Positions 1-64,000 of a stretch of 64,000 nucleotides of DNA are shown piece by piece. The stretch comes from Nitrospirota bacterium (GTDB lineage: Bacteria; Nitrospirota; Thermodesulfovibrionia; Thermodesulfovibrionales; UBA6898): the NCBI GenBank assembly GCA_016215155.1, contig JACRLQ010000091.1, positions 1-64,000 on the forward strand, given 5' to 3'. The notes below the pieces were generated by a model, which was given only the letters and a program-made list of their open reading frames with translations, made no database searches and was not told the DNA's origin. Positions within the stretch are counted from its first letter, which is position 1. Each line of letters begins with the position of its first letter. Position numbers and translations under genes: made by a program.

Positions 1-1611
1 CCCGAGACCCATATACACATACCCGAGCTGGGCCATGTACTCAGGATTTGCCGGCTCAAGCCTGAGGGCGCTCTCGAAGGCCTTTTCGGCCACCCTGAAC
101 TTTTTGATCCTGAGCGCCACCAGCCCGGAATAATAATGGTATTCCGCGATTGTGCCGTTATAATAGACGGCCTTTCCGAAAGACAGTTCAGCCTCATGAT
201 AATTCTTGCCGCCGAACTGCTTCACCCCCTCTTCAAATGCCGCCCTTGCCTTATCGCATGTATCTGACAATTTTGCCGGCCGTACCGTCAAGAGCCGGTC
301 ATATTCCTTTCTTTTTTGCGGGTCCGACAGAGTCCTGTATGCCGTATAAACATACGAAAATATATCGCTCAATTTCTGTTTGAAGGCCCCTTTCGAAAGG
401 TTCAGGTGCATGTCCGGATGATATTTCTTTGCGGCCTTGTAATAGGCGGCCTTTATCTCCCCGTAAGCAACTGCGGGGGACACCCCAAGAATCCCGTAAT
501 ACCCGATAGACTCATACCGCCTGTGTATATCTTCGATCATCTCCTCAATGCCGGGGTCCCGAATTATTTCCTTGTCCCGGACCATTTTTTCCTTGATCAT
601 CTCCTCCAATATGGCATCAGGGACCTCGTCTTCTGTTTTTTCTTCATCCCTGAGTTCGATCATGCGCGTGTTAAACAATGCGTATATGGTCTTTAAGGCC
701 TCAAAAATATCAAGGCCGGTAATCGAGATGATATTTTGTATCGAGGTCCTGCCGTCGATGCGGGAGACCATCTTCCGTCCGGCGTCATCCAGTCTGAGGT
801 CCTGGAAAAGATCGAGTGGGTCTGAAGAAAAAGAGGGTATCTGCTCCAGAGAGGCCAGTTCCCCGGTAATGCTGTCAGGGTCTGTAATGCCTTTTATCCC
901 GCAGTAGATAAGATTTGCGGCTGAAAGCTTCAATTTTATGACTTCATCGACAGGCAGAGGCCGTTCCTCCCACGAAAAACTGCCTGTCTGAAACAGGAAC
1001 AGACTTTTTATGATCTCCTCGACCTGAGACTGGACGGCCCTCACCAGTCCCTGGGGGTCCAGACAGCCGAGCCGGACAAGGACCATCCCCTGTCTCTGTC
1101 CGGTCTTTATCATTTCCGAAACGGAATGGGCATACTGTTCATGGTTTATGATGCCGTCCCGAAGGAGGATGTCTCCCAGCCTGTCGTCATCCTGATTTGA
1201 AGCGGCAAAGACCATGTCCCCGTTGTCGATATAAATCTTTTTGACAATATTTCCGCTTTCGAACAGCAATACCCCGGTCTTCTGCCCCCGTTGAAGGCCG
1301 GTCAGGATGTCCGCAAACTGAAAATGTTTTGTAAGACCCCTCAGCCTCATAATGTTTTTGACGCCAATCTTCAAAGACGACCTTACGATGATGGACCATA
1401 CGACCTCACCGAACACCCTCATCTCGGGATCGTAAGAAAAAAGCTCCACCATATCGCCCTTCCCTATGGGAAGAATATTTTCAAATGCCGCTGAGACACC
1501 GCCGAACGAGTAATCGGTCAGCTTCCCCTTAAAAGTCCTGCTCTTAAACTTAAGGTCAAGTTCAGCGTTCGTGTGATATCTTCTGAAATTTCTTCTGTCC
1601 TTATAATCCAT
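1..1611 (-). CDS. PilZ-PATAN-DnaJ-TPR multidomain protein (C-terminus beyond window)
   Basis: An open frame runs from an ATG at 1611 to the window edge (537 residues seen) with no stop. Residues about 5-95 look like a PilZ c-di-GMP-binding domain, with an arginine-rich RRNFRRY start and a DYSFGGVS motif. About 100-330 resemble PATAN/DUF4388 regions (a GVLLFESGNIVKKIYID-type strand and a GDILLRDGII motif). About 362-430 is a J-domain with an intact HPD motif (KYHPDMH). From about 445 TPR-like helices begin. Such combinations are known in delta-proteobacteria and Nitrospirota, usually as cytoplasmic signalling proteins. Ligand binding is inferred from the family. Only the C-terminal TPR part is missing here. 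Confidence 0.85.
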   Translation of the reverse strand, partial: MDYKDRRNFRRYHTNAELDLKFKSRTFKGKLTDYSFGGVSAAFENILPIGKGDMVELFSYDPEMRVFGEVVWSIIVRSSLKIGVKNIMRLRGLTKHFQFADILTGLQRGQKTGVLLFESGNIVKKIYIDNGDMVFAASNQDDDRLGDILLRDGIINHEQYAHSVSEMIKTGQRQGMVLVRLGCLDPQGLVRAVQSQVEEIIKSLFLFQTGSFSWEERPLPVDEVIKLKLSAANLIYCGIKGITDPDSITGELASLEQIPSFSSDPLDLFQDLRLDDAGRKMVSRIDGRTSIQNIISITGLDIFEALKTIYALFNTRMIELRDEEKTEDEVPDAILEEMIKEKMVRDKEIIRDPGIEEMIEDIHRRYESIGYYGILGVSPAVAYGEIKAAYYKAAKKYHPDMHLNLSKGAFKQKLSDIFSYVYTAYRTLSDPQKRKEYDRLLTVRPAKLSDTCDKARAAFEEGVKQFGGKNYHEAELSFGKAVYYNGTIAEYHYYSGLVALRIKKFRVAEKAFESALRLEPANPEYMAQLGYVYMGLG

Positions 1612-1631
1612 ATATATATTATATATATCCT

Positions 1632-2273
1632 TTAGTATAATTTAACAGTGCCCGCTGGATTTTGTATACAGGGGAAGTTTGACTTTCTTAAAAAAATTGA
1701 AGGGAAGGCACGTTTCTGACCCAGCTTGGCCATCATGACTATGCTAAGATTGATTCCCATGGCGGTCAGGTTCGGCCCGATACGGTCATGCAGTTCCATT
1801 GCAAGTTTTTTGTTCTGTGATTCCTCCATGTCCGAGAGATGCTTTGCATAGCGCCGCAGGAGCAGCTCCGTCTTTTTTTGCGCGGTTATGTCATATCCCA
1901 GCACAAAAAAACCCTTTACCCTGCCATGCGCGCCGAAATCGGGGACATAATTGATCTTGAGGAAAGTTTCTCCTGATTTTGCAAAACTGAAGGCCCTCTC
2001 GAAAGTAATGTTTTCGCCGGCCAGCGCCCTGTCCATATTAGGAGAAATACCGTTATATGCCTCCTCTCCCAGAATGTCCTTAACAAGCCGTCCGTTAATT
2101 TCATCCTGCGCGAGTCCTAAATATTTTTCATAATTCCTGTTGGCGAAGCGGTACCGCCTTTCGGCGTCCACGTAAGAAATAAGCACCGGAAGGGAATCGG
2201 CCATCAGCCGGAGCCATCTTTCGCTTTTCTTTAAGGCATCTGCGGTTTTTTTCCGGATTTTGTTTTCAGACAT
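1632..2273 (-). pseudogene. Truncated PAS histidine kinase lacking the ATPase domain
   Basis: This 213-residue frame has a PAS domain (about 18-132, ending in the usual YDIT..KK.E linker). A HisKA_3-type dimerisation helix follows, with the phospho-acceptor motif MELHDRIGPNLT (His162). The frame then leaves recognisable sequence after about residue 185 and stops; no HATPase_c domain follows, because the next gene starts 20 bp away. NarL-type kinases normally need about 100 more residues for ATP binding. It is therefore probably a deletion remnant, or a kinase-dead PAS/DHp protein if still made. No ribosome-binding site is visible. Confidence 0.7.
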
Positions 2274-2300
2274 CGGATTTAATTATAGCAGGATTCGGAT

Positions 2301-3245
2301 TTATAGGACTTCCAGCACTATCTTCCCCCGTGCCTTCCCGGTCTCGCTGTAGGCGAGGGCCTCGACTATCCGGTCCAATGGATATACACGGTCGATAATG
2401 ACCCTGATCTTGCCCGCTTCGATATTCCCGCGCATCCATTCCATATCAGCCCTGTTTGGACTCACCATGACGCTCCGGGCCTTCTTGTTCATCAAAAAAC
2501 CGATCCCGTATTGGTACAGTAAAACTGAGGGCAGAGGCAGGGTGTTGACATAGACCCCATGCGGCGCCAGCACACCTTTGCATTCGCTGAAAGACCGCTT
2601 CGATACCGCGTCAAAGACGATATCATAACGCTCATCGCCTTTAGTGAAGTCCTCACTCGTATAATCGATTATCACATCGGCCCCGAGGTCTTTCAAAAGC
2701 GGGGCATTGGGGCCGCTCGCCACCGCCGTCACACGGGCCTCAAATATCTTTGCGATCTGGACCGCGAAAGTCCCGACGCCGCCTGAAGCGCCGTTAATGA
2801 GGACCCTGGAGTTTCGGGAAATCCGTCCGAGATTACGGAGGGACTGGAGCGCGGTAAGTCCGGCCACAGGGATGGTCGAGGCCTCCCCGAAGCTGATATT
2901 GCCGGGTTTCGTAAAAGTATTATCTTCGCTTACGCATACGTATTCAGCAAAAGCGGACAGCCGGCGGATACCGGGAAAGCCGATTACCATGTCACCTTCC
3001 CTGAAGATGCGGACCTCTTTGCCGGTTTTGACTATCTCCCCGGCGCACTCACTCCCAAGGACCTTCGGAAAACGTGACCCGGTTAGAAGCCTGGCCATTC
3101 CCTGACGGACCTTCCAGTCCACCGGATTGACGGATGCGGCATGGACTTTGATGAGCACGTCCCCAGGGTTGGGCGCCGGGGCCGGCATCTGCCTGACCTC
3201 GATAACCTCGTTGCCGCCGTATTTATTGAATACCACCGCCTTCAT
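2301..3245 (-). CDS. Medium-chain dehydrogenase/reductase, quinone oxidoreductase-like
   Basis: A 314-residue protein starting at MKAVVFNKYGG, the usual start for this family; the frame extends 32 codons further upstream but that part has no family resemblance. It has the GroES-like N-terminal half (VHAASVNPVDWKVRQG), and a Rossmann half with the NADPH-binding motif INGASGGVGTFAVQIAK near residue 145. No structural zinc cysteines are seen, fitting the zinc-independent NADPH:quinone reductase group. Substrate unknown. It lies between the broken kinase and the toxin-antitoxin pair with no clear operon partner. Confidence 0.85.
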   Translation of the reverse strand: MKAVVFNKYGGNEVIEVRQMPAPAPNPGDVLIKVHAASVNPVDWKVRQGMARLLTGSRFPKVLGSECAGEIVKTGKEVRIFREGDMVIGFPGIRRLSAFAEYVCVSEDNTFTKPGNISFGEASTIPVAGLTALQSLRNLGRISRNSRVLINGASGGVGTFAVQIAKIFEARVTAVASGPNAPLLKDLGADVIIDYTSEDFTKGDERYDIVFDAVSKRSFSECKGVLAPHGVYVNTLPLPSVLLYQYGIGFLMNKKARSVMVSPNRADMEWMRGNIEAGKIRVIIDRVYPLDRIVEALAYSETGKARGKIVLEVL

Positions 3246-3366
3246 GGCTTTAACTTCACTATGTTCACCAAAAATAAAGTTATAGGCAGGGCACGCCGAC
3301 ACGAAGGGGGACATACAAACCCGTCGCTTTATCTTTATCACTCATGTCGTTTGTAAAAACCGGCCT

Positions 3367-3642
3367 TCACCGATAAACCTCGTCATGAGGCCCTATGTCA
3401 ATCAAGAGGATTTCTTTTTCGGTTATCATTATAGTCATTGTTATTCGGTAGCTATTGGTAATACTTACTGCCTGCATCCCCTTGTATTTACCCCCAAGAT
3501 AGTGATATTTCAGATGAGGCTGAAAGGGGTCTTTTTCCAGATCCAGAAGAATATCTGCGACTTTCCTGTTCAGTTCAGGATGACGTTGCTTGAATTTTTT
3601 CGCCGCTCGTGTAAAGTGTGACGTCCAGACAAGGGTATACAT
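3367..3642 (-). CDS. RelE/YafQ-family mRNA interferase toxin
   Basis: A 91-residue basic protein (TSHFTRAAKKFKQRHPELNRKV at the N-terminus, IDIGPHDEVYR at the C-terminus) with the compact RelE/ParE fold pattern. The terminal H-DEVYR segment is typical of YafQ/RelE ribosome-dependent RNases. It follows the Phd-like antitoxin gene by 2 bp, so the two form an operon in antitoxin-toxin order. The family cleaves mRNA in the ribosomal A site; activity here is inferred. The gene appears intact. Confidence 0.85.
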   Translation of the reverse strand: MYTLVWTSHFTRAAKKFKQRHPELNRKVADILLDLEKDPFQPHLKYHYLGGKYKGMQAVSITNSYRITMTIMITEKEILLIDIGPHDEVYR

Positions 3643-3644
3643 TC

Positions 3645-3908
3645 TCAGTATTCGAGCCCCAATTCCTTGATAAGGTCCTTTGCAGTTCCCCTCTTTACCC
3701 TCCCCGCCTTCACATCTTCCAGCGACGCCCGAATGCGGGCATTGTATGCCTCGTCCTCAGCCTCGATCAGTTCCCGATAACGGTCCTCTGATAAAACTAC
3801 ATACCGGGGCTGGTTGTTCTTGATGACGTGGACCGCCCCCTCCTTCAACGCCTCATCGACCGCGGAAATTCCTTTTCTTTTAATGTCTTGTGCCGCTATG
3901 GCATTCAT
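3645..3908 (-). CDS. Phd/YefM-family antitoxin
   Basis: An 87-residue protein with the Phd/YefM N-terminal DNA-binding half (IAAQDIKRKGISAVDEAL; PRYVVLSEDRYREL) and an acidic C-terminal tail that would wrap the toxin. An AGGAG ribosome-binding site sits 8 nt before the ATG. Upstream lie a well-spaced promoter and a perfect 8-bp inverted repeat over the predicted transcription start, as expected for autoregulation by the toxin-antitoxin complex. The toxin gene follows after 2 bp. Confidence 0.85.
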   Translation of the reverse strand: MNAIAAQDIKRKGISAVDEALKEGAVHVIKNNQPRYVVLSEDRYRELIEAEDEAYNARIRASLEDVKAGRVKRGTAKDLIKELGLEY

Positions 3909-3920
3909 ATTAGCGCTCCT

Positions 3921-3944
3921 TAAAGTACTGAATTAGGTACTTTA
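3921..3944. promoter_or_regulatory. Candidate antitoxin operator (perfect inverted repeat)
   Basis: TAAAGTAC and GTACTTTA form perfect 8-bp arms around an 8-bp spacer, immediately downstream of the -10 box and over the predicted +1 of the antitoxin-toxin operon. Position and symmetry fit a Phd/YefM dimer site. Binding is inferred. Confidence 0.55.
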
Positions 3945-3973
3945 ATAATACTTTATCCGGCACCCTTTTTCAA
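3945..3973 (-). promoter_or_regulatory. Sigma-70 promoter of the Phd/RelE operon
   Basis: On the minus strand TTGAAA (3973-3968) and TATTAT (3950-3945) are separated by 17 bp. Each matches the consensus at five of six positions. It faces the antitoxin gene, whose ATG lies 37 bp further on. Confidence 0.55.
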
Positions 3974-4085
3974 CCCTTTATCCGTATTCAACCGCGAACT
4001 GCTCGACATAGTCTCCATAGCTCATCCCGTCGTCCCTAAGGACGTTACAGTAATTCCAGATTTTTGTACTATTGCAGATGATCCG

Positions 4086-4715
4086 CTAGTCATTCTTTAT
4101 GTAGGGGCTGAGTTCAAACCTGCCCATTCTTTTCACGTTCGGATTTTCTTCATCTTCATCCCATTTCATGGGATTGTATCTGATGTATTCCCGGATTGCA
4201 TGTAATTCCCTATCGTCACGAATGATATGTTCGTAATAATTGCGCTGCCAGAGGGGAAATCCGGGGATGTTGCGCAACAGGTTAATCGCTTTTGCCGACT
4301 GATATTTAAAATACGCCATCACCTGGCCCAATGTATGCCGCCGTAGGGGCGGGGTCTCCCCGCCCTCTTTAGTTTTTATGTTAATGGTTGTATTCGGACC
4401 GGGAGAAACCGACGGAACGGGCGAGGAGACCTCGCCCCTACACGTATTATTCAAAATCACAATCCCATGTATGTGGTTCTGCATAACAATAAATTCGTCT
4501 GTTTCAACGTGTGGAAAATGGGTCGGGATCGAATCCCAACATTTCGTCACCATGTCACCTAATTCATTCGAAAACATGTCGCCATCCGTTATTTCTCCGA
4601 ATAAACATTCCCTCTGCCACGCGCATACCGTCACAAAATACGCCCCTGTCTGGGAATAATCATATTCCTTCAGCCGGATGGACCGGCGGTGATGAATTTC
4701 AGGGTTGTATGTCAT
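4086..4715 (-). CDS. REP-associated tyrosine transposase (RAYT 1)
   Basis: A 209-residue Y1/HUH transposase of the TnpA-REP type. It starts MTYNPEIHHRRSIRLKEYDYS, has the HUH motif in MQNHIHGIVIL, and the catalytic tyrosine region NYYEHIIRDDRE followed by YIRYNPMKWD. RAYTs nick single-stranded palindromic repeats and are thought to spread REP elements. Oddly, two GTAGGGGC-type palindromes (4343-4366 and 4419-4441) lie inside this gene in frame, forming a variable loop between the HUH motif and the C-terminal helix. A paralogue lies at 13720-14415. No clear ribosome-binding site. Confidence 0.85.
   Translation of the reverse strand: MTYNPEIHHRRSIRLKEYDYSQTGAYFVTVCAWQRECLFGEITDGDMFSNELGDMVTKCWDSIPTHFPHVETDEFIVMQNHIHGIVILNNTCRGEVSSPVPSVSPGPNTTINIKTKEGGETPPLRRHTLGQVMAYFKYQSAKAINLLRNIPGFPLWQRNYYEHIIRDDRELHAIREYIRYNPMKWDEDEENPNVKRMGRFELSPYIKND
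4343..4441. repeat. Two in-frame REP-like palindromes inside RAYT 1
   Basis: 4343-4366 has arms GGGCGGGG/CCCCGCCC around TCT. 4419-4441 is GGGCGAGG..CCTCGCCCCTAC. They are in opposite orientation, 52 bp apart, and are read through by the transposase frame as a low-complexity insert. Confidence 0.8.
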
Positions 4716-4734
4716 TTTTTTGATATAATAAACT

Positions 4735-4932
4735 ATGCCTAAGAAATCCTTAAAACAGACCAATCCCTATCTCAAAGACCCCGAACTCTGTATGGCCCTG
4801 CTCTATCAATCGGTCTCTTCCTCAACTGCCGTTGAAGGCGTGCTTACGAAATATCCCAAGCTCGATGAAGTTTTCGAAAAGAAACTCAAAGAGGTCATTT
4901 CGGTTCACGAGCCCGCAACGTCTTACGAATAA
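4735..4932 (+). CDS. Small protein, candidate Fic antitoxin-like
   Basis: A 65-residue protein divergent from RAYT 1, with starts only 20 bp apart. The start MPKKSLKQTNPYLKDPE looks conserved-family-like. It contains SSTAVEGV, which matches the (S/T)xxxE(G/N) inhibitory motif of class I Fic antitoxins such as VbhA, a protein of similar size. A remnant resembling a Fic N-terminus lies convergent at 4895-5145. The function is an inference from these two facts. No Shine-Dalgarno is visible; a TATAAT-like box lies just upstream. Confidence 0.5.
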   Translation: MPKKSLKQTNPYLKDPELCMALLYQSVSSSTAVEGVLTKYPKLDEVFEKKLKEVISVHEPATSYE

Positions 4933-5145
4933 CGCCCGCAAACACTTTTTCCATCGGAGTATAATTTCCATTGTCGAATAAGTCTGTCAGTTCGTCTATA
5001 GCCCGCAACTGTTCTTCCTTCTCCCCCGGTCCATTTCGTCAGGACTTGTTATTCCTAATTTGTTTTTGAGCACCTGGTCATTAGAACCCGGCTCGAATTG
5101 GGAGTCGGGGAGATGGGAGGTGAAATAGCGGGGGGATCTTTTCAT
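4895..5145 (-). pseudogene. Remnant of a Fic-family protein (N-terminal part, frameshifted)
   Basis: From an ATG at 5145 the frame reads through YFTSHLPDSQFEPGSNDQVL and then KNKLGITSPDEMD, which resembles the start of Fic/DOC-family proteins (FEPGS..VLKN.LGI....MD). It meets a stop after 49 residues. Shifting frame at the run of five G near 5024-5028 restores an open frame (LRAIDELTDLFDNGNYTPMEK) down to 4895. The catalytic HxFx(D/E)GN core is absent, so the gene is broken. The family assignment rests on this short N-terminus. Confidence 0.5.
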
Positions 5146-5161
5146 GCCTTTGCCTTATTGC

Positions 5162-5255
5162 GTAGGGGCGATCCGATGGGTCGCCCTGATTTGATAATTT
5201 GATAGCTCATTCGATAATACAGATAAGACAGGGCGAGGCACCGCCTCGCCCCTAC
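5162..5255. repeat. REP-like palindrome pair downstream of hsdS
   Basis: 5162-5187 (GTAGGGGCGA..TCGCCCT) and 5229-5255 (CAGGGCGAGG..CCTCGCCCCTAC) face each other. Together with the fic remnant they fill the gene-poor stretch 4933-5278; no intact gene is seen there. Confidence 0.75.
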
Positions 5256-5278
5256 AATTACACATGAATAATATCCCA

Positions 5279-6799
5279 TTATGATACCAGGCCGCCCAAA
5301 AACGCCTTTTTCAAAATAGACTGGCGGAGGCGTTCGGCGCGGGTGAGATTAGCGTCGACCTGAGTTTCGACTTCACGGACAAGTGAAAGGCGGCGGTCGA
5401 CTTCGGCGGTGATTGTAAGTTGTTCGCGCATAGGGGGAACTGGAATGGTAAAACGTTTCACATCACCCACATTGATATGAGGAACCGTGCTTCCAAGCGC
5501 TTGAGTTCTATATTGAGACCTTACGACTTCAGATTGAAGAGCGTGCATGAGCAACTTACCATTAAATTGGCTTGAAGCTCTTAACAGCATGACCCGTTGG
5601 CCAAGACACGGCATCATACGATCCGGGATTATTATAGCGGTCCCAATTGTTCCCTCACGTGCAAATATGATGTCATCTCTCTGCGGTATGAGTCGTGCAA
5701 TTCTCGCCTGGTAAACCTCTTGACTAACAAATCTCGCCTTCTCAATTGAAAGACCATCTGGTGTCATCCAGTTAGTGTCGATACACGGATGACCTTCCTC
5801 CTGAAAATGAGGCGTACTGTGAGGGCAATCGACAACTTGCTCGCAAATGGCCTCAACCGTCGCCCACACCCACCCCTCCGGCAATTCCGGCAGGTTTGCC
5901 GTATCAGGCGCAACAGGCTCTTTATATTTCATGCCCGGATTCTTTTCTTCCCATTTCTTCTTCCGCACGGCTAGAATGCGTTTTAACAATTCCGCGCCTG
6001 TTTCGTCTTTTGTAGGGGCGAGGTCTCCTCGCCCGGTTCCCGTGTTGTTCGGTGGACAGGGACAGGGCGGGGGAACCCCGCCCCTACAAATATTCTTTTT
6101 GCGCCATTCCTCCGTCAACTTCCCCTCGACAGCGGCCTTGAGGACAGAGGCTTTATAACGTTTAAGGTTTGCCTTGATGCGCTTAAGTCCGTCAACAGCC
6201 TCGTCCAGACGGGAGAATTGTTTTTCGATCTCGGAGACGATGAGTTTTTGTTGGTTGAGGGGTGCGACAGGGATCGGTAAAGTGCGGAGTATTCCCTGAC
6301 TGATATTCGGTTGGGCTCCCCCAATTGCCTGGGCCACTAAGTCTGATCGCACGTTTCGCAAATACCAAAACAAGTATTTTGTATCAATATGTTCTGGCGG
6401 AAAAATCGCGCAGACAGCCTGATTTGTTGTCGTTACATTCCGCAGTATGCCAAGTTTTCCAACAGTAGCTCCGTAAAGCGCAACAAGCAAGGTTCCCGCC
6501 GGTAATAATTTCGCACTCGAATTACTAATAGCGTCTTCGGTTATAAACTCTTCGATTTTAGCGACAAAGCCGTCAGGCAACTCACCAGACTTTACCCATG
6601 GAATGGATCCTGTGAAATACGATTCTTTTTTTCGGCTTGGTGTCCCACCACTTTTAGTGCGACAAACCTCCCCCACCGTCTTCCATTCCCACCCCTCCGG
6701 CAAGTCCTTTTTGTCGTGCGGTTTGTGTAGGGGCAATTCATGAATTGCCCCTACGGGATCATCCAAAACCACCTTTTTATGCCTGCGTTTTTCGTTCAT
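5279..6799 (-). CDS. hsdS: Type I restriction specificity subunit HsdS (orphan copy)
   Basis: About 506 residues from ATG 6799; the frame extends 25 codons further but into a palindrome. It has two target-recognition domains, each starting LPEGWEW/LPEGWVW and ending in conserved helices (LNQQKLIVSEIEKQFSRLDEA; REQLTITAEVDRRLS). HsdS sets the bipartite DNA target of type I enzymes. Palindromes are translated within it: 6727-6754 gives DPVGAIHELPLHK before domain 1, and 6012-6086 gives a Pro/Gly-rich stretch in the central linker before domain 2. No hsdM is adjacent, only an hsdR tail remnant at 7284-7806. It may pair with HsdM at 15835-18240 or be inactive. Confidence 0.85.
   Translation of the reverse strand: MNEKRRHKKVVLDDPVGAIHELPLHKPHDKKDLPEGWEWKTVGEVCRTKSGGTPSRKKESYFTGSIPWVKSGELPDGFVAKIEEFITEDAISNSSAKLLPAGTLLVALYGATVGKLGILRNVTTTNQAVCAIFPPEHIDTKYLFWYLRNVRSDLVAQAIGGAQPNISQGILRTLPIPVAPLNQQKLIVSEIEKQFSRLDEAVDGLKRIKANLKRYKASVLKAAVEGKLTEEWRKKNICRGGVPPPCPCPPNNTGTGRGDLAPTKDETGAELLKRILAVRKKKWEEKNPGMKYKEPVAPDTANLPELPEGWVWATVEAICEQVVDCPHSTPHFQEEGHPCIDTNWMTPDGLSIEKARFVSQEVYQARIARLIPQRDDIIFAREGTIGTAIIIPDRMMPCLGQRVMLLRASSQFNGKLLMHALQSEVVRSQYRTQALGSTVPHINVGDVKRFTIPVPPMREQLTITAEVDRRLSLVREVETQVDANLTRAERLRQSILKKAFLGGLVS
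6012..6086. repeat. In-frame palindrome pair in the HsdS central linker
   Basis: 6012-6034 (GTAGGGGCGAGG..CCTCGCCC) and 6063-6086 (CAGGGCGGGG..CCCCGCCCCTAC), inverted to each other, read as a proline/glycine-rich insert between the two halves of HsdS. Confidence 0.8.
6727..6754. repeat. Perfect 28-bp REP-like palindrome in the HsdS N-terminus
   Basis: GTAGGGGCAATTCA and its exact reverse complement abut at 6740/6741. It is translated as part of hsdS. Confidence 0.85.
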
Positions 6800-6806
6800 G
6801 CCGTGT

Positions 6807-6908
6807 GTAGGGGCGGGGTCCTCCCCGCCCTGGTTCTGTCCTTGGATTTCGCACCCCTGCCTGTTCATGCACACGCCTTCATACGGGGCGAGGAGACCTC
6901 GCCCCTAC
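6807..6908. repeat. REP-like palindrome pair upstream of hsdS
   Basis: 6807-6830 (GTAGGGGCGGGG..CCCCGCCC) and 6885-6908 (GGGGCGAGG..CCTCGCCCCTAC) face each other between hsdS and the next gene. The hsdS frame continues open through them without a plausible start. Confidence 0.75.
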
Positions 6909-6934
6909 AGAAAATTTAAAACCCATTCCGTTCA

Positions 6935-7183
6935 TCATTCTTCTTTTTCATCCATGGGCATGAAAACTATATCTTCTATCTTCAATACAGGTCTGCCAAG
7001 AGCCTGTATGTAATACTCCAAATCGCCTCTAAGTTCGTCCAGAGTTTCGCCCAGAGGGGTTATCGGATTTTCGGAAAAGCCAGTAATTTCCCCTTTTGAG
7101 TTGTAGTAGACTTCATGGATTCGAAAAACTTCTTCGTTTTCAATGACCCGATAATTCCAATATGAAGAAGGTCTTTCAGTCAC
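6935..7183 (-). CDS. Conserved hypothetical 82-residue protein
   Basis: Starts at GTG 7183 with GAGG 7 nt upstream. The sequence (WNYRVIENEEVFRIHEVYYNSKG; PITPLGETLDELRGDLEYY) resembles a widespread small protein family of unknown role, often near toxin-antitoxin or mobile genes. It is acidic, with no signal peptide. It lies between the orphan hsdS and the hsdR remnant; nothing in the sequence defines a function. Confidence 0.7.
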   Translation of the reverse strand: MTERPSSYWNYRVIENEEVFRIHEVYYNSKGEITGFSENPITPLGETLDELRGDLEYYIQALGRPVLKIEDIVFMPMDEKEE

Positions 7184-7283
7184 GTTATTACCTCATTTAT
7201 CATTTCAATAACCTAATATATCTAAAGTATACTTAGCATTTCTTGGTGCACATATCTTGTTTGGACATTATTACTTATCTTTT

Positions 7284-7806
7284 TCACGCCGCCAGCACCC
7301 CATTCAACTCGTCAATAATCCTATTCAACTCCTCCCCAAAAACCTGATGCACCTTCCCTAATCCGCCCTGTTGCGCAAACGGCGCATAATCGAAATCGTC
7401 AGTCCCGATGCTCAGATTGGCGGCAATATGGTCGCGGATCATTTCGAGCCAGCGACGCTGTTCGTCAGTGAATTGTCGGCCCCGAACACCACCCTCACCC
7501 CTGCCCTCTCCCTGAGGGCGAGGGAACGATTGTTGCTGGCCCATCCACGCATTGAAATTAACGTTGACCTTCTCAGGGAACGGCACCAGTTCATTGTCCT
7601 GATGAATGGCAAAGCGGACAAGGGAAACCAAATCTGTGAGAATATGAGGCGCGCTTGCGCATTTAACTTTGGATTTCTCCAGAACGGCATACGCCTCCCA
7701 TAGCCGGTCTATCTTCCACAAGTAAGGCGGCTTTTCTATAAGCTGTGCAAGGGCCTTTATCTCTTCAAAACGCAGCCTTGCCTTGTTTATTTTGAAAAGG
7801 TCATTT
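7284..7806 (-). pseudogene. C-terminal remnant of a second HsdR
   Basis: The readable frame from about 7806 to the stop at 7284 matches the C-terminus of EcoKI/EcoEI-type HsdR (INKARLRFEEIKALAQLI; LVRFAIHQDNELVPF; RRWLEMIRDHIAANLSI; FAQQGGLGKVHQVFGEEL). There is a stop immediately upstream and no helicase or nuclease domain. A G/C palindrome (7492-7524) is inserted in frame as a PQGEGRGEGGVRG stretch. This is of a different HsdR type from the intact gene at 10311-13364, so it is the trace of an older system, likely the partner of the orphan hsdS at 5279-6799. Confidence 0.8.
7492..7524. repeat. CCCTCACCC/CCCTCTCCC-type repeat
   Basis: A CCCTCACCCCTGCCCTCTCC unit followed by a GGGCGAGGG arm, inserted in the hsdR remnant. 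A longer relative lies at 22078-22166. Confidence 0.6.
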
Positions 7807-7846
7807 TAATTTGGAAATTAAGGCCGTAATAAAGCGCAATCCAACA

Positions 7847-7939
7847 CCTGTCCCCGCGCGGTATATATTCAAGCTGCCGGAGCTGTTCGGTCATCTTGTC
7901 ATAAAGAAGCGCAAGGTCCTCGTGAGTGATGAGATTGAT
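7847..7939 (-). pseudogene. Fragment of a trmJ-like gene (direct copy of 18437-18529)
   Basis: 93 bp align without gaps to the trmJ gene at 18437-18529 in the same orientation, with about 12 mismatches. Translated, 27 of 31 residues are identical (NLITHEDL, LLYDKMTE, QLEYIPRGDR). It has neither start nor stop of its own and joins the SecB-like gene at 7939-7941. The differences are mostly silent, which suggests a fragment of a related trmJ rather than random decay. See findings on the island boundary. Confidence 0.8.
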
Positions 7940-8376
7940 TAATTGTCAGCAGAAGGCGTACCAGTGGCCTGCTTAAGCTGTTCTTCGCGCTCTTTAGCTA
8001 ATTGAATAAAGTTAACAGGATTTAAATGAAGTGGCTGGAATCCTGCTCTTCTCGTTAAATCTGCGATTGTCTCTCTTATATAAGGGAACATTATTGCCGG
8101 ACAATTAACGTAAGAAAATTGGGTTAATATTTTTTCTTCAGGCATTTCATCAAACGTGAATAAAGCAGCCGACTCAACTTCAAAATAGTATGGAAGGTCA
8201 CCAGTAAGTTGCCTGACTCCAAGCAGGACAATTAACTGCTTTTCTTCTCTTCTAATTTCATGGTTTATTGCTAATTCAGGCTCAATTCTAACTTCAGTGG
8301 TTTCTTTCGGTTTAAATTCTCTATTAAGAGTAAAATTTACCTTAGTTAGAGCAAAATTGACAAACGTCATATTCAT
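7939..8376 (-). CDS. SecB-like chaperone of a toxin-antitoxin-chaperone cassette
   Basis: A 145-residue SecB-family protein. The diagnostic C-terminal half YVNCPAIMFPYIRETIADLT followed by GFQPLHLNPVNF matches SecB (CP.I.FPY.RE...L..R.GF..L.L.PVNF). Stand-alone SecB copies downstream of toxin-antitoxin pairs act as SecB-TA chaperones: they fold the antitoxin and so hold the toxin in check. It follows the MqsA-like antitoxin by 2 bp. Its stop codon coincides with the edge of the trmJ fragment. Confidence 0.8.
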   Translation of the reverse strand: MNMTFVNFALTKVNFTLNREFKPKETTEVRIEPELAINHEIRREEKQLIVLLGVRQLTGDLPYYFEVESAALFTFDEMPEEKILTQFSYVNCPAIMFPYIRETIADLTRRAGFQPLHLNPVNFIQLAKEREEQLKQATGTPSADN

Positions 8377-8378
8377 AA

Positions 8379-9020
8379 TTAAGCCGCAAGCGCCAATTCG
8401 TCATCAATACAACCTTGTGAGTTCTCAACATGTCCCGAATAATGAAGATTCATTTTATTTTGAATTGGCGGAGGATCACTTCTCCTGAAAGAAAATAAGG
8501 CTTTGACGATGCCAAATGTTCTTTTATTGATCATATCCTCTATCTTAAATGCAACACCAGGATCAATAGAGTGCTTTTTAGTAAGAAAATATGTTTTAAA
8601 GTTATCAAAGTCCTTTATAAACATTAAAACATCATTATGCGGTTCATCTTGAATCGCACCGGTTTCATATCTATGAATCGTAATTTCTCCCCAACCGAGC
8701 AAAAGAGCAAAGTTCTTTTGGCTAAGCTTATATTGCTTCCTAATTGCCCTAATCTCTTCGGGTTGAAGTAACCCTTTACGTATCCTATAATCTCTATAAG
8801 CAGCCTGGAACTTATCTTCTTCGTCTTGAATCGAATGAAAGTAATGATCGCCTTCTGGACAATAATGAATTTTTGAGGCAACCTCGATCTCAAGCCCTCG
8901 GACTTTCAATCTGTCTCTTGTCTCTCCATAACTTAAATCTCTTTCTATCTCACAAACCGGACATTCCTTATGAATTTTACTAATCTCTTTAAACGGCATT
9001 TTATCCTTTGTCATTTGCAT
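8379..9020 (-). CDS. MqsA-like antitoxin with extended C-terminus
   Basis: A 213-residue protein. The N-terminal zinc-binding region carries CPVC (about 20-23) and YCPEGDHYF; the middle is an XRE-type helix-turn-helix (IRAIRKQYKLSQKNFALLLG.GEITIHRYE). MqsA proteins are about 130 residues, so about 70 C-terminal residues are extra. In chaperone-dependent systems such a tail is the chaperone-addiction region, which would fit the SecB gene next door; that role is inferred. Its ATG overlaps the toxin stop (TAATG). Confidence 0.8.
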   Translation of the reverse strand: MQMTKDKMPFKEISKIHKECPVCEIERDLSYGETRDRLKVRGLEIEVASKIHYCPEGDHYFHSIQDEEDKFQAAYRDYRIRKGLLQPEEIRAIRKQYKLSQKNFALLLGWGEITIHRYETGAIQDEPHNDVLMFIKDFDNFKTYFLTKKHSIDPGVAFKIEDMINKRTFGIVKALFSFRRSDPPPIQNKMNLHYSGHVENSQGCIDDELALAA

Positions 9021-9385
9021 TACCCTTTCTTTTTGTAGGGATATGTTATTTTATGTTCAGGAAAATGGAATGACATACACCTTCCTTTGTTACAGTATAC
9101 AGCGACTTTTATATAAATTTCATAGCCGTAGACATATTTCCCAAATTCCCACCACTCTTTGTTAGTAATGCCATCATAATCTGGAGAAGGACCTTTATAA
9201 TAATCTTCCACTTTTAAACTTCTGATCTCTTCCATTCGATGCTTAGGGGTAATCCCCAAGATTGCAAGCGTATCATCATTATTTGAATTAATTCTAGGGA
9301 TTACGCTTCCATCCCAACAGGATTTAAAGTTTTTGAGGAAGTGTTCAATATCCTCCTTAAGTGCAATGCTATTAGACCGCCCCAC
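9020..9385 (-). CDS. MqsR-family mRNA interferase toxin
   Basis: A 121-residue protein whose pattern (LAILGITPKHRMEEIRSLKVEDYYKGP; WWEFGKYVYGYEIYIKV; SFHFPEH) fits the MqsR-like toxin group. The only upstream start in frame is GTG 9385 with no ribosome-binding site. An AAGGAGG at 9361-9355 lies inside the frame, so the true start could be slightly later. Order toxin-antitoxin-chaperone is the classical TAC arrangement. A promoter and two palindromes lie upstream. Confidence 0.75.
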   Translation of the reverse strand: MGRSNSIALKEDIEHFLKNFKSCWDGSVIPRINSNNDDTLAILGITPKHRMEEIRSLKVEDYYKGPSPDYDGITNKEWWEFGKYVYGYEIYIKVAVYCNKGRCMSFHFPEHKITYPYKKKG

Positions 9386-9390
9386 AGGGC

Positions 9391-9407
9391 ATAGTATATC
9401 ATACTAT
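9391..9407. promoter_or_regulatory. Candidate TAC operator 1
   Basis: ATAGTAT-ATC-ATACTAT, perfect 7-bp arms, 6 bp before the toxin GTG and downstream of the predicted promoter. Confidence 0.5.
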
Positions 9408-9426
9408 TGAGTCCAAGGACCGACCC

Positions 9427-9456
9427 ATTATAAAAAAGGGCAGGTTGAAAAGTAAA
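9427..9456 (-). promoter_or_regulatory. Sigma-70 promoter of the TAC operon
   Basis: On the minus strand TTTACT (9456-9451) and a perfect TATAAT (9432-9427) are 18 bp apart, facing the toxin gene. Confidence 0.55.
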
Positions 9457-9462
9457 GCTAAA

Positions 9463-9480
9463 TACTATCATATGATAATA
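9463..9480. promoter_or_regulatory. Candidate TAC operator 2
   Basis: Contains the perfect palindrome ATCATATGAT (9467-9476) extended by partial matches, just upstream of the -35 box. It shares a TATCATA/ATCATA core with operator 1. The rest of the 9386-9595 gap shows nothing recognisable. Confidence 0.45.
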
Positions 9481-9595
9481 TTTACACTATCACACATCAG
9501 GGGTTATTGCAAATAACTAAAGTTAATTGTTTGTTAATGAAAACCGTGGACACCAAAGTCAGATGACCCGACTCCCATACGAGACCTTATAAATA

Positions 9596-10309
9596 TCAAT
9601 AGCTCCAATTTTCATGCCGCAAAGGGCTTCTATTCAATTCTTCTTTAAAAAAGCGCCACTTTGGTAGAAACCTGTCAATATGAGCAATAAATCTTTCATT
9701 ATGGTGTCTCTCCAAAAGATGCACCATCTCATGCACAACGATATATTCCAGGCATTCTCCCGGTTTTTTAGCAAGCTCAAGGTTCAGCCAGATCCTTTTG
9801 GCCTCACGATTACAGGTACCCCATTTAGTCCTCATTTTCTTGATCCCAAACTCATTGACCCGAACATTCATCTTCTTTTCCCATTTTCGAATGAGAGCCG
9901 GCAAAGAGCCTTTTAATTGCTGCCGGTACCATTCATCCAAAATGGATTTCATTTTCTCATTGCTTGACAGTGGTCGAACATGCAATTCAATTTTGTGGTG
10001 TTTGAGTTCAACCCTGGGGGGCGCATCCCGCTCAACAATTTGAAGTAAATAGCGTTTTCCGTTGAAGTAATGACTTTCCCTATTTAGAAACTCCCTCGGA
10101 GCTTCGCGTGCCTGATTTCTCAGTTTGGTTTGCTGCTTCTTTATCCAGCTTAGTTTTGAAATCGCAAATACGCGGATGGTGTCCAAGTCCATTCTTGTTG
10201 GCGCTGAAATCCTTATCCTTCCGGTTGGCGGATAGACACTCAGGTGAATATTTTTGATATCCTTCTGTACAACATCAATGGCAATGTTGCCTAACTGTAA
10301 CCGGTCCAT
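9596..10309 (-). CDS. YgjP-like zinc metallopeptidase (DUF45 / SprT-like fold)
   Basis: A 237-residue protein with the metal site VVHEMVHLLERHHNERF (HExxH plus a downstream histidine), and the preceding MRTKWGTCN and LNLELAKKP motifs typical of DUF45/YgjP proteins. These are very often encoded right after hsdR of type I systems. Here the gap to hsdR is 1 bp, so co-transcription is likely. A proteolytic role in restriction control is plausible but unproven. Confidence 0.85.
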   Translation of the reverse strand: MDRLQLGNIAIDVVQKDIKNIHLSVYPPTGRIRISAPTRMDLDTIRVFAISKLSWIKKQQTKLRNQAREAPREFLNRESHYFNGKRYLLQIVERDAPPRVELKHHKIELHVRPLSSNEKMKSILDEWYRQQLKGSLPALIRKWEKKMNVRVNEFGIKKMRTKWGTCNREAKRIWLNLELAKKPGECLEYIVVHEMVHLLERHHNERFIAHIDRFLPKWRFFKEELNRSPLRHENWSY

Positions 10310-10310
10310 A

Positions 10311-13300
10311 TCAGTACTCGCTCTGTTCTTTTACAATCGGGAATATTCTCTCCACCTCTTTTTCATTACCAAGGACCTCAAATAATTTGCTCTTAATAAC
10401 CCTTTCCTTGGTTTCGTTCCCTTTCCAGTTGTCCGGCCTGTATGTGAGGATTTCTTGATGAATTGCCAAAGCCAGACCTTTATTTTCACCTAAATTATTG
10501 TATAGCGCCCTTTTGGCAGGCGTATTTAAGGCATCCGGGGTACTTTCGCTTTTTCCTTCCTTCACCTTTTTCGCCAGATCAGTAATCTTTACTAAATACT
10601 CTTCATAGCTGATGGCGTTGGCCTTGCGTTCTTTAATGATCAAATCAAGCAGCTTCGACATCTCTTCAAAAAAAGCCGGGTCGATTAAATGTTCCTTGAT
10701 TATTTTGCGGCGCACATTGTTTTCAATGGTTTCAGCAACAGCCTCCTTATTTGCCTGTAAGCCTTTCGGCAAACTGCCAATGGCATCGGCAATGCCGGTA
10801 TTAACAATAATATCTAACAGAGTCAGGTCTCCGAATGGTGATATCTTTTTAGGCTCATCCGCCTGAATATAATTATCAATCAGATGCCGCATATCGGCCT
10901 CATAGGTCTTTAAGTCCAGGGTTTCGCCGCTTGCTTTTCTGATTTCCTCACGCAAATTCAAATAAAAGTCGATTTGCTTCTTGATATCCGTAATCTCTTT
11001 TTCTGAATAACCTGCCGCTTCCATCTCATCTGCAATGCCGGCATAGGCCCTTATCAATCCCACCGTTGCCTTGTAGAGTGCCGTCCTTTGCACCTCACGG
11101 CTTTTCAGTTCGTCGGGTATCTCTGTATTGCCGCAGAAGTAGCGGATATAAGCCAGGGTATCTTTTGGCCGGGTAACCGGCTCACAGAGCAAGGCAATTT
11201 CTTCCAGGGTATTATCAAGGCGTTCACGGCCCTTTTTCAGGCGGTCCTGCAACAGAATATCGCAGTCTGCTTTTTCAAATACGTCATAATCCAGCTCAGA
11301 GGTATACACCACCACAGCATCTTCAACTTTTCGGAATAGGTCTTTGTAGTCCACGATGTAACCGAACTGTTTATCATCGGTATCCAGACGGTTTACCCGG
11401 CAGATCGCCTGAAACAGACCATGGTCCTGCATGGATTTATCGATATACAGGTAGGTACAGGGCGGCGCATCAAAACCGACCAAAAGCTTTGCCACAACAA
11501 CGAGTAGTCTCATATTCGCCGGTTCTTTTACAAATTTATCCTTAACATCATCTTCATATGATTCGGTTTTGGTTTTGTTCGGCATTGCTTTTACGTCTTT
11601 CAACAAATCCGTATAAATCTTAAAGATGAACTCTTTCTCGGTTTCAGTATTAGCCCCGGTGTCTTCGGTGGTGATATCTCCGGTGATTGGGTTATAGGAT
11701 GTGACGACGGCGCACTTGCCTCTCAGTTCGGTTTTCTGAAACAGTTCCAAATAGCGGCAGGCCTCATAAATACTGGAAGCCACCAGGATGGCATTTCCTC
11801 TTTCGGAATTAAGCCGTGGCTTGACGTTGAAATCGAAAATTATGTCGCTTACCACCTTTTCCATGCGGGAGTGGGAACTGAGCACTTTCTGCAAGGTGCC
11901 CCATTTCTTTTTCAGCTCCGATTTCTGAAAATCGTTTAACCCCTTGGTCTTGGATTCAAACCAGGCATCTATTTTTTCGGATGAAGAAATCTTCTGGTCA
12001 ATGTCCCGCGCTTCGTAAATCAAATCCAGCACTACTTCATCTGTAACGGCCTCATTGAACTTGTAGGTGTGGATATACTTGCCGAATACTTCCAGGCTGG
12101 TCTGTTTATCCTTTTTCAAGAGCGGGGTGCCTGTGAACCCGATAAAGATGGCGCTGGGCAGCATCGCCTTCATTGTACGGTGCAGCTTGCCGCTTTGGGT
12201 ACGGTGACATTCATCGACAAATAAAAATAGCTCTCCAAACGCATTGGTAGGTTGGCTCTCCAGTTCTTTGATGAACTCCTCAAAGTTATCGACTCCCTTC
12301 TTGCCGAACTTATGTACAAGTGAACAGAGCAGCCTTGGTTTGGCCTGCCCCAGCTGCACCATTAAATCTCGACCGCTAGTTGTGCGTTTGATCGGTTCCC
12401 CAGTCTCGTTAAAGACCCGCTCGATCTGTTTATCCAGTTCATCCCGGTCGGTAATGATGGCAATACGGGCGTTGGGGTTGTCCTCTAAAATCCATTTGGC
12501 GAGGAGCACCATGACAATGCTCTTGCCGCTCCCTTGTGTGTGCCAAATGATACCGCCCTCACGCCTGCGGATGTGTTCCTGCGCGGCCTTGATGCCAAAG
12601 TACTGATGTGCACGCGGCAGTTTTTTAATGCCGCCGTCAAAGAGCACAAAGTCGTGGATGATCTCAATGAGCCGCTTTTTATTGCATATCCTGAGCAGGT
12701 ATTTATCCAACTGCAAACGGCTGACATCCTCTACATCTTCCTTCCAATTTAGGAAGAACTTTTCCGGCGTGCCTATGGCGCCGTAGCGCAAGCCTTCAGT
12801 GTCATTTCCGGCAAGCACAAACTGCACCGTTGAGAAAAAAGAACCGATAAATTCTTTCTGCTGGTTGACAATGCTCTGTCTGATCCCGTCACCGATAGAG
12901 ACGGTGCTGCGTTTGAGTTCCAGCACGGCGACGGCAATCCCGTTGACGTAGAGGACAATATCAGGGCGTTTTTCATGATTTCCAAGGAAGGTGACCTCCT
13001 CTGCAATGGCAAAGTCGTTGTTTTCGGGCTTTTGCCAATTGATGAGGTGAACAGTTTCAAAATTCTCGCCGGCTTCAGCTTTTACCTGAACACCATAGCG
13101 AAGCAGTTTGTAAACATTTTTATTGTTGGTATAAAGACTTTCGTTGTAATTATTGGCTGTAACCCGCAACTCGTACAGTGCCTTGGCAATCTGGGTTCGG
13201 CTGTATCTCTTTTTTGTAAGGTAGGCGGTTAAGAGTTCTTCCTCAATATTGCTGTTATTGTAGCGATCTTCCCGATTGCCGAGATAGGTGTATTTCAGGT

Positions 13301-13364
13301 CATCTCTGAATAATCGTACCACCCGGTTTTGTGTGAGTCGTTCCGGTTGGCCTACCTGGCTCAC
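10311..13364 (-). CDS. hsdR: Type I restriction enzyme HsdR subunit
   Basis: 1017 residues, full length. An N-terminal PD-(D/E)xK nuclease (Asp135 in RPDIVLYV; Glu149 and Lys151 in LELKRS) is followed by a superfamily 2 helicase motor with Walker A GSGKS (278-282), a DECH box in FVDECHRTQSGK, a GFTGTPL motif, and motif VI in AICRVNRLD. It cuts and translocates DNA when HsdM/HsdS meet unmodified target. It starts at GTG 13364, whose GTGA overlaps the stop of the upstream wHTH frame, implying translational coupling. The product appears intact. Confidence 0.92.
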   Translation of the reverse strand: MSQVGQPERLTQNRVVRLFRDDLKYTYLGNREDRYNNSNIEEELLTAYLTKKRYSRTQIAKALYELRVTANNYNESLYTNNKNVYKLLRYGVQVKAEAGENFETVHLINWQKPENNDFAIAEEVTFLGNHEKRPDIVLYVNGIAVAVLELKRSTVSIGDGIRQSIVNQQKEFIGSFFSTVQFVLAGNDTEGLRYGAIGTPEKFFLNWKEDVEDVSRLQLDKYLLRICNKKRLIEIIHDFVLFDGGIKKLPRAHQYFGIKAAQEHIRRREGGIIWHTQGSGKSIVMVLLAKWILEDNPNARIAIITDRDELDKQIERVFNETGEPIKRTTSGRDLMVQLGQAKPRLLCSLVHKFGKKGVDNFEEFIKELESQPTNAFGELFLFVDECHRTQSGKLHRTMKAMLPSAIFIGFTGTPLLKKDKQTSLEVFGKYIHTYKFNEAVTDEVVLDLIYEARDIDQKISSSEKIDAWFESKTKGLNDFQKSELKKKWGTLQKVLSSHSRMEKVVSDIIFDFNVKPRLNSERGNAILVASSIYEACRYLELFQKTELRGKCAVVTSYNPITGDITTEDTGANTETEKEFIFKIYTDLLKDVKAMPNKTKTESYEDDVKDKFVKEPANMRLLVVVAKLLVGFDAPPCTYLYIDKSMQDHGLFQAICRVNRLDTDDKQFGYIVDYKDLFRKVEDAVVVYTSELDYDVFEKADCDILLQDRLKKGRERLDNTLEEIALLCEPVTRPKDTLAYIRYFCGNTEIPDELKSREVQRTALYKATVGLIRAYAGIADEMEAAGYSEKEITDIKKQIDFYLNLREEIRKASGETLDLKTYEADMRHLIDNYIQADEPKKISPFGDLTLLDIIVNTGIADAIGSLPKGLQANKEAVAETIENNVRRKIIKEHLIDPAFFEEMSKLLDLIIKERKANAISYEEYLVKITDLAKKVKEGKSESTPDALNTPAKRALYNNLGENKGLALAIHQEILTYRPDNWKGNETKERVIKSKLFEVLGNEKEVERIFPIVKEQSEY

Positions 13365-13666
13365 GATTTTTCCTCAATTGTTTTCCAATATCCGCCTTTG
13401 GCAGGCCCTATGCGTTGAAGAATTCCCTCTTTCTTCATACGCATGATTTGCCATTCAATTCCCTTTTTGGTAATTCCTATTCTTTTGGACATTTCCTCAG
13501 TAGAAACTGAGGGGTCCTCCGAAATCAGATCCAGGATTTTCTCCCTAGTTTTTATCCTAGTTTTCTCCCTAGGTACAAGGGCGGGTTTGGAACCCGCCCC
13601 TACAAAATCCCGAACAATTGTCATTTCATTTTCCCTTACGTGCATTGATGAAAATTGGAAATGCAT
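13361..13666 (-). CDS. Winged-helix fragment with REP-derived N-terminus
   Basis: The C-terminal 65 residues (KTREKILDLISEDPSVSTEE; RIGITKKGIEWQIMRMKKEG; RIGPAKGGYW) match the winged-helix tail of COG2865/AlbA-type ATP-binding proteins that often sit in hsd operons. The N-terminal part is made of a palindromic element (VGAGSKPALV from 13579-13603) and the spacer of a composite repeat. So a larger gene seems to have been cut by a repeat insertion, leaving its tail under a new start. The stop overlaps the hsdR GTG, so its translation may still matter for hsdR expression. It could be a pseudogene. Confidence 0.55.
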   Translation of the reverse strand: MHFQFSSMHVRENEMTIVRDFVGAGSKPALVPREKTRIKTREKILDLISEDPSVSTEEMSKRIGITKKGIEWQIMRMKKEGILQRIGPAKGGYWKTIEEKS

Positions 13667-13696
13667 TTCCCGTAGGGGCAGGTTCCAAACCTGCCC
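13579..13696. repeat. Composite REP element (BIME-like), copy 1
   Basis: Two inverted palindromes, 13579-13603 (GGGCGGGTTTGGAACCCGCC + CCTAC) and 13672-13696 (GTAGGGGCAGGTTCC..CCTGCCC), bracket a spacer containing ATTGATGAAAA. The same layout recurs at 14455-14595 on the other side of RAYT 2. Confidence 0.8.
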
Positions 13697-13719
13697 TGTC
13701 TTGTCTTTTTTTGCCCTTC

Positions 13720-14415
13720 TTATTTCTTATATGCAGGATTATTTTCATCAGAGTCCCATTTTAAAGGATTATTGATAATGTATTCAGCAATCCGAAGATA
13801 ATCACTTTCATTACGAATAATGTGCTCGTAATAATTACGTTGCCATAGAGGAACGCCTGGCATTTTACGGAAATTGTTAATCCGGCGCGCAGAAAATGTT
13901 TTGAATTGTCGGACAATTTCAGGCAACCCATGTTTTTTCCCCGTAGGGGCAGGTTCTAAACCTGCCCGGTTTTGTCCGTCGGCAGAGGAGATTGCGATGA
14001 TACCATGGACGTGATTCGGCATGACAACAAATACATCCAATTCAATACCGTTTATGTGATTTACCAAATCGCACCATGTGTATTCAACCAATTGCCCCAT
14101 TTCGTTGAGATTCATCCGGGCGTTGATGGATATCGGAAATGTATGTTTCGTAGGGGCAGGTTCCAAACCTGCCCTGTTTTGTCCTGCCAGTTTTATTTCT
14201 GCTGTGGGTGGGACATGGACAGGTGAAACAAGGGCGGGTTTGAAAACAAGGGCGGGTTTGGAAACAAGGGCGGGTTTGGAACCCGCCCCTACGGTTCCGA
14301 ACAAACATGCCTTCCCATGTGTACATATGGTGATAAAATATGCGCCATTTTGCGAATAATCGTATTCTTTCAACCGGATGGACATGCGCCTATGAATATC
14401 GGGATTGTATGTCAT
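13720..14415 (-). CDS. REP-associated tyrosine transposase (RAYT 2)
   Basis: 231 residues, paralogous to RAYT 1: MTYNPDIHRRMSIRLKEYDYS start, HUH motif in VMPNHVHGIIAI, and tyrosine region NYYEHIIRNESDYLRIAEYI. Three palindromic stretches are translated inside it as VGAGSKPALV repeats and two RAGLEPAPT inserts. The gene sits between hsdS and the wHTH/hsdR genes of the restriction operon and is bracketed by matching composite repeats, as expected if the whole unit moved in. Whether the insert-laden enzyme is active cannot be told from sequence. Confidence 0.85.
   Translation of the reverse strand: MTYNPDIHRRMSIRLKEYDYSQNGAYFITICTHGKACLFGTVGAGSKPALVSKPALVFKPALVSPVHVPPTAEIKLAGQNRAGLEPAPTKHTFPISINARMNLNEMGQLVEYTWCDLVNHINGIELDVFVVMPNHVHGIIAISSADGQNRAGLEPAPTGKKHGLPEIVRQFKTFSARRINNFRKMPGVPLWQRNYYEHIIRNESDYLRIAEYIINNPLKWDSDENNPAYKK
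13943..13967. repeat. REP-like palindrome in RAYT 2
   Basis: GTAGGGGCAGGTT..AACCTGCCC, read in frame as NRAGLEPAPT. Confidence 0.8.
14150..14174. repeat. REP-like palindrome in RAYT 2
   Basis: GTAGGGGCAGGTTCC..CCTGCCC, read in frame as NRAGLEPAPT, the same peptide as the unit at 13943. Confidence 0.8.
14229..14292. repeat. Triplicated half-palindrome in RAYT 2
   Basis: Three tandem copies of an 18-bp half unit (AGGGCGGGTTT starting at 14231, 14249 and 14267) end in a closing arm AACCCGCCCCTAC. The 18-bp period keeps the frame and gives the peptide repeats SKPALV / FKPALV. Confidence 0.85.
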
Positions 14416-14454
14416 ATATCATCACCTGCGGCGGGTTGAACATTGCCGGGTGAA

Positions 14455-14595
14455 ACAAGGGCGGGTTCGAGAAGAAGGGCGGGTTTGGAACCCGCCCCTA
14501 CAATATCCACGGACATATGTAATATCATCTTCCCGTACATGAATTGATGAAAATCATGATTGTAATTTCCGTAGGGGCAGGTTCCAAACCTGCCC
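14455..14595. repeat. Composite REP element (BIME-like), copy 2
   Basis: Palindromes at 14455-14501 (a half unit plus a full unit) and 14571-14595 bracket a spacer with GAATTGATGAAAAT, clearly related to copy 1. It fills the space between RAYT 2 and hsdS. A 78-codon open frame here consists mostly of repeat and is not called as a gene. Confidence 0.8.
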
Positions 14596-14644
14596 TGTCT
14601 TTTCTTTCCCGATTTATTCACGTCATTTTTTAAATCCACCCGTT

Positions 14645-15844
14645 TCATACCAACCGTATCCTCCCAGTCAAAAGCTCCTGCATCATCCCCTGCTTGATCT
14701 GTTTGTATTTGGCAAGTTTGATTCTCAGCGCCTCAATCTCTGCATCCATGTCGCTGAGGATGGTGGCAATGCGGGTTTGCTCGTTTAATTGAGGCAAAAA
14801 TGCCGGATAATTACCTACTGCTTCCTGTGAAAGTCCAAAAAATGTAGTGCCGGACTTGCTGAGTTCTATATGTTCATTGAAAGATTTTGATGATAATTGA
14901 TAATAAAGAAATTTCGGATCGTAACTATTCTGAATAGGTCGGAAAACAATCAAATGGCTATTCAAGGTTGCTTTACCTGGATATGGAATCTTATCTACAA
15001 ACAAAAGTTTTCCAATGGTTCCATCCTTAGTCATCAAGACATCGTTCTGCTTTAATTGAATTTCTTTAGCAATTTGGTATCTCTCAAAGGAGACATGATA
15101 TACCTCATCCCATCGAATTGCCCCATCTTTGAAATTCATACCCGTAATGAGGAATGGGTCATCAGCATTCATTGTAAATTCAGTTTGCTTTAGTCCTTGC
15201 CATCCTATTCTCCCCTTCATGAAAGACACTTCCCTTAAAGGTTCCCTCTCCCACCCTTCTTTGGGTTTGAGCAGTTCCTGCATGGCTCCCTGCTTGATGT
15301 TGCGTTTTTTGGCAATGAGTCTTTCCAGGGATTGGATCAGCGCATCGGCGTCGCTTAAGGCGGTGGCAATGGCGGTTTGTTCGGCTTTGGTGGGAGGGAG
15401 AACTACAGGGATGCCGAAACATGTTTGTTTATTCAGTTTTGGCTGAGCGGTGCCCGAGTTGTATCGTTCGTAGTTAAGCGATTCGAGAAAGTCTGTCAGG
15501 AAGCCAATGCTAATGTCTGGCTTTGGTTTGAGAACGTGGGCGTGGTTGTTGACCCATGCCTTCCCTGAGATACGAAAAGCGAGTCGACAATTCCGGCTAA
15601 GAATATTTTCGCCGTCTTCGCCCAAGAGAATTAAATCTTCGTTGAAGAGGTAGTCGTTCACATAATCAACGATTCCGGAAGCTCCGTAGTATGGAATTGA
15701 GCCTCGCATTTTTGCGCGATCAGCATCCTTCACTGGCCGTCTCTTTCCATCAAGGAAAGTAACGACTTCGCCAAGTGGTCGAAGATCCCAATCCTCCGGA
15801 ATCACCCCCACCTCAGTCTGCTTATAACCCTTCCTTACGCCCAC
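14645..15844 (-). CDS. hsdS: Type I restriction specificity subunit HsdS
   Basis: 399 residues starting at GTG 15844 (VRKGYKQTEVGVIPEDW, the usual HsdS opening). Two target-recognition domains are separated by the conserved repeat LPPTKAEQTAIATALSDADALIQSLERLIAKKRNIKQG-type helices, repeated at the C-terminus as LNEQTRIATILSDMDAEIEAL. The start overlaps the hsdM end by 10 bp, so HsdM and HsdS are translationally coupled. Unlike the orphan copy it contains no palindromes. Confidence 0.92.
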   Translation of the reverse strand: MGVRKGYKQTEVGVIPEDWDLRPLGEVVTFLDGKRRPVKDADRAKMRGSIPYYGASGIVDYVNDYLFNEDLILLGEDGENILSRNCRLAFRISGKAWVNNHAHVLKPKPDISIGFLTDFLESLNYERYNSGTAQPKLNKQTCFGIPVVLPPTKAEQTAIATALSDADALIQSLERLIAKKRNIKQGAMQELLKPKEGWEREPLREVSFMKGRIGWQGLKQTEFTMNADDPFLITGMNFKDGAIRWDEVYHVSFERYQIAKEIQLKQNDVLMTKDGTIGKLLFVDKIPYPGKATLNSHLIVFRPIQNSYDPKFLYYQLSSKSFNEHIELSKSGTTFFGLSQEAVGNYPAFLPQLNEQTRIATILSDMDAEIEALRIKLAKYKQIKQGMMQELLTGRIRLV

Positions 15845-18240
15845 ACAAACCCCATCTTTTCCAAATGAGCATTGACTTTCTTTTCAAGTTCTCCGACTTC
15901 AGCGGTTTGTTTCGGCAGCGGCATTTCGTACCGCTCTGCCAGTTCCTTGATCCGCTGCGTAAGCCGCTGACTGATCCTATCCATTTCGGTGTGGATGTCC
16001 TTGTCGATGGTTGCCATCCATTTATCATCCACCACCAGTGTTTTAATCTCATCTTCTGTAAGTGTTGGGTATCGGGCGTAGAGCTTTTTATCCAGTTCCG
16101 CAGTGGCTTCTTTAATTTTCCTGTTGGTTTCGGCCTGCTGTTCAAGAAGGTCAAGGAAAGTTTTTAATACCTTAACTTCTTCCTTTGCATCAGCATCGCC
16201 TTTGATCTCTTTCAGACGGGTCTGCACATTAGCCTTGTTCACCTTGTCCAGCTCAGCAAAATAGCCCTCTTCACCGCCGTGCTCTTCTTCCAATTCAGTA
16301 AGCTGTCCGGCAAGGGTCTCGCTTTCACCTTCGAGCGCTTCTATGGCCTGTTTTTCTTTGAGGAAAAAGCGGTTGATCACCAGCTCCTTTGGGACAAGAT
16401 CACAGGCCCAGCCTTTGTCCACCATTTTCTTCTGCTTGTTTTCAACCAGAATGCGGTAGGTATCGGCCTTCCAGCCATCAGCAGCGACAATGTAGCAGTC
16501 ATCCTGCATCACCCCGGCCCAGTAGTCCATAAGGTGCTGATAGACATCGTATCTATCAATCAGGTTTTTGTCAGTGTACTGCGCCAGCAGATTTTCGGAA
16601 AGGGTGAATATAACCTCTTTGGGGTGCAAGCCCGTTTTCAGCTCTTTCAGGTAAGCAGTGCTCTTCTTTTTCCACTTGGAAAACAGGGCATTCATCTCTT
16701 TGGTAAAGGATTCAAACTCGGGATGCTGAAAGATCGTCTGCTTGATCTTTTCTTTTACAACCTTCAAATGACAATACTTTGGCCGTTTACTTTTTCCAAA
16801 GAGGGCGGATTTTAGGGTCGGGTAGACCGTCCAGTAGTTTTCGAGCGCCTCGCTATCTGCATTGGGAATGTCCCCGAGAAGATGGGCTTCGATATCCTGA
16901 ATATCCTCGGCTTCCTGGCTGTCGATATAGCGGGGGATGTTCAGGTTATATTCGTTCTTTTCAATCTCCGCAAATGGGACCATTTTTGAGTACTTATCAA
17001 TCTCGGTCTGCTTGTTGAAGACATCGACAATTTTGTGAATGTCCATACTGCGCAGCCGGTTCTTGTTGCCGTCTTTCATAAACCCCTTGCCGGCGTCTAT
17101 CATAAAAATGCCTTTGCGGTTATTGGCGTTTTCTTTATCGAGCACGATAATGCAGGCCGGAATGCCTGTGCCGTAAAAGAGGTTGGCAGGCAGGCCGATA
17201 ATCCCCTTGATATACCCCTTGCGGATAATATTCTTGCGTATCTCCGCTTCCACGTTGCCCCTGAACAAAACCCCATGAGGCAGGATGCAGGCGCCCTTAC
17301 CCTTACTTTTCAGAGTGCGGATGATATGAAGCAGATAGGCGTAATCCCCGTTTTTAGCCGGGGGAATGCCATATTCTTTAAACCGGCCATGAATGTCACC
17401 GACAGGATCAACGCCATTACCCCAGCGTTTATCACTGAACGGGGGATTGGCAACAACATAGTCATAGGTTTTAAGGCTGCCTTGCTCATTAAGAAAAAGC
17501 GGATTTGCCAGAGTATTTCCCTGCTTGATTTCAGCAGTGGGGTTATTATGCAGAATCATGTTCATGCGGGCCAGGCCGGCAGTCGCGGAGTCTTTCTCCT
17601 GTCCGTAAAGAGTAATACTCTTTCCTGCTTCATCAGCAACCTTTAGGAGCAAGGAACCGGAGCCACTGGTGGGGTCGTGCGCTGTTGTTTGCGCGCTGGT
17701 ATTGGAGGGATTGATCCCGATGATCTTTGCAATGATGCGGCTGACTTCCGCAGGTGTATAGAACTGGCCTTTGCTCTTGCCGCTTTCTGTGGCGAAGTGG
17801 CGCATCAGGTATTCGTAGGCATCGCCCAGGATATCATCGCCCTCCGCCCGGTTTTTACTGAAGTCAAGCGCCCTGTTCTCAAAGATGGCGATCAGGTTGG
17901 TAAGCCGGTCAACCATCTCCTTGCCGCTGCCGAGTTTATTTACATCATTAAAGTCCGGCATATCGGACAACTTGTTGGCATCAGCAAGAGGGCCGATGAT
18001 CTTCTTGTTGATATCATCGCCGATGGTGGGCTTTCCTTTAAGGGCAACCATATCTTTGAAGCTCGCCCCTTTGGGAATGGTAATGGGGGCATAAGGCACA
18101 TCTGCGTATTTGTCGCTGACGTATTTGATGAATAACATCACCAGCACATAGTCCTTGTACTGGCTGGCGTCCATACCGCCCCGGAGTTCATCGCAACTGG
18201 CCCAGAGGGAGCTGTAGAGTTCAGATTTCTTTATGGCCAT
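15835..18240 (-). CDS. hsdM: Type I DNA methyltransferase HsdM
   Basis: 801 residues. It has the N-terminal HsdM helical domain, SAM-binding motif I DPTSGSGSL (189-197) and catalytic motif IV NPPF (265-268) of N6-adenine methyltransferases, plus the TESGKSKGQFYTPAEVSR signature. A long coiled C-terminal extension (about 480-801) is more than most HsdM proteins have. It is the first gene of the hsd operon, beginning 73 bp after the end of trmJ. It modifies the target set by HsdS and forms the core of the restriction complex. Confidence 0.92.
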   Translation of the reverse strand: MAIKKSELYSSLWASCDELRGGMDASQYKDYVLVMLFIKYVSDKYADVPYAPITIPKGASFKDMVALKGKPTIGDDINKKIIGPLADANKLSDMPDFNDVNKLGSGKEMVDRLTNLIAIFENRALDFSKNRAEGDDILGDAYEYLMRHFATESGKSKGQFYTPAEVSRIIAKIIGINPSNTSAQTTAHDPTSGSGSLLLKVADEAGKSITLYGQEKDSATAGLARMNMILHNNPTAEIKQGNTLANPLFLNEQGSLKTYDYVVANPPFSDKRWGNGVDPVGDIHGRFKEYGIPPAKNGDYAYLLHIIRTLKSKGKGACILPHGVLFRGNVEAEIRKNIIRKGYIKGIIGLPANLFYGTGIPACIIVLDKENANNRKGIFMIDAGKGFMKDGNKNRLRSMDIHKIVDVFNKQTEIDKYSKMVPFAEIEKNEYNLNIPRYIDSQEAEDIQDIEAHLLGDIPNADSEALENYWTVYPTLKSALFGKSKRPKYCHLKVVKEKIKQTIFQHPEFESFTKEMNALFSKWKKKSTAYLKELKTGLHPKEVIFTLSENLLAQYTDKNLIDRYDVYQHLMDYWAGVMQDDCYIVAADGWKADTYRILVENKQKKMVDKGWACDLVPKELVINRFFLKEKQAIEALEGESETLAGQLTELEEEHGGEEGYFAELDKVNKANVQTRLKEIKGDADAKEEVKVLKTFLDLLEQQAETNRKIKEATAELDKKLYARYPTLTEDEIKTLVVDDKWMATIDKDIHTEMDRISQRLTQRIKELAERYEMPLPKQTAEVGELEKKVNAHLEKMGFVWA

Positions 18241-18313
18241 AGGAGTTATTTTACTTATTAGTGGTGGTATTTACCATTAGGGTGGTGAAGACTTTGTGCT
18301 GACACAACACCAA

Positions 18314-19066
18314 CTACTCCCCGATCCTCTTTCTTATCTGGGAGATGATCCCAAACAGCATATTGAGCTCCCAGTCCGTGATGCCCGCCCTGCCTATGAA
18401 ATGCTTCAGGTTCGACATGATCTTCTTTTCCAGGTCCCTGTCCCCGCGAGGTATATATTCAAGCTGTTTCAGAAGCTCGGTCATCTTGTCATAAAGGAGC
18501 GTGAGGTCCTCATGAGTGATGAGATTGAGCCTCTCATAGTTGCCGCGCCTTCGGCCCTGACCCACCGTATTTAGCGCGCGGCCGGCCTTCGCTATCTCAT
18601 ACGCGGTGATCATCACCGCCTGGGCTAGGTTCAGCGACGGCTGCTCCCGGCTTGTGGGTATGGTAAGCATCAACCCGCATTCCTCGACCTCGGTGTTAAA
18701 GAGCCCCCTTGATTCGCGGCCGAAGAGTATCGCAACCTTTGAATGTCCCAGTTCGCAGGTAAAGCGCCCTACCCCTTCGTCAAGCGGGAGTATCAGCCCG
18801 CGTCTTCTGCCTTTTCTGGCGGTCGTGCCGACGACTATCGACATGTCCTTTACCGCGCTTCTTACGCTTTCATGACTCTCCGCCCGGTTAAGCACATCGA
18901 GGGCGTTGCAGGCAAACCACCTGGCCTCGTCGGTGATAACGGGGGGATTGACAATCGAGAGTCTGCTGAAGCCCATATTCTTTATCGCCCTGGCGGAGGC
19001 GCCGACATTCCCGGCCTCCTTCGGCTCGACAAGAACGAAATATATGTTATCTTTCCAGTTTTTCAT
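18314..19066 (-). CDS. trmJ: tRNA 2'-O-methyltransferase TrmJ (SpoU family)
   Basis: 250 residues. SPOUT methyltransferase motifs are clear: VEPKEAGNVGASARAIKNMG, LFGRESRGLFNTEVEECG, and IPTSREQPSLNLAQAVMI, which form the knotted SAM site. TrmJ methylates the ribose of nucleotide 32 in tRNAs. The segment 18437-18529 of this gene is present as a diverged direct copy at 7847-7939, marking the gene as an island boundary. Divergent from nadE. Confidence 0.85.
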   Translation of the reverse strand: MKNWKDNIYFVLVEPKEAGNVGASARAIKNMGFSRLSIVNPPVITDEARWFACNALDVLNRAESHESVRSAVKDMSIVVGTTARKGRRRGLILPLDEGVGRFTCELGHSKVAILFGRESRGLFNTEVEECGLMLTIPTSREQPSLNLAQAVMITAYEIAKAGRALNTVGQGRRRGNYERLNLITHEDLTLLYDKMTELLKQLEYIPRGDRDLEKKIMSNLKHFIGRAGITDWELNMLFGIISQIRKRIGE

Positions 19067-19223
19067 AGGTTGCTTATCAATAAATTACAACCTATTATAC
19101 AGCCGCCGCAATCAAGAGGGACAATTTGCAAACAAATCTTTACAAGATCGGGCAATCTCTCTCCTGCTTTACAAACAACCCTCATTCTTATATCATTTAG
19201 ATCATGCGGAGGACGATATAAAA

Positions 19224-20960
19224 ATGGCTTTCCTCAGACTTGCCCTTGCCCAGATGAACCCGACCGTCGGCGACCTCTCCGGAAACGCCGATAAAATCGT
19301 CCGTTTTATAAAACAGGCGAAAAAAGACAGGGCCGACATCGCGGTCTTCCCTGAGCTTGCCCTGACCGGATATCCGCCCGAGGACCTCATACTGAAACCC
19401 CGGTTTATAGCCGACAACCTCTCGGGGATAAATAGAATCAGCCGGCATGTCTCGGGCATCACCGCGGTCATAGGCTTTATCGACTCCGGAAAAGACGGGG
19501 AGATTTATAATTCAGCGGCGCTGATATCCGACGGAAGAATCATCGATATATATCACAAGGTCCTCCTCCCAAATTACGGGGTCTTTGACGAGATGAGATA
19601 CTTCAGTCCCGGAAAAAGGGCCCCGGTATATGCGCTTCGGGACATCAAATTCGGGATAAACATCTGCGAGGACATATGGCATGCCCGGGGACCGGCGAAA
19701 CTTCAGTCCGACTGCGGCGCAGAGGTCATTATCAACATAAACGCCTCGCCTTATGAGACGGGGAAACCCGAGGCAAGGCGGGTCCTCCTTCAGCGCAGGG
19801 CCGCTGAAAACAGCCTAGTCATCGCATATCTCAATACAGTGGGGGGCCAGGACGAGCTGGTCTTTGACGGCCTCAGCATTGTGTATGACCATACAGGATG
19901 CCTCATAGCCCAGGCAAAACCATTTCAGGAAGAACTGCTGGTGGTTGACATCGACATAGAAAAGACCAGAAAGTACAGAAGCCTCGAGAAGGACCTTCAT
20001 CTCCCTAAAAAGCCAAAACCCGGTCTCCTGACCTGTGAGGTGACCATCCCTTCCGCGAAACCTCCGGCAAGGACTTTAATGAGGAAAAACAGCTTCAGCG
20101 GGATGCTGATTAAAGAGGAGGAAATTTACAGGGCGCTTATGCTCGGCACCTCCGACTATATAGCGAAAAACGGCTTCAAGGGGGCCGTCATCGGCTTAAG
20201 CGGCGGGGTCGATTCATCGCTGGTTGCGGCTGTTGCCGCTGATGCGATAGGAAGCGAAAACGTCACCGGCGTCTTCATGCCCTCCCGGTATACATCCAGG
20301 GCCAGCAGGGAAGACGCCGTCTCTCTGGCCGACAACCTGGGCATAGATATGATCGAGATACCCATATGGCCGCTGCTCCAGCAATACAGGAAGGCCTTCA
20401 GAGATATCTTCAGGGGGCTGCCCGAAGATATTACGGAAGAAAACCTGCAGGCCCGTATAAGGGGCAATCTGCTTATGGCCCTGTCGAATAAACTGGGCTG
20501 GATCGTGCTTACCACGGGGAACAAGTCCGAGATGAGCGTGGGCTATGCGACGCTTTACGGAGACATGGCCGGCGGATTTGCCGTAATAAAGGACGTGCCG
20601 AAGACCCTTGTCTATAATATCTGCAGGTGGAGAAACTTAAGGGGCGGCGGGACGGTGATCCCCAAAAGAGTGCTGACAAAGGAGCCCACTGCCGAGTTGA
20701 GACCCAACCAAAAAGACAGTGACTCTCTGCCGCCGTATGAAGTCCTTGACCCTATTTTGAAGGCGTACATCGAAGACGAAATGGGCTTCTGCGAGATCTT
20801 AAAGCTCGGACATGATCCCGAGACGGTAAAAAAAGTAATCGGGATGGTCGACAGAAGCGAGTACAAACGGAGACAGTCGCCGCCGGGGGTCAAGATAACA
20901 GGCCGGGCGTTCGGCAGGGACTGGCGCTTCCCGATCACAAACAGGTACAGGAGTTTCTGA
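19224..20960 (+). CDS. nadE: Glutamine-dependent NAD+ synthetase
   Basis: 578 residues from ATG 19224, preceded by GGAGG 11 nt away; the frame is open further upstream but without family sequence. The N-terminal nitrilase-type glutaminase has Glu44 (VFPELALTGYPPEDL), a Lys in YHKVLLPNYGVFDE and a Cys in INICEDIW as catalytic triad. The C-terminal synthetase has the PP-loop GLSGGVDSS and TTGNKSEMSVGYATLYGDMAGG. It makes NAD+ from deamido-NAD+, ATP and glutamine. Overlaps the next gene by one base (TGATG). Confidence 0.93.
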   Translation: MAFLRLALAQMNPTVGDLSGNADKIVRFIKQAKKDRADIAVFPELALTGYPPEDLILKPRFIADNLSGINRISRHVSGITAVIGFIDSGKDGEIYNSAALISDGRIIDIYHKVLLPNYGVFDEMRYFSPGKRAPVYALRDIKFGINICEDIWHARGPAKLQSDCGAEVIININASPYETGKPEARRVLLQRRAAENSLVIAYLNTVGGQDELVFDGLSIVYDHTGCLIAQAKPFQEELLVVDIDIEKTRKYRSLEKDLHLPKKPKPGLLTCEVTIPSAKPPARTLMRKNSFSGMLIKEEEIYRALMLGTSDYIAKNGFKGAVIGLSGGVDSSLVAAVAADAIGSENVTGVFMPSRYTSRASREDAVSLADNLGIDMIEIPIWPLLQQYRKAFRDIFRGLPEDITEENLQARIRGNLLMALSNKLGWIVLTTGNKSEMSVGYATLYGDMAGGFAVIKDVPKTLVYNICRWRNLRGGGTVIPKRVLTKEPTAELRPNQKDSDSLPPYEVLDPILKAYIEDEMGFCEILKLGHDPETVKKVIGMVDRSEYKRRQSPPGVKITGRAFGRDWRFPITNRYRSF

Positions 20961-21253
20961 TGAACGTGAATCCGATCATGACTTGCAGGGGCGCGATTTA
21001 TCGCGCCCTGCTTCCCGTGGTCCCAATAGTTACCTGTCTTATGATTGCAACCCCGGCGACCTGGTCCGCTGAAAAGGAGGGTTTCCAGTTCAAAAAACAG
21101 CCGGAACTCCAGCAGGTCAAACCGAAGAAACCCGTAAAGATCAAACTCAAACGGACTGCGAAGGATGAATACAGCTGGGAGTTAAGCGGAGATGATGTCG
21201 ATGATATACTCCAGACTGACAAAAGACTCAGGAAGACGCTGTCGGCAAAATAG
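20960..21253 (+). CDS. Small secreted protein with REP-derived signal region
   Basis: 97 residues: a signal-peptide-like N-terminus (about 1-36, hydrophobic ALLPVVPIVTCLMIATPATWSA) followed by a short basic/acidic mature part (KPVKIKLKRTAKDEYSWELS). Unknown family. The codons for CRGAIYRALL come from a REP-like palindrome (20985-21011), so the element lies just before the hydrophobic core. It is coupled to nadE (ATG overlaps TGA) and to rsmI (TAG directly followed by ATG). Confidence 0.7.
   Translation: MNVNPIMTCRGAIYRALLPVVPIVTCLMIATPATWSAEKEGFQFKKQPELQQVKPKKPVKIKLKRTAKDEYSWELSGDDVDDILQTDKRLRKTLSAK
20985..21011. repeat. REP-like palindrome in a signal-peptide coding region
   Basis: GCAGGGGCGCGAT..ATCGCGCCCTGC, near-perfect palindrome in frame, about 6.4 kb from the nearest other unit of this family. 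Confidence 0.75.
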
Positions 21254-22072
21254 ATGTCAAAGGGCATTCTCTATATCGTATCCACACCTATCGGAAACCT
21301 CGAAGACATCACCTTCCGCGCCCTGCGCGTCCTGAAGGAGGCCGATGTGATCGCCGCCGAAGACACCCGTCACACACTGAAGCTGCTCAATCATTACGGC
21401 GTATCAAAACCCCTGATAAGTTACTGGGGTGAAAAAGAGAAGGTGAAGGCCGACGAGACCCTGGAGATACTTCATTCGGGCCGGTCGGTGGCCCTCGTCT
21501 CCGACGCCGGGACCCCCGGGATTTCGGACCCCGGCAACCTCCTCATACGAAAAGCGATCGAGGCCGGGCTGGAGGTGGTGCCTGTCCCCGGCCCCACGGC
21601 GCTGGTTGCCGCCCTTTCACTGTCCGGCCTGAACACCTCGGAGTTTGTCTTCATCGGGTTCCTGCCGGCCAAACTGTCTTCAAGGACTGCCCTCCTGGGC
21701 AAGCTCAGCCTCGAAAAAAGGACGGTCGTGATCTACGAGGCGCCTCACAGGATAGTCGATACGATGTCGGAAATGGCTGAGATATTCGCAGGGCGCAAGA
21801 CGGTCGTCACAAAAGAACTGACAAAGTTTTTCGAGGAGACTTACAGGGGGACACCGTCGGAGATTCTCAGCCGGCTTGAAGACTCGAAGATCGCCGGCGA
21901 ATATGTCATTGTCATCGAAGGCAGGGGCGAGGACGCGGTAATCAGCATGGAGGACGCCTTGTCCGAGATGAGGGACCTTATGAAAAAAGGGCTTGGAAGG
22001 AAAGAGGCATCAAAAAAAATAGCGGCCGAATACGGGCTGAGCAGCAAAGAACTCTATGACAGGAGTCTTTAG
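21254..22072 (+). CDS. rsmI: 16S rRNA (cytidine-1402 2'-O)-methyltransferase RsmI
   Basis: 272 residues, a tetrapyrrole-methylase fold. Motifs: YIVSTPIGNLEDIT, EDTRHTLKLLNHYG, VSDAGTPGISDPG and VPVPGPTALVAALS, all diagnostic of RsmI. It methylates C1402 in the ribosomal P-site region. The C-terminal helix-turn-helix-like tail (LGRKEASKKIAAEYGLSSKELYD) is complete. Translationally coupled to the preceding small secreted protein gene. Confidence 0.93.
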   Translation: MSKGILYIVSTPIGNLEDITFRALRVLKEADVIAAEDTRHTLKLLNHYGVSKPLISYWGEKEKVKADETLEILHSGRSVALVSDAGTPGISDPGNLLIRKAIEAGLEVVPVPGPTALVAALSLSGLNTSEFVFIGFLPAKLSSRTALLGKLSLEKRTVVIYEAPHRIVDTMSEMAEIFAGRKTVVTKELTKFFEETYRGTPSEILSRLEDSKIAGEYVIVIEGRGEDAVISMEDALSEMRDLMKKGLGRKEASKKIAAEYGLSSKELYDRSL

Positions 22073-22077
22073 TCAAC

Positions 22078-22166
22078 CCTCACCCTGCCCCTCTCCCTTA
22101 TGGCGAGGAGACCTGATAAAAGTTGTCATAGATTTTTCCCTCTCCATAAGAGAGAGGGCGGTGAGG
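22078..22166. repeat. Long inverted repeat between rsmI and fabF
   Basis: Arms 22078-22102 (CCTCACC..CTCCCTTATGG) and 22144-22166 (CCATAAGAGAGAGGG..GGTGAGG) pair imperfectly around a 41-base loop. It lies between convergent genes, so it could end transcription, but there is no clear T-run. Related short unit at 7492-7524. Confidence 0.65.
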
Positions 22167-22181
22167 CGAAAACCCGGTGTA

Positions 22182-23411
22182 TTAAGCATACCGTCTGAGA
22201 ACAAGCACGGCATTGACCCCTCCGAAGCCGAATGAGGTGGTGACCGTGAAATTGATCCGCTTCTCCGTCATGTTCCGGATAACGTTAAGCCTGCAGAGTT
22301 CGTCCTTTTCCTCCAGGTTGATCGTAGGGGGTATGATCCCGGTCTTGAGGCTCATGGCCGAAAAGGCGGTCTCAACCGCCCCTGACGCGGCAAGCATATG
22401 ACCTGTCATCGACTTCAGGGCGCTTACCGGGACCTTTTCCGCTTTCTCGCCGAAGACCATGTTCAGCGCCTCTGCCTCGGTCCTGTCGCCCACAACGGTG
22501 GACGTGCCGTGGGAGCTTATATAATCTATCTCTCCGGCGGAAATGCCGGCGTCAAGGAGCGCCGCCTCTATGGCGCGGGCCTCGCCCGAGGCGTCGGGTC
22601 TCGTCATATGAAACGCGTCTGCGCCGCAGGCATAGCCCGTGATCTCGGCATAGACCTTCGCGCCCCGTTTAAGCGCCTGTCCGAGGTCCTCAACCGCCAA
22701 GACACAGGCCCCCTCAGACATCACAAAGCCGTTTCTGGTCCTGTCAAAAGGCCTGCTCGCGGAAGGCCCGTCATAGTCCGAAAGCGCTCCGGAGGAACCA
22801 TAGCCATGAACGCAGAGTCTGCACAGGGGGGCCTCGGTCCCGCCCGCAAGCAGAGGGCCCCCGTAACCTGACTTAATAAGCCTGTATGCCTCGCCAACGG
22901 CGTTTGTCCCGGACGAACAGGCATTCGATATGCCCAGGCAATGGCCTCTGATGCCTAGTTTCCAGGCGGAAAAAGAAGACGCCGCGCTGATGGTTGTGGA
23001 GGGCATAAGGTGCGGAGACAGACGGCCCTTTTTCCGGCCGGCAAGCGCCTCATGGCTTTTGAGTATCGCATTTTCAAGGGCGCCTATCCCGCCCCGGCTT
23101 GATCCTATGATTACCCCTCCGGCTTCGAGATAATCGTCTTTTGCCAGCCCGGCATCCCGGACCGCCATCGAGGAGGCGGCGACCGCAAAATGGACAAAAG
23201 GGTCCAGGTGGAGCTCTTCTTTGGGGGTCAGATAACGCGACGGCTGAAAACCCCTCACCTCTCCGGCGGCCCTCCAGGGGAGACTGGAAGCGTCGAACCT
23301 TGTTGCGGTCCCAATACCTGATCTGCCCTCAACGGCGGCCTTCCAGGATTCCTCAAAAGTATTGCCTAAAGGCGTAACAGCGCCTATACCTGTAATAACT
23401 ACCCTGCCCAT
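22182..23411 (-). CDS. fabF: 3-oxoacyl-ACP synthase II-like (KAS II)
   Basis: 409 residues with the full condensing-enzyme triad: Cys165 (SNACSSGTNAVGEA), His in SSHGTSTVVGD and His in SMTGHMLAASGAVE. It elongates acyl-ACP with malonyl-ACP in fatty acid or related acyl synthesis. No acpP or other fab gene is beside it, so it may serve a special lipid or polyketide pathway rather than the main cycle. Its upstream region shares a promoter-like block with 37983-38028. Confidence 0.85.
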   Translation of the reverse strand: MGRVVITGIGAVTPLGNTFEESWKAAVEGRSGIGTATRFDASSLPWRAAGEVRGFQPSRYLTPKEELHLDPFVHFAVAASSMAVRDAGLAKDDYLEAGGVIIGSSRGGIGALENAILKSHEALAGRKKGRLSPHLMPSTTISAASSFSAWKLGIRGHCLGISNACSSGTNAVGEAYRLIKSGYGGPLLAGGTEAPLCRLCVHGYGSSGALSDYDGPSASRPFDRTRNGFVMSEGACVLAVEDLGQALKRGAKVYAEITGYACGADAFHMTRPDASGEARAIEAALLDAGISAGEIDYISSHGTSTVVGDRTEAEALNMVFGEKAEKVPVSALKSMTGHMLAASGAVETAFSAMSLKTGIIPPTINLEEKDELCRLNVIRNMTEKRINFTVTTSFGFGGVNAVLVLRRYA

Positions 23412-23448
23412 TTACATAATATGAACAATAATCGTCCGTATTGTCAAA
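23402..23448 (-). promoter_or_regulatory. Promoter-like block shared with 37983-38028
   Basis: On the minus strand TTGACA (23447-23442) is followed by TTGTTCATATTAT and then ATGGGCAGGG, the fabF start. The same words at the same spacing, apart from one indel, occur at 37983-38028. Confidence 0.5.
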
Positions 23449-23474
23449 ACCAGCAGCCAGAGATTACAGCCGCT

Positions 23475-24533
23475 TCAGGGGGCCAGACCGGCGCCGCCGA
23501 ACAGACGGCTGTATTTGTCTGAACCCCTGACAAAGGCCTTCACTATCTCAGGGTCGAACTGACTGCCGGCGTTCGAGACTAATTCCGATATCGCCTGTTC
23601 ATGGCTGGAGGCCATCCTGTAAGGCCTCATCGACAAAATGGAGTCGTACGTGTCCGCGACTGAAATCACCCTGGACATAAGCGGTATGCTCTCGCCCGAG
23701 AGTCCATGAGGGTAGCCCGTCCCGTCATATCTCTCGTGATGGTGAAGGATCGCGGGCAGAATCGATTCAAAGTGTTTGATGGGGCCCAGTATCTCGACCC
23801 CTTTGACAGGGTGATGCCTCACCACTTGCATCTCCTCTTCAGTGAGCCGTCCGCGCTTTTCCAGGACAAAATCACTTATACCGATCTTGCCGATATCATG
23901 CAGGAGGGCGGCCGACTTCAGGTCCTCCCTCTGCTTTTCCTCCAGGTCAAGCGCCGCCGCGATCAGGACTGAGTAATGGCTTACCCGTCTGCAGTGCCCG
24001 TAAGTCCCGGTGTCCTTTTTTTCCATGGCTTGGGCCAAAGCGGACAGCACGGAAAAATATATTCCTCTCAGTTCCCCCGTCTTTTCCTCTATCCTGGCCT
24101 CCAGGGTTGACACGAGTCTCCTTTTTTGATCGTCGAGTTCCCGTCTATGGTTTACGTATTTAATGCTTTTGACAAGGTCGTCCGCATGCAATGGTTTGCA
24201 TATGAAATCAAGCGCGCCCCTTTTAAGAGACTCCACGGCGAGCCCCGTGCTTCCGTCACCGGTAATAATCACAAAATTTAACTCCTGGTCCATACCGGAA
24301 AGCAGGGACATAAGGTCCAGCCCGCAAACGTCGCCGAGGTGATGGTCTAAAAACGCGAGATCAAAGCGGCTGCTGCCGACCAGTGTTATGGCCGCTTCAG
24401 CGTCAGAGGCCGTCTCGACCGCAAACCCGAGACCCCGGAGCATCAATGAAAAGGGCCTAAGAATGCTCTCTTCATTGTCCACGAGCAGGATGCGGCTCAC
24501 CTCAGCCACGGAGCACCCTGTGTCCGCCCGCAT
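23475..24533 (-). CDS. Response regulator with HD-GYP domain (c-di-GMP phosphodiesterase type)
   Basis: 352 residues. An N-terminal receiver domain (acidic pair near Asp19, phospho-acceptor Asp63 in FLDHHLGD) and a C-terminal HD-GYP domain with ALLHDIGKIGI and HHERYDGTGYPHGLSGESIP. HD-GYP proteins hydrolyse c-di-GMP; the GYP and HD motifs are intact. It is the last gene of the chemosensory operon, 56 bp after the CheX-like gene. The start is uncertain: a GTG at residue 9 or 12 is also possible. Confidence 0.9.
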   Translation of the reverse strand: MRADTGCSVAEVSRILLVDNEESILRPFSLMLRGLGFAVETASDAEAAITLVGSSRFDLAFLDHHLGDVCGLDLMSLLSGMDQELNFVIITGDGSTGLAVESLKRGALDFICKPLHADDLVKSIKYVNHRRELDDQKRRLVSTLEARIEEKTGELRGIYFSVLSALAQAMEKKDTGTYGHCRRVSHYSVLIAAALDLEEKQREDLKSAALLHDIGKIGISDFVLEKRGRLTEEEMQVVRHHPVKGVEILGPIKHFESILPAILHHHERYDGTGYPHGLSGESIPLMSRVISVADTYDSILSMRPYRMASSHEQAISELVSNAGSQFDPEIVKAFVRGSDKYSRLFGGAGLAP

Positions 24534-24589
24534 AATTCAAGCTGTGACACGTCACCTTCATGTCAGCGCATCTCCCGCCTTACCTTTCA

Positions 24590-25051
24590 TCAATTAGTGC
24601 TTATAGAAACGTTGACTGTTATTTCACCGCATTCCGTAAACAGGGGGACCTGTAACGTCTCGATCCCGGGGGCCCTTCTCCCGAGCTCTTTTTTGTCCAT
24701 GATCTTAGGCGGCATTACCCTGAAATCTCCTCCTTTGTCGTTAAGCAGACTGGCGGCGTTGCCGGCTATCATATTGGCTATCTCCGAAATCGAATCAATG
24801 CCCAGAACAGTCATGGTCCTGGCGTCAGTGCCGTTCATGGCGTTGATCAGTTTGACCGCGGTATCGTCGTCCATATTCAATATCAGGCTTCCTTCCGCGT
24901 TGCCCTTAAAAACGATCAATACCGCGACCTCCCCCTCGATTTCACCGTTTCTGAGCAGCGAAGGGCACCCCTTGACTATGTCCGACTGAAGCACGCTGTC
25001 AAGCACTTTTATCGTCGAATTCACAAAGGGCTCGATATATTCAAGACGCAT
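24590..25051 (-). CDS. cheX: CheX/CheC-like phosphatase of CheY-P
   Basis: 153 residues from ATG 25051, with GGGAGG 9 nt upstream; it overlaps cheY by 11 bp. The pattern LEYIEPFVNSTIKVLDSV and DSISEIANMIAGNAASLL matches CheX, where the conserved E..N motif dephosphorylates CheY-P. It lies directly after cheY, as expected for an adaptation/termination partner. Confidence 0.85.
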   Translation of the reverse strand: MRLEYIEPFVNSTIKVLDSVLQSDIVKGCPSLLRNGEIEGEVAVLIVFKGNAEGSLILNMDDDTAVKLINAMNGTDARTMTVLGIDSISEIANMIAGNAASLLNDKGGDFRVMPPKIMDKKELGRRAPGIETLQVPLFTECGEITVNVSISTN

Positions 25052-25460
25052 TTTCCTGTACCTCCCTTTCATCCATAACAGTCTTGATGATCGTGCCGGC
25101 ATAGCCGGGATTATAGGGTTTCGTGACGAAATGCGCGGCGCCCAGGCCGAGCGCCTTCCAGAGCATTTCCTTGTGGCCTATCGAACTCACCATTATCACC
25201 TTCGCGGACCTGTCTCTCTCCATAATTCCCCGGAGGGTGTCGACTCCGTCGAGCACAGGCATCGTGATATCCAGAAGCACGAGGTCCGGGGCGAGCCTTG
25301 AGTAAAGATCCAGTGCGTCCTCTCCGTTTGTCGCCTCGCCCACCACATCTCCGCCGAGCATCTTGACGACCTTCGCGATGTTCTTTCGCGCGAACTCCGA
25401 GTCGTCGGCGATCAGGCAGGTAAAGGCCCTGCGGCATCTTTCAATGTTCTGCTTTTCCAT
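25041..25460 (-). CDS. cheY: CheY-type response regulator
   Basis: 139 residues, a single receiver domain: acidic pair Asp19/Asp20, phospho-acceptor Asp64 (VLLDITMP), switch Ser92/93 (IMVSSIG) and Lys114 (VTKP). An AGGAG lies 6 nt before the ATG. It is the expected CheA output protein of this operon, with CheX beside it for dephosphorylation. Confidence 0.9.
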   Translation of the reverse strand: MEKQNIERCRRAFTCLIADDSEFARKNIAKVVKMLGGDVVGEATNGEDALDLYSRLAPDLVLLDITMPVLDGVDTLRGIMERDRSAKVIMVSSIGHKEMLWKALGLGAAHFVTKPYNPGYAGTIIKTVMDEREVQENAS

Positions 25461-25472
25461 CTGTTTCTCCTT

Positions 25473-26525
25473 TCATCTGAAATAATGGTCCGACAGGAAA
25501 CCGTCCATTCGTTCAAGCGTCATAACGTCTCTCGCCGCTCCCCTTTCTATCGCCGCCTTCGGCATTCCGAATACGACACAGCTTTTTTCATCCTGGGCCA
25601 CGGTCATTCCCCCTGCCGCCTTTATTTCGGCGAGACCTTCAGCGCCGTCGTTGCCCATTCCCGTGAGTATCAGGCCCGTGGCCTTTTCCCCGAACTCTAC
25701 CGCCACTGAGTGGAAAAGGGCGTCCACTGAAGGCCTGTGTCCGTTGACCGCCTCCGCGTCGCTCAGGAGCACTACGCTCCCCAGCGGCAGCCTCTTGACC
25801 TTCATATGTCTGCCCCCCGGCGCGATAAGCGCCCTGCCCGGCAGGACAAGGTCCCCCTCAGAGGCCTCTTTGACCTCTATCCCGCAGATCGCATTTAATC
25901 TCGCGGCAAAAGTCTCGGTGAACCCGGCAGGCATGTGCTGAACTATCAGGATCCCGGCCGGAAAACCGGAGCTTATCCTGGGAAGCAGGTAATTCAGGGC
26001 ATTGGGACCTCCGGTGGAAGCGCCTATCGCAAGGACCCTTTCCGCCGGATGTTGTAACTGGACGGGCCTTGTCAGGCCCCGCGCCGCTGGCCTGTCCCGG
26101 GGTCCCGAAGGGGGGCGGGTAAAAGGGTTCAGGCAAGCAGCCTTTATCTTTGCGATCAGCTCCTCGCTGATGTCCCCGATGTTCGAAGAAATCCCGTTCT
26201 GCGGCTTTGTCACGAAATCGAAGGCCCCTATATCGAGGGCCTCAAGGGTCAATTCCTCATCTTTTTTTGTCACGGAACTTACGATCACGGTGGGTATTCC
26301 GTAGTCCGTGACAATATGCCTGAGCGTTGCGATGCCCCCCATCCTCGGCATATTTATGTCCAGAGTAATGACATCGGGCCGCATATCCGCGATCTTGTTA
26401 AGGGCAAACAGTCCATCCATGGCGGTGCCGGCGACATCTATGTCGATGTCGGAGGCAAGCATTTTTGTGATCATCTTTCTCATGAAGGCGGAATCATCGA
26501 CCACCAGCACCCTTATTTTATTCAC
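25473..26525 (-). CDS. cheB: Chemotaxis methylesterase/deamidase CheB
   Basis: 350 residues starting at GTG 26525, whose GTGA overlaps the cheA stop. A receiver domain (Asp10/Asp11, Asp56) is joined to a methylesterase with the catalytic Ser in AIGASTGGPNAL, His in IVQHMPAGFT and Asp in LTGMGNDGAEGL. It removes methyl groups from chemoreceptors, opposing CheR. Confidence 0.93.
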   Translation of the reverse strand: MNKIRVLVVDDSAFMRKMITKMLASDIDIDVAGTAMDGLFALNKIADMRPDVITLDINMPRMGGIATLRHIVTDYGIPTVIVSSVTKKDEELTLEALDIGAFDFVTKPQNGISSNIGDISEELIAKIKAACLNPFTRPPSGPRDRPAARGLTRPVQLQHPAERVLAIGASTGGPNALNYLLPRISSGFPAGILIVQHMPAGFTETFAARLNAICGIEVKEASEGDLVLPGRALIAPGGRHMKVKRLPLGSVVLLSDAEAVNGHRPSVDALFHSVAVEFGEKATGLILTGMGNDGAEGLAEIKAAGGMTVAQDEKSCVVFGMPKAAIERGAARDVMTLERMDGFLSDHYFR

Positions 26526-28549
26526 GCTCCGGCCATCCTTTTTTTCCCGTCAGCCACGGCTTTTTTCATAATAGACGGCGCATCCAGGATCAGGACTACG
26601 CGCCCGTTGCCGAGGATGGACGCGCCGGCCACCAGGTCGGACTTTGCCACGTTCCCTTCGACATTTTTCATTACAATCTGTTGCTGCCCGAGCACGCGGT
26701 CAACAAGAAGTCCGACCTTCCTGTCTCCCATTGTCAGGATGAGGGCGATTTTTTTTGTGTCGTCCCCGCCCTCGGCCGAAAATATCTCGTTCAGACTCAA
26801 TATGGAGATGACCCTGTCCCGCAGGATAAGGGCCCTGGTCCCGCCGGCATTGACCAGATCGTCCGTCGAGATCCTCGTGACCTCCGCTACGGAAGAAACA
26901 GGCAGCGCGTATTGTGTCCCTCCCGCCTCGACAAGAAGGGCCTTGATTACGGCGAGCGTCAGCGGCAGTTTTAGTCTGATTACAGTCCCCACCCCCTCTG
27001 ACGACTCCACCTCAATAGACCCCTTGAGCCCCTCGACAGAGGTCTTTACCGCGTCCATTCCGACTCCCCGTCCCGAGGTTTCGCTGAGAGACTCAGCGGT
27101 GGTCAGCCCCGGGAGGAAGACCAGGTCAAGGGTATCGTCAACGGAGAGGCTGTCGGAGCCTTCAGGCCCTATCAGGCCCTTTTCCACCGCCATCTTCCTG
27201 AGTTTATCGCAATCTATTCCCCTGCCGTCATCCGAGACTTCTATAACTACACTGGCCGCCTCATGGTAGGCCCTGAGTGCAATGAGTCCCTCTTCTTTTT
27301 TGCCTGAGGCTATTCTGACCGGCGGGGCCTCAATACCATGGTCAATGGAGTTTCTTATTATATGAGAAAGAGGCTCTCCCAGTGCGTCGACTATACCCTT
27401 GTCGAGTTCGGTGTCGCTGCCTATGAGCTCGATCCGCACTTTTTTGTCCCTCTTTGCCGAGAGCTCCCTGACCAGTTTCGGGAACCTCCGGAACGCATTA
27501 TATACAGGCACCATGCGCATCTTCATGACACCTTTTTGAAGGGCCGAGAGGGTCTGCTCCATATGTTCGTTCGCGGCACGGAGCCTTGAGGAAACTTCAA
27601 CCGAAGCGATGCCTTCGCCGATATCCCTTGTCGCCTGATCAATGATGGAGCGACCTATTATCAACTCGCCTATGAGGTTCATTATGTGGTCCACTTTGCC
27701 TGCGTCGATCCGGAGGATCTCACCCCCCTGGCCCCTGTATTGCTGTGCCGACCCCGGGAGCGGGGAAGTCTCTACAGGCCGCGTATCGCCGGCAGGCCCG
27801 TCCGTCCGGCGATAGTCCGACACCTCGACTTCCTCGGCGATACACGCTATAAAGGCGCTTTTCCCGATTTCGGCCCTGTCTGCCTTCGAGGCCAGCAGAA
27901 TATTTATACTTCGAGCGGAGTCAATTTGGCCGCCGTCGAGATCGGGCAGGCTCCGTATGATCTCCCCCGTTTTTTTCAGTTTCTCCGCCACCATCATCGC
28001 GGCCACCGTCTTCTCCCCGCAAAGCGGATGGAACGTGACCGCTACCTCAAACAGCTTAAGGCCGCTTCCCGACGCGTTATCTATATGCAGTTTCTGGTAT
28101 TCGGTCAACGGGTCTCCGGTTCCCTCCGCGAACTTCTCCGGAAAGCTGGTCCCAAGGCGGGCGTCTATCCTGCCCAGAATCCCGGTAATGTCGGCGCCGG
28201 TCCTGCCGGAATCACTTTCGACCAAAAGCCTGTCAAGCGTGTCCGCGCACTCAAGCAGCAGTTCAGTTACGGCGTTCTCGTCGGCTTCGATCCACTCCGT
28301 GTACCGGACGAGCACGTCCTCCATCTTATGACAGAGCGTGCCCACCCCGGTGAGGCCCAGGGAATTGGAGTCTCCTTTGAGGGTATGAATGTGACGTTTT
28401 AAGGTCTTCAGCAGGTCCTGGTTCCCGGGGCATGCATCGAGTCCGAGGACCATGTCCCGCAGGTTCTCGACCGTCTCGTAAGCCTGGGAGTAGAACGTCA
28501 TCCTGAGTTCAGTAAATTCACTCTCGCTCAGATGCTCAAAATTTTCCAT
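26522..28549 (-). CDS. cheA: Chemotaxis histidine kinase CheA
   Basis: 675 residues. An N-terminal Hpt domain with phospho-acceptor His55 (IHTLKGDSNSLG), a short linker, the dimerisation domain (MNLIGELIIGRSIIDQ), an ATPase with LSHIIRNSIDHGIE and GRGVGMDAVKTSVEGLKG, and a C-terminal CheW-like domain. The CheY-binding P2 region is short and weakly conserved. It couples receptor state to CheY and CheB phosphorylation. Confidence 0.93.
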   Translation of the reverse strand: MENFEHLSESEFTELRMTFYSQAYETVENLRDMVLGLDACPGNQDLLKTLKRHIHTLKGDSNSLGLTGVGTLCHKMEDVLVRYTEWIEADENAVTELLLECADTLDRLLVESDSGRTGADITGILGRIDARLGTSFPEKFAEGTGDPLTEYQKLHIDNASGSGLKLFEVAVTFHPLCGEKTVAAMMVAEKLKKTGEIIRSLPDLDGGQIDSARSINILLASKADRAEIGKSAFIACIAEEVEVSDYRRTDGPAGDTRPVETSPLPGSAQQYRGQGGEILRIDAGKVDHIMNLIGELIIGRSIIDQATRDIGEGIASVEVSSRLRAANEHMEQTLSALQKGVMKMRMVPVYNAFRRFPKLVRELSAKRDKKVRIELIGSDTELDKGIVDALGEPLSHIIRNSIDHGIEAPPVRIASGKKEEGLIALRAYHEAASVVIEVSDDGRGIDCDKLRKMAVEKGLIGPEGSDSLSVDDTLDLVFLPGLTTAESLSETSGRGVGMDAVKTSVEGLKGSIEVESSEGVGTVIRLKLPLTLAVIKALLVEAGGTQYALPVSSVAEVTRISTDDLVNAGGTRALILRDRVISILSLNEIFSAEGGDDTKKIALILTMGDRKVGLLVDRVLGQQQIVMKNVEGNVAKSDLVAGASILGNGRVVLILDAPSIMKKAVADGKKRMAGA

Positions 28550-28563
28550 GGCAATGCCTCATC

Positions 28564-29445
28564 TTAAATTTTTGAGTTTCCAGCGGACATCAGCGCGGCG
28601 GCTGTCCGCTGCCTTGACGTCTGCCCCTGTCCCGGCCTTCTGTAGGCAGTGCCCCCGTCTATGTGGATGAACTCAAACCCTGTGTTCATCCCGTGAAGAC
28701 TCTCCGCGTGCCCGATAAAAAGATGCCCGCCCGGCAGCAGGCTGTCAAAGAACTTTCCCAGCAGCCGCCGCCTTTCGTCTTCGTCAAAATAAATCATTAC
28801 GTTTCTGCAGAAGATCACGTCGAGATCCCGCAGCCCGTTGTCATTTTTAAGGTTATGAAAATCAAACGAAACCATGTTTTTAAGGTCGTCCCTTACCCTG
28901 AACGAATCCCCGGTTTTATCGAAATATGCCGCGATGCGCCGGGCATCGACCGTATCGAGGACCCTGTCTGCCGGGTATTCGGCCCTCTGGGCCGTTTCGA
29001 GGGCCGTGAGACTAAGATCGGAGGCGATAATCCTCAGGTCCCACTTTGCAGGGTCACGCACCTGGTCAAGGACCAGCATCGCAAGGGAATATGGCTCCTC
29101 CCCCGTAGCGCAGCCCGCGGACCAGATCCTTATACTCCGTCCCGCGGTGTCTTTTTCCCTGAGGAGCCCCGGCAAAACAGTATTGCTGAACAGGTCGAGT
29201 TGCGGCATATTTCTGAAAAAACAGGTCTCGTTCACGGTAAGGAGGTCCAGAAATATGAGAAGCTCTCTTCTGTCCTGACCGCTGACGAGCCTGTAATATC
29301 TGTAGGGGCTTGTCTTGCCAGTGGCCTCCATCCTCTTTGAGAGCCGGTTTTCGAGGAAGTCCCTGCGGTTGTCTTTCAGGAAGATCCCGGACTCTCCGTA
29401 AATGAGGTCGCGAAAGAGCCTGAACTCCTCAGCGGACAAGGTCAT
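28564..29445 (-). CDS. cheR: Chemoreceptor methyltransferase CheR
   Basis: 293 residues. A helical N-terminal domain is followed by a SAM-binding domain (IRIWSAGCATGEEPYSLAML; DVIFCRNVMIYFDE; GGHLFIGHAESL). It methylates glutamates of the MCP encoded next to it. ATGA overlap with the MCP gene shows coupling. Confidence 0.92.
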   Translation of the reverse strand: MTLSAEEFRLFRDLIYGESGIFLKDNRRDFLENRLSKRMEATGKTSPYRYYRLVSGQDRRELLIFLDLLTVNETCFFRNMPQLDLFSNTVLPGLLREKDTAGRSIRIWSAGCATGEEPYSLAMLVLDQVRDPAKWDLRIIASDLSLTALETAQRAEYPADRVLDTVDARRIAAYFDKTGDSFRVRDDLKNMVSFDFHNLKNDNGLRDLDVIFCRNVMIYFDEDERRRLLGKFFDSLLPGGHLFIGHAESLHGMNTGFEFIHIDGGTAYRRPGQGQTSRQRTAAALMSAGNSKI

Positions 29446-31442
29446 GCCATCCCGACCTTAAGCTCGCGTTCAAACCTCGGGCCGCTGCCGCCGTTGCCGC
29501 CGTTGCCGCCCCCTGTCTTCACGGCCCTGCTCCGGGGGGCCTTCACCGTCTCGGAACCGCCAAGATCAAACCTGCCGACTATGCTCTGGAACTTCTCGGA
29601 ATTTGCCCTCAATTGTTCAGCCGAGGAGGCCAGTTCGACGGAAGCCGACGCGTTCTGCTGTATCATGCCCCTCATCTTTTCCATGGTTTTTACAATCTGC
29701 TCGGCAGCGGTCGCCTGTTCTTCGGAGGCCGACGTCACCTCGTGGGTTATCTCCTTGAGGTTTTCCGCCGCCTTGGCGATCTGAAGACTGCCGCTTCCCT
29801 GCTCATGCGTTGCGGCGCCTATCTCGGCCGCGTATCTGTCCACTTCAGTCACATTGCCCTCTATCCCCTTCAGGGCGCCGCCGACCTGCCTGCTCAGGTC
29901 AACACCCCTCTCGACGGTCTGCGTCGACTTGTCCATGAGCTTTACGGCCTCCTGGGCCTCTTTCTGGATACCCGAAATCAGGTCCGCTATTTCCTTTGTT
30001 GACTTCGCCGAACGCTCCGCGAGTTTCCTTACCTCTTCAGCCACAACCGCAAACCCCAGACCCTGCTCGCCGGCCCGCGCCGCCTCGATCGCGGCATTGA
30101 GGGCAAGGAGGTTGGTCTGTTCGGCAATGTCGTCTATCACTTCCACTATCTTTCCTATGTCCTCGGCCCTCAGGCCCAGGGCGGCAATCGTATCGGCGGC
30201 CCCAATGATCGACCTGCTTATGTCTTCAGTGCCCTTGATCGACAGGCTTACCGCCTCGATCCCCAGGTCCACCGACTTCTTCGCCTGCTGGGAAAGTTCC
30301 GCGAGCCGTTGCGCGGTCCCGGCGATCCTCTGAGTAGAGTTTGCCAACTGCTCGACGGAGGTCGAGGTCTGCATGACGGAGGCCGCCTGACTCTGGGCGC
30401 TCTTGGCGACATTCTGGATATTTGCGGACATTTCGTGCATCGTGGATGTGGTCTCTTCAACGGCGGTTGCGGAGGCCTCGCTGTTTTTTACGGACTGCTC
30501 CGAGGTTGCGGCGATCTGCACCGAGGCCGAGGATATCTCCTGGGCGCCGGTCCTCACCTCGGTGACAATGCCCCTCAACCCGGCGGTCATCTTGTAAAAC
30601 GCATTGCCGAGCACGTCCTTTTCCGATTTCGGAGTAACGTCAGTCCTCAGGTCTCCTTCGGCGATCTCTCCGGCGACCGCGGCCACGCCCCTAAGATACG
30701 AGGACATGTCCCGGAAGGCGTCGGCAAGGGCGCCGATCTCGTCGGTCCTTTTGATGTCCACTTCATATGAGAGATCGCCCTCGGCGGTCTTTCCGGCCAT
30801 ACCGGCCAATTTTTTTATGGGCCGTGATATCGAACGTGAAAGGAATATCCCGAGGCCGAGCCCGGACATGATCGAGATGAGCGAGATAGTCATGACTATG
30901 GTGTTGGCCCGCTTCCTTGCGTCGGACATGTCCTTCAGGGAGGCGTCCATCATTTTCCCCGAGAACTCCTGGAGCTTTACGGAGTTTTTCTCGATCGCTT
31001 CGGCGGTGGAATCGAATTTTTCGTTGACGGAACGGCCCTCGTCCAGCGCCCCGGTAATGAAGAACCCGGCCATCTGCTCGCCGGTGGACTTCATCTGATC
31101 GTGGCTTTTTTTGATGTCCTCAAGCGTAGACTTGATGTCCTTGTCGGAAACGACCCTGGTCAGGATGTCCTCCTGCTTATCGACCAGCACCTCGTATTTC
31201 TCCGCCTCCTGCTTTGCTTCCTGCTTGCCGGTCAATGCGAAATCCGTAAGGCTCTCCTGCTGGTGCGTGAGGAACAGGGCGAGTTTTACACTGTTGTCCC
31301 TGAACTCAGACGCCGACACAAGTTGTTTCGCGCTCTCGGCAAGGCTGTTAATGCTTAAATACGAAGTCGCGCCGACAACGACCAGAAGGACCACCAAACT
31401 CATAAATCCGGATAAAAGCTTCGTGCCTATATTAAGTCTCAT
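29442..31442 (-). CDS. Methyl-accepting chemotaxis protein
   Basis: 666 residues. TM1 (about 10-30), a periplasmic four-helix-bundle-type sensor (about 31-185), TM2 (about 186-205), HAMP, a second HAMP-like stretch, and the signalling hairpin with IDDIAEQTNLLALNAAIEAARAGE. A glycine-rich linker (GGGNGGNGGSG) precedes the C-terminus; no CheR-binding pentapeptide is seen. Being in the operon, it is probably the dedicated receptor. A secreted Cache protein is encoded just upstream. Confidence 0.92.
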   Translation of the reverse strand: MRLNIGTKLLSGFMSLVVLLVVVGATSYLSINSLAESAKQLVSASEFRDNSVKLALFLTHQQESLTDFALTGKQEAKQEAEKYEVLVDKQEDILTRVVSDKDIKSTLEDIKKSHDQMKSTGEQMAGFFITGALDEGRSVNEKFDSTAEAIEKNSVKLQEFSGKMMDASLKDMSDARKRANTIVMTISLISIMSGLGLGIFLSRSISRPIKKLAGMAGKTAEGDLSYEVDIKRTDEIGALADAFRDMSSYLRGVAAVAGEIAEGDLRTDVTPKSEKDVLGNAFYKMTAGLRGIVTEVRTGAQEISSASVQIAATSEQSVKNSEASATAVEETTSTMHEMSANIQNVAKSAQSQAASVMQTSTSVEQLANSTQRIAGTAQRLAELSQQAKKSVDLGIEAVSLSIKGTEDISRSIIGAADTIAALGLRAEDIGKIVEVIDDIAEQTNLLALNAAIEAARAGEQGLGFAVVAEEVRKLAERSAKSTKEIADLISGIQKEAQEAVKLMDKSTQTVERGVDLSRQVGGALKGIEGNVTEVDRYAAEIGAATHEQGSGSLQIAKAAENLKEITHEVTSASEEQATAAEQIVKTMEKMRGMIQQNASASVELASSAEQLRANSEKFQSIVGRFDLGGSETVKAPRSRAVKTGGGNGGNGGSGPRFERELKVGMA

Positions 31443-31522
31443 TTCCGCTCTCCTTATCTGTTTTGCCGCCCCGCCTGCCCGCTCTTTCGCGCCCGGGCCT
31501 TCCGCCGGCGGGGCTGGATGAT

Positions 31523-31999
31523 TTAATGTTTGTATACCCCGCTGCCTATAATCAGGTCCTCAAATTTTTCAATATAGGCGGTTTTATGCTCTATCTTTTT
31601 AGTCAACGGGTCCGTAAATTTGTAGTCCTGCCACCCTTTCCCCTTTGTCCTGGCGATCTCGACCCTCTCCTTGACAAAGTATTTGCCGTCAGGATCTTTC
31701 ATTCCGATAAGGTCATTGCCGACCATCTTCGGATTTTGCCCGTGCGCAAGACACCTGCCGTTTAAATCATAGACAAAAATATACAGGTCCCCCTGCACAA
31801 ACCGGCCATTTTTATTGCCGAATTCCGCAAACGACTTTTCCCTGCCGTTGGCTTTTATATGTTCTATCGCCTTTTTGACCAGCGCCTCCGCATCTGTCGT
31901 CGTGCCGCGCTCGGCGGCCATACATGTTATTGCCGGAATAGTCATCGCCATACATAACAAAATACCCGCCGACATCACTGTTTTTCTGAACTTATTCAT
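31523..31999 (-). CDS. Secreted single Cache-domain protein
   Basis: 158 residues with a signal peptide (about 1-28) and one sCache_2-like domain (LVKKAIEHIKANG, FVYDLNGRCLAHGQNPKMVG, DPLTKKIEHKTAYIEKFEDLIIGSGVY). Such domains normally form the sensor part of a receptor or kinase; here it has no membrane anchor. AAGGAGG precedes the start. Its place between cheW and the MCP suggests it hands a ligand signal to that receptor, which is an inference. Confidence 0.85.
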   Translation of the reverse strand: MNKFRKTVMSAGILLCMAMTIPAITCMAAERGTTTDAEALVKKAIEHIKANGREKSFAEFGNKNGRFVQGDLYIFVYDLNGRCLAHGQNPKMVGNDLIGMKDPDGKYFVKERVEIARTKGKGWQDYKFTDPLTKKIEHKTAYIEKFEDLIIGSGVYKH

Positions 32000-32025
32000 C
32001 TACTGCCTCCTTGAGATCAATTTTT

Positions 32026-32511
32026 TTATGCCGCCCTGTTTTCGGTCTCTTTAAAGACGACCTCCTCAACTTTTATCAGCTCTTCGATCGCCAGTATTTT
32101 TTTCAGATCAAGGAGGATTATCAGCCTCTCGTCCACCTTCGCCACCCCGATGATATATTCCACGCCTATGGCCGATACCATCTCCGGAGGTCCTTCCACC
32201 GCCTCCGGCCGGACCTTCAGAACTTCACTGACGGAATCCACATTAAGTCCTATCATGTTGCCGCCGGATTCAGTGATAAGCACCCTGGCCGCCTTCGACC
32301 TCTGCGCGGATAAAAGTCTGAGGCGTTTCCCCAGGTTGACGACCGCGACGATGCGTCCCCTCAGGTTCATGACCCCTTCCAGAAAAAAAGGTGCGTCAGG
32401 CACTGAGGTGATCTCCTGGAAACGCACTATTTCCCTGACTGCGTCGATACCGACACCAAAGAATTCCCGTCCGATTTTAAAGACCACCAATTGAAGGTCC
32501 TTAGCCATCAT
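32026..32511 (-). CDS. cheW: Chemotaxis coupling protein CheW
   Basis: About 161 residues from ATG 32511 with GGAGG 5 nt upstream; ATG 32508 is also possible. CheW fold: LVVFKIGREFFGVGIDAVREIVRF, GVMNLRGRIVAVVNLGKRL, MIGLNVDSVSEVLKV. It links the MCP to CheA. Its start lies inside the end of the preceding receiver gene. Confidence 0.92.
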   Translation of the reverse strand: MMAKDLQLVVFKIGREFFGVGIDAVREIVRFQEITSVPDAPFFLEGVMNLRGRIVAVVNLGKRLRLLSAQRSKAARVLITESGGNMIGLNVDSVSEVLKVRPEAVEGPPEMVSAIGVEYIIGVAKVDERLIILLDLKKILAIEELIKVEEVVFKETENRAA

Positions 32512-32944
32512 GTGATCCTCCTTTTGCAATATTTGACGTTCCTGCCTCAATCAGGGCCCTGAGGTTATGAGGCGCGACAGGCTTCTCGAAATAGTAATCC
32601 GCACCGAGAACGTATGCCCTTTCCATGACTTCATCGCTTCCATACCCAGTCAAAACAATCTTCAGTGTCGAGGGATGGTCCCGCTTAATTCGCTCCAGTA
32701 TCTCAAAACCCTCTTCCGCCAGGACACCTGTCAGCCTTATATCCAGTATGGCCGCATGGAACGAGTGATCGTCCAGCAGCTCCATCGCCTTCTCAAGGGT
32801 CTCGGCTATTTCAACATGCATTTTTTCTCCCTCGAAGATTTTTTTGAGGGCCAGCAGGAAGGCGCTCTCATCGTCAACGACCAGGATGTTCTTCCTGACG
32901 CCGGTGTCCTGTTCGGATTGGGTCGTCTTGCCGGATTCATTCAC
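32501..32944 (-). CDS. Receiver-domain protein opening the chemosensory operon
   Basis: A single receiver domain (ILVVDDESAFLLALKKIF; phospho-acceptor Asp in AAILDIRLTG; FEKPVAP). The frame is open up to 32974, but a sigma-54 promoter covers 32956-32971 with predicted start near 32945, so GTG 32944 is the best start (about 147 residues). It could act as a phosphate sink or link to the neighbouring two-component system. Confidence 0.85.
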   Translation of the reverse strand: MNESGKTTQSEQDTGVRKNILVVDDESAFLLALKKIFEGEKMHVEIAETLEKAMELLDDHSFHAAILDIRLTGVLAEEGFEILERIKRDHPSTLKIVLTGYGSDEVMERAYVLGADYYFEKPVAPHNLRALIEAGTSNIAKGGSHDG

Positions 32945-32955
32945 AGCCTTAATTG

Positions 32956-32971
32956 AGCAAAGAGAATGCCA
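32956..32971 (-). promoter_or_regulatory. Sigma-54 promoter of the chemosensory operon
   Basis: Minus strand TGGCAT-TCTCT-TTGCT. The invariant GG and GC are in exact register with the TGGCAC-N5-TTGCA consensus. Two activator-like sites lie about 65-113 bp upstream, and a sigma-54 activator gene is next door. Confidence 0.75.
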
Positions 32972-33035
32972 CAATCAGGAAACCGGTAACTGTTTGATTT
33001 ATTGATATTTTTTAAAACAGAGGAAGGTCAAAAGG

Positions 33036-33069
33036 GTCTCATTTTTGAGACCGGTCTCAGAAATGAGAC
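33036..33069. promoter_or_regulatory. Tandem enhancer sites for a sigma-54 activator
   Basis: Two 16-bp inverted repeats, GTCTCATTTTTGAGAC (33036-33051) and GTCTCAGAAATGAGAC (33054-33069), 18 bp centre to centre. The spacing and distance from the promoter are typical of upstream activator sites. The likely binder is the Fis-type HTH of the activator at 33239-34558. Confidence 0.7.
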
Positions 33070-33096
33070 TTGGGAGCCGGAGGAATAACGGAGAAA

Positions 33097-33180
33097 CCCC
33101 GCACCCCTCCCCGGAAAGGATTTTGAAAACAGCAAACTACGATACTGACCTGGTCTCCTCCCGGGAGGGGCAGTGGGGCG
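33097..33180. repeat. Imperfect inverted repeat downstream of the activator gene
   Basis: CCCCGCACCCCTCCCCGG (33097-33114) pairs imperfectly with 33161-33180 (CCGGGAGGGG..GTGGGG). It resembles the CCCTC-type repeats elsewhere in the window. Confidence 0.5.
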
Positions 33181-33238
33181 GTCTGTTTTTTACAGATATT
33201 GCGAGCAGCTGAACGGATGCCCGCGGGCGCGAAAAGTT

Positions 33239-34558
33239 TCAGTCGGGCCCGCGGAGTTTTTTCAACTTTCGATAGATAGTTGCCCTGGACATCCCCAGGA
33301 CTTTCGCGGCCTTCGCGATGTCGCCCCCTGACCTTTCTATGACCGTCTTTATATATCCTTCGATCAGGCCGTCGAGGTCCCGCGAAATACCCTGATCCAG
33401 GACGTCAGGTAAGAGGTCAAGCTCCGAGAAATGCTCCGGCCCGACCGGTCCCCCGCGCGCCAGAAGCAAAGCCCTCTCCAGGGCATTCTTCAATTCCCGC
33501 ACATTCCCGGGCCACCCGTAGCTCCCGAGCATACGCATGACCTCGGGAGACAAAACGGTCACGGGCGACCCAAGCACGCCAAGGAGGTGCCCTACGAGCG
33601 CCGGCAGGTCTTCCAGCCTTTCCCGAAGCGGAGGGATAAGTATAGGGAAAGACCCGATGCGGAAATAAAGGTCTTTCCGGAATACACCCCTCATCGCCTC
33701 ATCCCGCAGATTCTTGCCGGTCGCGCATATAGGGCGAAAGTCGCTGAAACGTACATTGACATCTCCAAGCCGCCGGTAGGATTTCTCTTCTATCACCTTC
33801 AGAAACTGGGCCTGGACCGTCACGTCCATATCCCCTATTTCGTCCAGAAACAGCGTCCCGCCGTCCGACATATCCATAAGACCCTGCTTGTCGATCACCG
33901 CGGAAGTAAACGCCCCCTTCGCGTGCCCAAAGAGCTCGCTTGCAAGAAGTTCCCCCCTGAGCGCGGAACAGTTTACCTCGACAAACGGCGCGGAGGCCCT
34001 GGGGCTGCGCTCATGTATCCATTTTGCAAGTACTCCCTTGCCGACGCCGGTTTCACCCATAAGCAGCACCGGAGCATCGGTTTCCGAAGTAACGGCCGCC
34101 ATCTCGATCACCTTCTTCATCCCGCGGCTTTCGCCCCAAAATGGCTGGAATTTCATCGACAGCCGCTGCTGATAGTCGTCCTTCCTTCTGAGAGCGCCGA
34201 GTTCCAGGCTTTTCCTCAGGATTATTTCGAGGTTTGAAAGACTTACAGGTTTTATAAGAAAGTTATCGGCGCCCCGGCGCATGGCCTCAACTGCCGTCGG
34301 CACGTCGCCGCCGGCGGTAATTACGATAATGGCTGCCGATGGATAGACCCTGCGCAGGTCGTCGATCCAGTCTATGCCGTTTCCGTCGGGCAACCTCATA
34401 TCGAGAAGGACCGCGTCAAACCGCTGGGAGGCCGTCGCCTGCCGGGCTTCTTCCAACGAGGAAACACCCTTGACGTTATAGCCCGCCTTTGAGAGATATT
34501 TGGAAAATCCAAAAATTACGGCCGGTTCGTCGTCAACGAGGAGGACATTCTGTTTCAT
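33239..34558 (-). CDS. Sigma-54-dependent response regulator (NtrC family)
   Basis: 439 residues: receiver (VDDEPAVIFGFSK; LLDMRLPDGNG), AAA+ domain with Walker A GETGVGKG and Walker B TLFLDEIGD, and a Fis-type HTH at the end (GGDIAKAAKVLGMSRATIYRKLKKL). The sigma-54 contact loop reads GAFTSA instead of GAFTGA, a substitution worth noting. ATGA overlap with the kinase gene makes them a pair. It likely acts at 33036-33069 on the chemosensory operon. Confidence 0.9.
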   Translation of the reverse strand: MKQNVLLVDDEPAVIFGFSKYLSKAGYNVKGVSSLEEARQATASQRFDAVLLDMRLPDGNGIDWIDDLRRVYPSAAIIVITAGGDVPTAVEAMRRGADNFLIKPVSLSNLEIILRKSLELGALRRKDDYQQRLSMKFQPFWGESRGMKKVIEMAAVTSETDAPVLLMGETGVGKGVLAKWIHERSPRASAPFVEVNCSALRGELLASELFGHAKGAFTSAVIDKQGLMDMSDGGTLFLDEIGDMDVTVQAQFLKVIEEKSYRRLGDVNVRFSDFRPICATGKNLRDEAMRGVFRKDLYFRIGSFPILIPPLRERLEDLPALVGHLLGVLGSPVTVLSPEVMRMLGSYGWPGNVRELKNALERALLLARGGPVGPEHFSELDLLPDVLDQGISRDLDGLIEGYIKTVIERSGGDIAKAAKVLGMSRATIYRKLKKLRGPD

Positions 34559-37194
34559 GACTCCCCTTTTTTCGCAAGAGGCAGGTTTATCTCAAAGGTA
34601 CACCCCGGAGAAGGGTCATTGTTGACGGTCGTCACTGTGCCTCCATGTTTTTCAATAATGTTTTTCACTATCGCAAGCCCGAGTCCCGTACCCTTTCTCC
34701 TGGTGGTAAAGAAGGGCTCGAAAACACGATGCCGGATTTCCCCGGGGATCCCTTTCCCCTGGTCCATGACTCTTATTATAGCAGCGCAGCAGGTCGGGAC
34801 AAAGATATGAAGCAGTATCTCGCTTCCCTCAGGGCTATGCTGTGCCGCATTGTCCAGCAGGTTGATCAATACCTGCTGGATCTTCTGGGTATCCACTTTT
34901 ACCTCAGGCGAGATCCCGTCAGGGTTTGTCATAATGTTCACCCGGTGGGTCCTGCCGTAAGCCGACTGTTTCCAGGAATCCACCGCGCCCGCGCATAGTT
35001 CCCATATCGAAACTTGCTGCATGTTTTCCGCCTCGATCGGCTTGCCGACGTTCAGCAGATCGCTCATAAGTTGGGACAGCCGCTCGACCTGCGCGCGGAT
35101 ATGCAGCAGAAAGGCGCTCTGTTCGTCGCTTGCGCCCTCTGCTACCAGGGCCTCGCTCAGGGCCATTATGGCGTTCAAGGGATTTCTGACCTCGTGCGCC
35201 ACGCCCGAGGCGATCTTCCCGATCGTCTCCATCTCCTGGATCTTGAAAAGTCTGAGTTCCATCTTCTTCCGCTCCACCTCGAACGCGATATAGCTTGAAA
35301 AGATCTCGATGAGATGAATATCGTCATCGCTGAACATGCGTTTTTTTCTGTCCATCACATCGATGACCCCCGCAAGTTCTCCGGAGGCGCCGATTACCGG
35401 GACACAGACCATACTTTTCAGGCCGTATTTTGAAGAAAAACTTCCCGCGAAAGGCCCCTGGACCTGGTACGATTTTCTTGTCGAGTACACTAAAGGACAG
35501 GGATAGTCCTCAGGGACCGGTTCTCCGCCCGGCAATAAAATCCCGTCGGACAGAAAAGAGATAACGGAGGCCCTGCCTTCCTCAACCTGCTGGATCATGA
35601 CATGGGGAACATCAAGGAGGTCTGAGAGGCTTACGACGACTTTTTTGCATATGGATTCGAATGAACCTCCGAGGGTCGTGGCAAGACCATAAACCGATTC
35701 GAGCGCCTTCTGCCGGCTCAAAAGCGCCGCTTCCGCGAGTTTAAGAGAGGTGACGTCCTTGGATATGTGGATGGCCCCTGTCATATTTCCTTTGGGGTCC
35801 AGGACCGGCGAAACACTGATCAGATAGTGCCTGCCGGTGACTTCATCGTGGACTTCCATTGAATGAGTATTACCGTCAATCAGCATATCGGCATATGGAC
35901 ATACGGCGCCGGGGCCATGGGTGCTCAGTACCACCTCATTGCAGGTCAGACCCACAACCTCCCTGGGGGTCGTTCCCAACAGTCTGGCCATGGCCCTGTT
36001 GGACCTCATAATGACGAAATCGTTATTCAGCAGCATGATGGGGTCGTCGACGGAGTCAAACGTCCGCTCCCAGTCACTTTTGGCGTTAATGAGACAGACC
36101 TCCAGTTTTTTGCGCTCCGTGATATCGACATGCGTGCCTACAATCCGTAACGGCGTTCCCTCTGCGTCGCGTAAAACTACGCGGCCGCGGCTCAGGACCC
36201 AGCTCCAGCCGCCCGCCTTTGTCTTGAGTCGGAATTCGACCTCATGGTTATTTATTTTGTTATGAATATACTGCCTGACGACATCAAACGCAATTGGCCT
36301 GTCCCCGGGATGCAGCAGTGATTTAAAAGTAGCGAAGGAAGAAGGGAGTTCCTCCGGCGGATAACCCAGCATGGCGAGGCAACGGGCGCTGAAAAAGACT
36401 TCCCCCGACGAAATGCTCCAGTCGAAAAGTCCGTCGCTTGTCGCCTCCATTACAAGGGAAAGGCGCTCCTCGCTTTCAGCCATCTTCTGCTGGGCCGAGA
36501 GCTGTTTCTGATATGCTTCCGAGAGGTTTTCGAGCATCATGTTGAAGGCATCGGCGAGGACGTCGATTTCATCGTTGTGTCTGCGTTTGTTCAATTTTAG
36601 CGGAATGTGCAGCCGGTCGAGTCTGAAGGAACGGAAAAAATCCGCCGCCGCGGAGAGATGGCGTGTCACGAGGCGCTTAAAAAGGACCAGGAGGAAGACG
36701 GCGACTATCGAAACCGTCACCGCCTGAAATAAAAACAGGATGGCTATTTTATTAAGGACATCGCGGGAGACCTCGGAAATGTCCGCCTGAAGATATAACA
36801 GCCCCAGCTCCACAGCCTTGCCGTTATGCTCCCGGACCAGGGGGATCTTCTGAATAAGGATGTTTTTGTCTCTTTTTACTCCGGCTTCGGAGACGACGAC
36901 CCCGCCGTCCAGAACGGCCGCATAATTGATATATCGTATATGGTCCAGTCCCTCGACCAGGGCATCGAGCTGCTGACGGTCGAAATGCCACAGCGCGGTG
37001 ACAATTCCCCCGATCTCACCGTATCTTACATGCTCAAGGTTGTCCTGCAGGATGATTAATCTCGACCGGTAGTCGATCCAGGCCTGTACCGCGGTGAAGA
37101 AAACGGTAATCAGCAGACTGATAAGCAGGACCCTGACGAGCAGCCGCCGTCCTATCGGATTGCCTGGCGGGCTTCCGGTCCTATCGACACTCAT
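34555..37194 (-). CDS. Membrane hybrid-sensing histidine kinase (PAS-PAS-GAF)
   Basis: 879 residues. TM1 (about 17-37), a periplasmic domain (38-145), TM2 (about 150-172), HAMP, PAS (about 245-360, WSWVLSRGRVVLRD..HVDITERK), a second PAS (370-490), GAF (about 505-640), HisKA with VAHEVRNPLNAIM, and HATPase_c (LINLLDNAAQH; GTGLGLAIVKNIIEKHGG). All catalytic boxes are intact. It overlaps the solute-binding gene upstream and the NtrC-type regulator downstream, so a three-gene sensory operon is likely. Confidence 0.92.
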   Translation of the reverse strand: MSVDRTGSPPGNPIGRRLLVRVLLISLLITVFFTAVQAWIDYRSRLIILQDNLEHVRYGEIGGIVTALWHFDRQQLDALVEGLDHIRYINYAAVLDGGVVVSEAGVKRDKNILIQKIPLVREHNGKAVELGLLYLQADISEVSRDVLNKIAILFLFQAVTVSIVAVFLLVLFKRLVTRHLSAAADFFRSFRLDRLHIPLKLNKRRHNDEIDVLADAFNMMLENLSEAYQKQLSAQQKMAESEERLSLVMEATSDGLFDWSISSGEVFFSARCLAMLGYPPEELPSSFATFKSLLHPGDRPIAFDVVRQYIHNKINNHEVEFRLKTKAGGWSWVLSRGRVVLRDAEGTPLRIVGTHVDITERKKLEVCLINAKSDWERTFDSVDDPIMLLNNDFVIMRSNRAMARLLGTTPREVVGLTCNEVVLSTHGPGAVCPYADMLIDGNTHSMEVHDEVTGRHYLISVSPVLDPKGNMTGAIHISKDVTSLKLAEAALLSRQKALESVYGLATTLGGSFESICKKVVVSLSDLLDVPHVMIQQVEEGRASVISFLSDGILLPGGEPVPEDYPCPLVYSTRKSYQVQGPFAGSFSSKYGLKSMVCVPVIGASGELAGVIDVMDRKKRMFSDDDIHLIEIFSSYIAFEVERKKMELRLFKIQEMETIGKIASGVAHEVRNPLNAIMALSEALVAEGASDEQSAFLLHIRAQVERLSQLMSDLLNVGKPIEAENMQQVSIWELCAGAVDSWKQSAYGRTHRVNIMTNPDGISPEVKVDTQKIQQVLINLLDNAAQHSPEGSEILLHIFVPTCCAAIIRVMDQGKGIPGEIRHRVFEPFFTTRRKGTGLGLAIVKNIIEKHGGTVTTVNNDPSPGCTFEINLPLAKKGES

Positions 37195-37910
37195 GGCTTT
37201 GCCCCGGGCATGGGTTCCGTCATGCGCCTGAAGGTCCCGTCCCGCTTCATCTCCCTGATTGCCGATGCCAGAGCGGGCACAATCCCGGCATGCCTGCGGT
37301 TAAGATAAAGAAACATATCACGTCTGGCAAGGGCGGGCCTGACCGCCTTCACCCCTTCATACCCCTTACCTTTGATAAAGGCATCGCCCTGCAACCTGTC
37401 ATACACGACCACATCGACCCTGTCATGGACAAGCAGTTTAAAAAGGGCCTCTTCGTCTTTTACCTTTGTCATGGATCTGTATGAGGTTATCCCGGTCTCG
37501 AGAAGTTTCCAGCCATTGATGATCCCCACATGAAAAGGCTTGAGGCTTTCCCATCCGGTGATCTTTACCGAGGGGTCCTTTGTGAATACGGCGAATTCGA
37601 ACTCGGTCAGTTTTTCAGGCACCATAATGAGGTTGGGATATATATTTTCGAGCCCTGATATGCGCACGAAGTCACCGTCGTCTACCCCCCTGTCGGCATT
37701 TATAAGGCCCCGCTCCGACGATACCGGGACAATTCGCGCATTGTATCCTGTGCGCCGGCATGCTTCCCTGATTATCCGGTCCAGGGACCCCCTTCCATCA
37801 GGCGCCGATCTGGGATAGACACTGAACGTATTGAGGACCAGGGTTGGTTCCCCATAGGCGGGGATACACCAGCTGATCAGAATTATCACAACGCAGATTG
37901 ACTGCTTCAC
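37191..37910 (-). CDS. Periplasmic solute-binding protein (SBP_bac_3-like)
   Basis: 239 residues from GTG 37910 with AAGGA 8 nt upstream, beginning with a signal peptide (SICVVIILISWCIPAYGE). The frame continues far upstream, antisense to HU, which is not coding; ATG 37982 is a second choice. The mature part is an amino-acid-type binding protein (LDRIIREACRRTGYNARIV; LLVHDRVDVVVYDRLQGD). It overlaps the kinase by 4 bp with no transporter genes, so it probably feeds a ligand signal to the kinase. Confidence 0.8.
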   Translation of the reverse strand: MKQSICVVIILISWCIPAYGEPTLVLNTFSVYPRSAPDGRGSLDRIIREACRRTGYNARIVPVSSERGLINADRGVDDGDFVRISGLENIYPNLIMVPEKLTEFEFAVFTKDPSVKITGWESLKPFHVGIINGWKLLETGITSYRSMTKVKDEEALFKLLVHDRVDVVVYDRLQGDAFIKGKGYEGVKAVRPALARRDMFLYLNRRHAGIVPALASAIREMKRDGTFRRMTEPMPGAKP

Positions 37911-37982
37911 ACCCTGTATCCTTCTTCTCAGTATATGCTGCCTGCATCCGCTTACCCATGACCGCGATTGCAGTGATGGCAT

Positions 37983-38028
37983 CCCTGCCCATTTAATAAT
38001 ATGAACAATATAACCGGGCCTTGTCAAA
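37983..38028 (-). promoter_or_regulatory. Promoter-like block shared with fabF
   Basis: Minus strand TTGACA (38027-38022), then TTGTTCATATTAT, then ATGGGCAGGG, with the same layout as 23402-23448 upstream of fabF. It would drive the solute-binding/kinase/regulator operon. Confidence 0.5.
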
Positions 38029-38086
38029 AAAGACCGGCAATAGAGGCGCCCCGCAAAGATTACTTTAGCAGGGATTGTATTTTCAG

Positions 38087-38115
38087 TTGACGCAAAGGCC
38101 GTATTTATATAAGAT
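38087..38115 (+). promoter_or_regulatory. Sigma-70 promoter of the HU gene
   Basis: TTGACG (38087-38092), 17 bp, TAAGAT (38110-38115), 33 bp before the HU start. Confidence 0.5.
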
Positions 38116-38148
38116 AAACAGATATAAAAACTATCCGGAGGTGAGTCT

Positions 38149-38424
38149 ATGACAAAACAGGATCTGATTGAGAAGATGGCGGCAGCATCGGGATGCACGA
38201 AGGCCTGCGCGGGCAAGGCGCTCGACGGGGCGATCGAGGCGATCACAAAGGCCGTGAAGAAGGGCGACAAGGTCTCGCTTGTGGGCTTTGGAACATTCTC
38301 CATGTCCAAGAGGAAGGCCAGGACCGGCAGGAACCCCCAGACCGGCGCGACCATCAAGATCGCCGCGAAGAAGCTGCCGAAGTTCTCGGCCGGCAAGGCT
38401 TTCAAGGACGCCGTCAACAAGTAG
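38149..38424 (+). CDS. hup: DNA-binding protein HU
   Basis: 91 residues, complete HU/IHF fold: [18 protein letters not shown] start, [23 protein letters not shown]-binding arm, [18 protein letters not shown] end. GGAGGTGA precedes the ATG. A nucleoid protein that bends DNA without strict specificity. It has its own promoter and a strong terminator, so it is a single-gene unit. Confidence 0.95.
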
Positions 38425-38443
38425 TCTTTCATATCGAAAGAAT

Positions 38444-38477
38444 AAAAAGCCCTGGCGGATGTCCGTCAGGGCTTTTT
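38444..38477 (+). terminator. Rho-independent terminator after HU
   Basis: AAAAAGCCCTGGCGGA pairs with TCCGTCAGGGCTTTTT around a 2-nt turn (one mismatch), ending in a T-run; it could work in both directions. Confidence 0.9.
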
Positions 38478-38647
38478 ATTTTAAGGACATACTGCGTAAT
38501 TACCTTTAAAAAAAGTGACGCTTCAGTTACAGGGGGCAAACCCACCCAAGATCTGAAGGGTTACTATAAAAACATTTTTCAAGGGCCCTCGGCCGTTTAA
38601 AATCGGTTATAATAGATGCCTACTAATTGTCAGGAGGTATATCCAGG

Positions 38648-39934
38648 ATGAAGGTGCTTGTCATTGGAAGCGGAGGCAGGGAGCATGCCATTGTGTGGAA
38701 GCTTGCGCAGAGCAGGTCTGTTGACAAGATATATTGCTGCCCCGGGAATGCCGGGATAGCCGGGATGGCCGAATGCATCGACGTCAAACAGGATGACTTC
38801 GCCGCGCTTCTGGATTTTGTAAAGTATGAATGGATAGACCTCACCATAGTGGGCCCGGAAGACCCCCTGTCCAAGGGCATTGTCGATCTTTTCGAAAAAG
38901 AAGGCAGGAGGATCCTCGGCCCCACGAAGGCAGCGGCACAGCTGGAGTCGAGCAAGGTATTTTCGAAGGACCTCATGAGGGCGAACGGGATACCCACCGC
39001 CGACTACAAGGTGTTCACGTCTTATCTCCATGCGGAAGAGTATATCAAGATGAAAGGCACCCCCATCGTAATCAAGGCCGACGGCCTGGCAGCCGGGAAG
39101 GGTGTTTTTATCGCATCAACTACCGAAGAAGCCATCGATGCCTTAAGGATCATCATGAAAGACAGGGCTTTTGGGGATGCCGGGAACAAGGTCCTTATCG
39201 AGGACTGCCTGCAGGGCGAAGAGGCGTCTTTTATGGTATTTACGGACGGCAAAACCATAGTCCCCATGGTAAGTTCTCAGGACCACAAGAGGATCTTCGA
39301 CAACGACAGAGGCCTCAATACCGGAGGGATGGGGGCATACAGCCCCGCGCCGGTTGTTACGGAGGCCATGGAACATACCGTTATCGAAAAAGTCATGAAG
39401 CCGACAATAAGGGCCCTTAAGGCTGAGGGCATAACTTACAAAGGCATACTCTATGCCGGCCTCATGATAGACAAAAAAGGCACCCCCTATGTACTCGAAT
39501 ATAACTGCAGACTTGGCGATCCGGAGACGCAGCCGGTCCTCTCAAGGCTCGAGACGGACCTGACGGAGATAGCCATCGCGATAGCGGAGGAAAGGCTGGA
39601 CCAGGTACAGGTGCGGTGGAAAAAAGACCCTGCGGTATGCGTGGTCATCTCTTCGGAGGGGTACCCCGGAGCTTACCGCAAAGGCGATGTAATAACCGGC
39701 GTCGAAGAGGCCGAGACCCTCGAAGGGGTCAAGGTCTTTCATGCCGGCACCGCATTTCAGGACGACAAGATCGTGACGTCCGGAGGCAGGGTCCTTGGGG
39801 TGACCGCCACGGGAAGCGACATCGCGGATGCCAGACGGAAGGCCTATGAGGCCATCGAAAAGATACATTTCAGGGGAATGCACTTCAGAAAAGACATAGC
39901 CTCAAGGGCCCTTGACAGGTGCTGTAATCATTAA
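38648..39934 (+). CDS. purD: Phosphoribosylamine-glycine ligase
   Basis: 428 residues from ATG 38648 with AGGAGG upstream; a TTG 7 codons earlier is less likely. ATP-grasp enzyme with GSGGREHAIVWKL start, KADGLAAGKGVFIA and YNCRLGDPETQP, all PurD signatures. It makes GAR in purine synthesis. A TATAAT box lies at 38608. Followed by purE after 16 bp. Confidence 0.94.
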   Translation: MKVLVIGSGGREHAIVWKLAQSRSVDKIYCCPGNAGIAGMAECIDVKQDDFAALLDFVKYEWIDLTIVGPEDPLSKGIVDLFEKEGRRILGPTKAAAQLESSKVFSKDLMRANGIPTADYKVFTSYLHAEEYIKMKGTPIVIKADGLAAGKGVFIASTTEEAIDALRIIMKDRAFGDAGNKVLIEDCLQGEEASFMVFTDGKTIVPMVSSQDHKRIFDNDRGLNTGGMGAYSPAPVVTEAMEHTVIEKVMKPTIRALKAEGITYKGILYAGLMIDKKGTPYVLEYNCRLGDPETQPVLSRLETDLTEIAIAIAEERLDQVQVRWKKDPAVCVVISSEGYPGAYRKGDVITGVEEAETLEGVKVFHAGTAFQDDKIVTSGGRVLGVTATGSDIADARRKAYEAIEKIHFRGMHFRKDIASRALDRCCNH

Positions 39935-39950
39935 TCGAGGAGAGATGGAT

Positions 39951-40448
39951 ATGAAGCCAAAGGTCTTGATAATTATGGGAAGTGACTCGGACCTTCCCGT
40001 TATGGAAGAAGCCTCAAAAACTCTTGAGGGGTTCGGAGTGCCTTACGTGATGACTATCGCGTCCGCCCACCGTACCCCCGAGAGGACCAGGACCCTGATC
40101 AGGGACGCGGAAAAATCAGGCGTTGACGTGATCATAGCGGGGGCAGGCATGTCCGCCCATCTGCCCGGGGTGGTCGCGTCTTTTACCACAATGCCTGTTA
40201 TAGGCGTGCCGCTCAATGCCTCTTCACTAAACGGCATGGACGCCCTTCTGAGCATCGTGCAGATGCCGCCGGGCATCCCGGTCGCGACGGTCTCTATAGG
40301 GAAGGCAGGAGCAAAGAATGCCGGGATTCTTGCGGCGCAGATATTGGCAAGAAAAGACAAGGCGCTCGCCAAAAAGCTTCTCAGCCACAGGACAAAAATG
40401 CAGGAAGAGGTCGAGGAGAAGGCGCGGAAAATCCAGAGAAACAGCTGA
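39951..40448 (+). CDS. purE: N5-carboxyaminoimidazole ribonucleotide mutase
   Basis: 165 residues. ATG 39951 is chosen because GAGGAG lies 8 nt upstream; ATG 39945 is too close. PurE signatures: MGSDSDLPVMEEA, SAHRTPERT, GAGMSAHLPGVVA, GVPLNASSLNGMDALLSIVQMPPGIPVATV-type core. Class I PurE rearranges N5-CAIR to CAIR. ATGA overlap with the next gene. Confidence 0.94.
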   Translation: MKPKVLIIMGSDSDLPVMEEASKTLEGFGVPYVMTIASAHRTPERTRTLIRDAEKSGVDVIIAGAGMSAHLPGVVASFTTMPVIGVPLNASSLNGMDALLSIVQMPPGIPVATVSIGKAGAKNAGILAAQILARKDKALAKKLLSHRTKMQEEVEEKARKIQRNS

Positions 40449-41293
40449 TGCGCACGCATATCGAGTGTTTTCCGTGCTTTCTCAGACAGACGGTAATAGC
40501 CCTCAATCAGCTTACAGACGATCCTGAAGTCCGGGAGAAGGTCATGAAGGCGGTCCTCCTTGTCATCGGGAAAGCCGACACCTCCAGGCCCCCTGCCCAT
40601 ACCACGACATTTATACACAGGATGATCAGGGAGGTCCTCGAGGCCGATCCGTTTGGCAGGATTAAGCACGACTATAATGAGATAGCCCTTGGACTTTATC
40701 CTTCGCTCAAGCAGAAGGTAATAAGGTCAGATGAGCCTCTTCAGACCGCGGCAAGGCTTGCAATTGCGGGCAATGTGATAGACTTTGGGATTTTCACGTC
40801 CGTGGACATCGAAGGCTCGGTCAGCAGGGCGCTTGAGTCTCCCCTTTCCGTTGACGACTACGCTTCTTTCAAACGGTCTGTCCATGAAGCGGAAAATATC
40901 CTGTATCTGCTCGACAACGCCGGTGAGATAGTCTTTGACAGGCTTCTTATCGAAGAGCTGACTTCCCTCGGGAAAAAGGTGACGGCGGTCGTCAAAGGGT
41001 CGCCGGTCCTAAATGACGTGACGTATGAGGACGCATCGCAGACCGGACTGGCCGGTCTGTGCGATGTGATTGACAACGGGTCAGACTGTATCGGGACGAT
41101 AATGGAGTGGACCTCAGCCGGGTTCCGGGATGAATTCTCCCGGGCGGATCTTATAATAAGCAAGGGCCAGGGCAACTTTGAGACCCTCGCGGGAACGGAT
41201 AAAAATATTTATTTCCTGTTCCAGGCCAAATGCGAAGTGGTCTCAAGGGAATTGGGCCGGCTACTTGGCTCTATGATCCTTATGCGTTCCTGA
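40448..41293 (+). CDS. DUF89 / ARMT1-like metal-dependent phosphatase family protein
   Basis: 281 residues. N-terminal CFPCF cysteines, then LYLLDNAGEIVFDRLLIEEL and ISKGQGNFETL, the metal-site motifs of DUF89 proteins. The family removes phosphate from damaged sugar phosphates or related metabolites (damage-control phosphatases). Coupled to purE by an ATGA overlap, which could mean cleaning up a purine-pathway by-product; that is an inference. Confidence 0.88.
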   Translation: MRTHIECFPCFLRQTVIALNQLTDDPEVREKVMKAVLLVIGKADTSRPPAHTTTFIHRMIREVLEADPFGRIKHDYNEIALGLYPSLKQKVIRSDEPLQTAARLAIAGNVIDFGIFTSVDIEGSVSRALESPLSVDDYASFKRSVHEAENILYLLDNAGEIVFDRLLIEELTSLGKKVTAVVKGSPVLNDVTYEDASQTGLAGLCDVIDNGSDCIGTIMEWTSAGFRDEFSRADLIISKGQGNFETLAGTDKNIYFLFQAKCEVVSRELGRLLGSMILMRS

Positions 41294-41351
41294 ACTTCAA
41301 CCGGATGGAATCTGGAAAATACCTCTGACAGTAGCAGTCCCAGGCCCCTGA

Positions 41352-41654
41352 TTACCTGGGCCTTCTGTCCCTGTCTCTGCCGAACCCTCCCCTGCGCTCC
41401 TTCTTTTCCTGAGGTTTCGCCTCATTGACCACTATGGCCCTGTCCATGAACTGCTTGCCGTTAAACATGGTTATGGCCGACTGGGCTGCCTCTTCAGAGC
41501 CCATCTCGACAAAACCGAACCCCCTCAATCTTCCTGTCGCCGCGTCCGTAATCAGCTTCGACGACAGGACCTCACCGGCCTGCGAAAAGAGATCACGAAT
41601 GTCCTCCTCGGTCGCCTTGAATGAGATATTACCGATATACAGTCTGGTGCCCAT
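41352..41654 (-). CDS. RRM-type RNA-binding protein
   Basis: 100 residues: one RNA recognition motif with RNP2 LYIGNI and RNP1 RGFGFVEM, then a basic RGG-like tail (KERRGGFGRDRDRRPR). Such small proteins act as cold-induced RNA chaperones in bacteria. AGGAGG precedes two adjacent ATGs; the second is better spaced. Confidence 0.92.
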   Translation of the reverse strand: MGTRLYIGNISFKATEEDIRDLFSQAGEVLSSKLITDAATGRLRGFGFVEMGSEEAAQSAITMFNGKQFMDRAIVVNEAKPQEKKERRGGFGRDRDRRPR

Positions 41655-41787
41655 CATACCTCCTAAAAAAAAAGTTCCCCTGATATACCCAAAGGGCTTT
41701 ACAGGATAGCCTAAATATACTAATATCTTTCTACTCTGTCAAGAAATAAATAGCATCCGAGGGGTCCGGCGGAAAAAGCGAAACAAT

Positions 41788-42435
41788 ATGAAAAAAATAA
41801 GCCTGCAAAAAACCGCCTACAAAGAGGCGCTGGATGAGACATCAAAAACCATACTGTCGGGAGGCATCGCCTGCTTTCCAACCGAGACGTTCTACGGCCT
41901 CGGCGCCAGATATGACGATCCCGAGGCCCTGGCAAAAATATATGAGATCAAGGGGCGTCCTCATCATAAGGGGATGCCGCTTATAATCGGGGACATGGAC
42001 TCACTCAGCGTGATAGCCGGGCGTGTCGAAGACAGTCTGTTAAAACTTGCCGGAGTTTTCTGGCCCGGTCCCCTTACACTGTTGCTGCCGGCAAGGGAAG
42101 GACTCCCGGACTTTATCACCGCGGGCTCAGGCAGGGTTGCCGTCAGGGTACCCGGCCGGTCCTTCGCCCTGGACCTCGCCAAGCAGATAGGGGTCCCGAT
42201 AACCGCAACGAGCGCCAACATCTCGGGCATGCCGCCGGCGGAGAGCGCGGGGGACGCTGAAAAATATTTCGATGCCGCCCCGGACCTGCTGGTTGACGGC
42301 GGCAAATGCGCTGGCGGCAGACCCTCGACCATAATTGAGCTGATAAAGGGGACCATACGGATCGTCAGGCAGGGAGCTGTCAGCGAAGAAGAGATACGGA
42401 GGAAAGCCGCCTCTGTTTTTTACGAATTGAAGTAG
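41788..42435 (+). CDS. tsaC: L-threonylcarbamoyladenylate synthase (Sua5/YrdC family)
   Basis: 215 residues with FPTETFYGLGARYDD, KIYEIKGRPHHKGMPLII, FWPGPLTLLLPA and ITATSANISGMP, the YrdC nucleotide/threonine-binding motifs. It makes threonylcarbamoyl-AMP for the t6A modification of tRNA. Its end overlaps the convergent acyltransferase gene by 16 bp. No Shine-Dalgarno is evident. Confidence 0.92.
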   Translation: MKKISLQKTAYKEALDETSKTILSGGIACFPTETFYGLGARYDDPEALAKIYEIKGRPHHKGMPLIIGDMDSLSVIAGRVEDSLLKLAGVFWPGPLTLLLPAREGLPDFITAGSGRVAVRVPGRSFALDLAKQIGVPITATSANISGMPPAESAGDAEKYFDAAPDLLVDGGKCAGGRPSTIIELIKGTIRIVRQGAVSEEEIRRKAASVFYELK

Positions 42436-43085
42436 TCATCGGCCCGCCGGGTGACCTCTTTGAGCGCTTCCTCGACCCTGAGGCGAAAGGTCTCGATGTC
42501 TTCATCCTTCTGAAAATAAAGCGGTTCCCCGATAACATACACCAGCCTGGAAAAAGGCATCGGGATCCTGAAGCGGTCCCAGGTCTTCAGCCTCTTGATC
42601 CATGACGCGGAGTAGGCCCCGGGTATTACCGGCCTTCCGGTCAGTTTTGCCAATTGCGCGACCCCGGGCTTGACCTGCTCCGCAGGGCCCCTGGGGCCGT
42701 CGGGAGTTATCGCGATGTCCCTGTTTTTTCGGGCCAGCCGCACAAGTTCCTTTAACGCTTCCATGCCGCCCCGGGAAGATGAGCCTCTTACCGTGTGACA
42801 CCTGTACGGCTTTACGACCCTTCCGATGAGTTCGCCGTCACCGTGACGGCTGACGAGCACATGGATCCCATCCCCCCGATACACGAACACCGCCGGGATC
42901 ATCATGGAATGCCAGAAGACGAAAATAACGCCCTCTTTCTTTTTATGAAATGCCTCGGGGATACCGGCCCCTATGAATTTTACCCTCAGGGTGCAGTAGA
43001 GGACGCCTATTGCGGCGCTGAGGATATAAGGAAGGATATTACTTGCAAGCCTTTTTTTAAGTGTCTTGAGAAATCTTCTCGCCAA
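42420..43085 (-). CDS. DUF374 lysophospholipid acyltransferase-like protein
   Basis: 221 residues. FWHSMMIPAVFVY, HGDGELIGRVV, GSSSRGGMEALKELVR and ITPDGPRGPAEQVKPG match the DUF374 branch of LPLAT acyltransferases, with the H...D-like pair in the first motifs. One hydrophobic N-terminal segment (about 16-36) suggests membrane attachment. The family is usually near lipid A genes; here it is followed by tsaC on the other strand. Substrate unknown. Confidence 0.85.
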   Translation of the reverse strand: MARRFLKTLKKRLASNILPYILSAAIGVLYCTLRVKFIGAGIPEAFHKKKEGVIFVFWHSMMIPAVFVYRGDGIHVLVSRHGDGELIGRVVKPYRCHTVRGSSSRGGMEALKELVRLARKNRDIAITPDGPRGPAEQVKPGVAQLAKLTGRPVIPGAYSASWIKRLKTWDRFRIPMPFSRLVYVIGEPLYFQKDEDIETFRLRVEEALKEVTRRADDYFNS

Positions 43086-43676
43086 TTAAAGTCTTCCGGT
43101 CCTGTTGTAACCTTCTATATACAGCTTAAGCGCCCTCAGGATTATCCAGTCAGGAGAAAGCGAATTCTCGGACGCAATCCTGAGCATTCCGTCTATGACC
43201 TCTTTTTCGGCCAGAGGGGGGGTGTTGTCAGCGGCATCGACCTCATCGCCTGGTCCGGCAGGGGCCCGACCTTCAGCCGAACGTTTCACATGCTCCCGTT
43301 TTAAAAGATCGTTCAGGGCCCTCACGTCCGCCTTGCCGACGGCACGCAAAATGTCCTCGGAAGGGGCAGCGGGGACGGCCCCGGCTTCCGCCTCGGGACC
43401 CTCCGGATTACCGGGCTGCGCCTCCGGGAAGGCCTTCATCGCCGCCATACCCTGAGGCGGGACCATCCCGGTCATGCCCATCATCATCGAGACCAGCTTT
43501 CTTGCCTGCTCGTTGTCGGGCAGCTCGTCTTTAATAAACTGCTCAAGCCTGCCTTCCGCGGCGGCCATCGCTATCTGATCGGCCATAAGCGGCTTATTGT
43601 CATCATTTTCCATCTGTTTGCCTCTGCCAAAGGCCTGAGTCGGCGGTTTTGGCAAAGACCTTTCTTTCTCCGGCAT
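43086..43676 (-). CDS. Hypothetical Ala/Pro/Glu-rich protein
   Basis: 196 residues of no family I recognise. N- and C-terminal parts are helical and charged (DQIAMAAAEGRLEQFIKDELP; EKEVIDGMLRIASENSLSPD). The middle is a Met/Gly/Pro-rich low-complexity linker. No signal peptide or membrane helix. GGAAGGG sits 6 nt before the ATG. It ends directly before the DUF374 gene and is likely co-transcribed with it. Confidence 0.7.
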   Translation of the reverse strand: MPEKERSLPKPPTQAFGRGKQMENDDNKPLMADQIAMAAAEGRLEQFIKDELPDNEQARKLVSMMMGMTGMVPPQGMAAMKAFPEAQPGNPEGPEAEAGAVPAAPSEDILRAVGKADVRALNDLLKREHVKRSAEGRAPAGPGDEVDAADNTPPLAEKEVIDGMLRIASENSLSPDWIILRALKLYIEGYNRTGRL

Positions 43677-43733
43677 CCAAGACCCCTTCCGTCGCTATTT
43701 ATTTAAATAATAACACATAAACCTGCCGTATTA

Positions 43734-43763
43734 TTGACACTTGAGGCCCCTTAATAAGATAAT
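43734..43763 (+). promoter_or_regulatory. Sigma-70 promoter of the large TPR gene
   Basis: Perfect TTGACA (43734-43739), 18 bp, GATAAT (43758-43763). The ATG at 43778 follows so closely that the mRNA would be almost leaderless; no Shine-Dalgarno is present. Confidence 0.65.
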
Positions 43764-43777
43764 ATCAAGATACACCT

Positions 43778-46447
43778 ATGGCTGATAAAACCGCAATAAT
43801 GAAAGAAGCGCAGAAGTACATCCTAAAGGGTCAGATCGACAAGGCGATCTCCGAGCTTGAAAAATTGACAAGTGAGGGCCCTGACGGCAACACGTTCAAT
43901 TCCATAGGTGACCTGTATCTGAAAAAAGGGGACAAAAAGTCGGCCGCCCAATACCACCACAAGGCCGCGGGATTTTTCAGGGCGGAGGGATTTTCCTTGA
44001 AAGCACTCGCCCTATACAAAAAGATACTCAATACCAATCCCTCTGATACGGACGCCTTGTTCGCGCTGGGCCAGCTGAGTGAGGAAAAAAACCTTGTTAC
44101 GGACGCTATCAAGTTCTACCTCTCTGCCGCCGACAGTCTTTCCAAGGAAGGGGAAAAAGAGAAGCTGATACGCACGTACATGAAGATCCTTGCCCTTTCC
44201 CCGGAAAATATGCCGCTTCGGTCGAAGGTCGCCGAGATATTCCTGAAAGAGGGGCTTGTCTCCGACGCCTCCAGGGAATATGTGCATATAGCGAAGACTT
44301 TCGATGAAAAAGGGGAACCCGGCAAAGCCAGGGACTATTACAGGAAGGTGCTCGATCTGCAGCCTTCGAACAGAGACGCGTTGCTCGGGATGGGCCAGCT
44401 TCTCGTGAAAAATGGCGAGATTGACAATGCGGTCTCCCATATGCGGAAGGCCGCTGAAACATTCCCCTCTGACCAGCAGATACAGTTTTTTTATGCTGAA
44501 TTGCTGATGCAGGCGGGCCGCGGCGATGAAGCGCTTGCCTGCATTTCACAAATAAGAAAGGCAGACCCCGATAATCCGAAGGCCCGGCAGCTGCTTGCCG
44601 ACATCTACCTGAAATCAGGGAAGAAGGATCTGGCCTGGCAGGAATATCTGCCGATAATAGACCGGATGATTTCCGAAGGTGAAAAGGACAACGCACTTCG
44701 CCTTCTAGATATGTTCAGGGGCGTGGACCCCGTTGAAACCGGTAAAAGGCTGGTAATGATCTCAAGGGAACTGATGGATGATGACCTCCTTGCCTCGGAG
44801 CTTATGTCTCTGGGGCAGGCCTATATTGAACGGGGACTCAAGGACGAGGCCCGTGAATGTCTCCTGCAGGCCGCTGACGTCAGACCCGATGATGAGGACA
44901 TTCAGAGGAAATTAACCGAAGTATCCGCCGCGCCCCCAGAGGAGTCGCCGCGGACGCCCGTGCCTGAATTTTCTTTTTCACCCGATCCGGAAATTGCGGG
45001 GGCCCCGGGTCCCGCTGCTGAAACCGACCCCCTAACCGCCTCATCCCAGGACGAAAAAACCGTTCAGGAGGTCTTTGTAGAGGCCGAGATATTCTCAAGA
45101 TACGGGCTGTTGAATGAGGCGGCAAAACTGCTTGAGAATCTAAAGGTCAGGGAGCCTCAGAACCTGGAACTCCACCTCAGACTCAAGGCTATTTACGTAG
45201 AGACTGCGGACAAGGAATCCGCGGTCACCGAGTGCCTGGTCCTCAGTGAACTATACCGGCGGATGGGGGACGCGGAGAATTCCGAAAAGGTCCTTAAGGA
45301 GGCGGTGAATATCTATCCTGAGGACCCCAGACTTGAGGGAAGAGGGTTATCACCTGCAGCAGGACAGCCGCAGCCAGGACCGATCCCATCGGAACCGGCA
45401 CCGGAAATCACCTCTGTTGACGAGGCTGCCGCCGATATAGAAGATTACGATGAATCGCTTGCAGAGGCGGATTTTTACGCCGGACAGGGTCTCACGCAGG
45501 AGGCCTTGAAGGTCCTGCATAAAATGTACAGCCTGTTCCCTGAAAATCGGGATATCGGTGAAAGATTGGAAGCGCTTGGGGCTATGCCCGAGGACTTTCA
45601 GTCCTCGATGATGCAAAACGGCGAAAGCTTTGCACAACGGCACGGGGAATTTGAACTGAAGGAGAATGCGACTTCCGACGAGTTTACCCCCGGGTATATA
45701 CCCATAGAGCCTCAGGAGGAACCTTCCGAGCCGAAAATTGTTCCCCCGCATTATGAATCCGAATTCGAGGTCCCGGTCTCCGGACCTCCCGCTGCTGAGA
45801 CCGTCCCCGAGGCTTCGACCGTAATAACGCAGGGAGAGGGAGACCTGTCGCCGTCAGGCGAGGAATACGAAAATTTCACGCTTACCGAGCAGGACCTTGT
45901 CGATGCCCAGGAAATGCCTGACGTTGCCCTTGACGAGGACGTGCTCGATATATTCCAGGAATTCAAGAAAGGGCTTGCAAAGGAACTCGGGGACGAGGAT
46001 TCCGAGACACATTACAATCTGGGGATAGCGTACAAGGAAATGGGGCTGGTCGATGACGCTATCACGGAGTTCCAGTCATCGAGAAATGACCCGAAAAGGT
46101 TCATACAGTCATCGACGATGCTTGGGGTATGTTATATGGAGAAGGGGCTGTACTCCCTTGCGATAGACGTCCTCGACAGGGTCGCCAGGGAGGGGAAGGA
46201 CACCGATGAATCTTATTGGCCCGTGCGATATGATCTGGCTGAAGCCTACGAGAGAAACAACAATCCGGATGAGGCGCTAAAGCTTTACACCGCTGTTTAC
46301 GGGTGGAATGCCCGGTTCAGGAATGTCTCTGAAAAACTGGACCAGCTGAAGGCCCGGATGGGGGGCGCTGCCGGGAGCGGAAGCCGCGACGTTAAAAAAG
46401 AACCGGAAAAACCCAAGGGGAAAAAAGACAGGGTCTCGTACCTCTGA
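43778..46447 (+). CDS. Large TPR-repeat protein
   Basis: 889 residues with many tetratricopeptide repeats in two blocks (about 1-390 and 425-860). These include IDKAISELEKLTSEGPDGNTF, KARDYYRKVLDLQPSNRDAL, and a final block around ETHYNLGIAYKEMGLVDDAI. Acidic proline-rich linkers separate them. No signal peptide, so probably a cytoplasmic scaffold. The C-terminal block is typical of TPR proteins near gliding or type IV pilus genes; partner unknown. An ExeA-like ATPase follows. Confidence 0.88.
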   Translation: MADKTAIMKEAQKYILKGQIDKAISELEKLTSEGPDGNTFNSIGDLYLKKGDKKSAAQYHHKAAGFFRAEGFSLKALALYKKILNTNPSDTDALFALGQLSEEKNLVTDAIKFYLSAADSLSKEGEKEKLIRTYMKILALSPENMPLRSKVAEIFLKEGLVSDASREYVHIAKTFDEKGEPGKARDYYRKVLDLQPSNRDALLGMGQLLVKNGEIDNAVSHMRKAAETFPSDQQIQFFYAELLMQAGRGDEALACISQIRKADPDNPKARQLLADIYLKSGKKDLAWQEYLPIIDRMISEGEKDNALRLLDMFRGVDPVETGKRLVMISRELMDDDLLASELMSLGQAYIERGLKDEARECLLQAADVRPDDEDIQRKLTEVSAAPPEESPRTPVPEFSFSPDPEIAGAPGPAAETDPLTASSQDEKTVQEVFVEAEIFSRYGLLNEAAKLLENLKVREPQNLELHLRLKAIYVETADKESAVTECLVLSELYRRMGDAENSEKVLKEAVNIYPEDPRLEGRGLSPAAGQPQPGPIPSEPAPEITSVDEAAADIEDYDESLAEADFYAGQGLTQEALKVLHKMYSLFPENRDIGERLEALGAMPEDFQSSMMQNGESFAQRHGEFELKENATSDEFTPGYIPIEPQEEPSEPKIVPPHYESEFEVPVSGPPAAETVPEASTVITQGEGDLSPSGEEYENFTLTEQDLVDAQEMPDVALDEDVLDIFQEFKKGLAKELGDEDSETHYNLGIAYKEMGLVDDAITEFQSSRNDPKRFIQSSTMLGVCYMEKGLYSLAIDVLDRVAREGKDTDESYWPVRYDLAEAYERNNNPDEALKLYTAVYGWNARFRNVSEKLDQLKARMGGAAGSGSRDVKKEPEKPKGKKDRVSYL

Positions 46448-46647
46448 TAAATTGCGTCAAGATACTCTCGCTTCGATCGTGAACTCATTGAAAACCGGCC
46501 CTTTCCATGCATGTTATTTTCGGTAACGTGCATTATGAGTCACGGTCCTCCTCCTTTACTCCCTTCAGTAACATTTTTTGTGAATCAATTCGCGGCCGCG
46601 GCGGCTCTTTCTGTTTTTTCCGCATTTCGTATATAATAAAAACCATT

Positions 46648-47463
46648 ATGGATTATCTTGAATACTACAGGCTCGCCGAACACCCTTTTTCCAATGTCGT
46701 CGACAGCAGGTTCTATTATAACAGCCCTCAACAGGCCGGGGCGCTTGGCAAGCTCAAGTATGCGGTTGACACAAAAAAAGGCCTTGCCGTCGTTATAGGC
46801 AATGTCGGGGCTGGAAAGACGACTCTGGCGCGCAGGCTCCTCGAACAGCTGGACGAGGAAAATTACGAGGCGGCGCTGCTTGTGATCATACATTCTTCCG
46901 TGAGTTCGGAGTGGCTGTTCAAGAAATTTGCCATCCAGCTCGGAGTGAAACATGTCAGCGACAACAAGCTCGAACTTCTCGGAGAGATCTATAAAAGACT
47001 CAATGAGATCAACGAGGAAGGTAAAAAAGCCGTCGTCCTGATGGACGAAGTCCAGATGCTCAACTCAAGGGAGATCATGGAGGAATTCAGGGGCCTCCTG
47101 AATATGGAGAGCTCCGAGGGGAAGATGGTCAATTTCGTCTTCTTCGGTCTTCCCGAACTCGACCATGTGCTTATGCTTGACGAGCCCCTCAAACAGAGGG
47201 TCGCGGTCAGGATAAGGCTGACCGCATACTCGGAAGAGGATACGGCCGAATATATAAACCACAGACTGAAGGTGGCCGGGGCCGGCCACGAGATATTCTC
47301 GTCCGAGGCTATGCGTTCCGTGTTCAAATACTCAAACGGGACACCCAGACTTATCAACACAATCTGCGACAACGCGCTTCTGGAGGGCTTCCTGAACAAA
47401 AAACAGGTGCTCGACGAAACAGTAATCACGAACGTTGCGATAGACCTGGGACTCAAGGACTAG
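46648..47463 (+). CDS. ExeA/GspA-like AAA ATPase
   Basis: 271 residues from ATG 46648 (MDYLEYYRLAEHPFSNVVDSR, the standard start of this family). Walker A GNVGAGKTT and Walker B VVLMDEVQ are intact, with sensor motifs in NGTPRLINTICDNAL. These ATPases assist secretion or pilus assembly, or act in ExeA-like roles. There is no C-terminal peptidoglycan-binding domain. A TATAAT box lies at 46632, 11 nt before the ATG. Confidence 0.88.
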   Translation: MDYLEYYRLAEHPFSNVVDSRFYYNSPQQAGALGKLKYAVDTKKGLAVVIGNVGAGKTTLARRLLEQLDEENYEAALLVIIHSSVSSEWLFKKFAIQLGVKHVSDNKLELLGEIYKRLNEINEEGKKAVVLMDEVQMLNSREIMEEFRGLLNMESSEGKMVNFVFFGLPELDHVLMLDEPLKQRVAVRIRLTAYSEEDTAEYINHRLKVAGAGHEIFSSEAMRSVFKYSNGTPRLINTICDNALLEGFLNKKQVLDETVITNVAIDLGLKD

Positions 47464-47524
47464 TAAGTCATCTTACACATTACAGGGTCCTGTTCACTCT
47501 ACAAGTGTTTTCGGATGTGTTTCC

Positions 47525-47600
47525 GTCATTTCGAACGAAGTGAAAAATCTTCTTTTCAGGAACGTCCGCCAGGCAAACTTCTCCCCTTGGTCGAAATGAC
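47525..47600. repeat. GTCATTTCGA-type inverted repeat
   Basis: Arms GTCATTTCGAACGAAG (47525-47540) and CTTGGTCGAAATGAC (47586-47600), between convergent genes. A second, degenerate copy is at 62566-62629. Confidence 0.7.
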
Positions 47601-47677
47601 AATTTTTTTCTGAACGGTGTGCGCCGGCCCTGCTTGATTTTCTTTGCCGTCTTTGCGTGATACGGTTTTTTTCGGAT

Positions 47678-48778
47678 TTAAATCGGTTTTTCGTAGACCC
47701 TGTATTTTTTGTAAAGCCTGCCTTCCATCGTCTCGATGGTGCGCTGTATAGGGAAGTTGTCCTCCAGTATCCAGGAAAACTCGACCCTCAGGTAATTGCC
47801 CTTTTTGATCGGCTTAAACCCCTCCCTGAAAAGAAGCGCCTCAATCCCCTTGTTGCGGAATTCCTTTTTGACCCCAAGAAGCATTACCCTCAGGTCCCTG
47901 ATCTTGCGCGAATAGTACAGGGCCCTGGCTATGCTTAAGGGGTTCAGGCCCCCGTTCATCTTCTTCAGCACAAAGTTGAAATCAGGGACCATCCCCATAA
48001 ATCCGACGGGTCTGCCGCCGTCCTCCGCAATGAGCGTCATCTCAGGGACTATGATCTGCTTGAGGCGGCCCGCCCCGTATTCGAGCTCTTTGTCGGACAT
48101 CGGGACAAACCCCCAGTTTTTTTCCCATGCGGAATGATAGACGTCCTTGAATATCATCATGTCCGAGAGGTAATTTTTCATATTGATCGGTCTGACGGTT
48201 ATGCCCCTCTTCTCGACGATCGCCGCCACCCTCAGCACCTTCTCCGGCAGCTTCTCCCTGACGTCATAGATATAGGCGAAGAGGTCCTTCACCTTGACAA
48301 ACCCGGCCCGCTCGACAAGATCATTATAATAGGGCGGGTTATACGGCATCATGATCATCGGCCTTTCGTCAAAGCCTTCAACCAGCATGCCGCATTCGTC
48401 ATTGGTCGAAAAACTCATCGGCCCGCGCATGACGGTCATGCCTTCCGACTTCAAAAAAGACGCGGCCTTTTCAAACAGAGCGGCCGCGACTTCAGGGTCG
48501 TCAACACAGTCAAAAAAACCGAAGAACCCGGTCTTCTCCCCGTGGAGTTCGTTATGGACCCTGTCTACTATCGAGGCTATTCTTCCTGCAGTGCTTCCGT
48601 CTTTTTCGGCAATAAAATATTTAATGGAGGCGTGTTCATAAAAAGGATTTTTCGGGGAAAAATGGACCTTCATTTCGTGGTCCAACTGGGGGACGAAAAA
48701 AGGGTCCCGGCCGAGGAGTCTGAGGGGGAACTTTATGAAGTCATTGAGGGCCCCGTCAGCCTCAATGACCTTAATCAT
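47678..48778 (-). CDS. GNAT-fold N-acyltransferase, candidate bacterial ceramide synthase
   Basis: 366 residues. N-terminal [20 protein letters not shown] and central [20 protein letters not shown], with a C-terminal GNAT-like half ([38 protein letters not shown]). Proteins of this type near serine palmitoyltransferase were shown in Caulobacter (bCerS) to add the N-acyl chain of ceramide. Here the start overlaps the spt gene by 4 bp, which supports the same role. The assignment is by context and general similarity. Confidence 0.75.
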
Positions 48779-50004
48779 CCTATAATACCCAGTGACCTGC
48801 CGACCTTCTCGAATGCGGTCAGGACCTTGTCCATATGTTCGTCAGTATGCGTGGCCATATAGCTTGTCCTTATCAGCGCCTTGCCCGTGGCAACCGCCGG
48901 ACTGACGGCCACATTGGCAAAAACACCCTCCTCCTGCAGCATCATGGCCATTGTAAAGGCCTTGAGGTCATCACCGACCAGGATCGGTATTATCGGGGTT
49001 TGTGTCGGACCTATCTCAAAACCGAGGGCCTTGAAGCCTTTATGTATTTTCCAGGTGTTCGACCAGAGTTTTTTTATGCGCTCCGGTTCGTTGTCGATTA
49101 TATCGAGGGCCGCGTCAACCGCCGCAACGGAGGCGGGGGGAGGACTGGCGCTGAATATCAGCGCGCGCGCGAAATGCTTTATATAATGAATGACCCTCTC
49201 TTGTCCGGCGATAAACCCGCCTATCGACGCAAGCGATTTGCTGTAGGTGCCCATTATAAGGTCAACCTCTTTTTCAAGACCGAAATGCTCGGCTGTCCCC
49301 CGCCCCGTGCGGCCAAGGACCCCGATGCCGTGCGCGTCGTCAACCATGACCCTGGCGTTATACCTGGAGGCCAGGGAGACTACGTCCGGAAGGTTTACTA
49401 TATCGCCCTCCATGCTGAATACGCCGTCAACCACAATGAGTTTCTTACGCTGCCTGTTTTCCTTCAATATCCGTTCAAGGTCGGTCATGTCGTTATGCCT
49501 GAACTTGATTACGTCGGCATAGGAGAGCCGGCAGCCGTCTATGATGCTTGCGTGGTCCATCTTGTCGATAATTATTACGTCGTCTTTGCCGGTAATCGCG
49601 GAGATCACGCCGAGATTAACCTGAAAGCCCGTCGAAAAAACCAGGGCCGCCTCCTTGCGGATAAAGCTTGCCAGTTTTTCCTCCAGTTTTACGTGCAGGT
49701 CCAGTGTCCCGTTGAGGAACCTCGACCCGGCGCATCCCGCCCCATACTTATCGATAGCCCCTATCGCCCTTTTTTTGACCAGGGGATGGTTTGTGAGTCC
49801 CAGATAGTTGTTCGACCCGACCATGATCATCTTTTTGCCGCCGATCACCACCTCCGGGTCCTGGGCGGACTCGATGATCCTGAAATATGGGTACAGGCCG
49901 GCATGGGCCAGTTCCTTTGCCTTGGTGAACCTGTCGCATTTTTCAAAAAGATCCGAGGCTTTATCTATATCCATTGATGAGTTTTGTACCAGTCTGCTGT
50001 CCAT
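48775..50004 (-). CDS. spt: Serine palmitoyltransferase-like alpha-oxoamine synthase
   Basis: 409 residues from ATG 50004 with AAGGA 5 nt upstream. PLP enzyme: [43 protein letters not shown], and the PLP lysine in [13 protein letters not shown]. The C-terminal [20 protein letters not shown] then TSYMATHT resembles bacterial serine palmitoyltransferases more than KBL or BioF. It would condense serine with an acyl thioester to 3-ketosphinganine. Flanking genes fit the next two ceramide steps; no biotin genes are present. Confidence 0.82.
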
Positions 50005-50933
50005 TTTATTCCTTCTCTCAGAGATGTTTTCGCCATAAACCCGAGTTCGCTTTCAGCCAGCCTGGTCGAGCATGTCCAGTTGGTATAGCCGAAGTCGATG
50101 AGCCGGTCACGGTTAATTATACCTTTTTTGTCAAATTTTTGGCCTATAAATCCCAGCACCGGGAATAATAAGCGGGGAATTCTTATCCTGACCGCTTTCA
50201 CCCCCAGCGCATCCGAAATCTCACCGGCTATATCCTCGTTCGAAAAAACCGCGGGGTATGATAAAAAAAACAGTCTTCCCTCGCCGCGGTCACTTTCGGC
50301 CGCCAATATTATCCCCCGGACAAGATCGTCCACATAAAGCATTGAATACAGGGATTTCCCCCAGTAAGGGAAGGCCCCCCTTGAAATCATTTTGAACATG
50401 ACAAGGAAGTCCTTATCTCTTGGGCCAAAGACGGCAGGAGGCCGTATGATCGTCGAGGGGACACGGCCCGTGAAGTCTTTGACCGCTTCTTCGCCCTTCC
50501 GCTTACTCTTGCCGTATGCTGAAACAGGCCTGGGAGGGGAATTTTCGTCGACCGGGCCATCTCCGAATACCGGACCAGCCGCGGCCAGGCTGCTTATATA
50601 TACAAAACGTCTGAGCCCGGCTGCATTGTCCGCCACGACCTTCAGAAGTCTTGCCGTGCATCCGGCATTCGCGGCGTAAAAATCAGCCTCATTGACCGCC
50701 TTGGTGAGCCCGGCAACATGGAAGATATAATCGAACCCCCTGAACCGGTCGGCGCAGGACTCAATATCCATGTCCATGAGGTCGCCGTAGATATACTCAG
50801 GGTTCAGGCGCTCGATCCACCCGAGATCTGAATTTTTTCGCACCAGACAGGTCAGAGCATATCCCTTTTTGACCAGTGCCTCGGCAAGATGGCTTCCGAT
50901 AAAACCTGTGGCGCCTGTAACCAGAGCCTTCAT
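49965..50933 (-). CDS. NAD-dependent epimerase/dehydratase, candidate 3-ketosphinganine reductase CerR
   Basis: 322 residues from ATG 50933 ([21 protein letters not shown]); two ATGs lie just upstream without better signals. Extended SDR: Rossmann GATGFIGS, and the catalytic YxxxK in [12 protein letters not shown]. It overlaps spt by 40 bp, as the first gene of the operon. In Caulobacter a protein of this class (CerR) reduces 3-ketosphinganine; the role here is inferred from the three-gene match. Confidence 0.78.
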
Positions 50934-51155
50934 AGCGTGCATATATTGTTGAATAAACATACGAAAGGAGTCAACGTAACTTACGGCAAAGGCAAGGCGT
51001 GCGCGGCCGCATTAGCCTCCGCCCTGGGGGAGTGGTCTTACTCAATGCTCCTGTTGCGTCAAAAAACTCACATGGGTGATACCCCTTTAAGCCGGCTCGG
51101 GGAGACAAATAGACATTTTCATTTATAACATTGGGTTATCATATCGGGTCACGGG
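50934..51155. other. Non-coding stretch upstream of the sigma-54 promoter
   Basis: Between cerR and the riboswitch promoter I see no gene. It must hold the cerR promoter, which I cannot place, and would hold any activator sites for the sigma-54 promoter at 51156; no clear inverted repeat was found. Confidence 0.5.
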
Positions 51156-51171
51156 TGGCACAAAACATGCA
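51156..51171 (+). promoter_or_regulatory. Sigma-54 promoter upstream of the riboswitch
   Basis: TGGCAC-AAAAC-ATGCA: perfect -24 element and GC at the exact -12 position. Predicted start near 51182, right at the 5' end of the riboswitch. Confidence 0.7.
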
Positions 51172-51183
51172 GGTTTAAGAGCA

Positions 51184-51275
51184 AGAACCACCGAAGGGGC
51201 AAACTATGGGTGACCATAGGACGCAAAGCTACCTGTCCTGACAGACCCGGGATAGAGGGGCCATCGAAGTGGCTG
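51184..51275 (+). promoter_or_regulatory. Cyclic di-GMP-I (GEMM-I) riboswitch
   Basis: The core GGGGCAAAC, then a stem CTATGG-GTGA-CCATAG capped by a GNRA tetraloop, then GGACGCAAAGCTACC, is the hallmark of GEMM-I aptamers. The closing stem pairs CCAC.CGA (about 51188) with TCG..GTGG (about 51265-51272). The base before GCAAAC is G, as in c-di-GMP-binding types, though cGAMP specificity cannot be excluded. A terminator follows, so c-di-GMP likely decides read-through into the receiver gene. Confidence 0.85.
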
Positions 51276-51296
51276 TATATGCTCGTCCAGATACAG

Positions 51297-51326
51297 GCCG
51301 ACCCTTCGGGGCCGGCTTTTGTTTTT
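51297..51326 (+). terminator. Riboswitch expression-platform terminator
   Basis: GCCGACCC-TTCG-GGGCCGGC hairpin (one mismatch, UUCG loop) followed by TTTTGTTTTT, 22 nt after the aptamer and before the receiver gene. Confidence 0.85.
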
Positions 51327-51361
51327 CCAGGGGTCTCACAACCGGACGGAGGTGACTGACT

Positions 51362-51772
51362 GTGCATATGTTTGATGGTGGAATACAACGAGGACCCGAT
51401 ATTTTACTGCGCGGAAAAGAGACCGTGCTGGTCGTGGACGATTTCGAAGATGTGAGAAGTTTTTTAGACACCGCGCTGACCATGTTCGGCTATAACGTAA
51501 TCTGCGCCGTGGACGGGATGGACGGACTCGACAAATACATCGAGAATAAAGACAGGATTCATGCCGTAATGCTCGACGTGATCATGCCGAAATTAAACGG
51601 CATAGAGCTTTTCAGGGAAATAAAAAAACTTGAACCGGACACGAAGGTCCTTTTCATGAGCGGCTATAACGAGATTTTCCACATGAACAATCTGGGTGAA
51701 AATAAATGCATCTCCAAACCGTTTAATATCAAAACGCTTTTAAAAGAACTCAGGGAAATCCTGGATAGTTAG
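51362..51772 (+). CDS. Receiver-domain protein under riboswitch control
   Basis: 136 residues starting at GTG 51362, with GGAGG 9 nt upstream. A single receiver domain (TVLVVDDFEDVRSFLDTAL; phospho-acceptor Asp in AVMLDVIMPKLNG; KCISKPFN). No output domain, so it acts by binding a partner. Transcription appears to need sigma-54 and to be gated by c-di-GMP. It is convergent with another stand-alone receiver gene. Confidence 0.88.
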   Translation: MHMFDGGIQRGPDILLRGKETVLVVDDFEDVRSFLDTALTMFGYNVICAVDGMDGLDKYIENKDRIHAVMLDVIMPKLNGIELFREIKKLEPDTKVLFMSGYNEIFHMNNLGENKCISKPFNIKTLLKELREILDS

Positions 51773-51820
51773 GCATGACAAACAAATAAATTATCGCAGA
51801 AAGAAAATCCGGCCGACCGC

Positions 51821-52174
51821 TCAGCGGGCGAGGCAGGTTTCGAGGGTCCGGTTGAGTTCGTCAAGTTTGAAAGGTTTTTTCAGTATGCAGATGCCGTTTG
51901 CCATGAATTCGCTTTCGAGTTCAGAGGTGATGTAGGCGGAACAGACGATGACCTTAGGCCTCACCTCAAGACCGGCGAGTTTCTTTATAAGCTCCGTCCC
52001 GTTGGCCTCGGGCATACGCAGGTCCACGAAAAGAAGGTCGAACTTGTCCGTCGCGAGTTTCTCCGTGGCGTCACTTACGCTTGACGACGTAATGACCTCA
52101 TGACCTCCCTTTTTCAGTGCCCGGTCAAGAAACCATCTTACGAGTTGTTCATCATCGACGACCAGTATTTTCAT
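51821..52174 (-). CDS. Stand-alone receiver-domain protein
   Basis: 117 residues, one receiver domain (MKILVVDDEQLVRWFLDRAL; Asp in LFVDLRMPEANG; LKKPFKLDELN). It follows the sigma-54 activator gene by 49 bp on the same strand and may be co-transcribed. Its N-terminus resembles that of the neighbouring activator (VDDEKLLRWSL), suggesting duplication or exchange of phosphate from the same kinase. Confidence 0.87.
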   Translation of the reverse strand: MKILVVDDEQLVRWFLDRALKKGGHEVITSSSVSDATEKLATDKFDLLFVDLRMPEANGTELIKKLAGLEVRPKVIVCSAYITSELESEFMANGICILKKPFKLDELNRTLETCLAR

Positions 52175-52223
52175 TTTATCATTTCACCGTTATAAAAAAT
52201 TATAATTGAAACCGTCCCTCAGC

Positions 52224-53609
52224 TCAAGTCTTTTCGAGAAGTCCGAATTTCTGCATTCTGTATCTCAGCGCGTCCCTGGTCAGGGTCAACAGCTTGGCGG
52301 CCTTTGTCTGGTTCCATTTGGTCTGCTCAAGCGCCTGCCTGATAAGTTCCTTCTCGACCTCTTCTATGTCGATCCCGCCGGGAGTGACGCTGACCTGGGA
52401 ACTCGACAGGCTCTTTGACTTGAAATCAAACGAAAGCAGTTCTATAGGCAGATGCTCGGGCAGGATATATTCCTCGTTTTCCAGGATCATCGCCCTTTCG
52501 ATTACGTTTTTGAGCTCCCGGATATTGCCCGGCCACTGATAATCAAGGAAGGCCTTTTCCGTCTCTTTCGAGATACCCCTGACATCCTTTTTAAACTCCC
52601 GGTTGAAACCCGAGATGAAGTGTGCCGCAAGCAGAAGAATATCCTGTTTCCGTTCCCTCAAGGGAGGGAGTATAATGGGGATGACCTTGAGCCTGTAATA
52701 GAGGTCCTCCCTGAAATTCCCCTTCCTGACTTCCTCGGCGATCACCTTGTTGGTCGCCGCCACTATCCTCAGGTCGACGCTTATGTCCTTCGTTCCGCCG
52801 ATCCTCTTGAACGTCTTGTTCTCGATCACCTTAAGTAGCTTGGACTGCGTGCTGAGCTTCATGTCCGCTATTTCATCCAGAAAGATCGTCCCCCCGTCGC
52901 TCATTTCGAACAGCCCTTTTTTCTGGGCCTTTGCGTCGGTAAAGGCGCCTTTTTCATGCCCGAAGAGCTCACTTTCTATTAGTGTCTCAGGGAGCGCGGT
53001 ACAGTTTATGTCCATAAACGGTTTGTCAAACCGGCCGCTTTCGTAGTGGATCACTTTGGCCACGAGGTCTTTGCCCGTGCCGCTTTCGCCCTGCAGGAGT
53101 ATCGTCGAGGCGTCGCTCCGGGAGACCTTCCTTATGAGGTCCATGATCTTGACCATCTCCGGGGACCGTCCGATGACGTTGCTGAACCCGTATTTACCCG
53201 TCATCTGTGACCTGAACTGGGAGACCTCTTTTCTGAGAGACGCCGTCTCTATGGCCTTCGTGATGAGTATCTTGAGCTTTTCCATATTGAAGGGCTTTTC
53301 GACGAAATCGTACGCGCCCATCTTGATCGTCTTTACGGCCGTCTGGACGTCGCCGAAGGCGGTGACCATTATCACTATCGCGTCCCTGTTTTCCTGCTTG
53401 ATCCTCTCGAGGACGTTTATCCCCGAGATATCGGGAAGGTGGACATCGAGCAGCGTTATGTCGGGCTGTTCTTCAAGATACTTATCGAGTCCTTCACCAC
53501 CCGTTTCAGCGGTAACGACCGAGAACCCCTCTTTTGAGAGGTTCTGCTGCAAGGACCAGCGAAGAAGCTTCTCATCATCGACTACAAGGATCTTGCCTTT
53601 TTCCAACAT
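52224..53609 (-). CDS. Sigma-54-dependent response regulator (AtoC/ZraR type)
   Basis: 461 residues: receiver (ILVVDDEKLLRWSL; TLLDVHLPDISG), AAA+ domain with Walker A GESGTGKD, GAFTDA sigma-54 loop, Walker B TIFLDEIAD, and a Fis-type HTH (QTKAAKLLTLTRDALRYRMQKFGL). It starts at ATG overlapping the kinase stop (TAATG). Likely activates a sigma-54 promoter in response to the haem-motif kinase next to it. Confidence 0.92.
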   Translation of the reverse strand: MLEKGKILVVDDEKLLRWSLQQNLSKEGFSVVTAETGGEGLDKYLEEQPDITLLDVHLPDISGINVLERIKQENRDAIVIMVTAFGDVQTAVKTIKMGAYDFVEKPFNMEKLKILITKAIETASLRKEVSQFRSQMTGKYGFSNVIGRSPEMVKIMDLIRKVSRSDASTILLQGESGTGKDLVAKVIHYESGRFDKPFMDINCTALPETLIESELFGHEKGAFTDAKAQKKGLFEMSDGGTIFLDEIADMKLSTQSKLLKVIENKTFKRIGGTKDISVDLRIVAATNKVIAEEVRKGNFREDLYYRLKVIPIILPPLRERKQDILLLAAHFISGFNREFKKDVRGISKETEKAFLDYQWPGNIRELKNVIERAMILENEEYILPEHLPIELLSFDFKSKSLSSSQVSVTPGGIDIEEVEKELIRQALEQTKWNQTKAAKLLTLTRDALRYRMQKFGLLEKT

Positions 53610-55057
53610 TACCTCGTCTTGGGAATCTTTATATAATACGTAGTCCCTCTGCCGGGACTGCTGCTGACGGATATCGAGCCTCCGTGACCTTCTATTATGT
53701 TACAGGCAATGGCAAGTCCGAGTCCACTGCCGGAATTCTTCGTGGAAAAAAAAGGCTTGAAGATGTTCTTCGTCTGTTCTTCCGACATCCCGGCGCCGGT
53801 GTCGGAGATGGCCATCTCAACACCGCCCCCGTCGGACCCGTCCTTAAGGGTGATGTCCAGACGCCCCCCCTTCTTCATGGACTGCAGACTGAAGAGCGCG
53901 ATTGTTGAAAAAGCTTTTTCGAGCTGATCAGGGTCGGCCAATATTTCATCTGTTTTATCCGATGTGACCGAAATTATCACGCCGGAATTGGCGGCCTGCG
54001 GCCCCATCGCCCCGGAGACTTTCTCGATGACGGCATTGATGTCCACGCTGATCAGATTCATCTCGGGAGGCCTCGCAAAAACAAGGAGGTCCTTTACTGA
54101 CCGGTCAAGCCGCTCTATCTCCTCAAGTATCTCCTTTGAAATTTCCTTTCGCGGGCTGTCCTCGGGAAAATCCTCCGCCAGCACCTGGAGCGCGCCGCTT
54201 ATTCCGGCCAGCGGATTTTTGATCTCATGGGCAACGGCGGTGGCGAGTTCTCCGAGTGAGGCCATTTTCTCAAGTCCGAGGTCTCTTTCGGCGTGGTACC
54301 TGCCGATCTCTTCCGCCTTGCTTCCGATATCACTTTTTATTGTATGGAGATATCCGGCCAGCACGCCTATCTCGTCGTTTCTCGCGGCCAGGGCGCTCAC
54401 TTCCGGCCTGCCTCCCGCCATAGTCCCGGCTGAATCGATAAGCTCTGAAATAGGCTTTCCGACGAGGAAATATCCCAGCGCCGAAACAGAGATAATCAGG
54501 GCCAGTAACATAAGGACGGAATTTCTCATGATCACGGAGGTAGCGTTGAGCAGCCTCCTGTCGGTATCCACACTCGAAAACTCGACATCGAGTATGCCTC
54601 TTATATGGTCGAGCCTTCCATGGCATTTCTGACACAAAGGGTCATTTTTTATAAGCACTATTTTTGAAAAGATCTTTTTCCCGCCCTCGGCATGCGTAAA
54701 TGCGGACACATCTTTTCCCATGTTGTAGATGGAAATCGCCTTTTCAGGCATGGGCCGTCCTATCTCGCCGGGGACGGTCGAACTGAGTATGATGCCCTCC
54801 TGAGTGACTATACGGATGGCGGAGATGTCTTCCGCGATGAGGTTCTCTATGAACTTCTGGAATTCCTTTTTGCCTCTGCCTTCGAGCATGATGGACTTGA
54901 GGCCGTTGTTGATCACTTCGGTCAGCAGTTCGACCTTGCCCTGTCTGGTCGTATTGATCTGGTAATTATGGAACCGGAAGTCCTGCCAGGAGAAAAACCC
55001 TACAATAACCAGCGACACGAGAGTGAAATAGAGGGTAAATTTTTTATGCAGGCCCAT
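53609..55057 (-). CDS. Sensor histidine kinase with periplasmic CxxCH haem motif
   Basis: 482 residues. TM1 (about 8-27), a periplasmic domain (about 28-175) containing CQKCHG, a c-type haem-binding CxxCH, TM2 (about 176-200), HAMP, HisKA (ELATAVAHEIKNPLAGISGAL) and HATPase_c (GTGAGMSEEQTKNIFKPFFSTKNSGSGLGLAI-type region). A single haem suggests redox, oxygen or NO sensing. It sits downstream of the cytochrome c maturation genes resB-ccsA that would attach the haem. Confidence 0.9.
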   Translation of the reverse strand: MGLHKKFTLYFTLVSLVIVGFFSWQDFRFHNYQINTTRQGKVELLTEVINNGLKSIMLEGRGKKEFQKFIENLIAEDISAIRIVTQEGIILSSTVPGEIGRPMPEKAISIYNMGKDVSAFTHAEGGKKIFSKIVLIKNDPLCQKCHGRLDHIRGILDVEFSSVDTDRRLLNATSVIMRNSVLMLLALIISVSALGYFLVGKPISELIDSAGTMAGGRPEVSALAARNDEIGVLAGYLHTIKSDIGSKAEEIGRYHAERDLGLEKMASLGELATAVAHEIKNPLAGISGALQVLAEDFPEDSPRKEISKEILEEIERLDRSVKDLLVFARPPEMNLISVDINAVIEKVSGAMGPQAANSGVIISVTSDKTDEILADPDQLEKAFSTIALFSLQSMKKGGRLDITLKDGSDGGGVEMAISDTGAGMSEEQTKNIFKPFFSTKNSGSGLGLAIACNIIEGHGGSISVSSSPGRGTTYYIKIPKTR

Positions 55058-55098
55058 ATTGACGCCCCTTCATGGTTCAACATACCGCCTTATATAGG

Positions 55099-55133
55099 GC
55101 AGGGACCACCCGGCGGCGCCGGATGGTCCCTGC
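55099..55133. repeat. Strong hairpin between ccsA and the sensor kinase gene
   Basis: GCAGGGACCACCCGGC pairs with GCCGGATGGTCCCTGC around a 3-nt loop (15 of 16 pairs). No T-run follows, so it may be a processing site or repeat that sets different expression of the two gene pairs. Confidence 0.7.
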
Positions 55134-55148
55134 ATTGCGAAAAATATA

Positions 55149-56234
55149 CTATTCCGCGCCGTAGCTGTGGAGTCCCGACAGAAGCAGGTTAACTCCAAGA
55201 TAGGTGAATATAACCGCCAGGAACCCCAAAACAGCGACCATCGCCACCTTCCTGCCCTTCCATCCCCTCATCAGCCTTCCATGCAGATAAAAGGCATAAA
55301 AAAACCAGGTGATAAGCGACCAGGTCTCCTTCGGGTCCCACGTCCAGTACTTGCCCCAGGCCTGATCGGCCCAGATGGCCCCGAAAATGAGGCCGCCCAG
55401 GGTGAAGATCGGGAACCCCATCGCTATGCTCTTATAGGTTATTTCATCGAGCATATCGGCTGAGATCTCAACCCCTGAGATGATTTTTTTCATTATCCCG
55501 CCGAACCTCCAGATTACGAAGAACAAGGCCGCGGAAAAGGCAAAACTTAACACCGTGACAAAACCGGACCCGCTGCGGAACGTCGCCTTGAAGAGATAAC
55601 TCTTGATCAGTTCCTCCTGGCCCTTGACGGACATCTTGAAAGTCAGATAATCAATCCCCATTGCGGCCAGCACGATTATGAACACGCTCAGCATCGCGGT
55701 CCAGAATATGTACGCGGCATCCGTCCTGTCGTCGGTCGTTACGATAAGATACATCAACCCCGTACTGAAAGATACGGCAAACATGGCATATGCGATGAAG
55801 CTCATCATGACATGGGCCAGCAGCCAGTTGGACTGGAGCGCCGGCACAAGGGGCTGAATACCCTTGGACATGCCGGAAATATCGATAAATGCGAGGACCA
55901 ATCCGGCAATAGGGGTGATGAACGCCCCGAAGGACCGGTTTTTGTACCTGAATTCAATGACGAGATATGCAAGGATAAGACACCACACAAAAAAGACGAG
56001 TGATTCATAGAGGTTCGTAAGGGGCACCCCCCTCAGAAGTCCCATATTGCCGAGTTCGGCAAATTCCTTCCACCGGATGAGCAGCGCGGCGGTCTGGGAC
56101 AGCAGGCCCGCGATGGTGAGCGCGGTGGCCGTTACACCTACGGTTTTGTTTTTAAAGGCGAGATAGGCTATGTAGAGGATCATCGCCAGAATGTACGCCA
56201 GTGAGGACAATCCAAAAAATACGGAGCTGTTCAT
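55149..56234 (-). CDS. ccsA: Cytochrome c maturation protein CcsA/ResC (system II)
   Basis: 361 residues with about eight membrane helices and the WWD haem-handling motif WGKYWTWDPKETWSLITWF, plus conserved histidines in helices (HVMMSFIAYAMF; FYLHGRLMRGWKG). With ResB it exports haem and ligates it to apocytochromes. ATGA overlap with resB. System II is usual in Nitrospirota, delta- and epsilon-proteobacteria and Gram-positives. Confidence 0.92.
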   Translation of the reverse strand: MNSSVFFGLSSLAYILAMILYIAYLAFKNKTVGVTATALTIAGLLSQTAALLIRWKEFAELGNMGLLRGVPLTNLYESLVFFVWCLILAYLVIEFRYKNRSFGAFITPIAGLVLAFIDISGMSKGIQPLVPALQSNWLLAHVMMSFIAYAMFAVSFSTGLMYLIVTTDDRTDAAYIFWTAMLSVFIIVLAAMGIDYLTFKMSVKGQEELIKSYLFKATFRSGSGFVTVLSFAFSAALFFVIWRFGGIMKKIISGVEISADMLDEITYKSIAMGFPIFTLGGLIFGAIWADQAWGKYWTWDPKETWSLITWFFYAFYLHGRLMRGWKGRKVAMVAVLGFLAVIFTYLGVNLLLSGLHSYGAE

Positions 56235-57676
56235 TTACGTTCCCCCTTTGGGCCTGAACTTAGAATGCCGACAAGTTTTTCCACCCTGCCTTCGAATGCC
56301 GCCCTGTTTCTGTGGGCCGAGGCGCCTATGACGACCCTTGTGCCGCCCTTTTCTTCGGAGACATTGACCCATATCCGTTTATGGCTCATGAAAAAAGACA
56401 TGAAAAGCCCGATCGACATGAAAATGCATCCAAGATAGACTATGAAAACCCCTGGGTCTTTTCTGACCTGCATGCCTGTATATTCAACCCCCCAGTAATC
56501 TACCAGTTCGACCCTGTCGCCGCTTGGAAGCTGCCATGTCTGCGGGTATCTTTTGAGTATCCAGCCGGTATAGTTTCCGTCCTTCAGCCCTGAAAAGGCC
56601 ACCTGGACCGCCGGATTTTTCAACTGCTCATCGTACGAGACATATCTTCCGGTCGCATCGATCGAAATCGCCGGGCTGAAATCAAGGATACGGCCTGTTA
56701 TCTGTGTGCCGGGAATAAGGAAGGAATCTCCGACCTTCGCCTCTATATTCTGGGCCTTTCCGTCGGCGGAGACCGCCTTCAGGATAATGATGCCTTTCCC
56801 CTGGCTGCCGGGGATTATGCCGAAACTCGACTGATAGAAAGTGACCCCCTCATAGGTAAGAGGATCGTTGACGACGATGGACTTCTGAAGCACTTTTTTC
56901 CCGTTTTTAAAGACCGACAGCCAGCTTTTATACGCCTTGGGCATGTCGCTCTGTCCGTAGTATGAAACCTCGAAATTATCGCACCGGATCTCGAACCCCA
57001 GAGGCAGTTCCACGCCCCTGTCTTTGTAGGCGACCGAGGACTGCTCTCCTTCCGGAAGATTAAGAAACGCGTTAAACCCGAAGAAAAGGCCTATTATGGC
57101 CCCCGCCAGAATTACGAGGATGCTCAGGTGAGTAATATAGACGCCGAGCCTGGAATAGTTGCCTTTTTGGGCGTAGAACTGAACACCATGGGAGACAGCC
57201 GCTTCAGCGGGGCTGAACCCTATCTCCTTAAGCCCCGCGCGAACGCTTTCCTTAATGGTCTCCGCGGACCCCTTAAGCGTTATCGACCTTTTGACCGAGA
57301 CCTTTTCAAGAAGCTCCGGAGGCATCGCCTGTATCGGTTCCCTGGCGAGTTTCCAGACCCTCGGGAGCCTGTCGATGGAGCAGATTATGAGATTGGCGGC
57401 AAACAAAAGAAGGAGAGTGACGAACCACCACGCGTGATACATGTCCATAAAACCCAGCTGAGCGAGAAACCCGTAAAGGCCTTGGGCGGTATCGTGCCCG
57501 ACCCTGAGCATCTTCATGATGATCTTGATATTCTTTTCAGGCTCGGCATTCTGTTCAAGGACTGTCCCGACCATGGACGTGGCGGCGATTATCGAAAAAA
57601 TCACCACCGCCAGTTTCACGGAGGAGAACAGGTCCCAGACCCTGTCTGTTATATTCTTTTTCTGCTTATTTTCCAT
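56231..57676 (-). CDS. resB: Cytochrome c maturation protein ResB (system II)
   Basis: 481 residues. Three N-terminal membrane helices (about 16-36, 75-100, 175-200), a large periplasmic domain (GVTFYQSSFGIIPG), a final helix (VYLGCIFMSIGLFMSFFMSHKRIWV) and a short cytoplasmic tail. The first helix region LFSSVKLAVVIFSIIAATSMVGT is the ResB signature. It works with CcsA. First gene of the resB-ccsA-kinase-regulator run. Confidence 0.92.
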   Translation of the reverse strand: MENKQKKNITDRVWDLFSSVKLAVVIFSIIAATSMVGTVLEQNAEPEKNIKIIMKMLRVGHDTAQGLYGFLAQLGFMDMYHAWWFVTLLLLFAANLIICSIDRLPRVWKLAREPIQAMPPELLEKVSVKRSITLKGSAETIKESVRAGLKEIGFSPAEAAVSHGVQFYAQKGNYSRLGVYITHLSILVILAGAIIGLFFGFNAFLNLPEGEQSSVAYKDRGVELPLGFEIRCDNFEVSYYGQSDMPKAYKSWLSVFKNGKKVLQKSIVVNDPLTYEGVTFYQSSFGIIPGSQGKGIIILKAVSADGKAQNIEAKVGDSFLIPGTQITGRILDFSPAISIDATGRYVSYDEQLKNPAVQVAFSGLKDGNYTGWILKRYPQTWQLPSGDRVELVDYWGVEYTGMQVRKDPGVFIVYLGCIFMSIGLFMSFFMSHKRIWVNVSEEKGGTRVVIGASAHRNRAAFEGRVEKLVGILSSGPKGERK

Positions 57677-57707
57677 TAAGGGGTTCTCCTAAATTTTTAT
57701 ATTAAAT

Positions 57708-57737
57708 ATAATAGTCTATTGTTTTATAACAAAACAA
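57708..57737 (-). promoter_or_regulatory. Possible promoter of the resB operon
   Basis: Minus strand TTGTTT (57737-57732), 18 bp, TATTAT (57713-57708), 32 bp before resB. A small inverted repeat TTGTT-N4-AACAA (57719-57732) lies in the spacer and could be an operator. Confidence 0.35.
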
Positions 57738-57757
57738 GCGGGAAAGGCCTTCCCCGG

Positions 57758-58225
57758 CTATCTGAAGACCTTCGGACGGTCGCGCTTCGCGTTTACTATA
57801 CAGAGGAACCCGAACGGCTCATCAAAGGGGTTCGAAAGCTGATGGACCGACCCTGGTGAAATATAAATCGTGTCCATGAAACAGAGTTTCTTTTTAGACC
57901 TCCCGGCCTTAACGAGCCCCCCGCCTCTTACGCAGATAACTACATGCTCGTGTCTGTGTTTTTCAAGACTGGAGCAGCCGCCGGGGCCTATCTCGAAATA
58001 TCGTACATGGAACCTCGCCGATTCTCCGCGCGCGCCGACGAGGACCCTTCTTGAGATGTCGGACCACCCCTCTCCGCCGCTTTTGTACGGCTGGTCCTTT
58101 ACCCCTGTCCAGGTGAAATCGCCCTTGTGCCTGTAAAACATATTTTTGCCCGCCGTCGCAGGGCCTGGCCTTTTTGCGACGGGCACCTCACAGAAAGAAA
58201 CGTCAGGCTGTTTCTTTTTCTTCAT
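57758..58225 (-). CDS. Cupin-domain protein
   Basis: 155 residues from ATG 58225, with AGGAG 8 nt upstream. Cupin barrel: FEIGPGGCSSLEKHRHEHVVICVRGGG (metal ligands HxHxxx..E-type in HRHEH) and ISPGSVHQLSNPFDEPFGFLCIV. Likely a metal-binding small-molecule enzyme or sensor. It follows the zinc dehydrogenase by 14 bp and probably acts in the same pathway. Substrate unknown. Confidence 0.85.
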   Translation of the reverse strand: MKKKKQPDVSFCEVPVAKRPGPATAGKNMFYRHKGDFTWTGVKDQPYKSGGEGWSDISRRVLVGARGESARFHVRYFEIGPGGCSSLEKHRHEHVVICVRGGGLVKAGRSKKKLCFMDTIYISPGSVHQLSNPFDEPFGFLCIVNAKRDRPKVFR

Positions 58226-58239
58226 GTTTGCGGCTCCTT

Positions 58240-59274
58240 TCATTCAAATACGATCAGGGCTTTTAGTGAATCGCGGGCCGCGGCGGTAAGTCTGAAGGCC
58301 TTTGCGGTGTCCTCAATCGGGAACCTGTGGGTGACCAGGCCGTCCGCCGTGATGACCTTAGCGTCGATAAGGCGGCAGGCCTCCCGGGTGTCGTCCGGGC
58401 CGCACGAATAGCTGGTGATCAGGCTGATATCATTGAAATAAAGATGGTTGGGGTCCAGAAGAAGTGCTTCACCGGGTTTTGCCGGAGTAAAAAAAAGGAC
58501 GTTCCCCCCGGGCCTCACGGATTTTATCCCCTGCCTCATGACATCGGCGCTGTTTGGTCCTACTATCACAATTTCCGCCATCTCTCCGTCTGTCGCCCTT
58601 CTGACGCTCTCATAAAGATCTGCCGCAGAGACGTCAATGACCTCGTCGGCGCCAAGGGCCGACGCCTTTTCGAGCCTGTACGGGACCATGTCGGCACAGA
58701 TTATCCTGCCCGCCCCGTATGTCCTGGCCGCGATAAGGTTCAGAAGCCCCATGACCCCGAGCCCTATTATCAACACGGTATCGTTTCTTTTAATACCCGC
58801 CCTCTTTAATCCCTTCACCACGCACGCGGAGGGCTCTATAAGCGTGCCGTCTTCGAAACTCATGGCATCGGTCAGCCTGATAGTGTCGTTTCGGAGGTTT
58901 GTTGCCGGCACCAATATATATTCGGAGACACCGCCGGGAAAGATGCGGGAACTCTTCCACGCGGCGCACTGGACATGGTCCCCGCGCCTGCAATACCGGC
59001 AGGAAAGGCAGGGCGCGTGGTGATGGATAAACACCCTGTCGCCGACCTTATGGGAACCGACCTCCGCCCCCACACTGATTATCTCACCCGAGGGCTCGTG
59101 TCCCAGCACGAGCGGGGCCTTTTTTTCGATGTACCAGGGCATGACGTCCCCGGAACATATGCCGCAGGCCCGTGTCTTTACGACCGCTTCTCCGGGGCCT
59201 GGCTCCGGCTCCGGCATATCCTCGATGCGGATGTCGTTATAGCTGTAAAGACGCGCCACCTTCATTGCAGGCAT
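58240..59274 (-). CDS. Zinc-dependent alcohol/polyol dehydrogenase family protein
   Basis: 344 residues (or 341 from the third codon, MKVARLYS). Catalytic zinc residues in ACGICSGDV and GHEPSGEI, structural zinc cysteines in CLSCRYCRRGDHVQC, and a NAD-binding GLGVMGLLNLIAA motif. It resembles sorbitol/threonine dehydrogenase-type MDR enzymes. Substrate unknown. A cupin gene follows. A related enzyme is at 61406-62422. Confidence 0.88.
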   Translation of the reverse strand: MPAMKVARLYSYNDIRIEDMPEPEPGPGEAVVKTRACGICSGDVMPWYIEKKAPLVLGHEPSGEIISVGAEVGSHKVGDRVFIHHHAPCLSCRYCRRGDHVQCAAWKSSRIFPGGVSEYILVPATNLRNDTIRLTDAMSFEDGTLIEPSACVVKGLKRAGIKRNDTVLIIGLGVMGLLNLIAARTYGAGRIICADMVPYRLEKASALGADEVIDVSAADLYESVRRATDGEMAEIVIVGPNSADVMRQGIKSVRPGGNVLFFTPAKPGEALLLDPNHLYFNDISLITSYSCGPDDTREACRLIDAKVITADGLVTHRFPIEDTAKAFRLTAAARDSLKALIVFE

Positions 59275-59430
59275 ATTTTAACATGCCAGGACCCCTGTTC
59301 TGAACCCTCGCCACGCCGCGAATATCAATTTGACATAGTCCTCCATTATGTTTACCCTGTATATTGAGAGATAAAGAGGGCTGCGTGCCGCGACAGCGCA
59401 GTGAAAAATGCAGAACTACGGGAGGCGACC

Positions 59431-59940
59431 ATGGACACGATGCAGGCGATACTGACCAGAAGGAGCATAAGGAAATATACGTCTCAACCGGTGCCTGAGA
59501 AAATAATCACCGGGGTCCTTGAGGCGGCCATGAGCGCGCCTTCCGCCGGAAACCAGCAGCCATGGCACTTTGTGGTGATCACCGACAGGGAGACCCTCGA
59601 CTCGATTCCCGTCTTTCATCCTCACACCCTGATGCTTAAAGAGGCCTCCACGGCGATACTTGTATGCGGCGACCCCAGCCTGGAAAAGCACCAGGGATAC
59701 TGGGTGCAGGACTGCGCCGCCGCGACGCAGAACCTCCTGCTTGCGGCCCACGCTCTTGGGCTCGGGGCGGTGTGGACGGGGTTTTATCCAAGGGAGGACA
59801 GGGTCATTAAGACCAGGCAGCTTCTGGGCCTCCCTGAGCACGTCATACCTCTTGCCCTTGTGCCGATCGGATATCCGGCGGAAGAAAAACCGCCGGCCAA
59901 AAGGTACGACGCCTCAAGGGTACATTTTAACCGGTGGTGA
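59431..59940 (+). CDS. Nitroreductase-family FMN protein
   Basis: 169 residues from ATG 59431, with GGGAGG 5 nt upstream. RRSIRKYTSQPVPEKII, AAMSAPSAGNQQPWHFVVI and HALGLGAVWTGFYP are nitroreductase FMN-site motifs. Such enzymes reduce quinones, nitro groups or related compounds with NAD(P)H. Followed after 9 bp by the cyclase gene, possibly in one transcript. Confidence 0.9.
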   Translation: MDTMQAILTRRSIRKYTSQPVPEKIITGVLEAAMSAPSAGNQQPWHFVVITDRETLDSIPVFHPHTLMLKEASTAILVCGDPSLEKHQGYWVQDCAAATQNLLLAAHALGLGAVWTGFYPREDRVIKTRQLLGLPEHVIPLALVPIGYPAEEKPPAKRYDASRVHFNRW

Positions 59941-59949
59941 CCCTGACAG

Positions 59950-61077
59950 ATGAGGATTAATTTCGCGGACACCGGCCTGCTTGCGGGCCTGTTAAACAGA
60001 AATAAAAAAAACATGACCCGGATCAATGACATTGATCTCAATGCGGTCCTTCGGGAGGTCCTGACCTGGGCCAACAGGCTGGTGCCGTCGGAATCAGGCT
60101 CGCTCCTTCTGGACGACCCGGACCTGAAATGGGATGACAGAAAGAAGGAGGGCAGGCTTTATTTCGCAGCCTGTTTCGGCAGGGGCTCGTCCCGCATCGT
60201 AAATACATATCTTGGATCAAACTCCGGGATCGCCGGGAAGACCTACACAAGCGGAAAACCTCATATAAGCAGGGATGCGCCCAGTGATACCAGGTATAAC
60301 CCTTCGGTCGCCGACAGGATACGATATAAGACCAGGTCGATCATCTGCGCCCCGGTCGTCATTGAAGGTTCGACGATAGGCGTCATAGAGCTTATAAACC
60401 GCAGGGAACGGGCGAAGTATACGCGACAAGAGCTTTCCCTGCTCATGATATTCGCGGGCTATACCGCGACACTTATCCATAACGCCCTGATAGCCAGAAG
60501 TTTTGAGGAGCTCTCAAAGAGGGACACTCTTACAGGGCTTTTTAACGACCGGTATTTTTTTCAAAGGCTGGAGGAGGAGGTCGAAAAGGCAACGGTCCTA
60601 GAATCTGATATATCGATGATATTTTTCGACCTCGACCACTTCAAGGAGGTCAACGATACGCACGGCCACCTCGCGGGCAGTTCAGTCCTTAAGGAAATAG
60701 GAGATATAATGAGGGAGATATTCCACGGGACTTCCGCGGTATGCTCACGGTACGGAGGTGACGAATACATTGTCATAATGCCCGGCATGGCCATGGAGGA
60801 GGCTGCGACTTACGCCGAACTATTAAGGTCCAGCATCCGGAAAAACATATTTCTCAGGGAGAAAGTCCCGTGGCTTGAACGGCCCCTCAATATAAAGGAC
60901 GTTATTACCTGCAGTATCGGAGTGGCATCGTTTAAAAAGAATGTTGCGCGCGGAAAAAGTATAAGACAGATGGCCGACTCCCTGGTCAAAGAGGCCGATA
61001 AGGCGATGTATACGGCAAAGGAAAACGGCCGTGACCGGATCCTCCTCGCCCGGGGGCCCCGCCGGGCCGTAAGATAG
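59950..61077 (+). CDS. GAF-GGDEF diguanylate cyclase
   Basis: 375 residues. A GAF domain (about 25-180, IICAPVVIEGSTIGVIELINRRE) and a GGDEF domain (about 188-360) with FFDLDHFKEVNDTHGHLAGS and the active-site motif GGDEY, a functional variant. No RxxD inhibitory site is evident. It should make c-di-GMP, the ligand of the riboswitch at 51184. No membrane helix, so the GAF senses an internal signal. Confidence 0.9.
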   Translation: MRINFADTGLLAGLLNRNKKNMTRINDIDLNAVLREVLTWANRLVPSESGSLLLDDPDLKWDDRKKEGRLYFAACFGRGSSRIVNTYLGSNSGIAGKTYTSGKPHISRDAPSDTRYNPSVADRIRYKTRSIICAPVVIEGSTIGVIELINRRERAKYTRQELSLLMIFAGYTATLIHNALIARSFEELSKRDTLTGLFNDRYFFQRLEEEVEKATVLESDISMIFFDLDHFKEVNDTHGHLAGSSVLKEIGDIMREIFHGTSAVCSRYGGDEYIVIMPGMAMEEAATYAELLRSSIRKNIFLREKVPWLERPLNIKDVITCSIGVASFKKNVARGKSIRQMADSLVKEADKAMYTAKENGRDRILLARGPRRAVR

Positions 61078-61113
61078 CCTTTTTTCCCCCTCCCTTTCTC
61101 CTCCCCGGTGTTT

Positions 61114-61401
61114 ATGCTTGACCTTACCGGTCTGTTTGAGGTATTTTCTTTAATGGATTTCAGCGCAAAACTGGCCGTTATCGTCGGACTCTTTTCCCTG
61201 ACTACGATGATCAACCTTCTGTTCGGCTATTTAAGGAACAGGACCAGGAAATATTCTCTCAACTGGTTTTTATGCATCCATCTGCCTATCCCCCTGATCT
61301 TTCTCGCCAGGACTTTTTCCCATCTGGGATTAAGTTATATACCGCTTTTCGTGGTTGCCGCGGTGACGGGCCAGATCCTGGGCGGAAAGATGGACCTCTG
61401 A
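61114..61401 (+). CDS. Small membrane protein of unknown function
   Basis: 95 residues (97 from GTG 61108) with two or three hydrophobic helices (LAVIVGLFSLTTMINLLFGYL; FLCIHLPIPLIFLARTF; IPLFVVAAVTGQILGG). No known family recognised. It lies between the cyclase and the dehydrogenase, 5 bp before the latter, on the same strand. No clear ribosome-binding site. Confidence 0.65.
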   Translation: MLDLTGLFEVFSLMDFSAKLAVIVGLFSLTTMINLLFGYLRNRTRKYSLNWFLCIHLPIPLIFLARTFSHLGLSYIPLFVVAAVTGQILGGKMDL

Positions 61402-61405
61402 TTCC

Positions 61406-62422
61406 ATGCTTTCCGCTACACTTGTAAAACCGGGCGTTATCGAAATCCGGGATGTCCCGCTTCCGGAACCCTCCGAGGGTGAACTGCTCGTTGAAGTCAA
61501 GGCCGCCCTCACCTGCGGGACCGACCTTAAGGCGTTTATCAGGGGCCATACACTCATCCCCATGCCCGGCCCGTTCGGGCATGAATTCTCCGGCATCATA
61601 GTCGATAAAGGCAGGGGCGTCAGCAGATTCAGGATAGAAGACCCCGTCATGGCCGTCCACAGCGCCCCGTGCATGAAGTGCGCGTATTGCGCCAGGGGAT
61701 TTTTCAACCTCTGCGAAAATATTATGGCGGACAAGGTCCTGGGCGCGTTCTCACAGTATATCCTGCTTCCCGCGAATGTAGTGGCGCGGAATACCTTTAA
61801 AAAGCCGGAGGCCCTTAGTTTTAAGGAGGCCGCGTTCCTGGAGCCCCTGTCATGTGTGGTGCATGGGATGGAGGGGGCCGGCGTGAAAAAAAATGATACG
61901 GTATTCATTATCGGGGCCGGTCCGATCGGCCTGCTCCATCTTATGCTCGCCAAGTCGAAGGGGGCACGGGTCATGATTACCGGACTCGAAAGAGAAAGGC
62001 TCAAGACCGCAAAGAAGCTGGGGGCGGACCATGTGTTCGATCCCTCCGATTCCGTGTCCTCTATCAGGGAGTTCACCGGCGGCATGGGAGCGGACCACGT
62101 GTTTGAATGCACCGGCCAGCCCGCGATATGGGAGGCCTCCGTCGATTACGTGCGAAGGGGTGGTTCCGTAATATTGTTCGGCGGCTGCAGGTCGGGGACA
62201 AAAGTCACGTTCAGCGCCGAAAGACTTCATTACGATGAAATAACCCTTAAAGGCACATTCCACTTCACCCCGGACGACGTAATAAAGGCCTACGGCCTGC
62301 TCAAAGGCAGGAAGATCGACGTCAGCAGGCTTATATCCGGTACCTGCCGCCTTAAGGACATACAGGACGTATTTGCCAAACTTGTCAGGGGAGAAGGGAT
62401 TAAATACGTCGTAGTCCCATAA
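61406..62422 (+). CDS. Zinc-dependent alcohol dehydrogenase family protein
   Basis: 338 residues. Catalytic zinc site LTCGTDLKAF and GHEFSG; structural cysteines in CMKCAYCARGFFNLC; Rossmann motif GAGPIGLLHLMLAKSKGA. Similar in organisation to the enzyme at 58240-59274 but not closely related. Possibly acts on a sugar, polyol or long-chain alcohol; substrate not deducible. Confidence 0.88.
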   Translation: MLSATLVKPGVIEIRDVPLPEPSEGELLVEVKAALTCGTDLKAFIRGHTLIPMPGPFGHEFSGIIVDKGRGVSRFRIEDPVMAVHSAPCMKCAYCARGFFNLCENIMADKVLGAFSQYILLPANVVARNTFKKPEALSFKEAAFLEPLSCVVHGMEGAGVKKNDTVFIIGAGPIGLLHLMLAKSKGARVMITGLERERLKTAKKLGADHVFDPSDSVSSIREFTGGMGADHVFECTGQPAIWEASVDYVRRGGSVILFGGCRSGTKVTFSAERLHYDEITLKGTFHFTPDDVIKAYGLLKGRKIDVSRLISGTCRLKDIQDVFAKLVRGEGIKYVVVP

Positions 62423-62565
62423 ATCATTCCCGTTTTGCATCTCCGAAAAGTCTGACCTAAAAATGGCCCTCAAAAGAGTTTTTCCGGAATAATCGGTCTG
62501 TTATCGTCCTAAGTCCCACTATTTATATACCCGTTGCGGAAGGCAATTGACCGATTTTGTTTGGT

Positions 62566-62629
62566 GTCATTTCGACCAGAAGCAGGCGCCTTAAGAAAAT
62601 AATCGGGACAGGTTGCTTCTTGGGTCAAA
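62566..62629. repeat. Degenerate GTCATTTCGA-type repeat
   Basis: GTCATTTCGACCAGAAGC (62566-62583) pairs partly with 62615-62629 (GCTTCTTGGGTCAAA). Same family as 47525-47600. The rest of 62423-62679 shows nothing else. Confidence 0.55.
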
Positions 62630-62679
62630 TAGAGGTACGTTTTATAAAAGGACTCTGATTAAAAGCCGGCAGATTGATT

Positions 62680-63756
62680 ATGAAAGATATGGATCTTAAT
62701 TTCGATGCCCTCGGCCTTAAGCCCGACGCCTCCTGGAATGACGTCCAAGAAGCGTATCTTCAGGTCATGGAGATATGGAACCCCGCCCTTTTCACCTGGG
62801 ACCCTGAATACCAGCAGGAAGCGGCAAAAAAACGCAGAGAATGCAAGGCCGCTTATGAAGCGTTGACGCGCCATTTCATCAAGTCCGCCGGCGAGGCGGG
62901 CCAGGGACCAGCGGGGGAAGAGATCGTTCCCGGGGTGCCGCCATCCTCTGAAACGGGCCCGTCTGAAAAAGCGGAGCCTCCGGGTCTGCCACTGGAAAGC
63001 CTCCCAAATATCTCTGATGCCGGTGAAAAGACGGGGGTGGAAAGCGGACAGGGCCTGACGCCTATTCCCTATAAAGCCCTCACGGCCTGGTTCGGGCTTT
63101 TGGGGTTCGGATTGGGATACTCATTGCTGCACGGGTTACGAGGGGCCCTTATGGGGGTCCTCCTGGGCGCAATGGGCGGAGGGGCGGGGGCCTTAATGGC
63201 GTATTATTTCAGCATCATGAATACGCCCCGGAACACCAAAAATGCGGTAGTCGGCGCCGGCAGCCTGGTGATGGTCTTATTTATCGGCACGGGCGCGGTT
63301 GCTCCGGTCAGCCCCGGGACGGGAGGAGACAGGGAGAATTCAGTGTTTACCTTTATTCCGGACAAAAACGGATTATCCGCCGAGAGGGACTCCAGATGGC
63401 TTTATCTGTCGGAGTCGCCCTACTTTTCCTTGTATTATGACCAAAAAAGTATTACTCGCCTGGAAGGCGACGTTGCAAGGGTATGGGTGAGCGGAGAGCC
63501 TATACCGGGGAAATGGCAGGATTATCTGGAGCAAAGACGGAGCAATAATCTGCCCATCTCAGGATTTGATCAGTTATCGTCGGTGTTGATGCTGAACGAG
63601 ATAAGGTGCTCTACCAGAGAGATCAGGGTGACCGCCGTCCATGAACTGGATCTCCGGAAGCGGATATCCAATTCCAGAAAGATGCCGGAGGCCGCGTGGG
63701 AGCCTGTATTGCCGGAATCAAAGGGAGAGTCGTTGATGAAGGTATCGTGCCCCTGA
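62680..63756 (+). CDS. J-like N-terminal domain, membrane, adhesin-E-like C-terminal protein
   Basis: 358 residues from ATG 62680. The N-terminus (DALGLKPDASWNDVQEAYLQ, AAYEAL) has J-domain shape, but WNP replaces HPD, so it should not stimulate DnaK. After an acidic Pro-rich linker come membrane helices (about 130-175, 190-212). The C-terminal domain (PYFSLYYDQKSITRLEGDVARVWV; NEIRCSTREIRVTAV) resembles the surface-adhesin-E fold. Overall role unknown; it looks like a membrane protein with parts on both sides. Confidence 0.7.
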   Translation: MKDMDLNFDALGLKPDASWNDVQEAYLQVMEIWNPALFTWDPEYQQEAAKKRRECKAAYEALTRHFIKSAGEAGQGPAGEEIVPGVPPSSETGPSEKAEPPGLPLESLPNISDAGEKTGVESGQGLTPIPYKALTAWFGLLGFGLGYSLLHGLRGALMGVLLGAMGGGAGALMAYYFSIMNTPRNTKNAVVGAGSLVMVLFIGTGAVAPVSPGTGGDRENSVFTFIPDKNGLSAERDSRWLYLSESPYFSLYYDQKSITRLEGDVARVWVSGEPIPGKWQDYLEQRRSNNLPISGFDQLSSVLMLNEIRCSTREIRVTAVHELDLRKRISNSRKMPEAAWEPVLPESKGESLMKVSCP

Positions 63757-63777
63757 AGCGCCCGGACAATCGCAGGC

Positions 63778-64000
63778 TCAAATTCTCATAAGGAGTTCCG
63801 CATATAGATCGCCGGCCGTAGCCTCCGGGGTCACATCAAGGGTAATGATCCTGCAGCTTCTCTTCGAATAATGTCCAACGAGCGCAGCCGTGCGCGTCTT
63901 AAAGATGCGAAGTTTTTTTTCGATCAGAGAGATATCGTCATCGTCCCTGCCGGTCCTGTCTCCGCCGGTGTTTTTACTGATGCGTTTATGGACGACCTCG
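63778..64000 (-). CDS. adk: Adenylate kinase-family protein, C-terminal part
   Basis: The frame open from the window end to a stop at 63778 reads EVVHKRI..RTGRDDDDISLIEKKL..FKTRTAALVGHY, matching the LID-side arginines and C-terminal helices of adenylate kinases (R.GR.DD...I..RL..F...T..L...Y). The N-terminal P-loop is outside the window. A broader NMP-kinase identity is possible. Confidence 0.7.
   Translation of the reverse strand, partial: EVVHKRISKNTGGDRTGRDDDDISLIEKKLRIFKTRTAALVGHYSKRSCRIITLDVTPEATAGDLYAELLMRI

Follow-up and report, generated by a model that had tools for sequence, protein, structure and literature searches.

Both c-di-GMP and sigma-54 regulate surface life globally, and protein activators such as FleQ are known points of contact between them; a sigma-54 promoter requires an ATP-driven enhancer-binding protein for the start of transcription. 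On the RNA side, the closest described systems are riboswitches built around the c-di-GMP-I (GEMM-I) aptamer (RF01051). In Clostridioides difficile, Cd1 is a transcriptional OFF switch, where aptamer and terminator can form side by side, each in competition with an antiterminator (PMC9262584). GEMM-I ON switches exist as well, e.g., the cGAMP-responsive GEMM-Ib riboswitch of Geobacter pilM, where the terminator uses an aptamer strand (PMC9262584). As for the strand involved, the published GEMM-I terminator platforms consulted use the 3' strand of the aptamer (PMC9262584). In the attack phase of Bdellovibrio, the merRNA carries a c-di-GMP-I aptamer on a transcript linked to a programme of regulation specific to that phase (PMC3627812). 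In the open-access literature searched, no sigma-54 promoter feeding a GEMM riboswitch is described.

The window, i.e., the whole 64 kb stretch of DNA analysed here, carries a candidate for such an arrangement, where a sigma-54 type promoter element, a GEMM-I aptamer, an intrinsic terminator and the gene of a stand-alone receiver protein follow one another on the forward strand. We consider it probable that this transcript is started by sigma-54 and switched off by c-di-GMP ahead of the receiver gene. This reading predicts promoter use, ligand and switching direction from elements computed here, namely the aptamer and its helix P1, the terminator, the covariation of the antiterminator, the sigma-54 element with its class-wide enrichment and the insertion of the whole into an operon.

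Promoter element upstream of the aptamer

The −24/−12 element TGGCACAAAACATGCA (TGGCACaaaacATGCA) is located at 51156–51171 (+) and was recognised from a pattern match, its position, a class-wide survey and the presence of RpoN in the genome, sigma-54 not being covered by the simple promoter scan. It exhibits GG at −24 and GC at −12, 10 nt apart, and, compared with the sigma-54 consensus context TGGCAC-N5-TTGC (PMC12316311), shows one deviation, i.e., a −12 box reading ATGCA and not TTGCA (A for T before TGC), which counts against a sigma-54 start. The −12 GC (51169–51170) stands 17 nt upstream of the first base of the aptamer and the start predicted from the element falls at about 51182 (51181–51183), i.e., some 6 nt before helix P1. 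Over the 64 kb and both strands, TGGCACAAAACATGCA is one of two matches to TGGCAYNNNNNWTGCW without any mismatch; with up to one mismatch, 7 matches were found in the whole window vs 6.2 expected. As the loose pattern occurs at chance frequency, the informative part is the position beside the aptamer.

This position was considered across the class, using 126 RF01051 aptamers of the same family (27 genomes) and 86 more (84 without duplicates) that a subclass model retrieved across the class, giving 210 distinct aptamers altogether. In the 300 nt upstream of these, strong −24/−12 sites number 24 on the transcript strand vs 3 on the reverse strand, and 19 of the 24 lie no more than 98 nt from the aptamer (p ~1e-5, or ~5e-5 with homologous pairs collapsed). 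A strong site within 50 nt is found for about 13 of the 210 aptamers (6%). Respective to the 126 aptamers of the family, the element of the window obtains the top score with a first scoring scheme and, with a slightly broader one, ties for second-best within 50 nt.

Most other aptamers in the family have promoters of the TTGACA/TATAAT-like type, and most subclass relatives have TTGACA/TAAAAT promoters adjoining the aptamer. Along with the imperfect −12 box, this speaks for an accidental −24/−12 match, the transcript originating from an upstream sigma-70 type promoter and the riboswitch alone being regulatory. A weak sigma-70-like pair is indeed present (GAGACA-16-TATAAC, 51102–51129), which counts against a sigma-54 start. 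However, no sigma-70 pair within 60 nt scores above 7/12, and TGGCACAAAACATGCA combines correct sigma-54 spacing with membership of a type of site strongly enriched class-wide; an accidental match hence appears unlikely, and sigma-54 would be the factor using the site at 51156–51171. The proposal of the preliminary description, namely a sigma-54 promoter with a predicted start at the 5' end of the aptamer, is supported by the mismatch-free element, its distance to P1 and the enrichment. Besides RpoN, the genome has 28 PF00158 matches. Upstream of the promoter, neither a clear activator binding site nor an inverted repeat of 7 or more was found, and a 9-nt direct repeat occurs at 51024 and 51096.

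Aptamer, terminator and antiterminator of the leader

The aptamer spans 51188–51268 (+) and constitutes the only Rfam match to pass its gathering threshold across the 64 kb of the window. The covariance-model search, which the preliminary description had proposed as a check, returned 53.1 bits for RF01051 vs a gathering cut-off of 35 (with an E of 1.5e-7 over the whole window), i.e., not a low score, and the GNRA tetraloop described there is the GUGA loop of P2. With the subclass model R1, the aptamer scores 92.5 bits, the window sequence itself belonging to the training set of that model. The subclass is of the form CCAYCGAA...GUCGAAGUGG with a covarying P1, formed in the window by the 5' strand CCAC (51188–51191) and the 3' strand GUGG (51269–51272), both supported by covariation and the latter also by a constrained fold. 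Among 14 subclass members, P1 exhibits the compensatory pairs CCAC/GUGG, CCAU/AUGG, CGC/GCG, and UCAU/AUGA, P2 and P3 being likewise supported; 95.1% of the cells are paired vs 33–52% in slid controls, and 11 of 22 pairs show changes on both sides, so that all three helices covary.

Downstream, the intrinsic terminator claimed with a UUCG loop was found as the hairpin GCCGACCCUUCGGGGCCGGC (51297–51316, +), i.e., GCCG-a-CCC-UUCG-GGG-c-CGGC, followed by the U tract UUUUGUUUUU (51317–51326), the hairpin being backed by sequence, fold and equivalent hairpins in relatives; it is missed by a simple terminator scan because of the A/C mismatch in its stem. In between, a linker (51274–51295) can itself form a hairpin (CUGUAU/AUACAG) once the aptamer is formed, as indicated by a constrained fold. 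The putative antiterminator joins CCGAAGGG (51191–51198), which is part of P1, of J1/2 and of the ligand pocket, with CCCUUCGG (51302–51309), which comprises the 5' arm and loop of the terminator, over 8 complementary bp.

As CCC-UUCG-GGG is a common form of terminator, this complementarity could be partly accidental, and shuffling at the single locus gives p ~0.013–0.035. Subclass relatives provide a broader view. The equivalent pairing of CGAAAAGGUAAG with CUUACCUUUUCG reaches 12 bp in genome G015 and 8–11 bp in many other members; the 5' strand of the window pairs over 5 bp at most with the downstream regions of nearly all other members, vs 8 bp with its own, and the 5' strands of other members pair over 5–6 bp with the terminator of the window. 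Considering 47 subclass members, the variable positions of CGAA[XY]GG in the aptamer and of C[yx]TTCG in the terminator combine as AA-TT (20 cases), AG-CT (8), AG-TT with a G-U pair (4), and GG-CC (1), AA-CT being absent. The table of AA/AG by TT/CT gives a Fisher p of 4.7e-5, an optimistic value as for all such covariation p-values since the sequences are related. The single GG-CC case is the window, where aptamer and terminator loop have changed together.

Folding the whole leader is uninformative by itself (z −1.4), and constrained as well as growing-transcript folds were needed. In the latter, the ligand-free minimum is the antiterminator for transcripts ending from 51309 to 51318 (−47.7 to −51.1 kcal/mol); at 51318, the antiterminator is at −51.1 and the aptamer with terminator at −45.1 kcal/mol, a gap that, going by these models, ligand binding could pay. 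The same antiterminator forms in 28 of 29 relatives before the 3' arm of the terminator is made and still in 24 of 29 after it, in a set chosen by loop motif and thus partly selected. Constrained folds and covariation further indicate that aptamer and terminator are compatible and that the antiterminator excludes the aptamer. Because the antiterminator strand includes G51198, ligand binding and antitermination are mutually exclusive, and both relations together make the layout that of an OFF switch. A 3'-strand antiterminator (CGAAG:CUUCG) was also considered and rejected, being weaker with 5 bp vs 8 bp for the 5'-strand one.

With the very same parts, c-di-GMP could conversely prevent termination, the receiver being made at high c-di-GMP. 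Such an ON switch would have a precedent in pilM, and, in its end-point fold, the full leader does pair the 3' side of the aptamer with the terminator region. Aptamer and terminator are nonetheless without overlap, can coexist and both exclude the antiterminator, which renders an ON switch quite unlikely. The sign of the switch had been left open by the preliminary description; the antiterminator, as modelled, points to OFF with c-di-GMP.

Under a sigma-54 start with an OFF switch, an active enhancer-binding protein would allow transcription to begin some 6 nt upstream of the aptamer. In the absence of ligand, CCGAAGGG would pair with CCCUUCGG, the terminator would be blocked and the receiver gene transcribed; with c-di-GMP bound, the 5' strand of the aptamer would be locked, the terminator would form and transcription would stop. 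The receiver would then be made only with the activator on and c-di-GMP low. The two-signal integration put forward earlier, i.e., an activator for the start and c-di-GMP for elongation, is best supported by this anatomy together with the comparative evidence.

Respective to the ligand, the base equivalent to G20 of Vc2 is G51198 (model position 11). This position is a selectivity factor and not a hard filter (PMC9262584). From its identity, c-di-GMP would be favoured over cGAMP and is the ligand we infer for the leader. Binding of 3',3'-cGAMP instead draws on some GEMM-I relatives preferring that molecule and on the many A-type selectivity variants in this family, but G51198 is as in c-di-GMP binders and makes it very unlikely here; likewise, the idea that all GEMM-I aptamers considered are cGAMP sensors was rejected, the selectivity position being G in the window aptamer. 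The A-type aptamers of the family (AATAGCAAAC, AAGAGCAAAC; e.g., L031, L078, L083, and L029) carry at this position the A found in cGAMP-sensing GEMM-Ib, from which cGAMP signalling in the lineage of the window is possible. The genome also harbours a third GEMM-like aptamer of 45.4 bits (L003 1501–1582 (−), i.e., G000:C42:3874–3955 (−)), with a G21-C swap (AAGCCA...GCGGAAAG) and a directly adjoining terminator overlapping its 3' end, which suggests a switch logic opposite to that in the window.

Receiver gene and interrupted operon

The gene behind the leader (51362–51772, +) is an intact open reading frame encoding 136 aa from a GTG start, with an alternative ATG at 51368, and is preceded by the Shine-Dalgarno-like GGAGGTGA (51348–51355). 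A match to PF00072 (E 2.3e-20) covers residues 22–130, i.e., nearly the whole length, in agreement with the stand-alone receiver described initially. The phosphorylation residues DD, D, S/T, and K can be read from the sequence in the motifs VVDD, MLDV, MSGY, and SKPF, and relatives in the PDB are of the CheY/Spo0F type. In a protein search at family level, no stand-alone ortholog was found, nor any with its own riboswitch; the best matches in the family are ~40–53% identical and mostly correspond to receiver domains in much longer (hybrid-type) frames. The nearest named relatives are from Nitrospirae and deltaproteobacterial MAGs.

In 11 relatives, the genes for a kinase, an NtrC-type activator, a small receiver, an SDR, a KBL-like aminotransferase and a GNAT-like protein are contiguous and collinear, with ~20–130 bp between small receiver and SDR. 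In the window, this gap amounts to roughly 860 bp and is filled by the promoter, leader and receiver gene on the strand opposite to the operon, so that the cassette is an insertion into a conserved two-component operon. It is convergent with the genes for (i) the small receiver (51821–52174, −), a second stand-alone receiver with 62–76% identity in relatives, where it is contiguous with the NtrC and SDR genes, (ii) the NtrC-type sigma-54 activator (52224–53609, −), of REC-AAA-HTH_8 organisation (PF00158, 1e-67; 76–83% identity in relatives), and (iii) a membrane histidine kinase (53609–55057, −), identified by domain search with CxxCH (CQKCH) in its sensor part, which is likely the partner of the NtrC-type protein. 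The SDR-family gene (49965–50960, −), recognised by domain search and from relatives, belongs to the downstream half of the interrupted operon. Of the candidate activators for the promoter, the NtrC-type protein is the nearest, a link that stays tentative because the operon is also conserved where the cassette is absent; its GAFTDA motif, where GAFTGA is usual, counts against the proposed activation, as does the occurrence of the whole arrangement in one genome only against the reading at large. In the simplest idea, the receiver might perhaps serve the CxxCH-containing kinase as phosphate sink or relay. The CQKCH of this kinase is a haem-binding motif and its gene adjoins ccsA/resB-like cytochrome c maturation genes (55149–57676).

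Given its orientation, the cassette could mainly serve as antisense regulator, with sigma-54 read-through into the convergent receiver-NtrC-kinase operon, and a simple scan found no + strand terminator downstream of the receiver stop (51772) and ahead of the following gene. The intact receiver frame with its good Shine-Dalgarno and phosphorylation residues rather suggests selection for the protein; antisense effects on the operon are possible, but as the main function they have a slim chance at best. The least probable reading is that of a recently inserted, non-functional relic, for which the single genome and an aptamer score below many relatives can be invoked, against a frame, start signals and promoter all intact and an aptamer and terminator loop altered jointly (GG with CC).

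Regarding wider context, the GGDEF cyclase and HD-GYP protein reported from the window are indeed encoded there, i.e., a GGDEF protein at 59950–61077 and an HD-GYP motif in 23475–24533, which is weak context since the genome has 25 GGDEF matches. The region 23475–34558 (−) comprises the HD-GYP receiver protein, a CheB/CheA/CheR/MCP-like cluster and a second sigma-54 activator (GAFTSA). The palindrome GGTTTGGAACCYGC occurs several times at 13581–14590, both inside and beside a RAYT-like transposase gene (13720–14415, −), and a second RAYT-like gene is located at 4086–4715 (−).

Recurrence in the class and comparison with known systems

A sigma-54 element and an aptamer of the same subclass also precede genes for a GAF-GGDEF protein in G088 (element TGGCGCGATAATTGCA), a PhnD-like binding protein in G202:C403 and a PAS-GGDEF protein in G194:C158; in G198, G202:C388, and G027/G193, the element comes with aptamers matching RF03167 before secreted proteins. 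Sigma-54 initiation followed by GEMM-I elongation control would form a recurrent design of the class, read out by a previously undescribed platform where the 5', ligand-contacting aptamer strand is the antiterminator strand and has co-evolved with the terminator loop, a view towards which we lean slightly.

Signalling genes are rare behind GEMM-I in the class, namely those for a 143-aa receiver (G022), a receiver-PilZ-like protein (G002), a REC-GAF-HD-GYP protein (G203) and four GGDEF proteins. At loci L206/L226 (G088) and L241 (G194), sigma-54 type promoter, GEMM-I and terminator stand before diguanylate cyclase genes, which predicts a negative feedback loop on c-di-GMP. At L243 (G203:C117), a same-subclass GEMM-I and a terminator precede the REC-GAF-HD-GYP gene, the contig ending at the promoter. 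Leader and gene sequences are identical in L313 (G193:C21) and L227/L178 (G027:C40), from two different families, reflecting either MAG cross-contamination or very recent transfer.

In the window, both signals would meet on one transcript, at initiation and elongation, as an AND-NOT gate testable with a single reporter. More broadly, the 5'-strand antiterminator offers a covariation-backed rule by which, for dozens of GEMM-I switches of little-studied bacteria, the sign can be predicted, and the cassette-free operon of relatives a natural before/after comparison of the insertion of a module beside a two-component system.

With RF01051 at large, the leader shares the P1/P2/P3 architecture, the GNRA loop and the conserved pocket, but differs by a shortened P3, a sigma-54 type promoter and a J1/2 of GGGG (consensus AAaG) matching the terminator loop. 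The layout is that of Cd1, with compatible aptamer and terminator and a competing antiterminator; however, the antiterminator of Cd1 uses the aptamer-stabilising strand on the 3' side along with strands T and H, whereas that of the window uses the 5' aptamer strand, and flagellar genes are controlled in Cd1 instead of a receiver. The pilM riboswitch has a homologous aptamer and likewise a terminator-type platform, but there an aptamer strand lies within the terminator, making both mutually exclusive (ON), which is not so in the window. The merRNA resembles it by its c-di-GMP-I aptamer and programme-bound transcript, yet is without downstream gene and without sigma-54. As for genes under sigma-54 and enhancer-binding proteins, the −24/−12 spacing is the same and RpoN and many activators are encoded, but the transcript of the window faces a second, RNA-based decision. 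All parts are thus known; their pairing and the 5'-strand antiterminator look new, as a recurrent combination and not as a new class.
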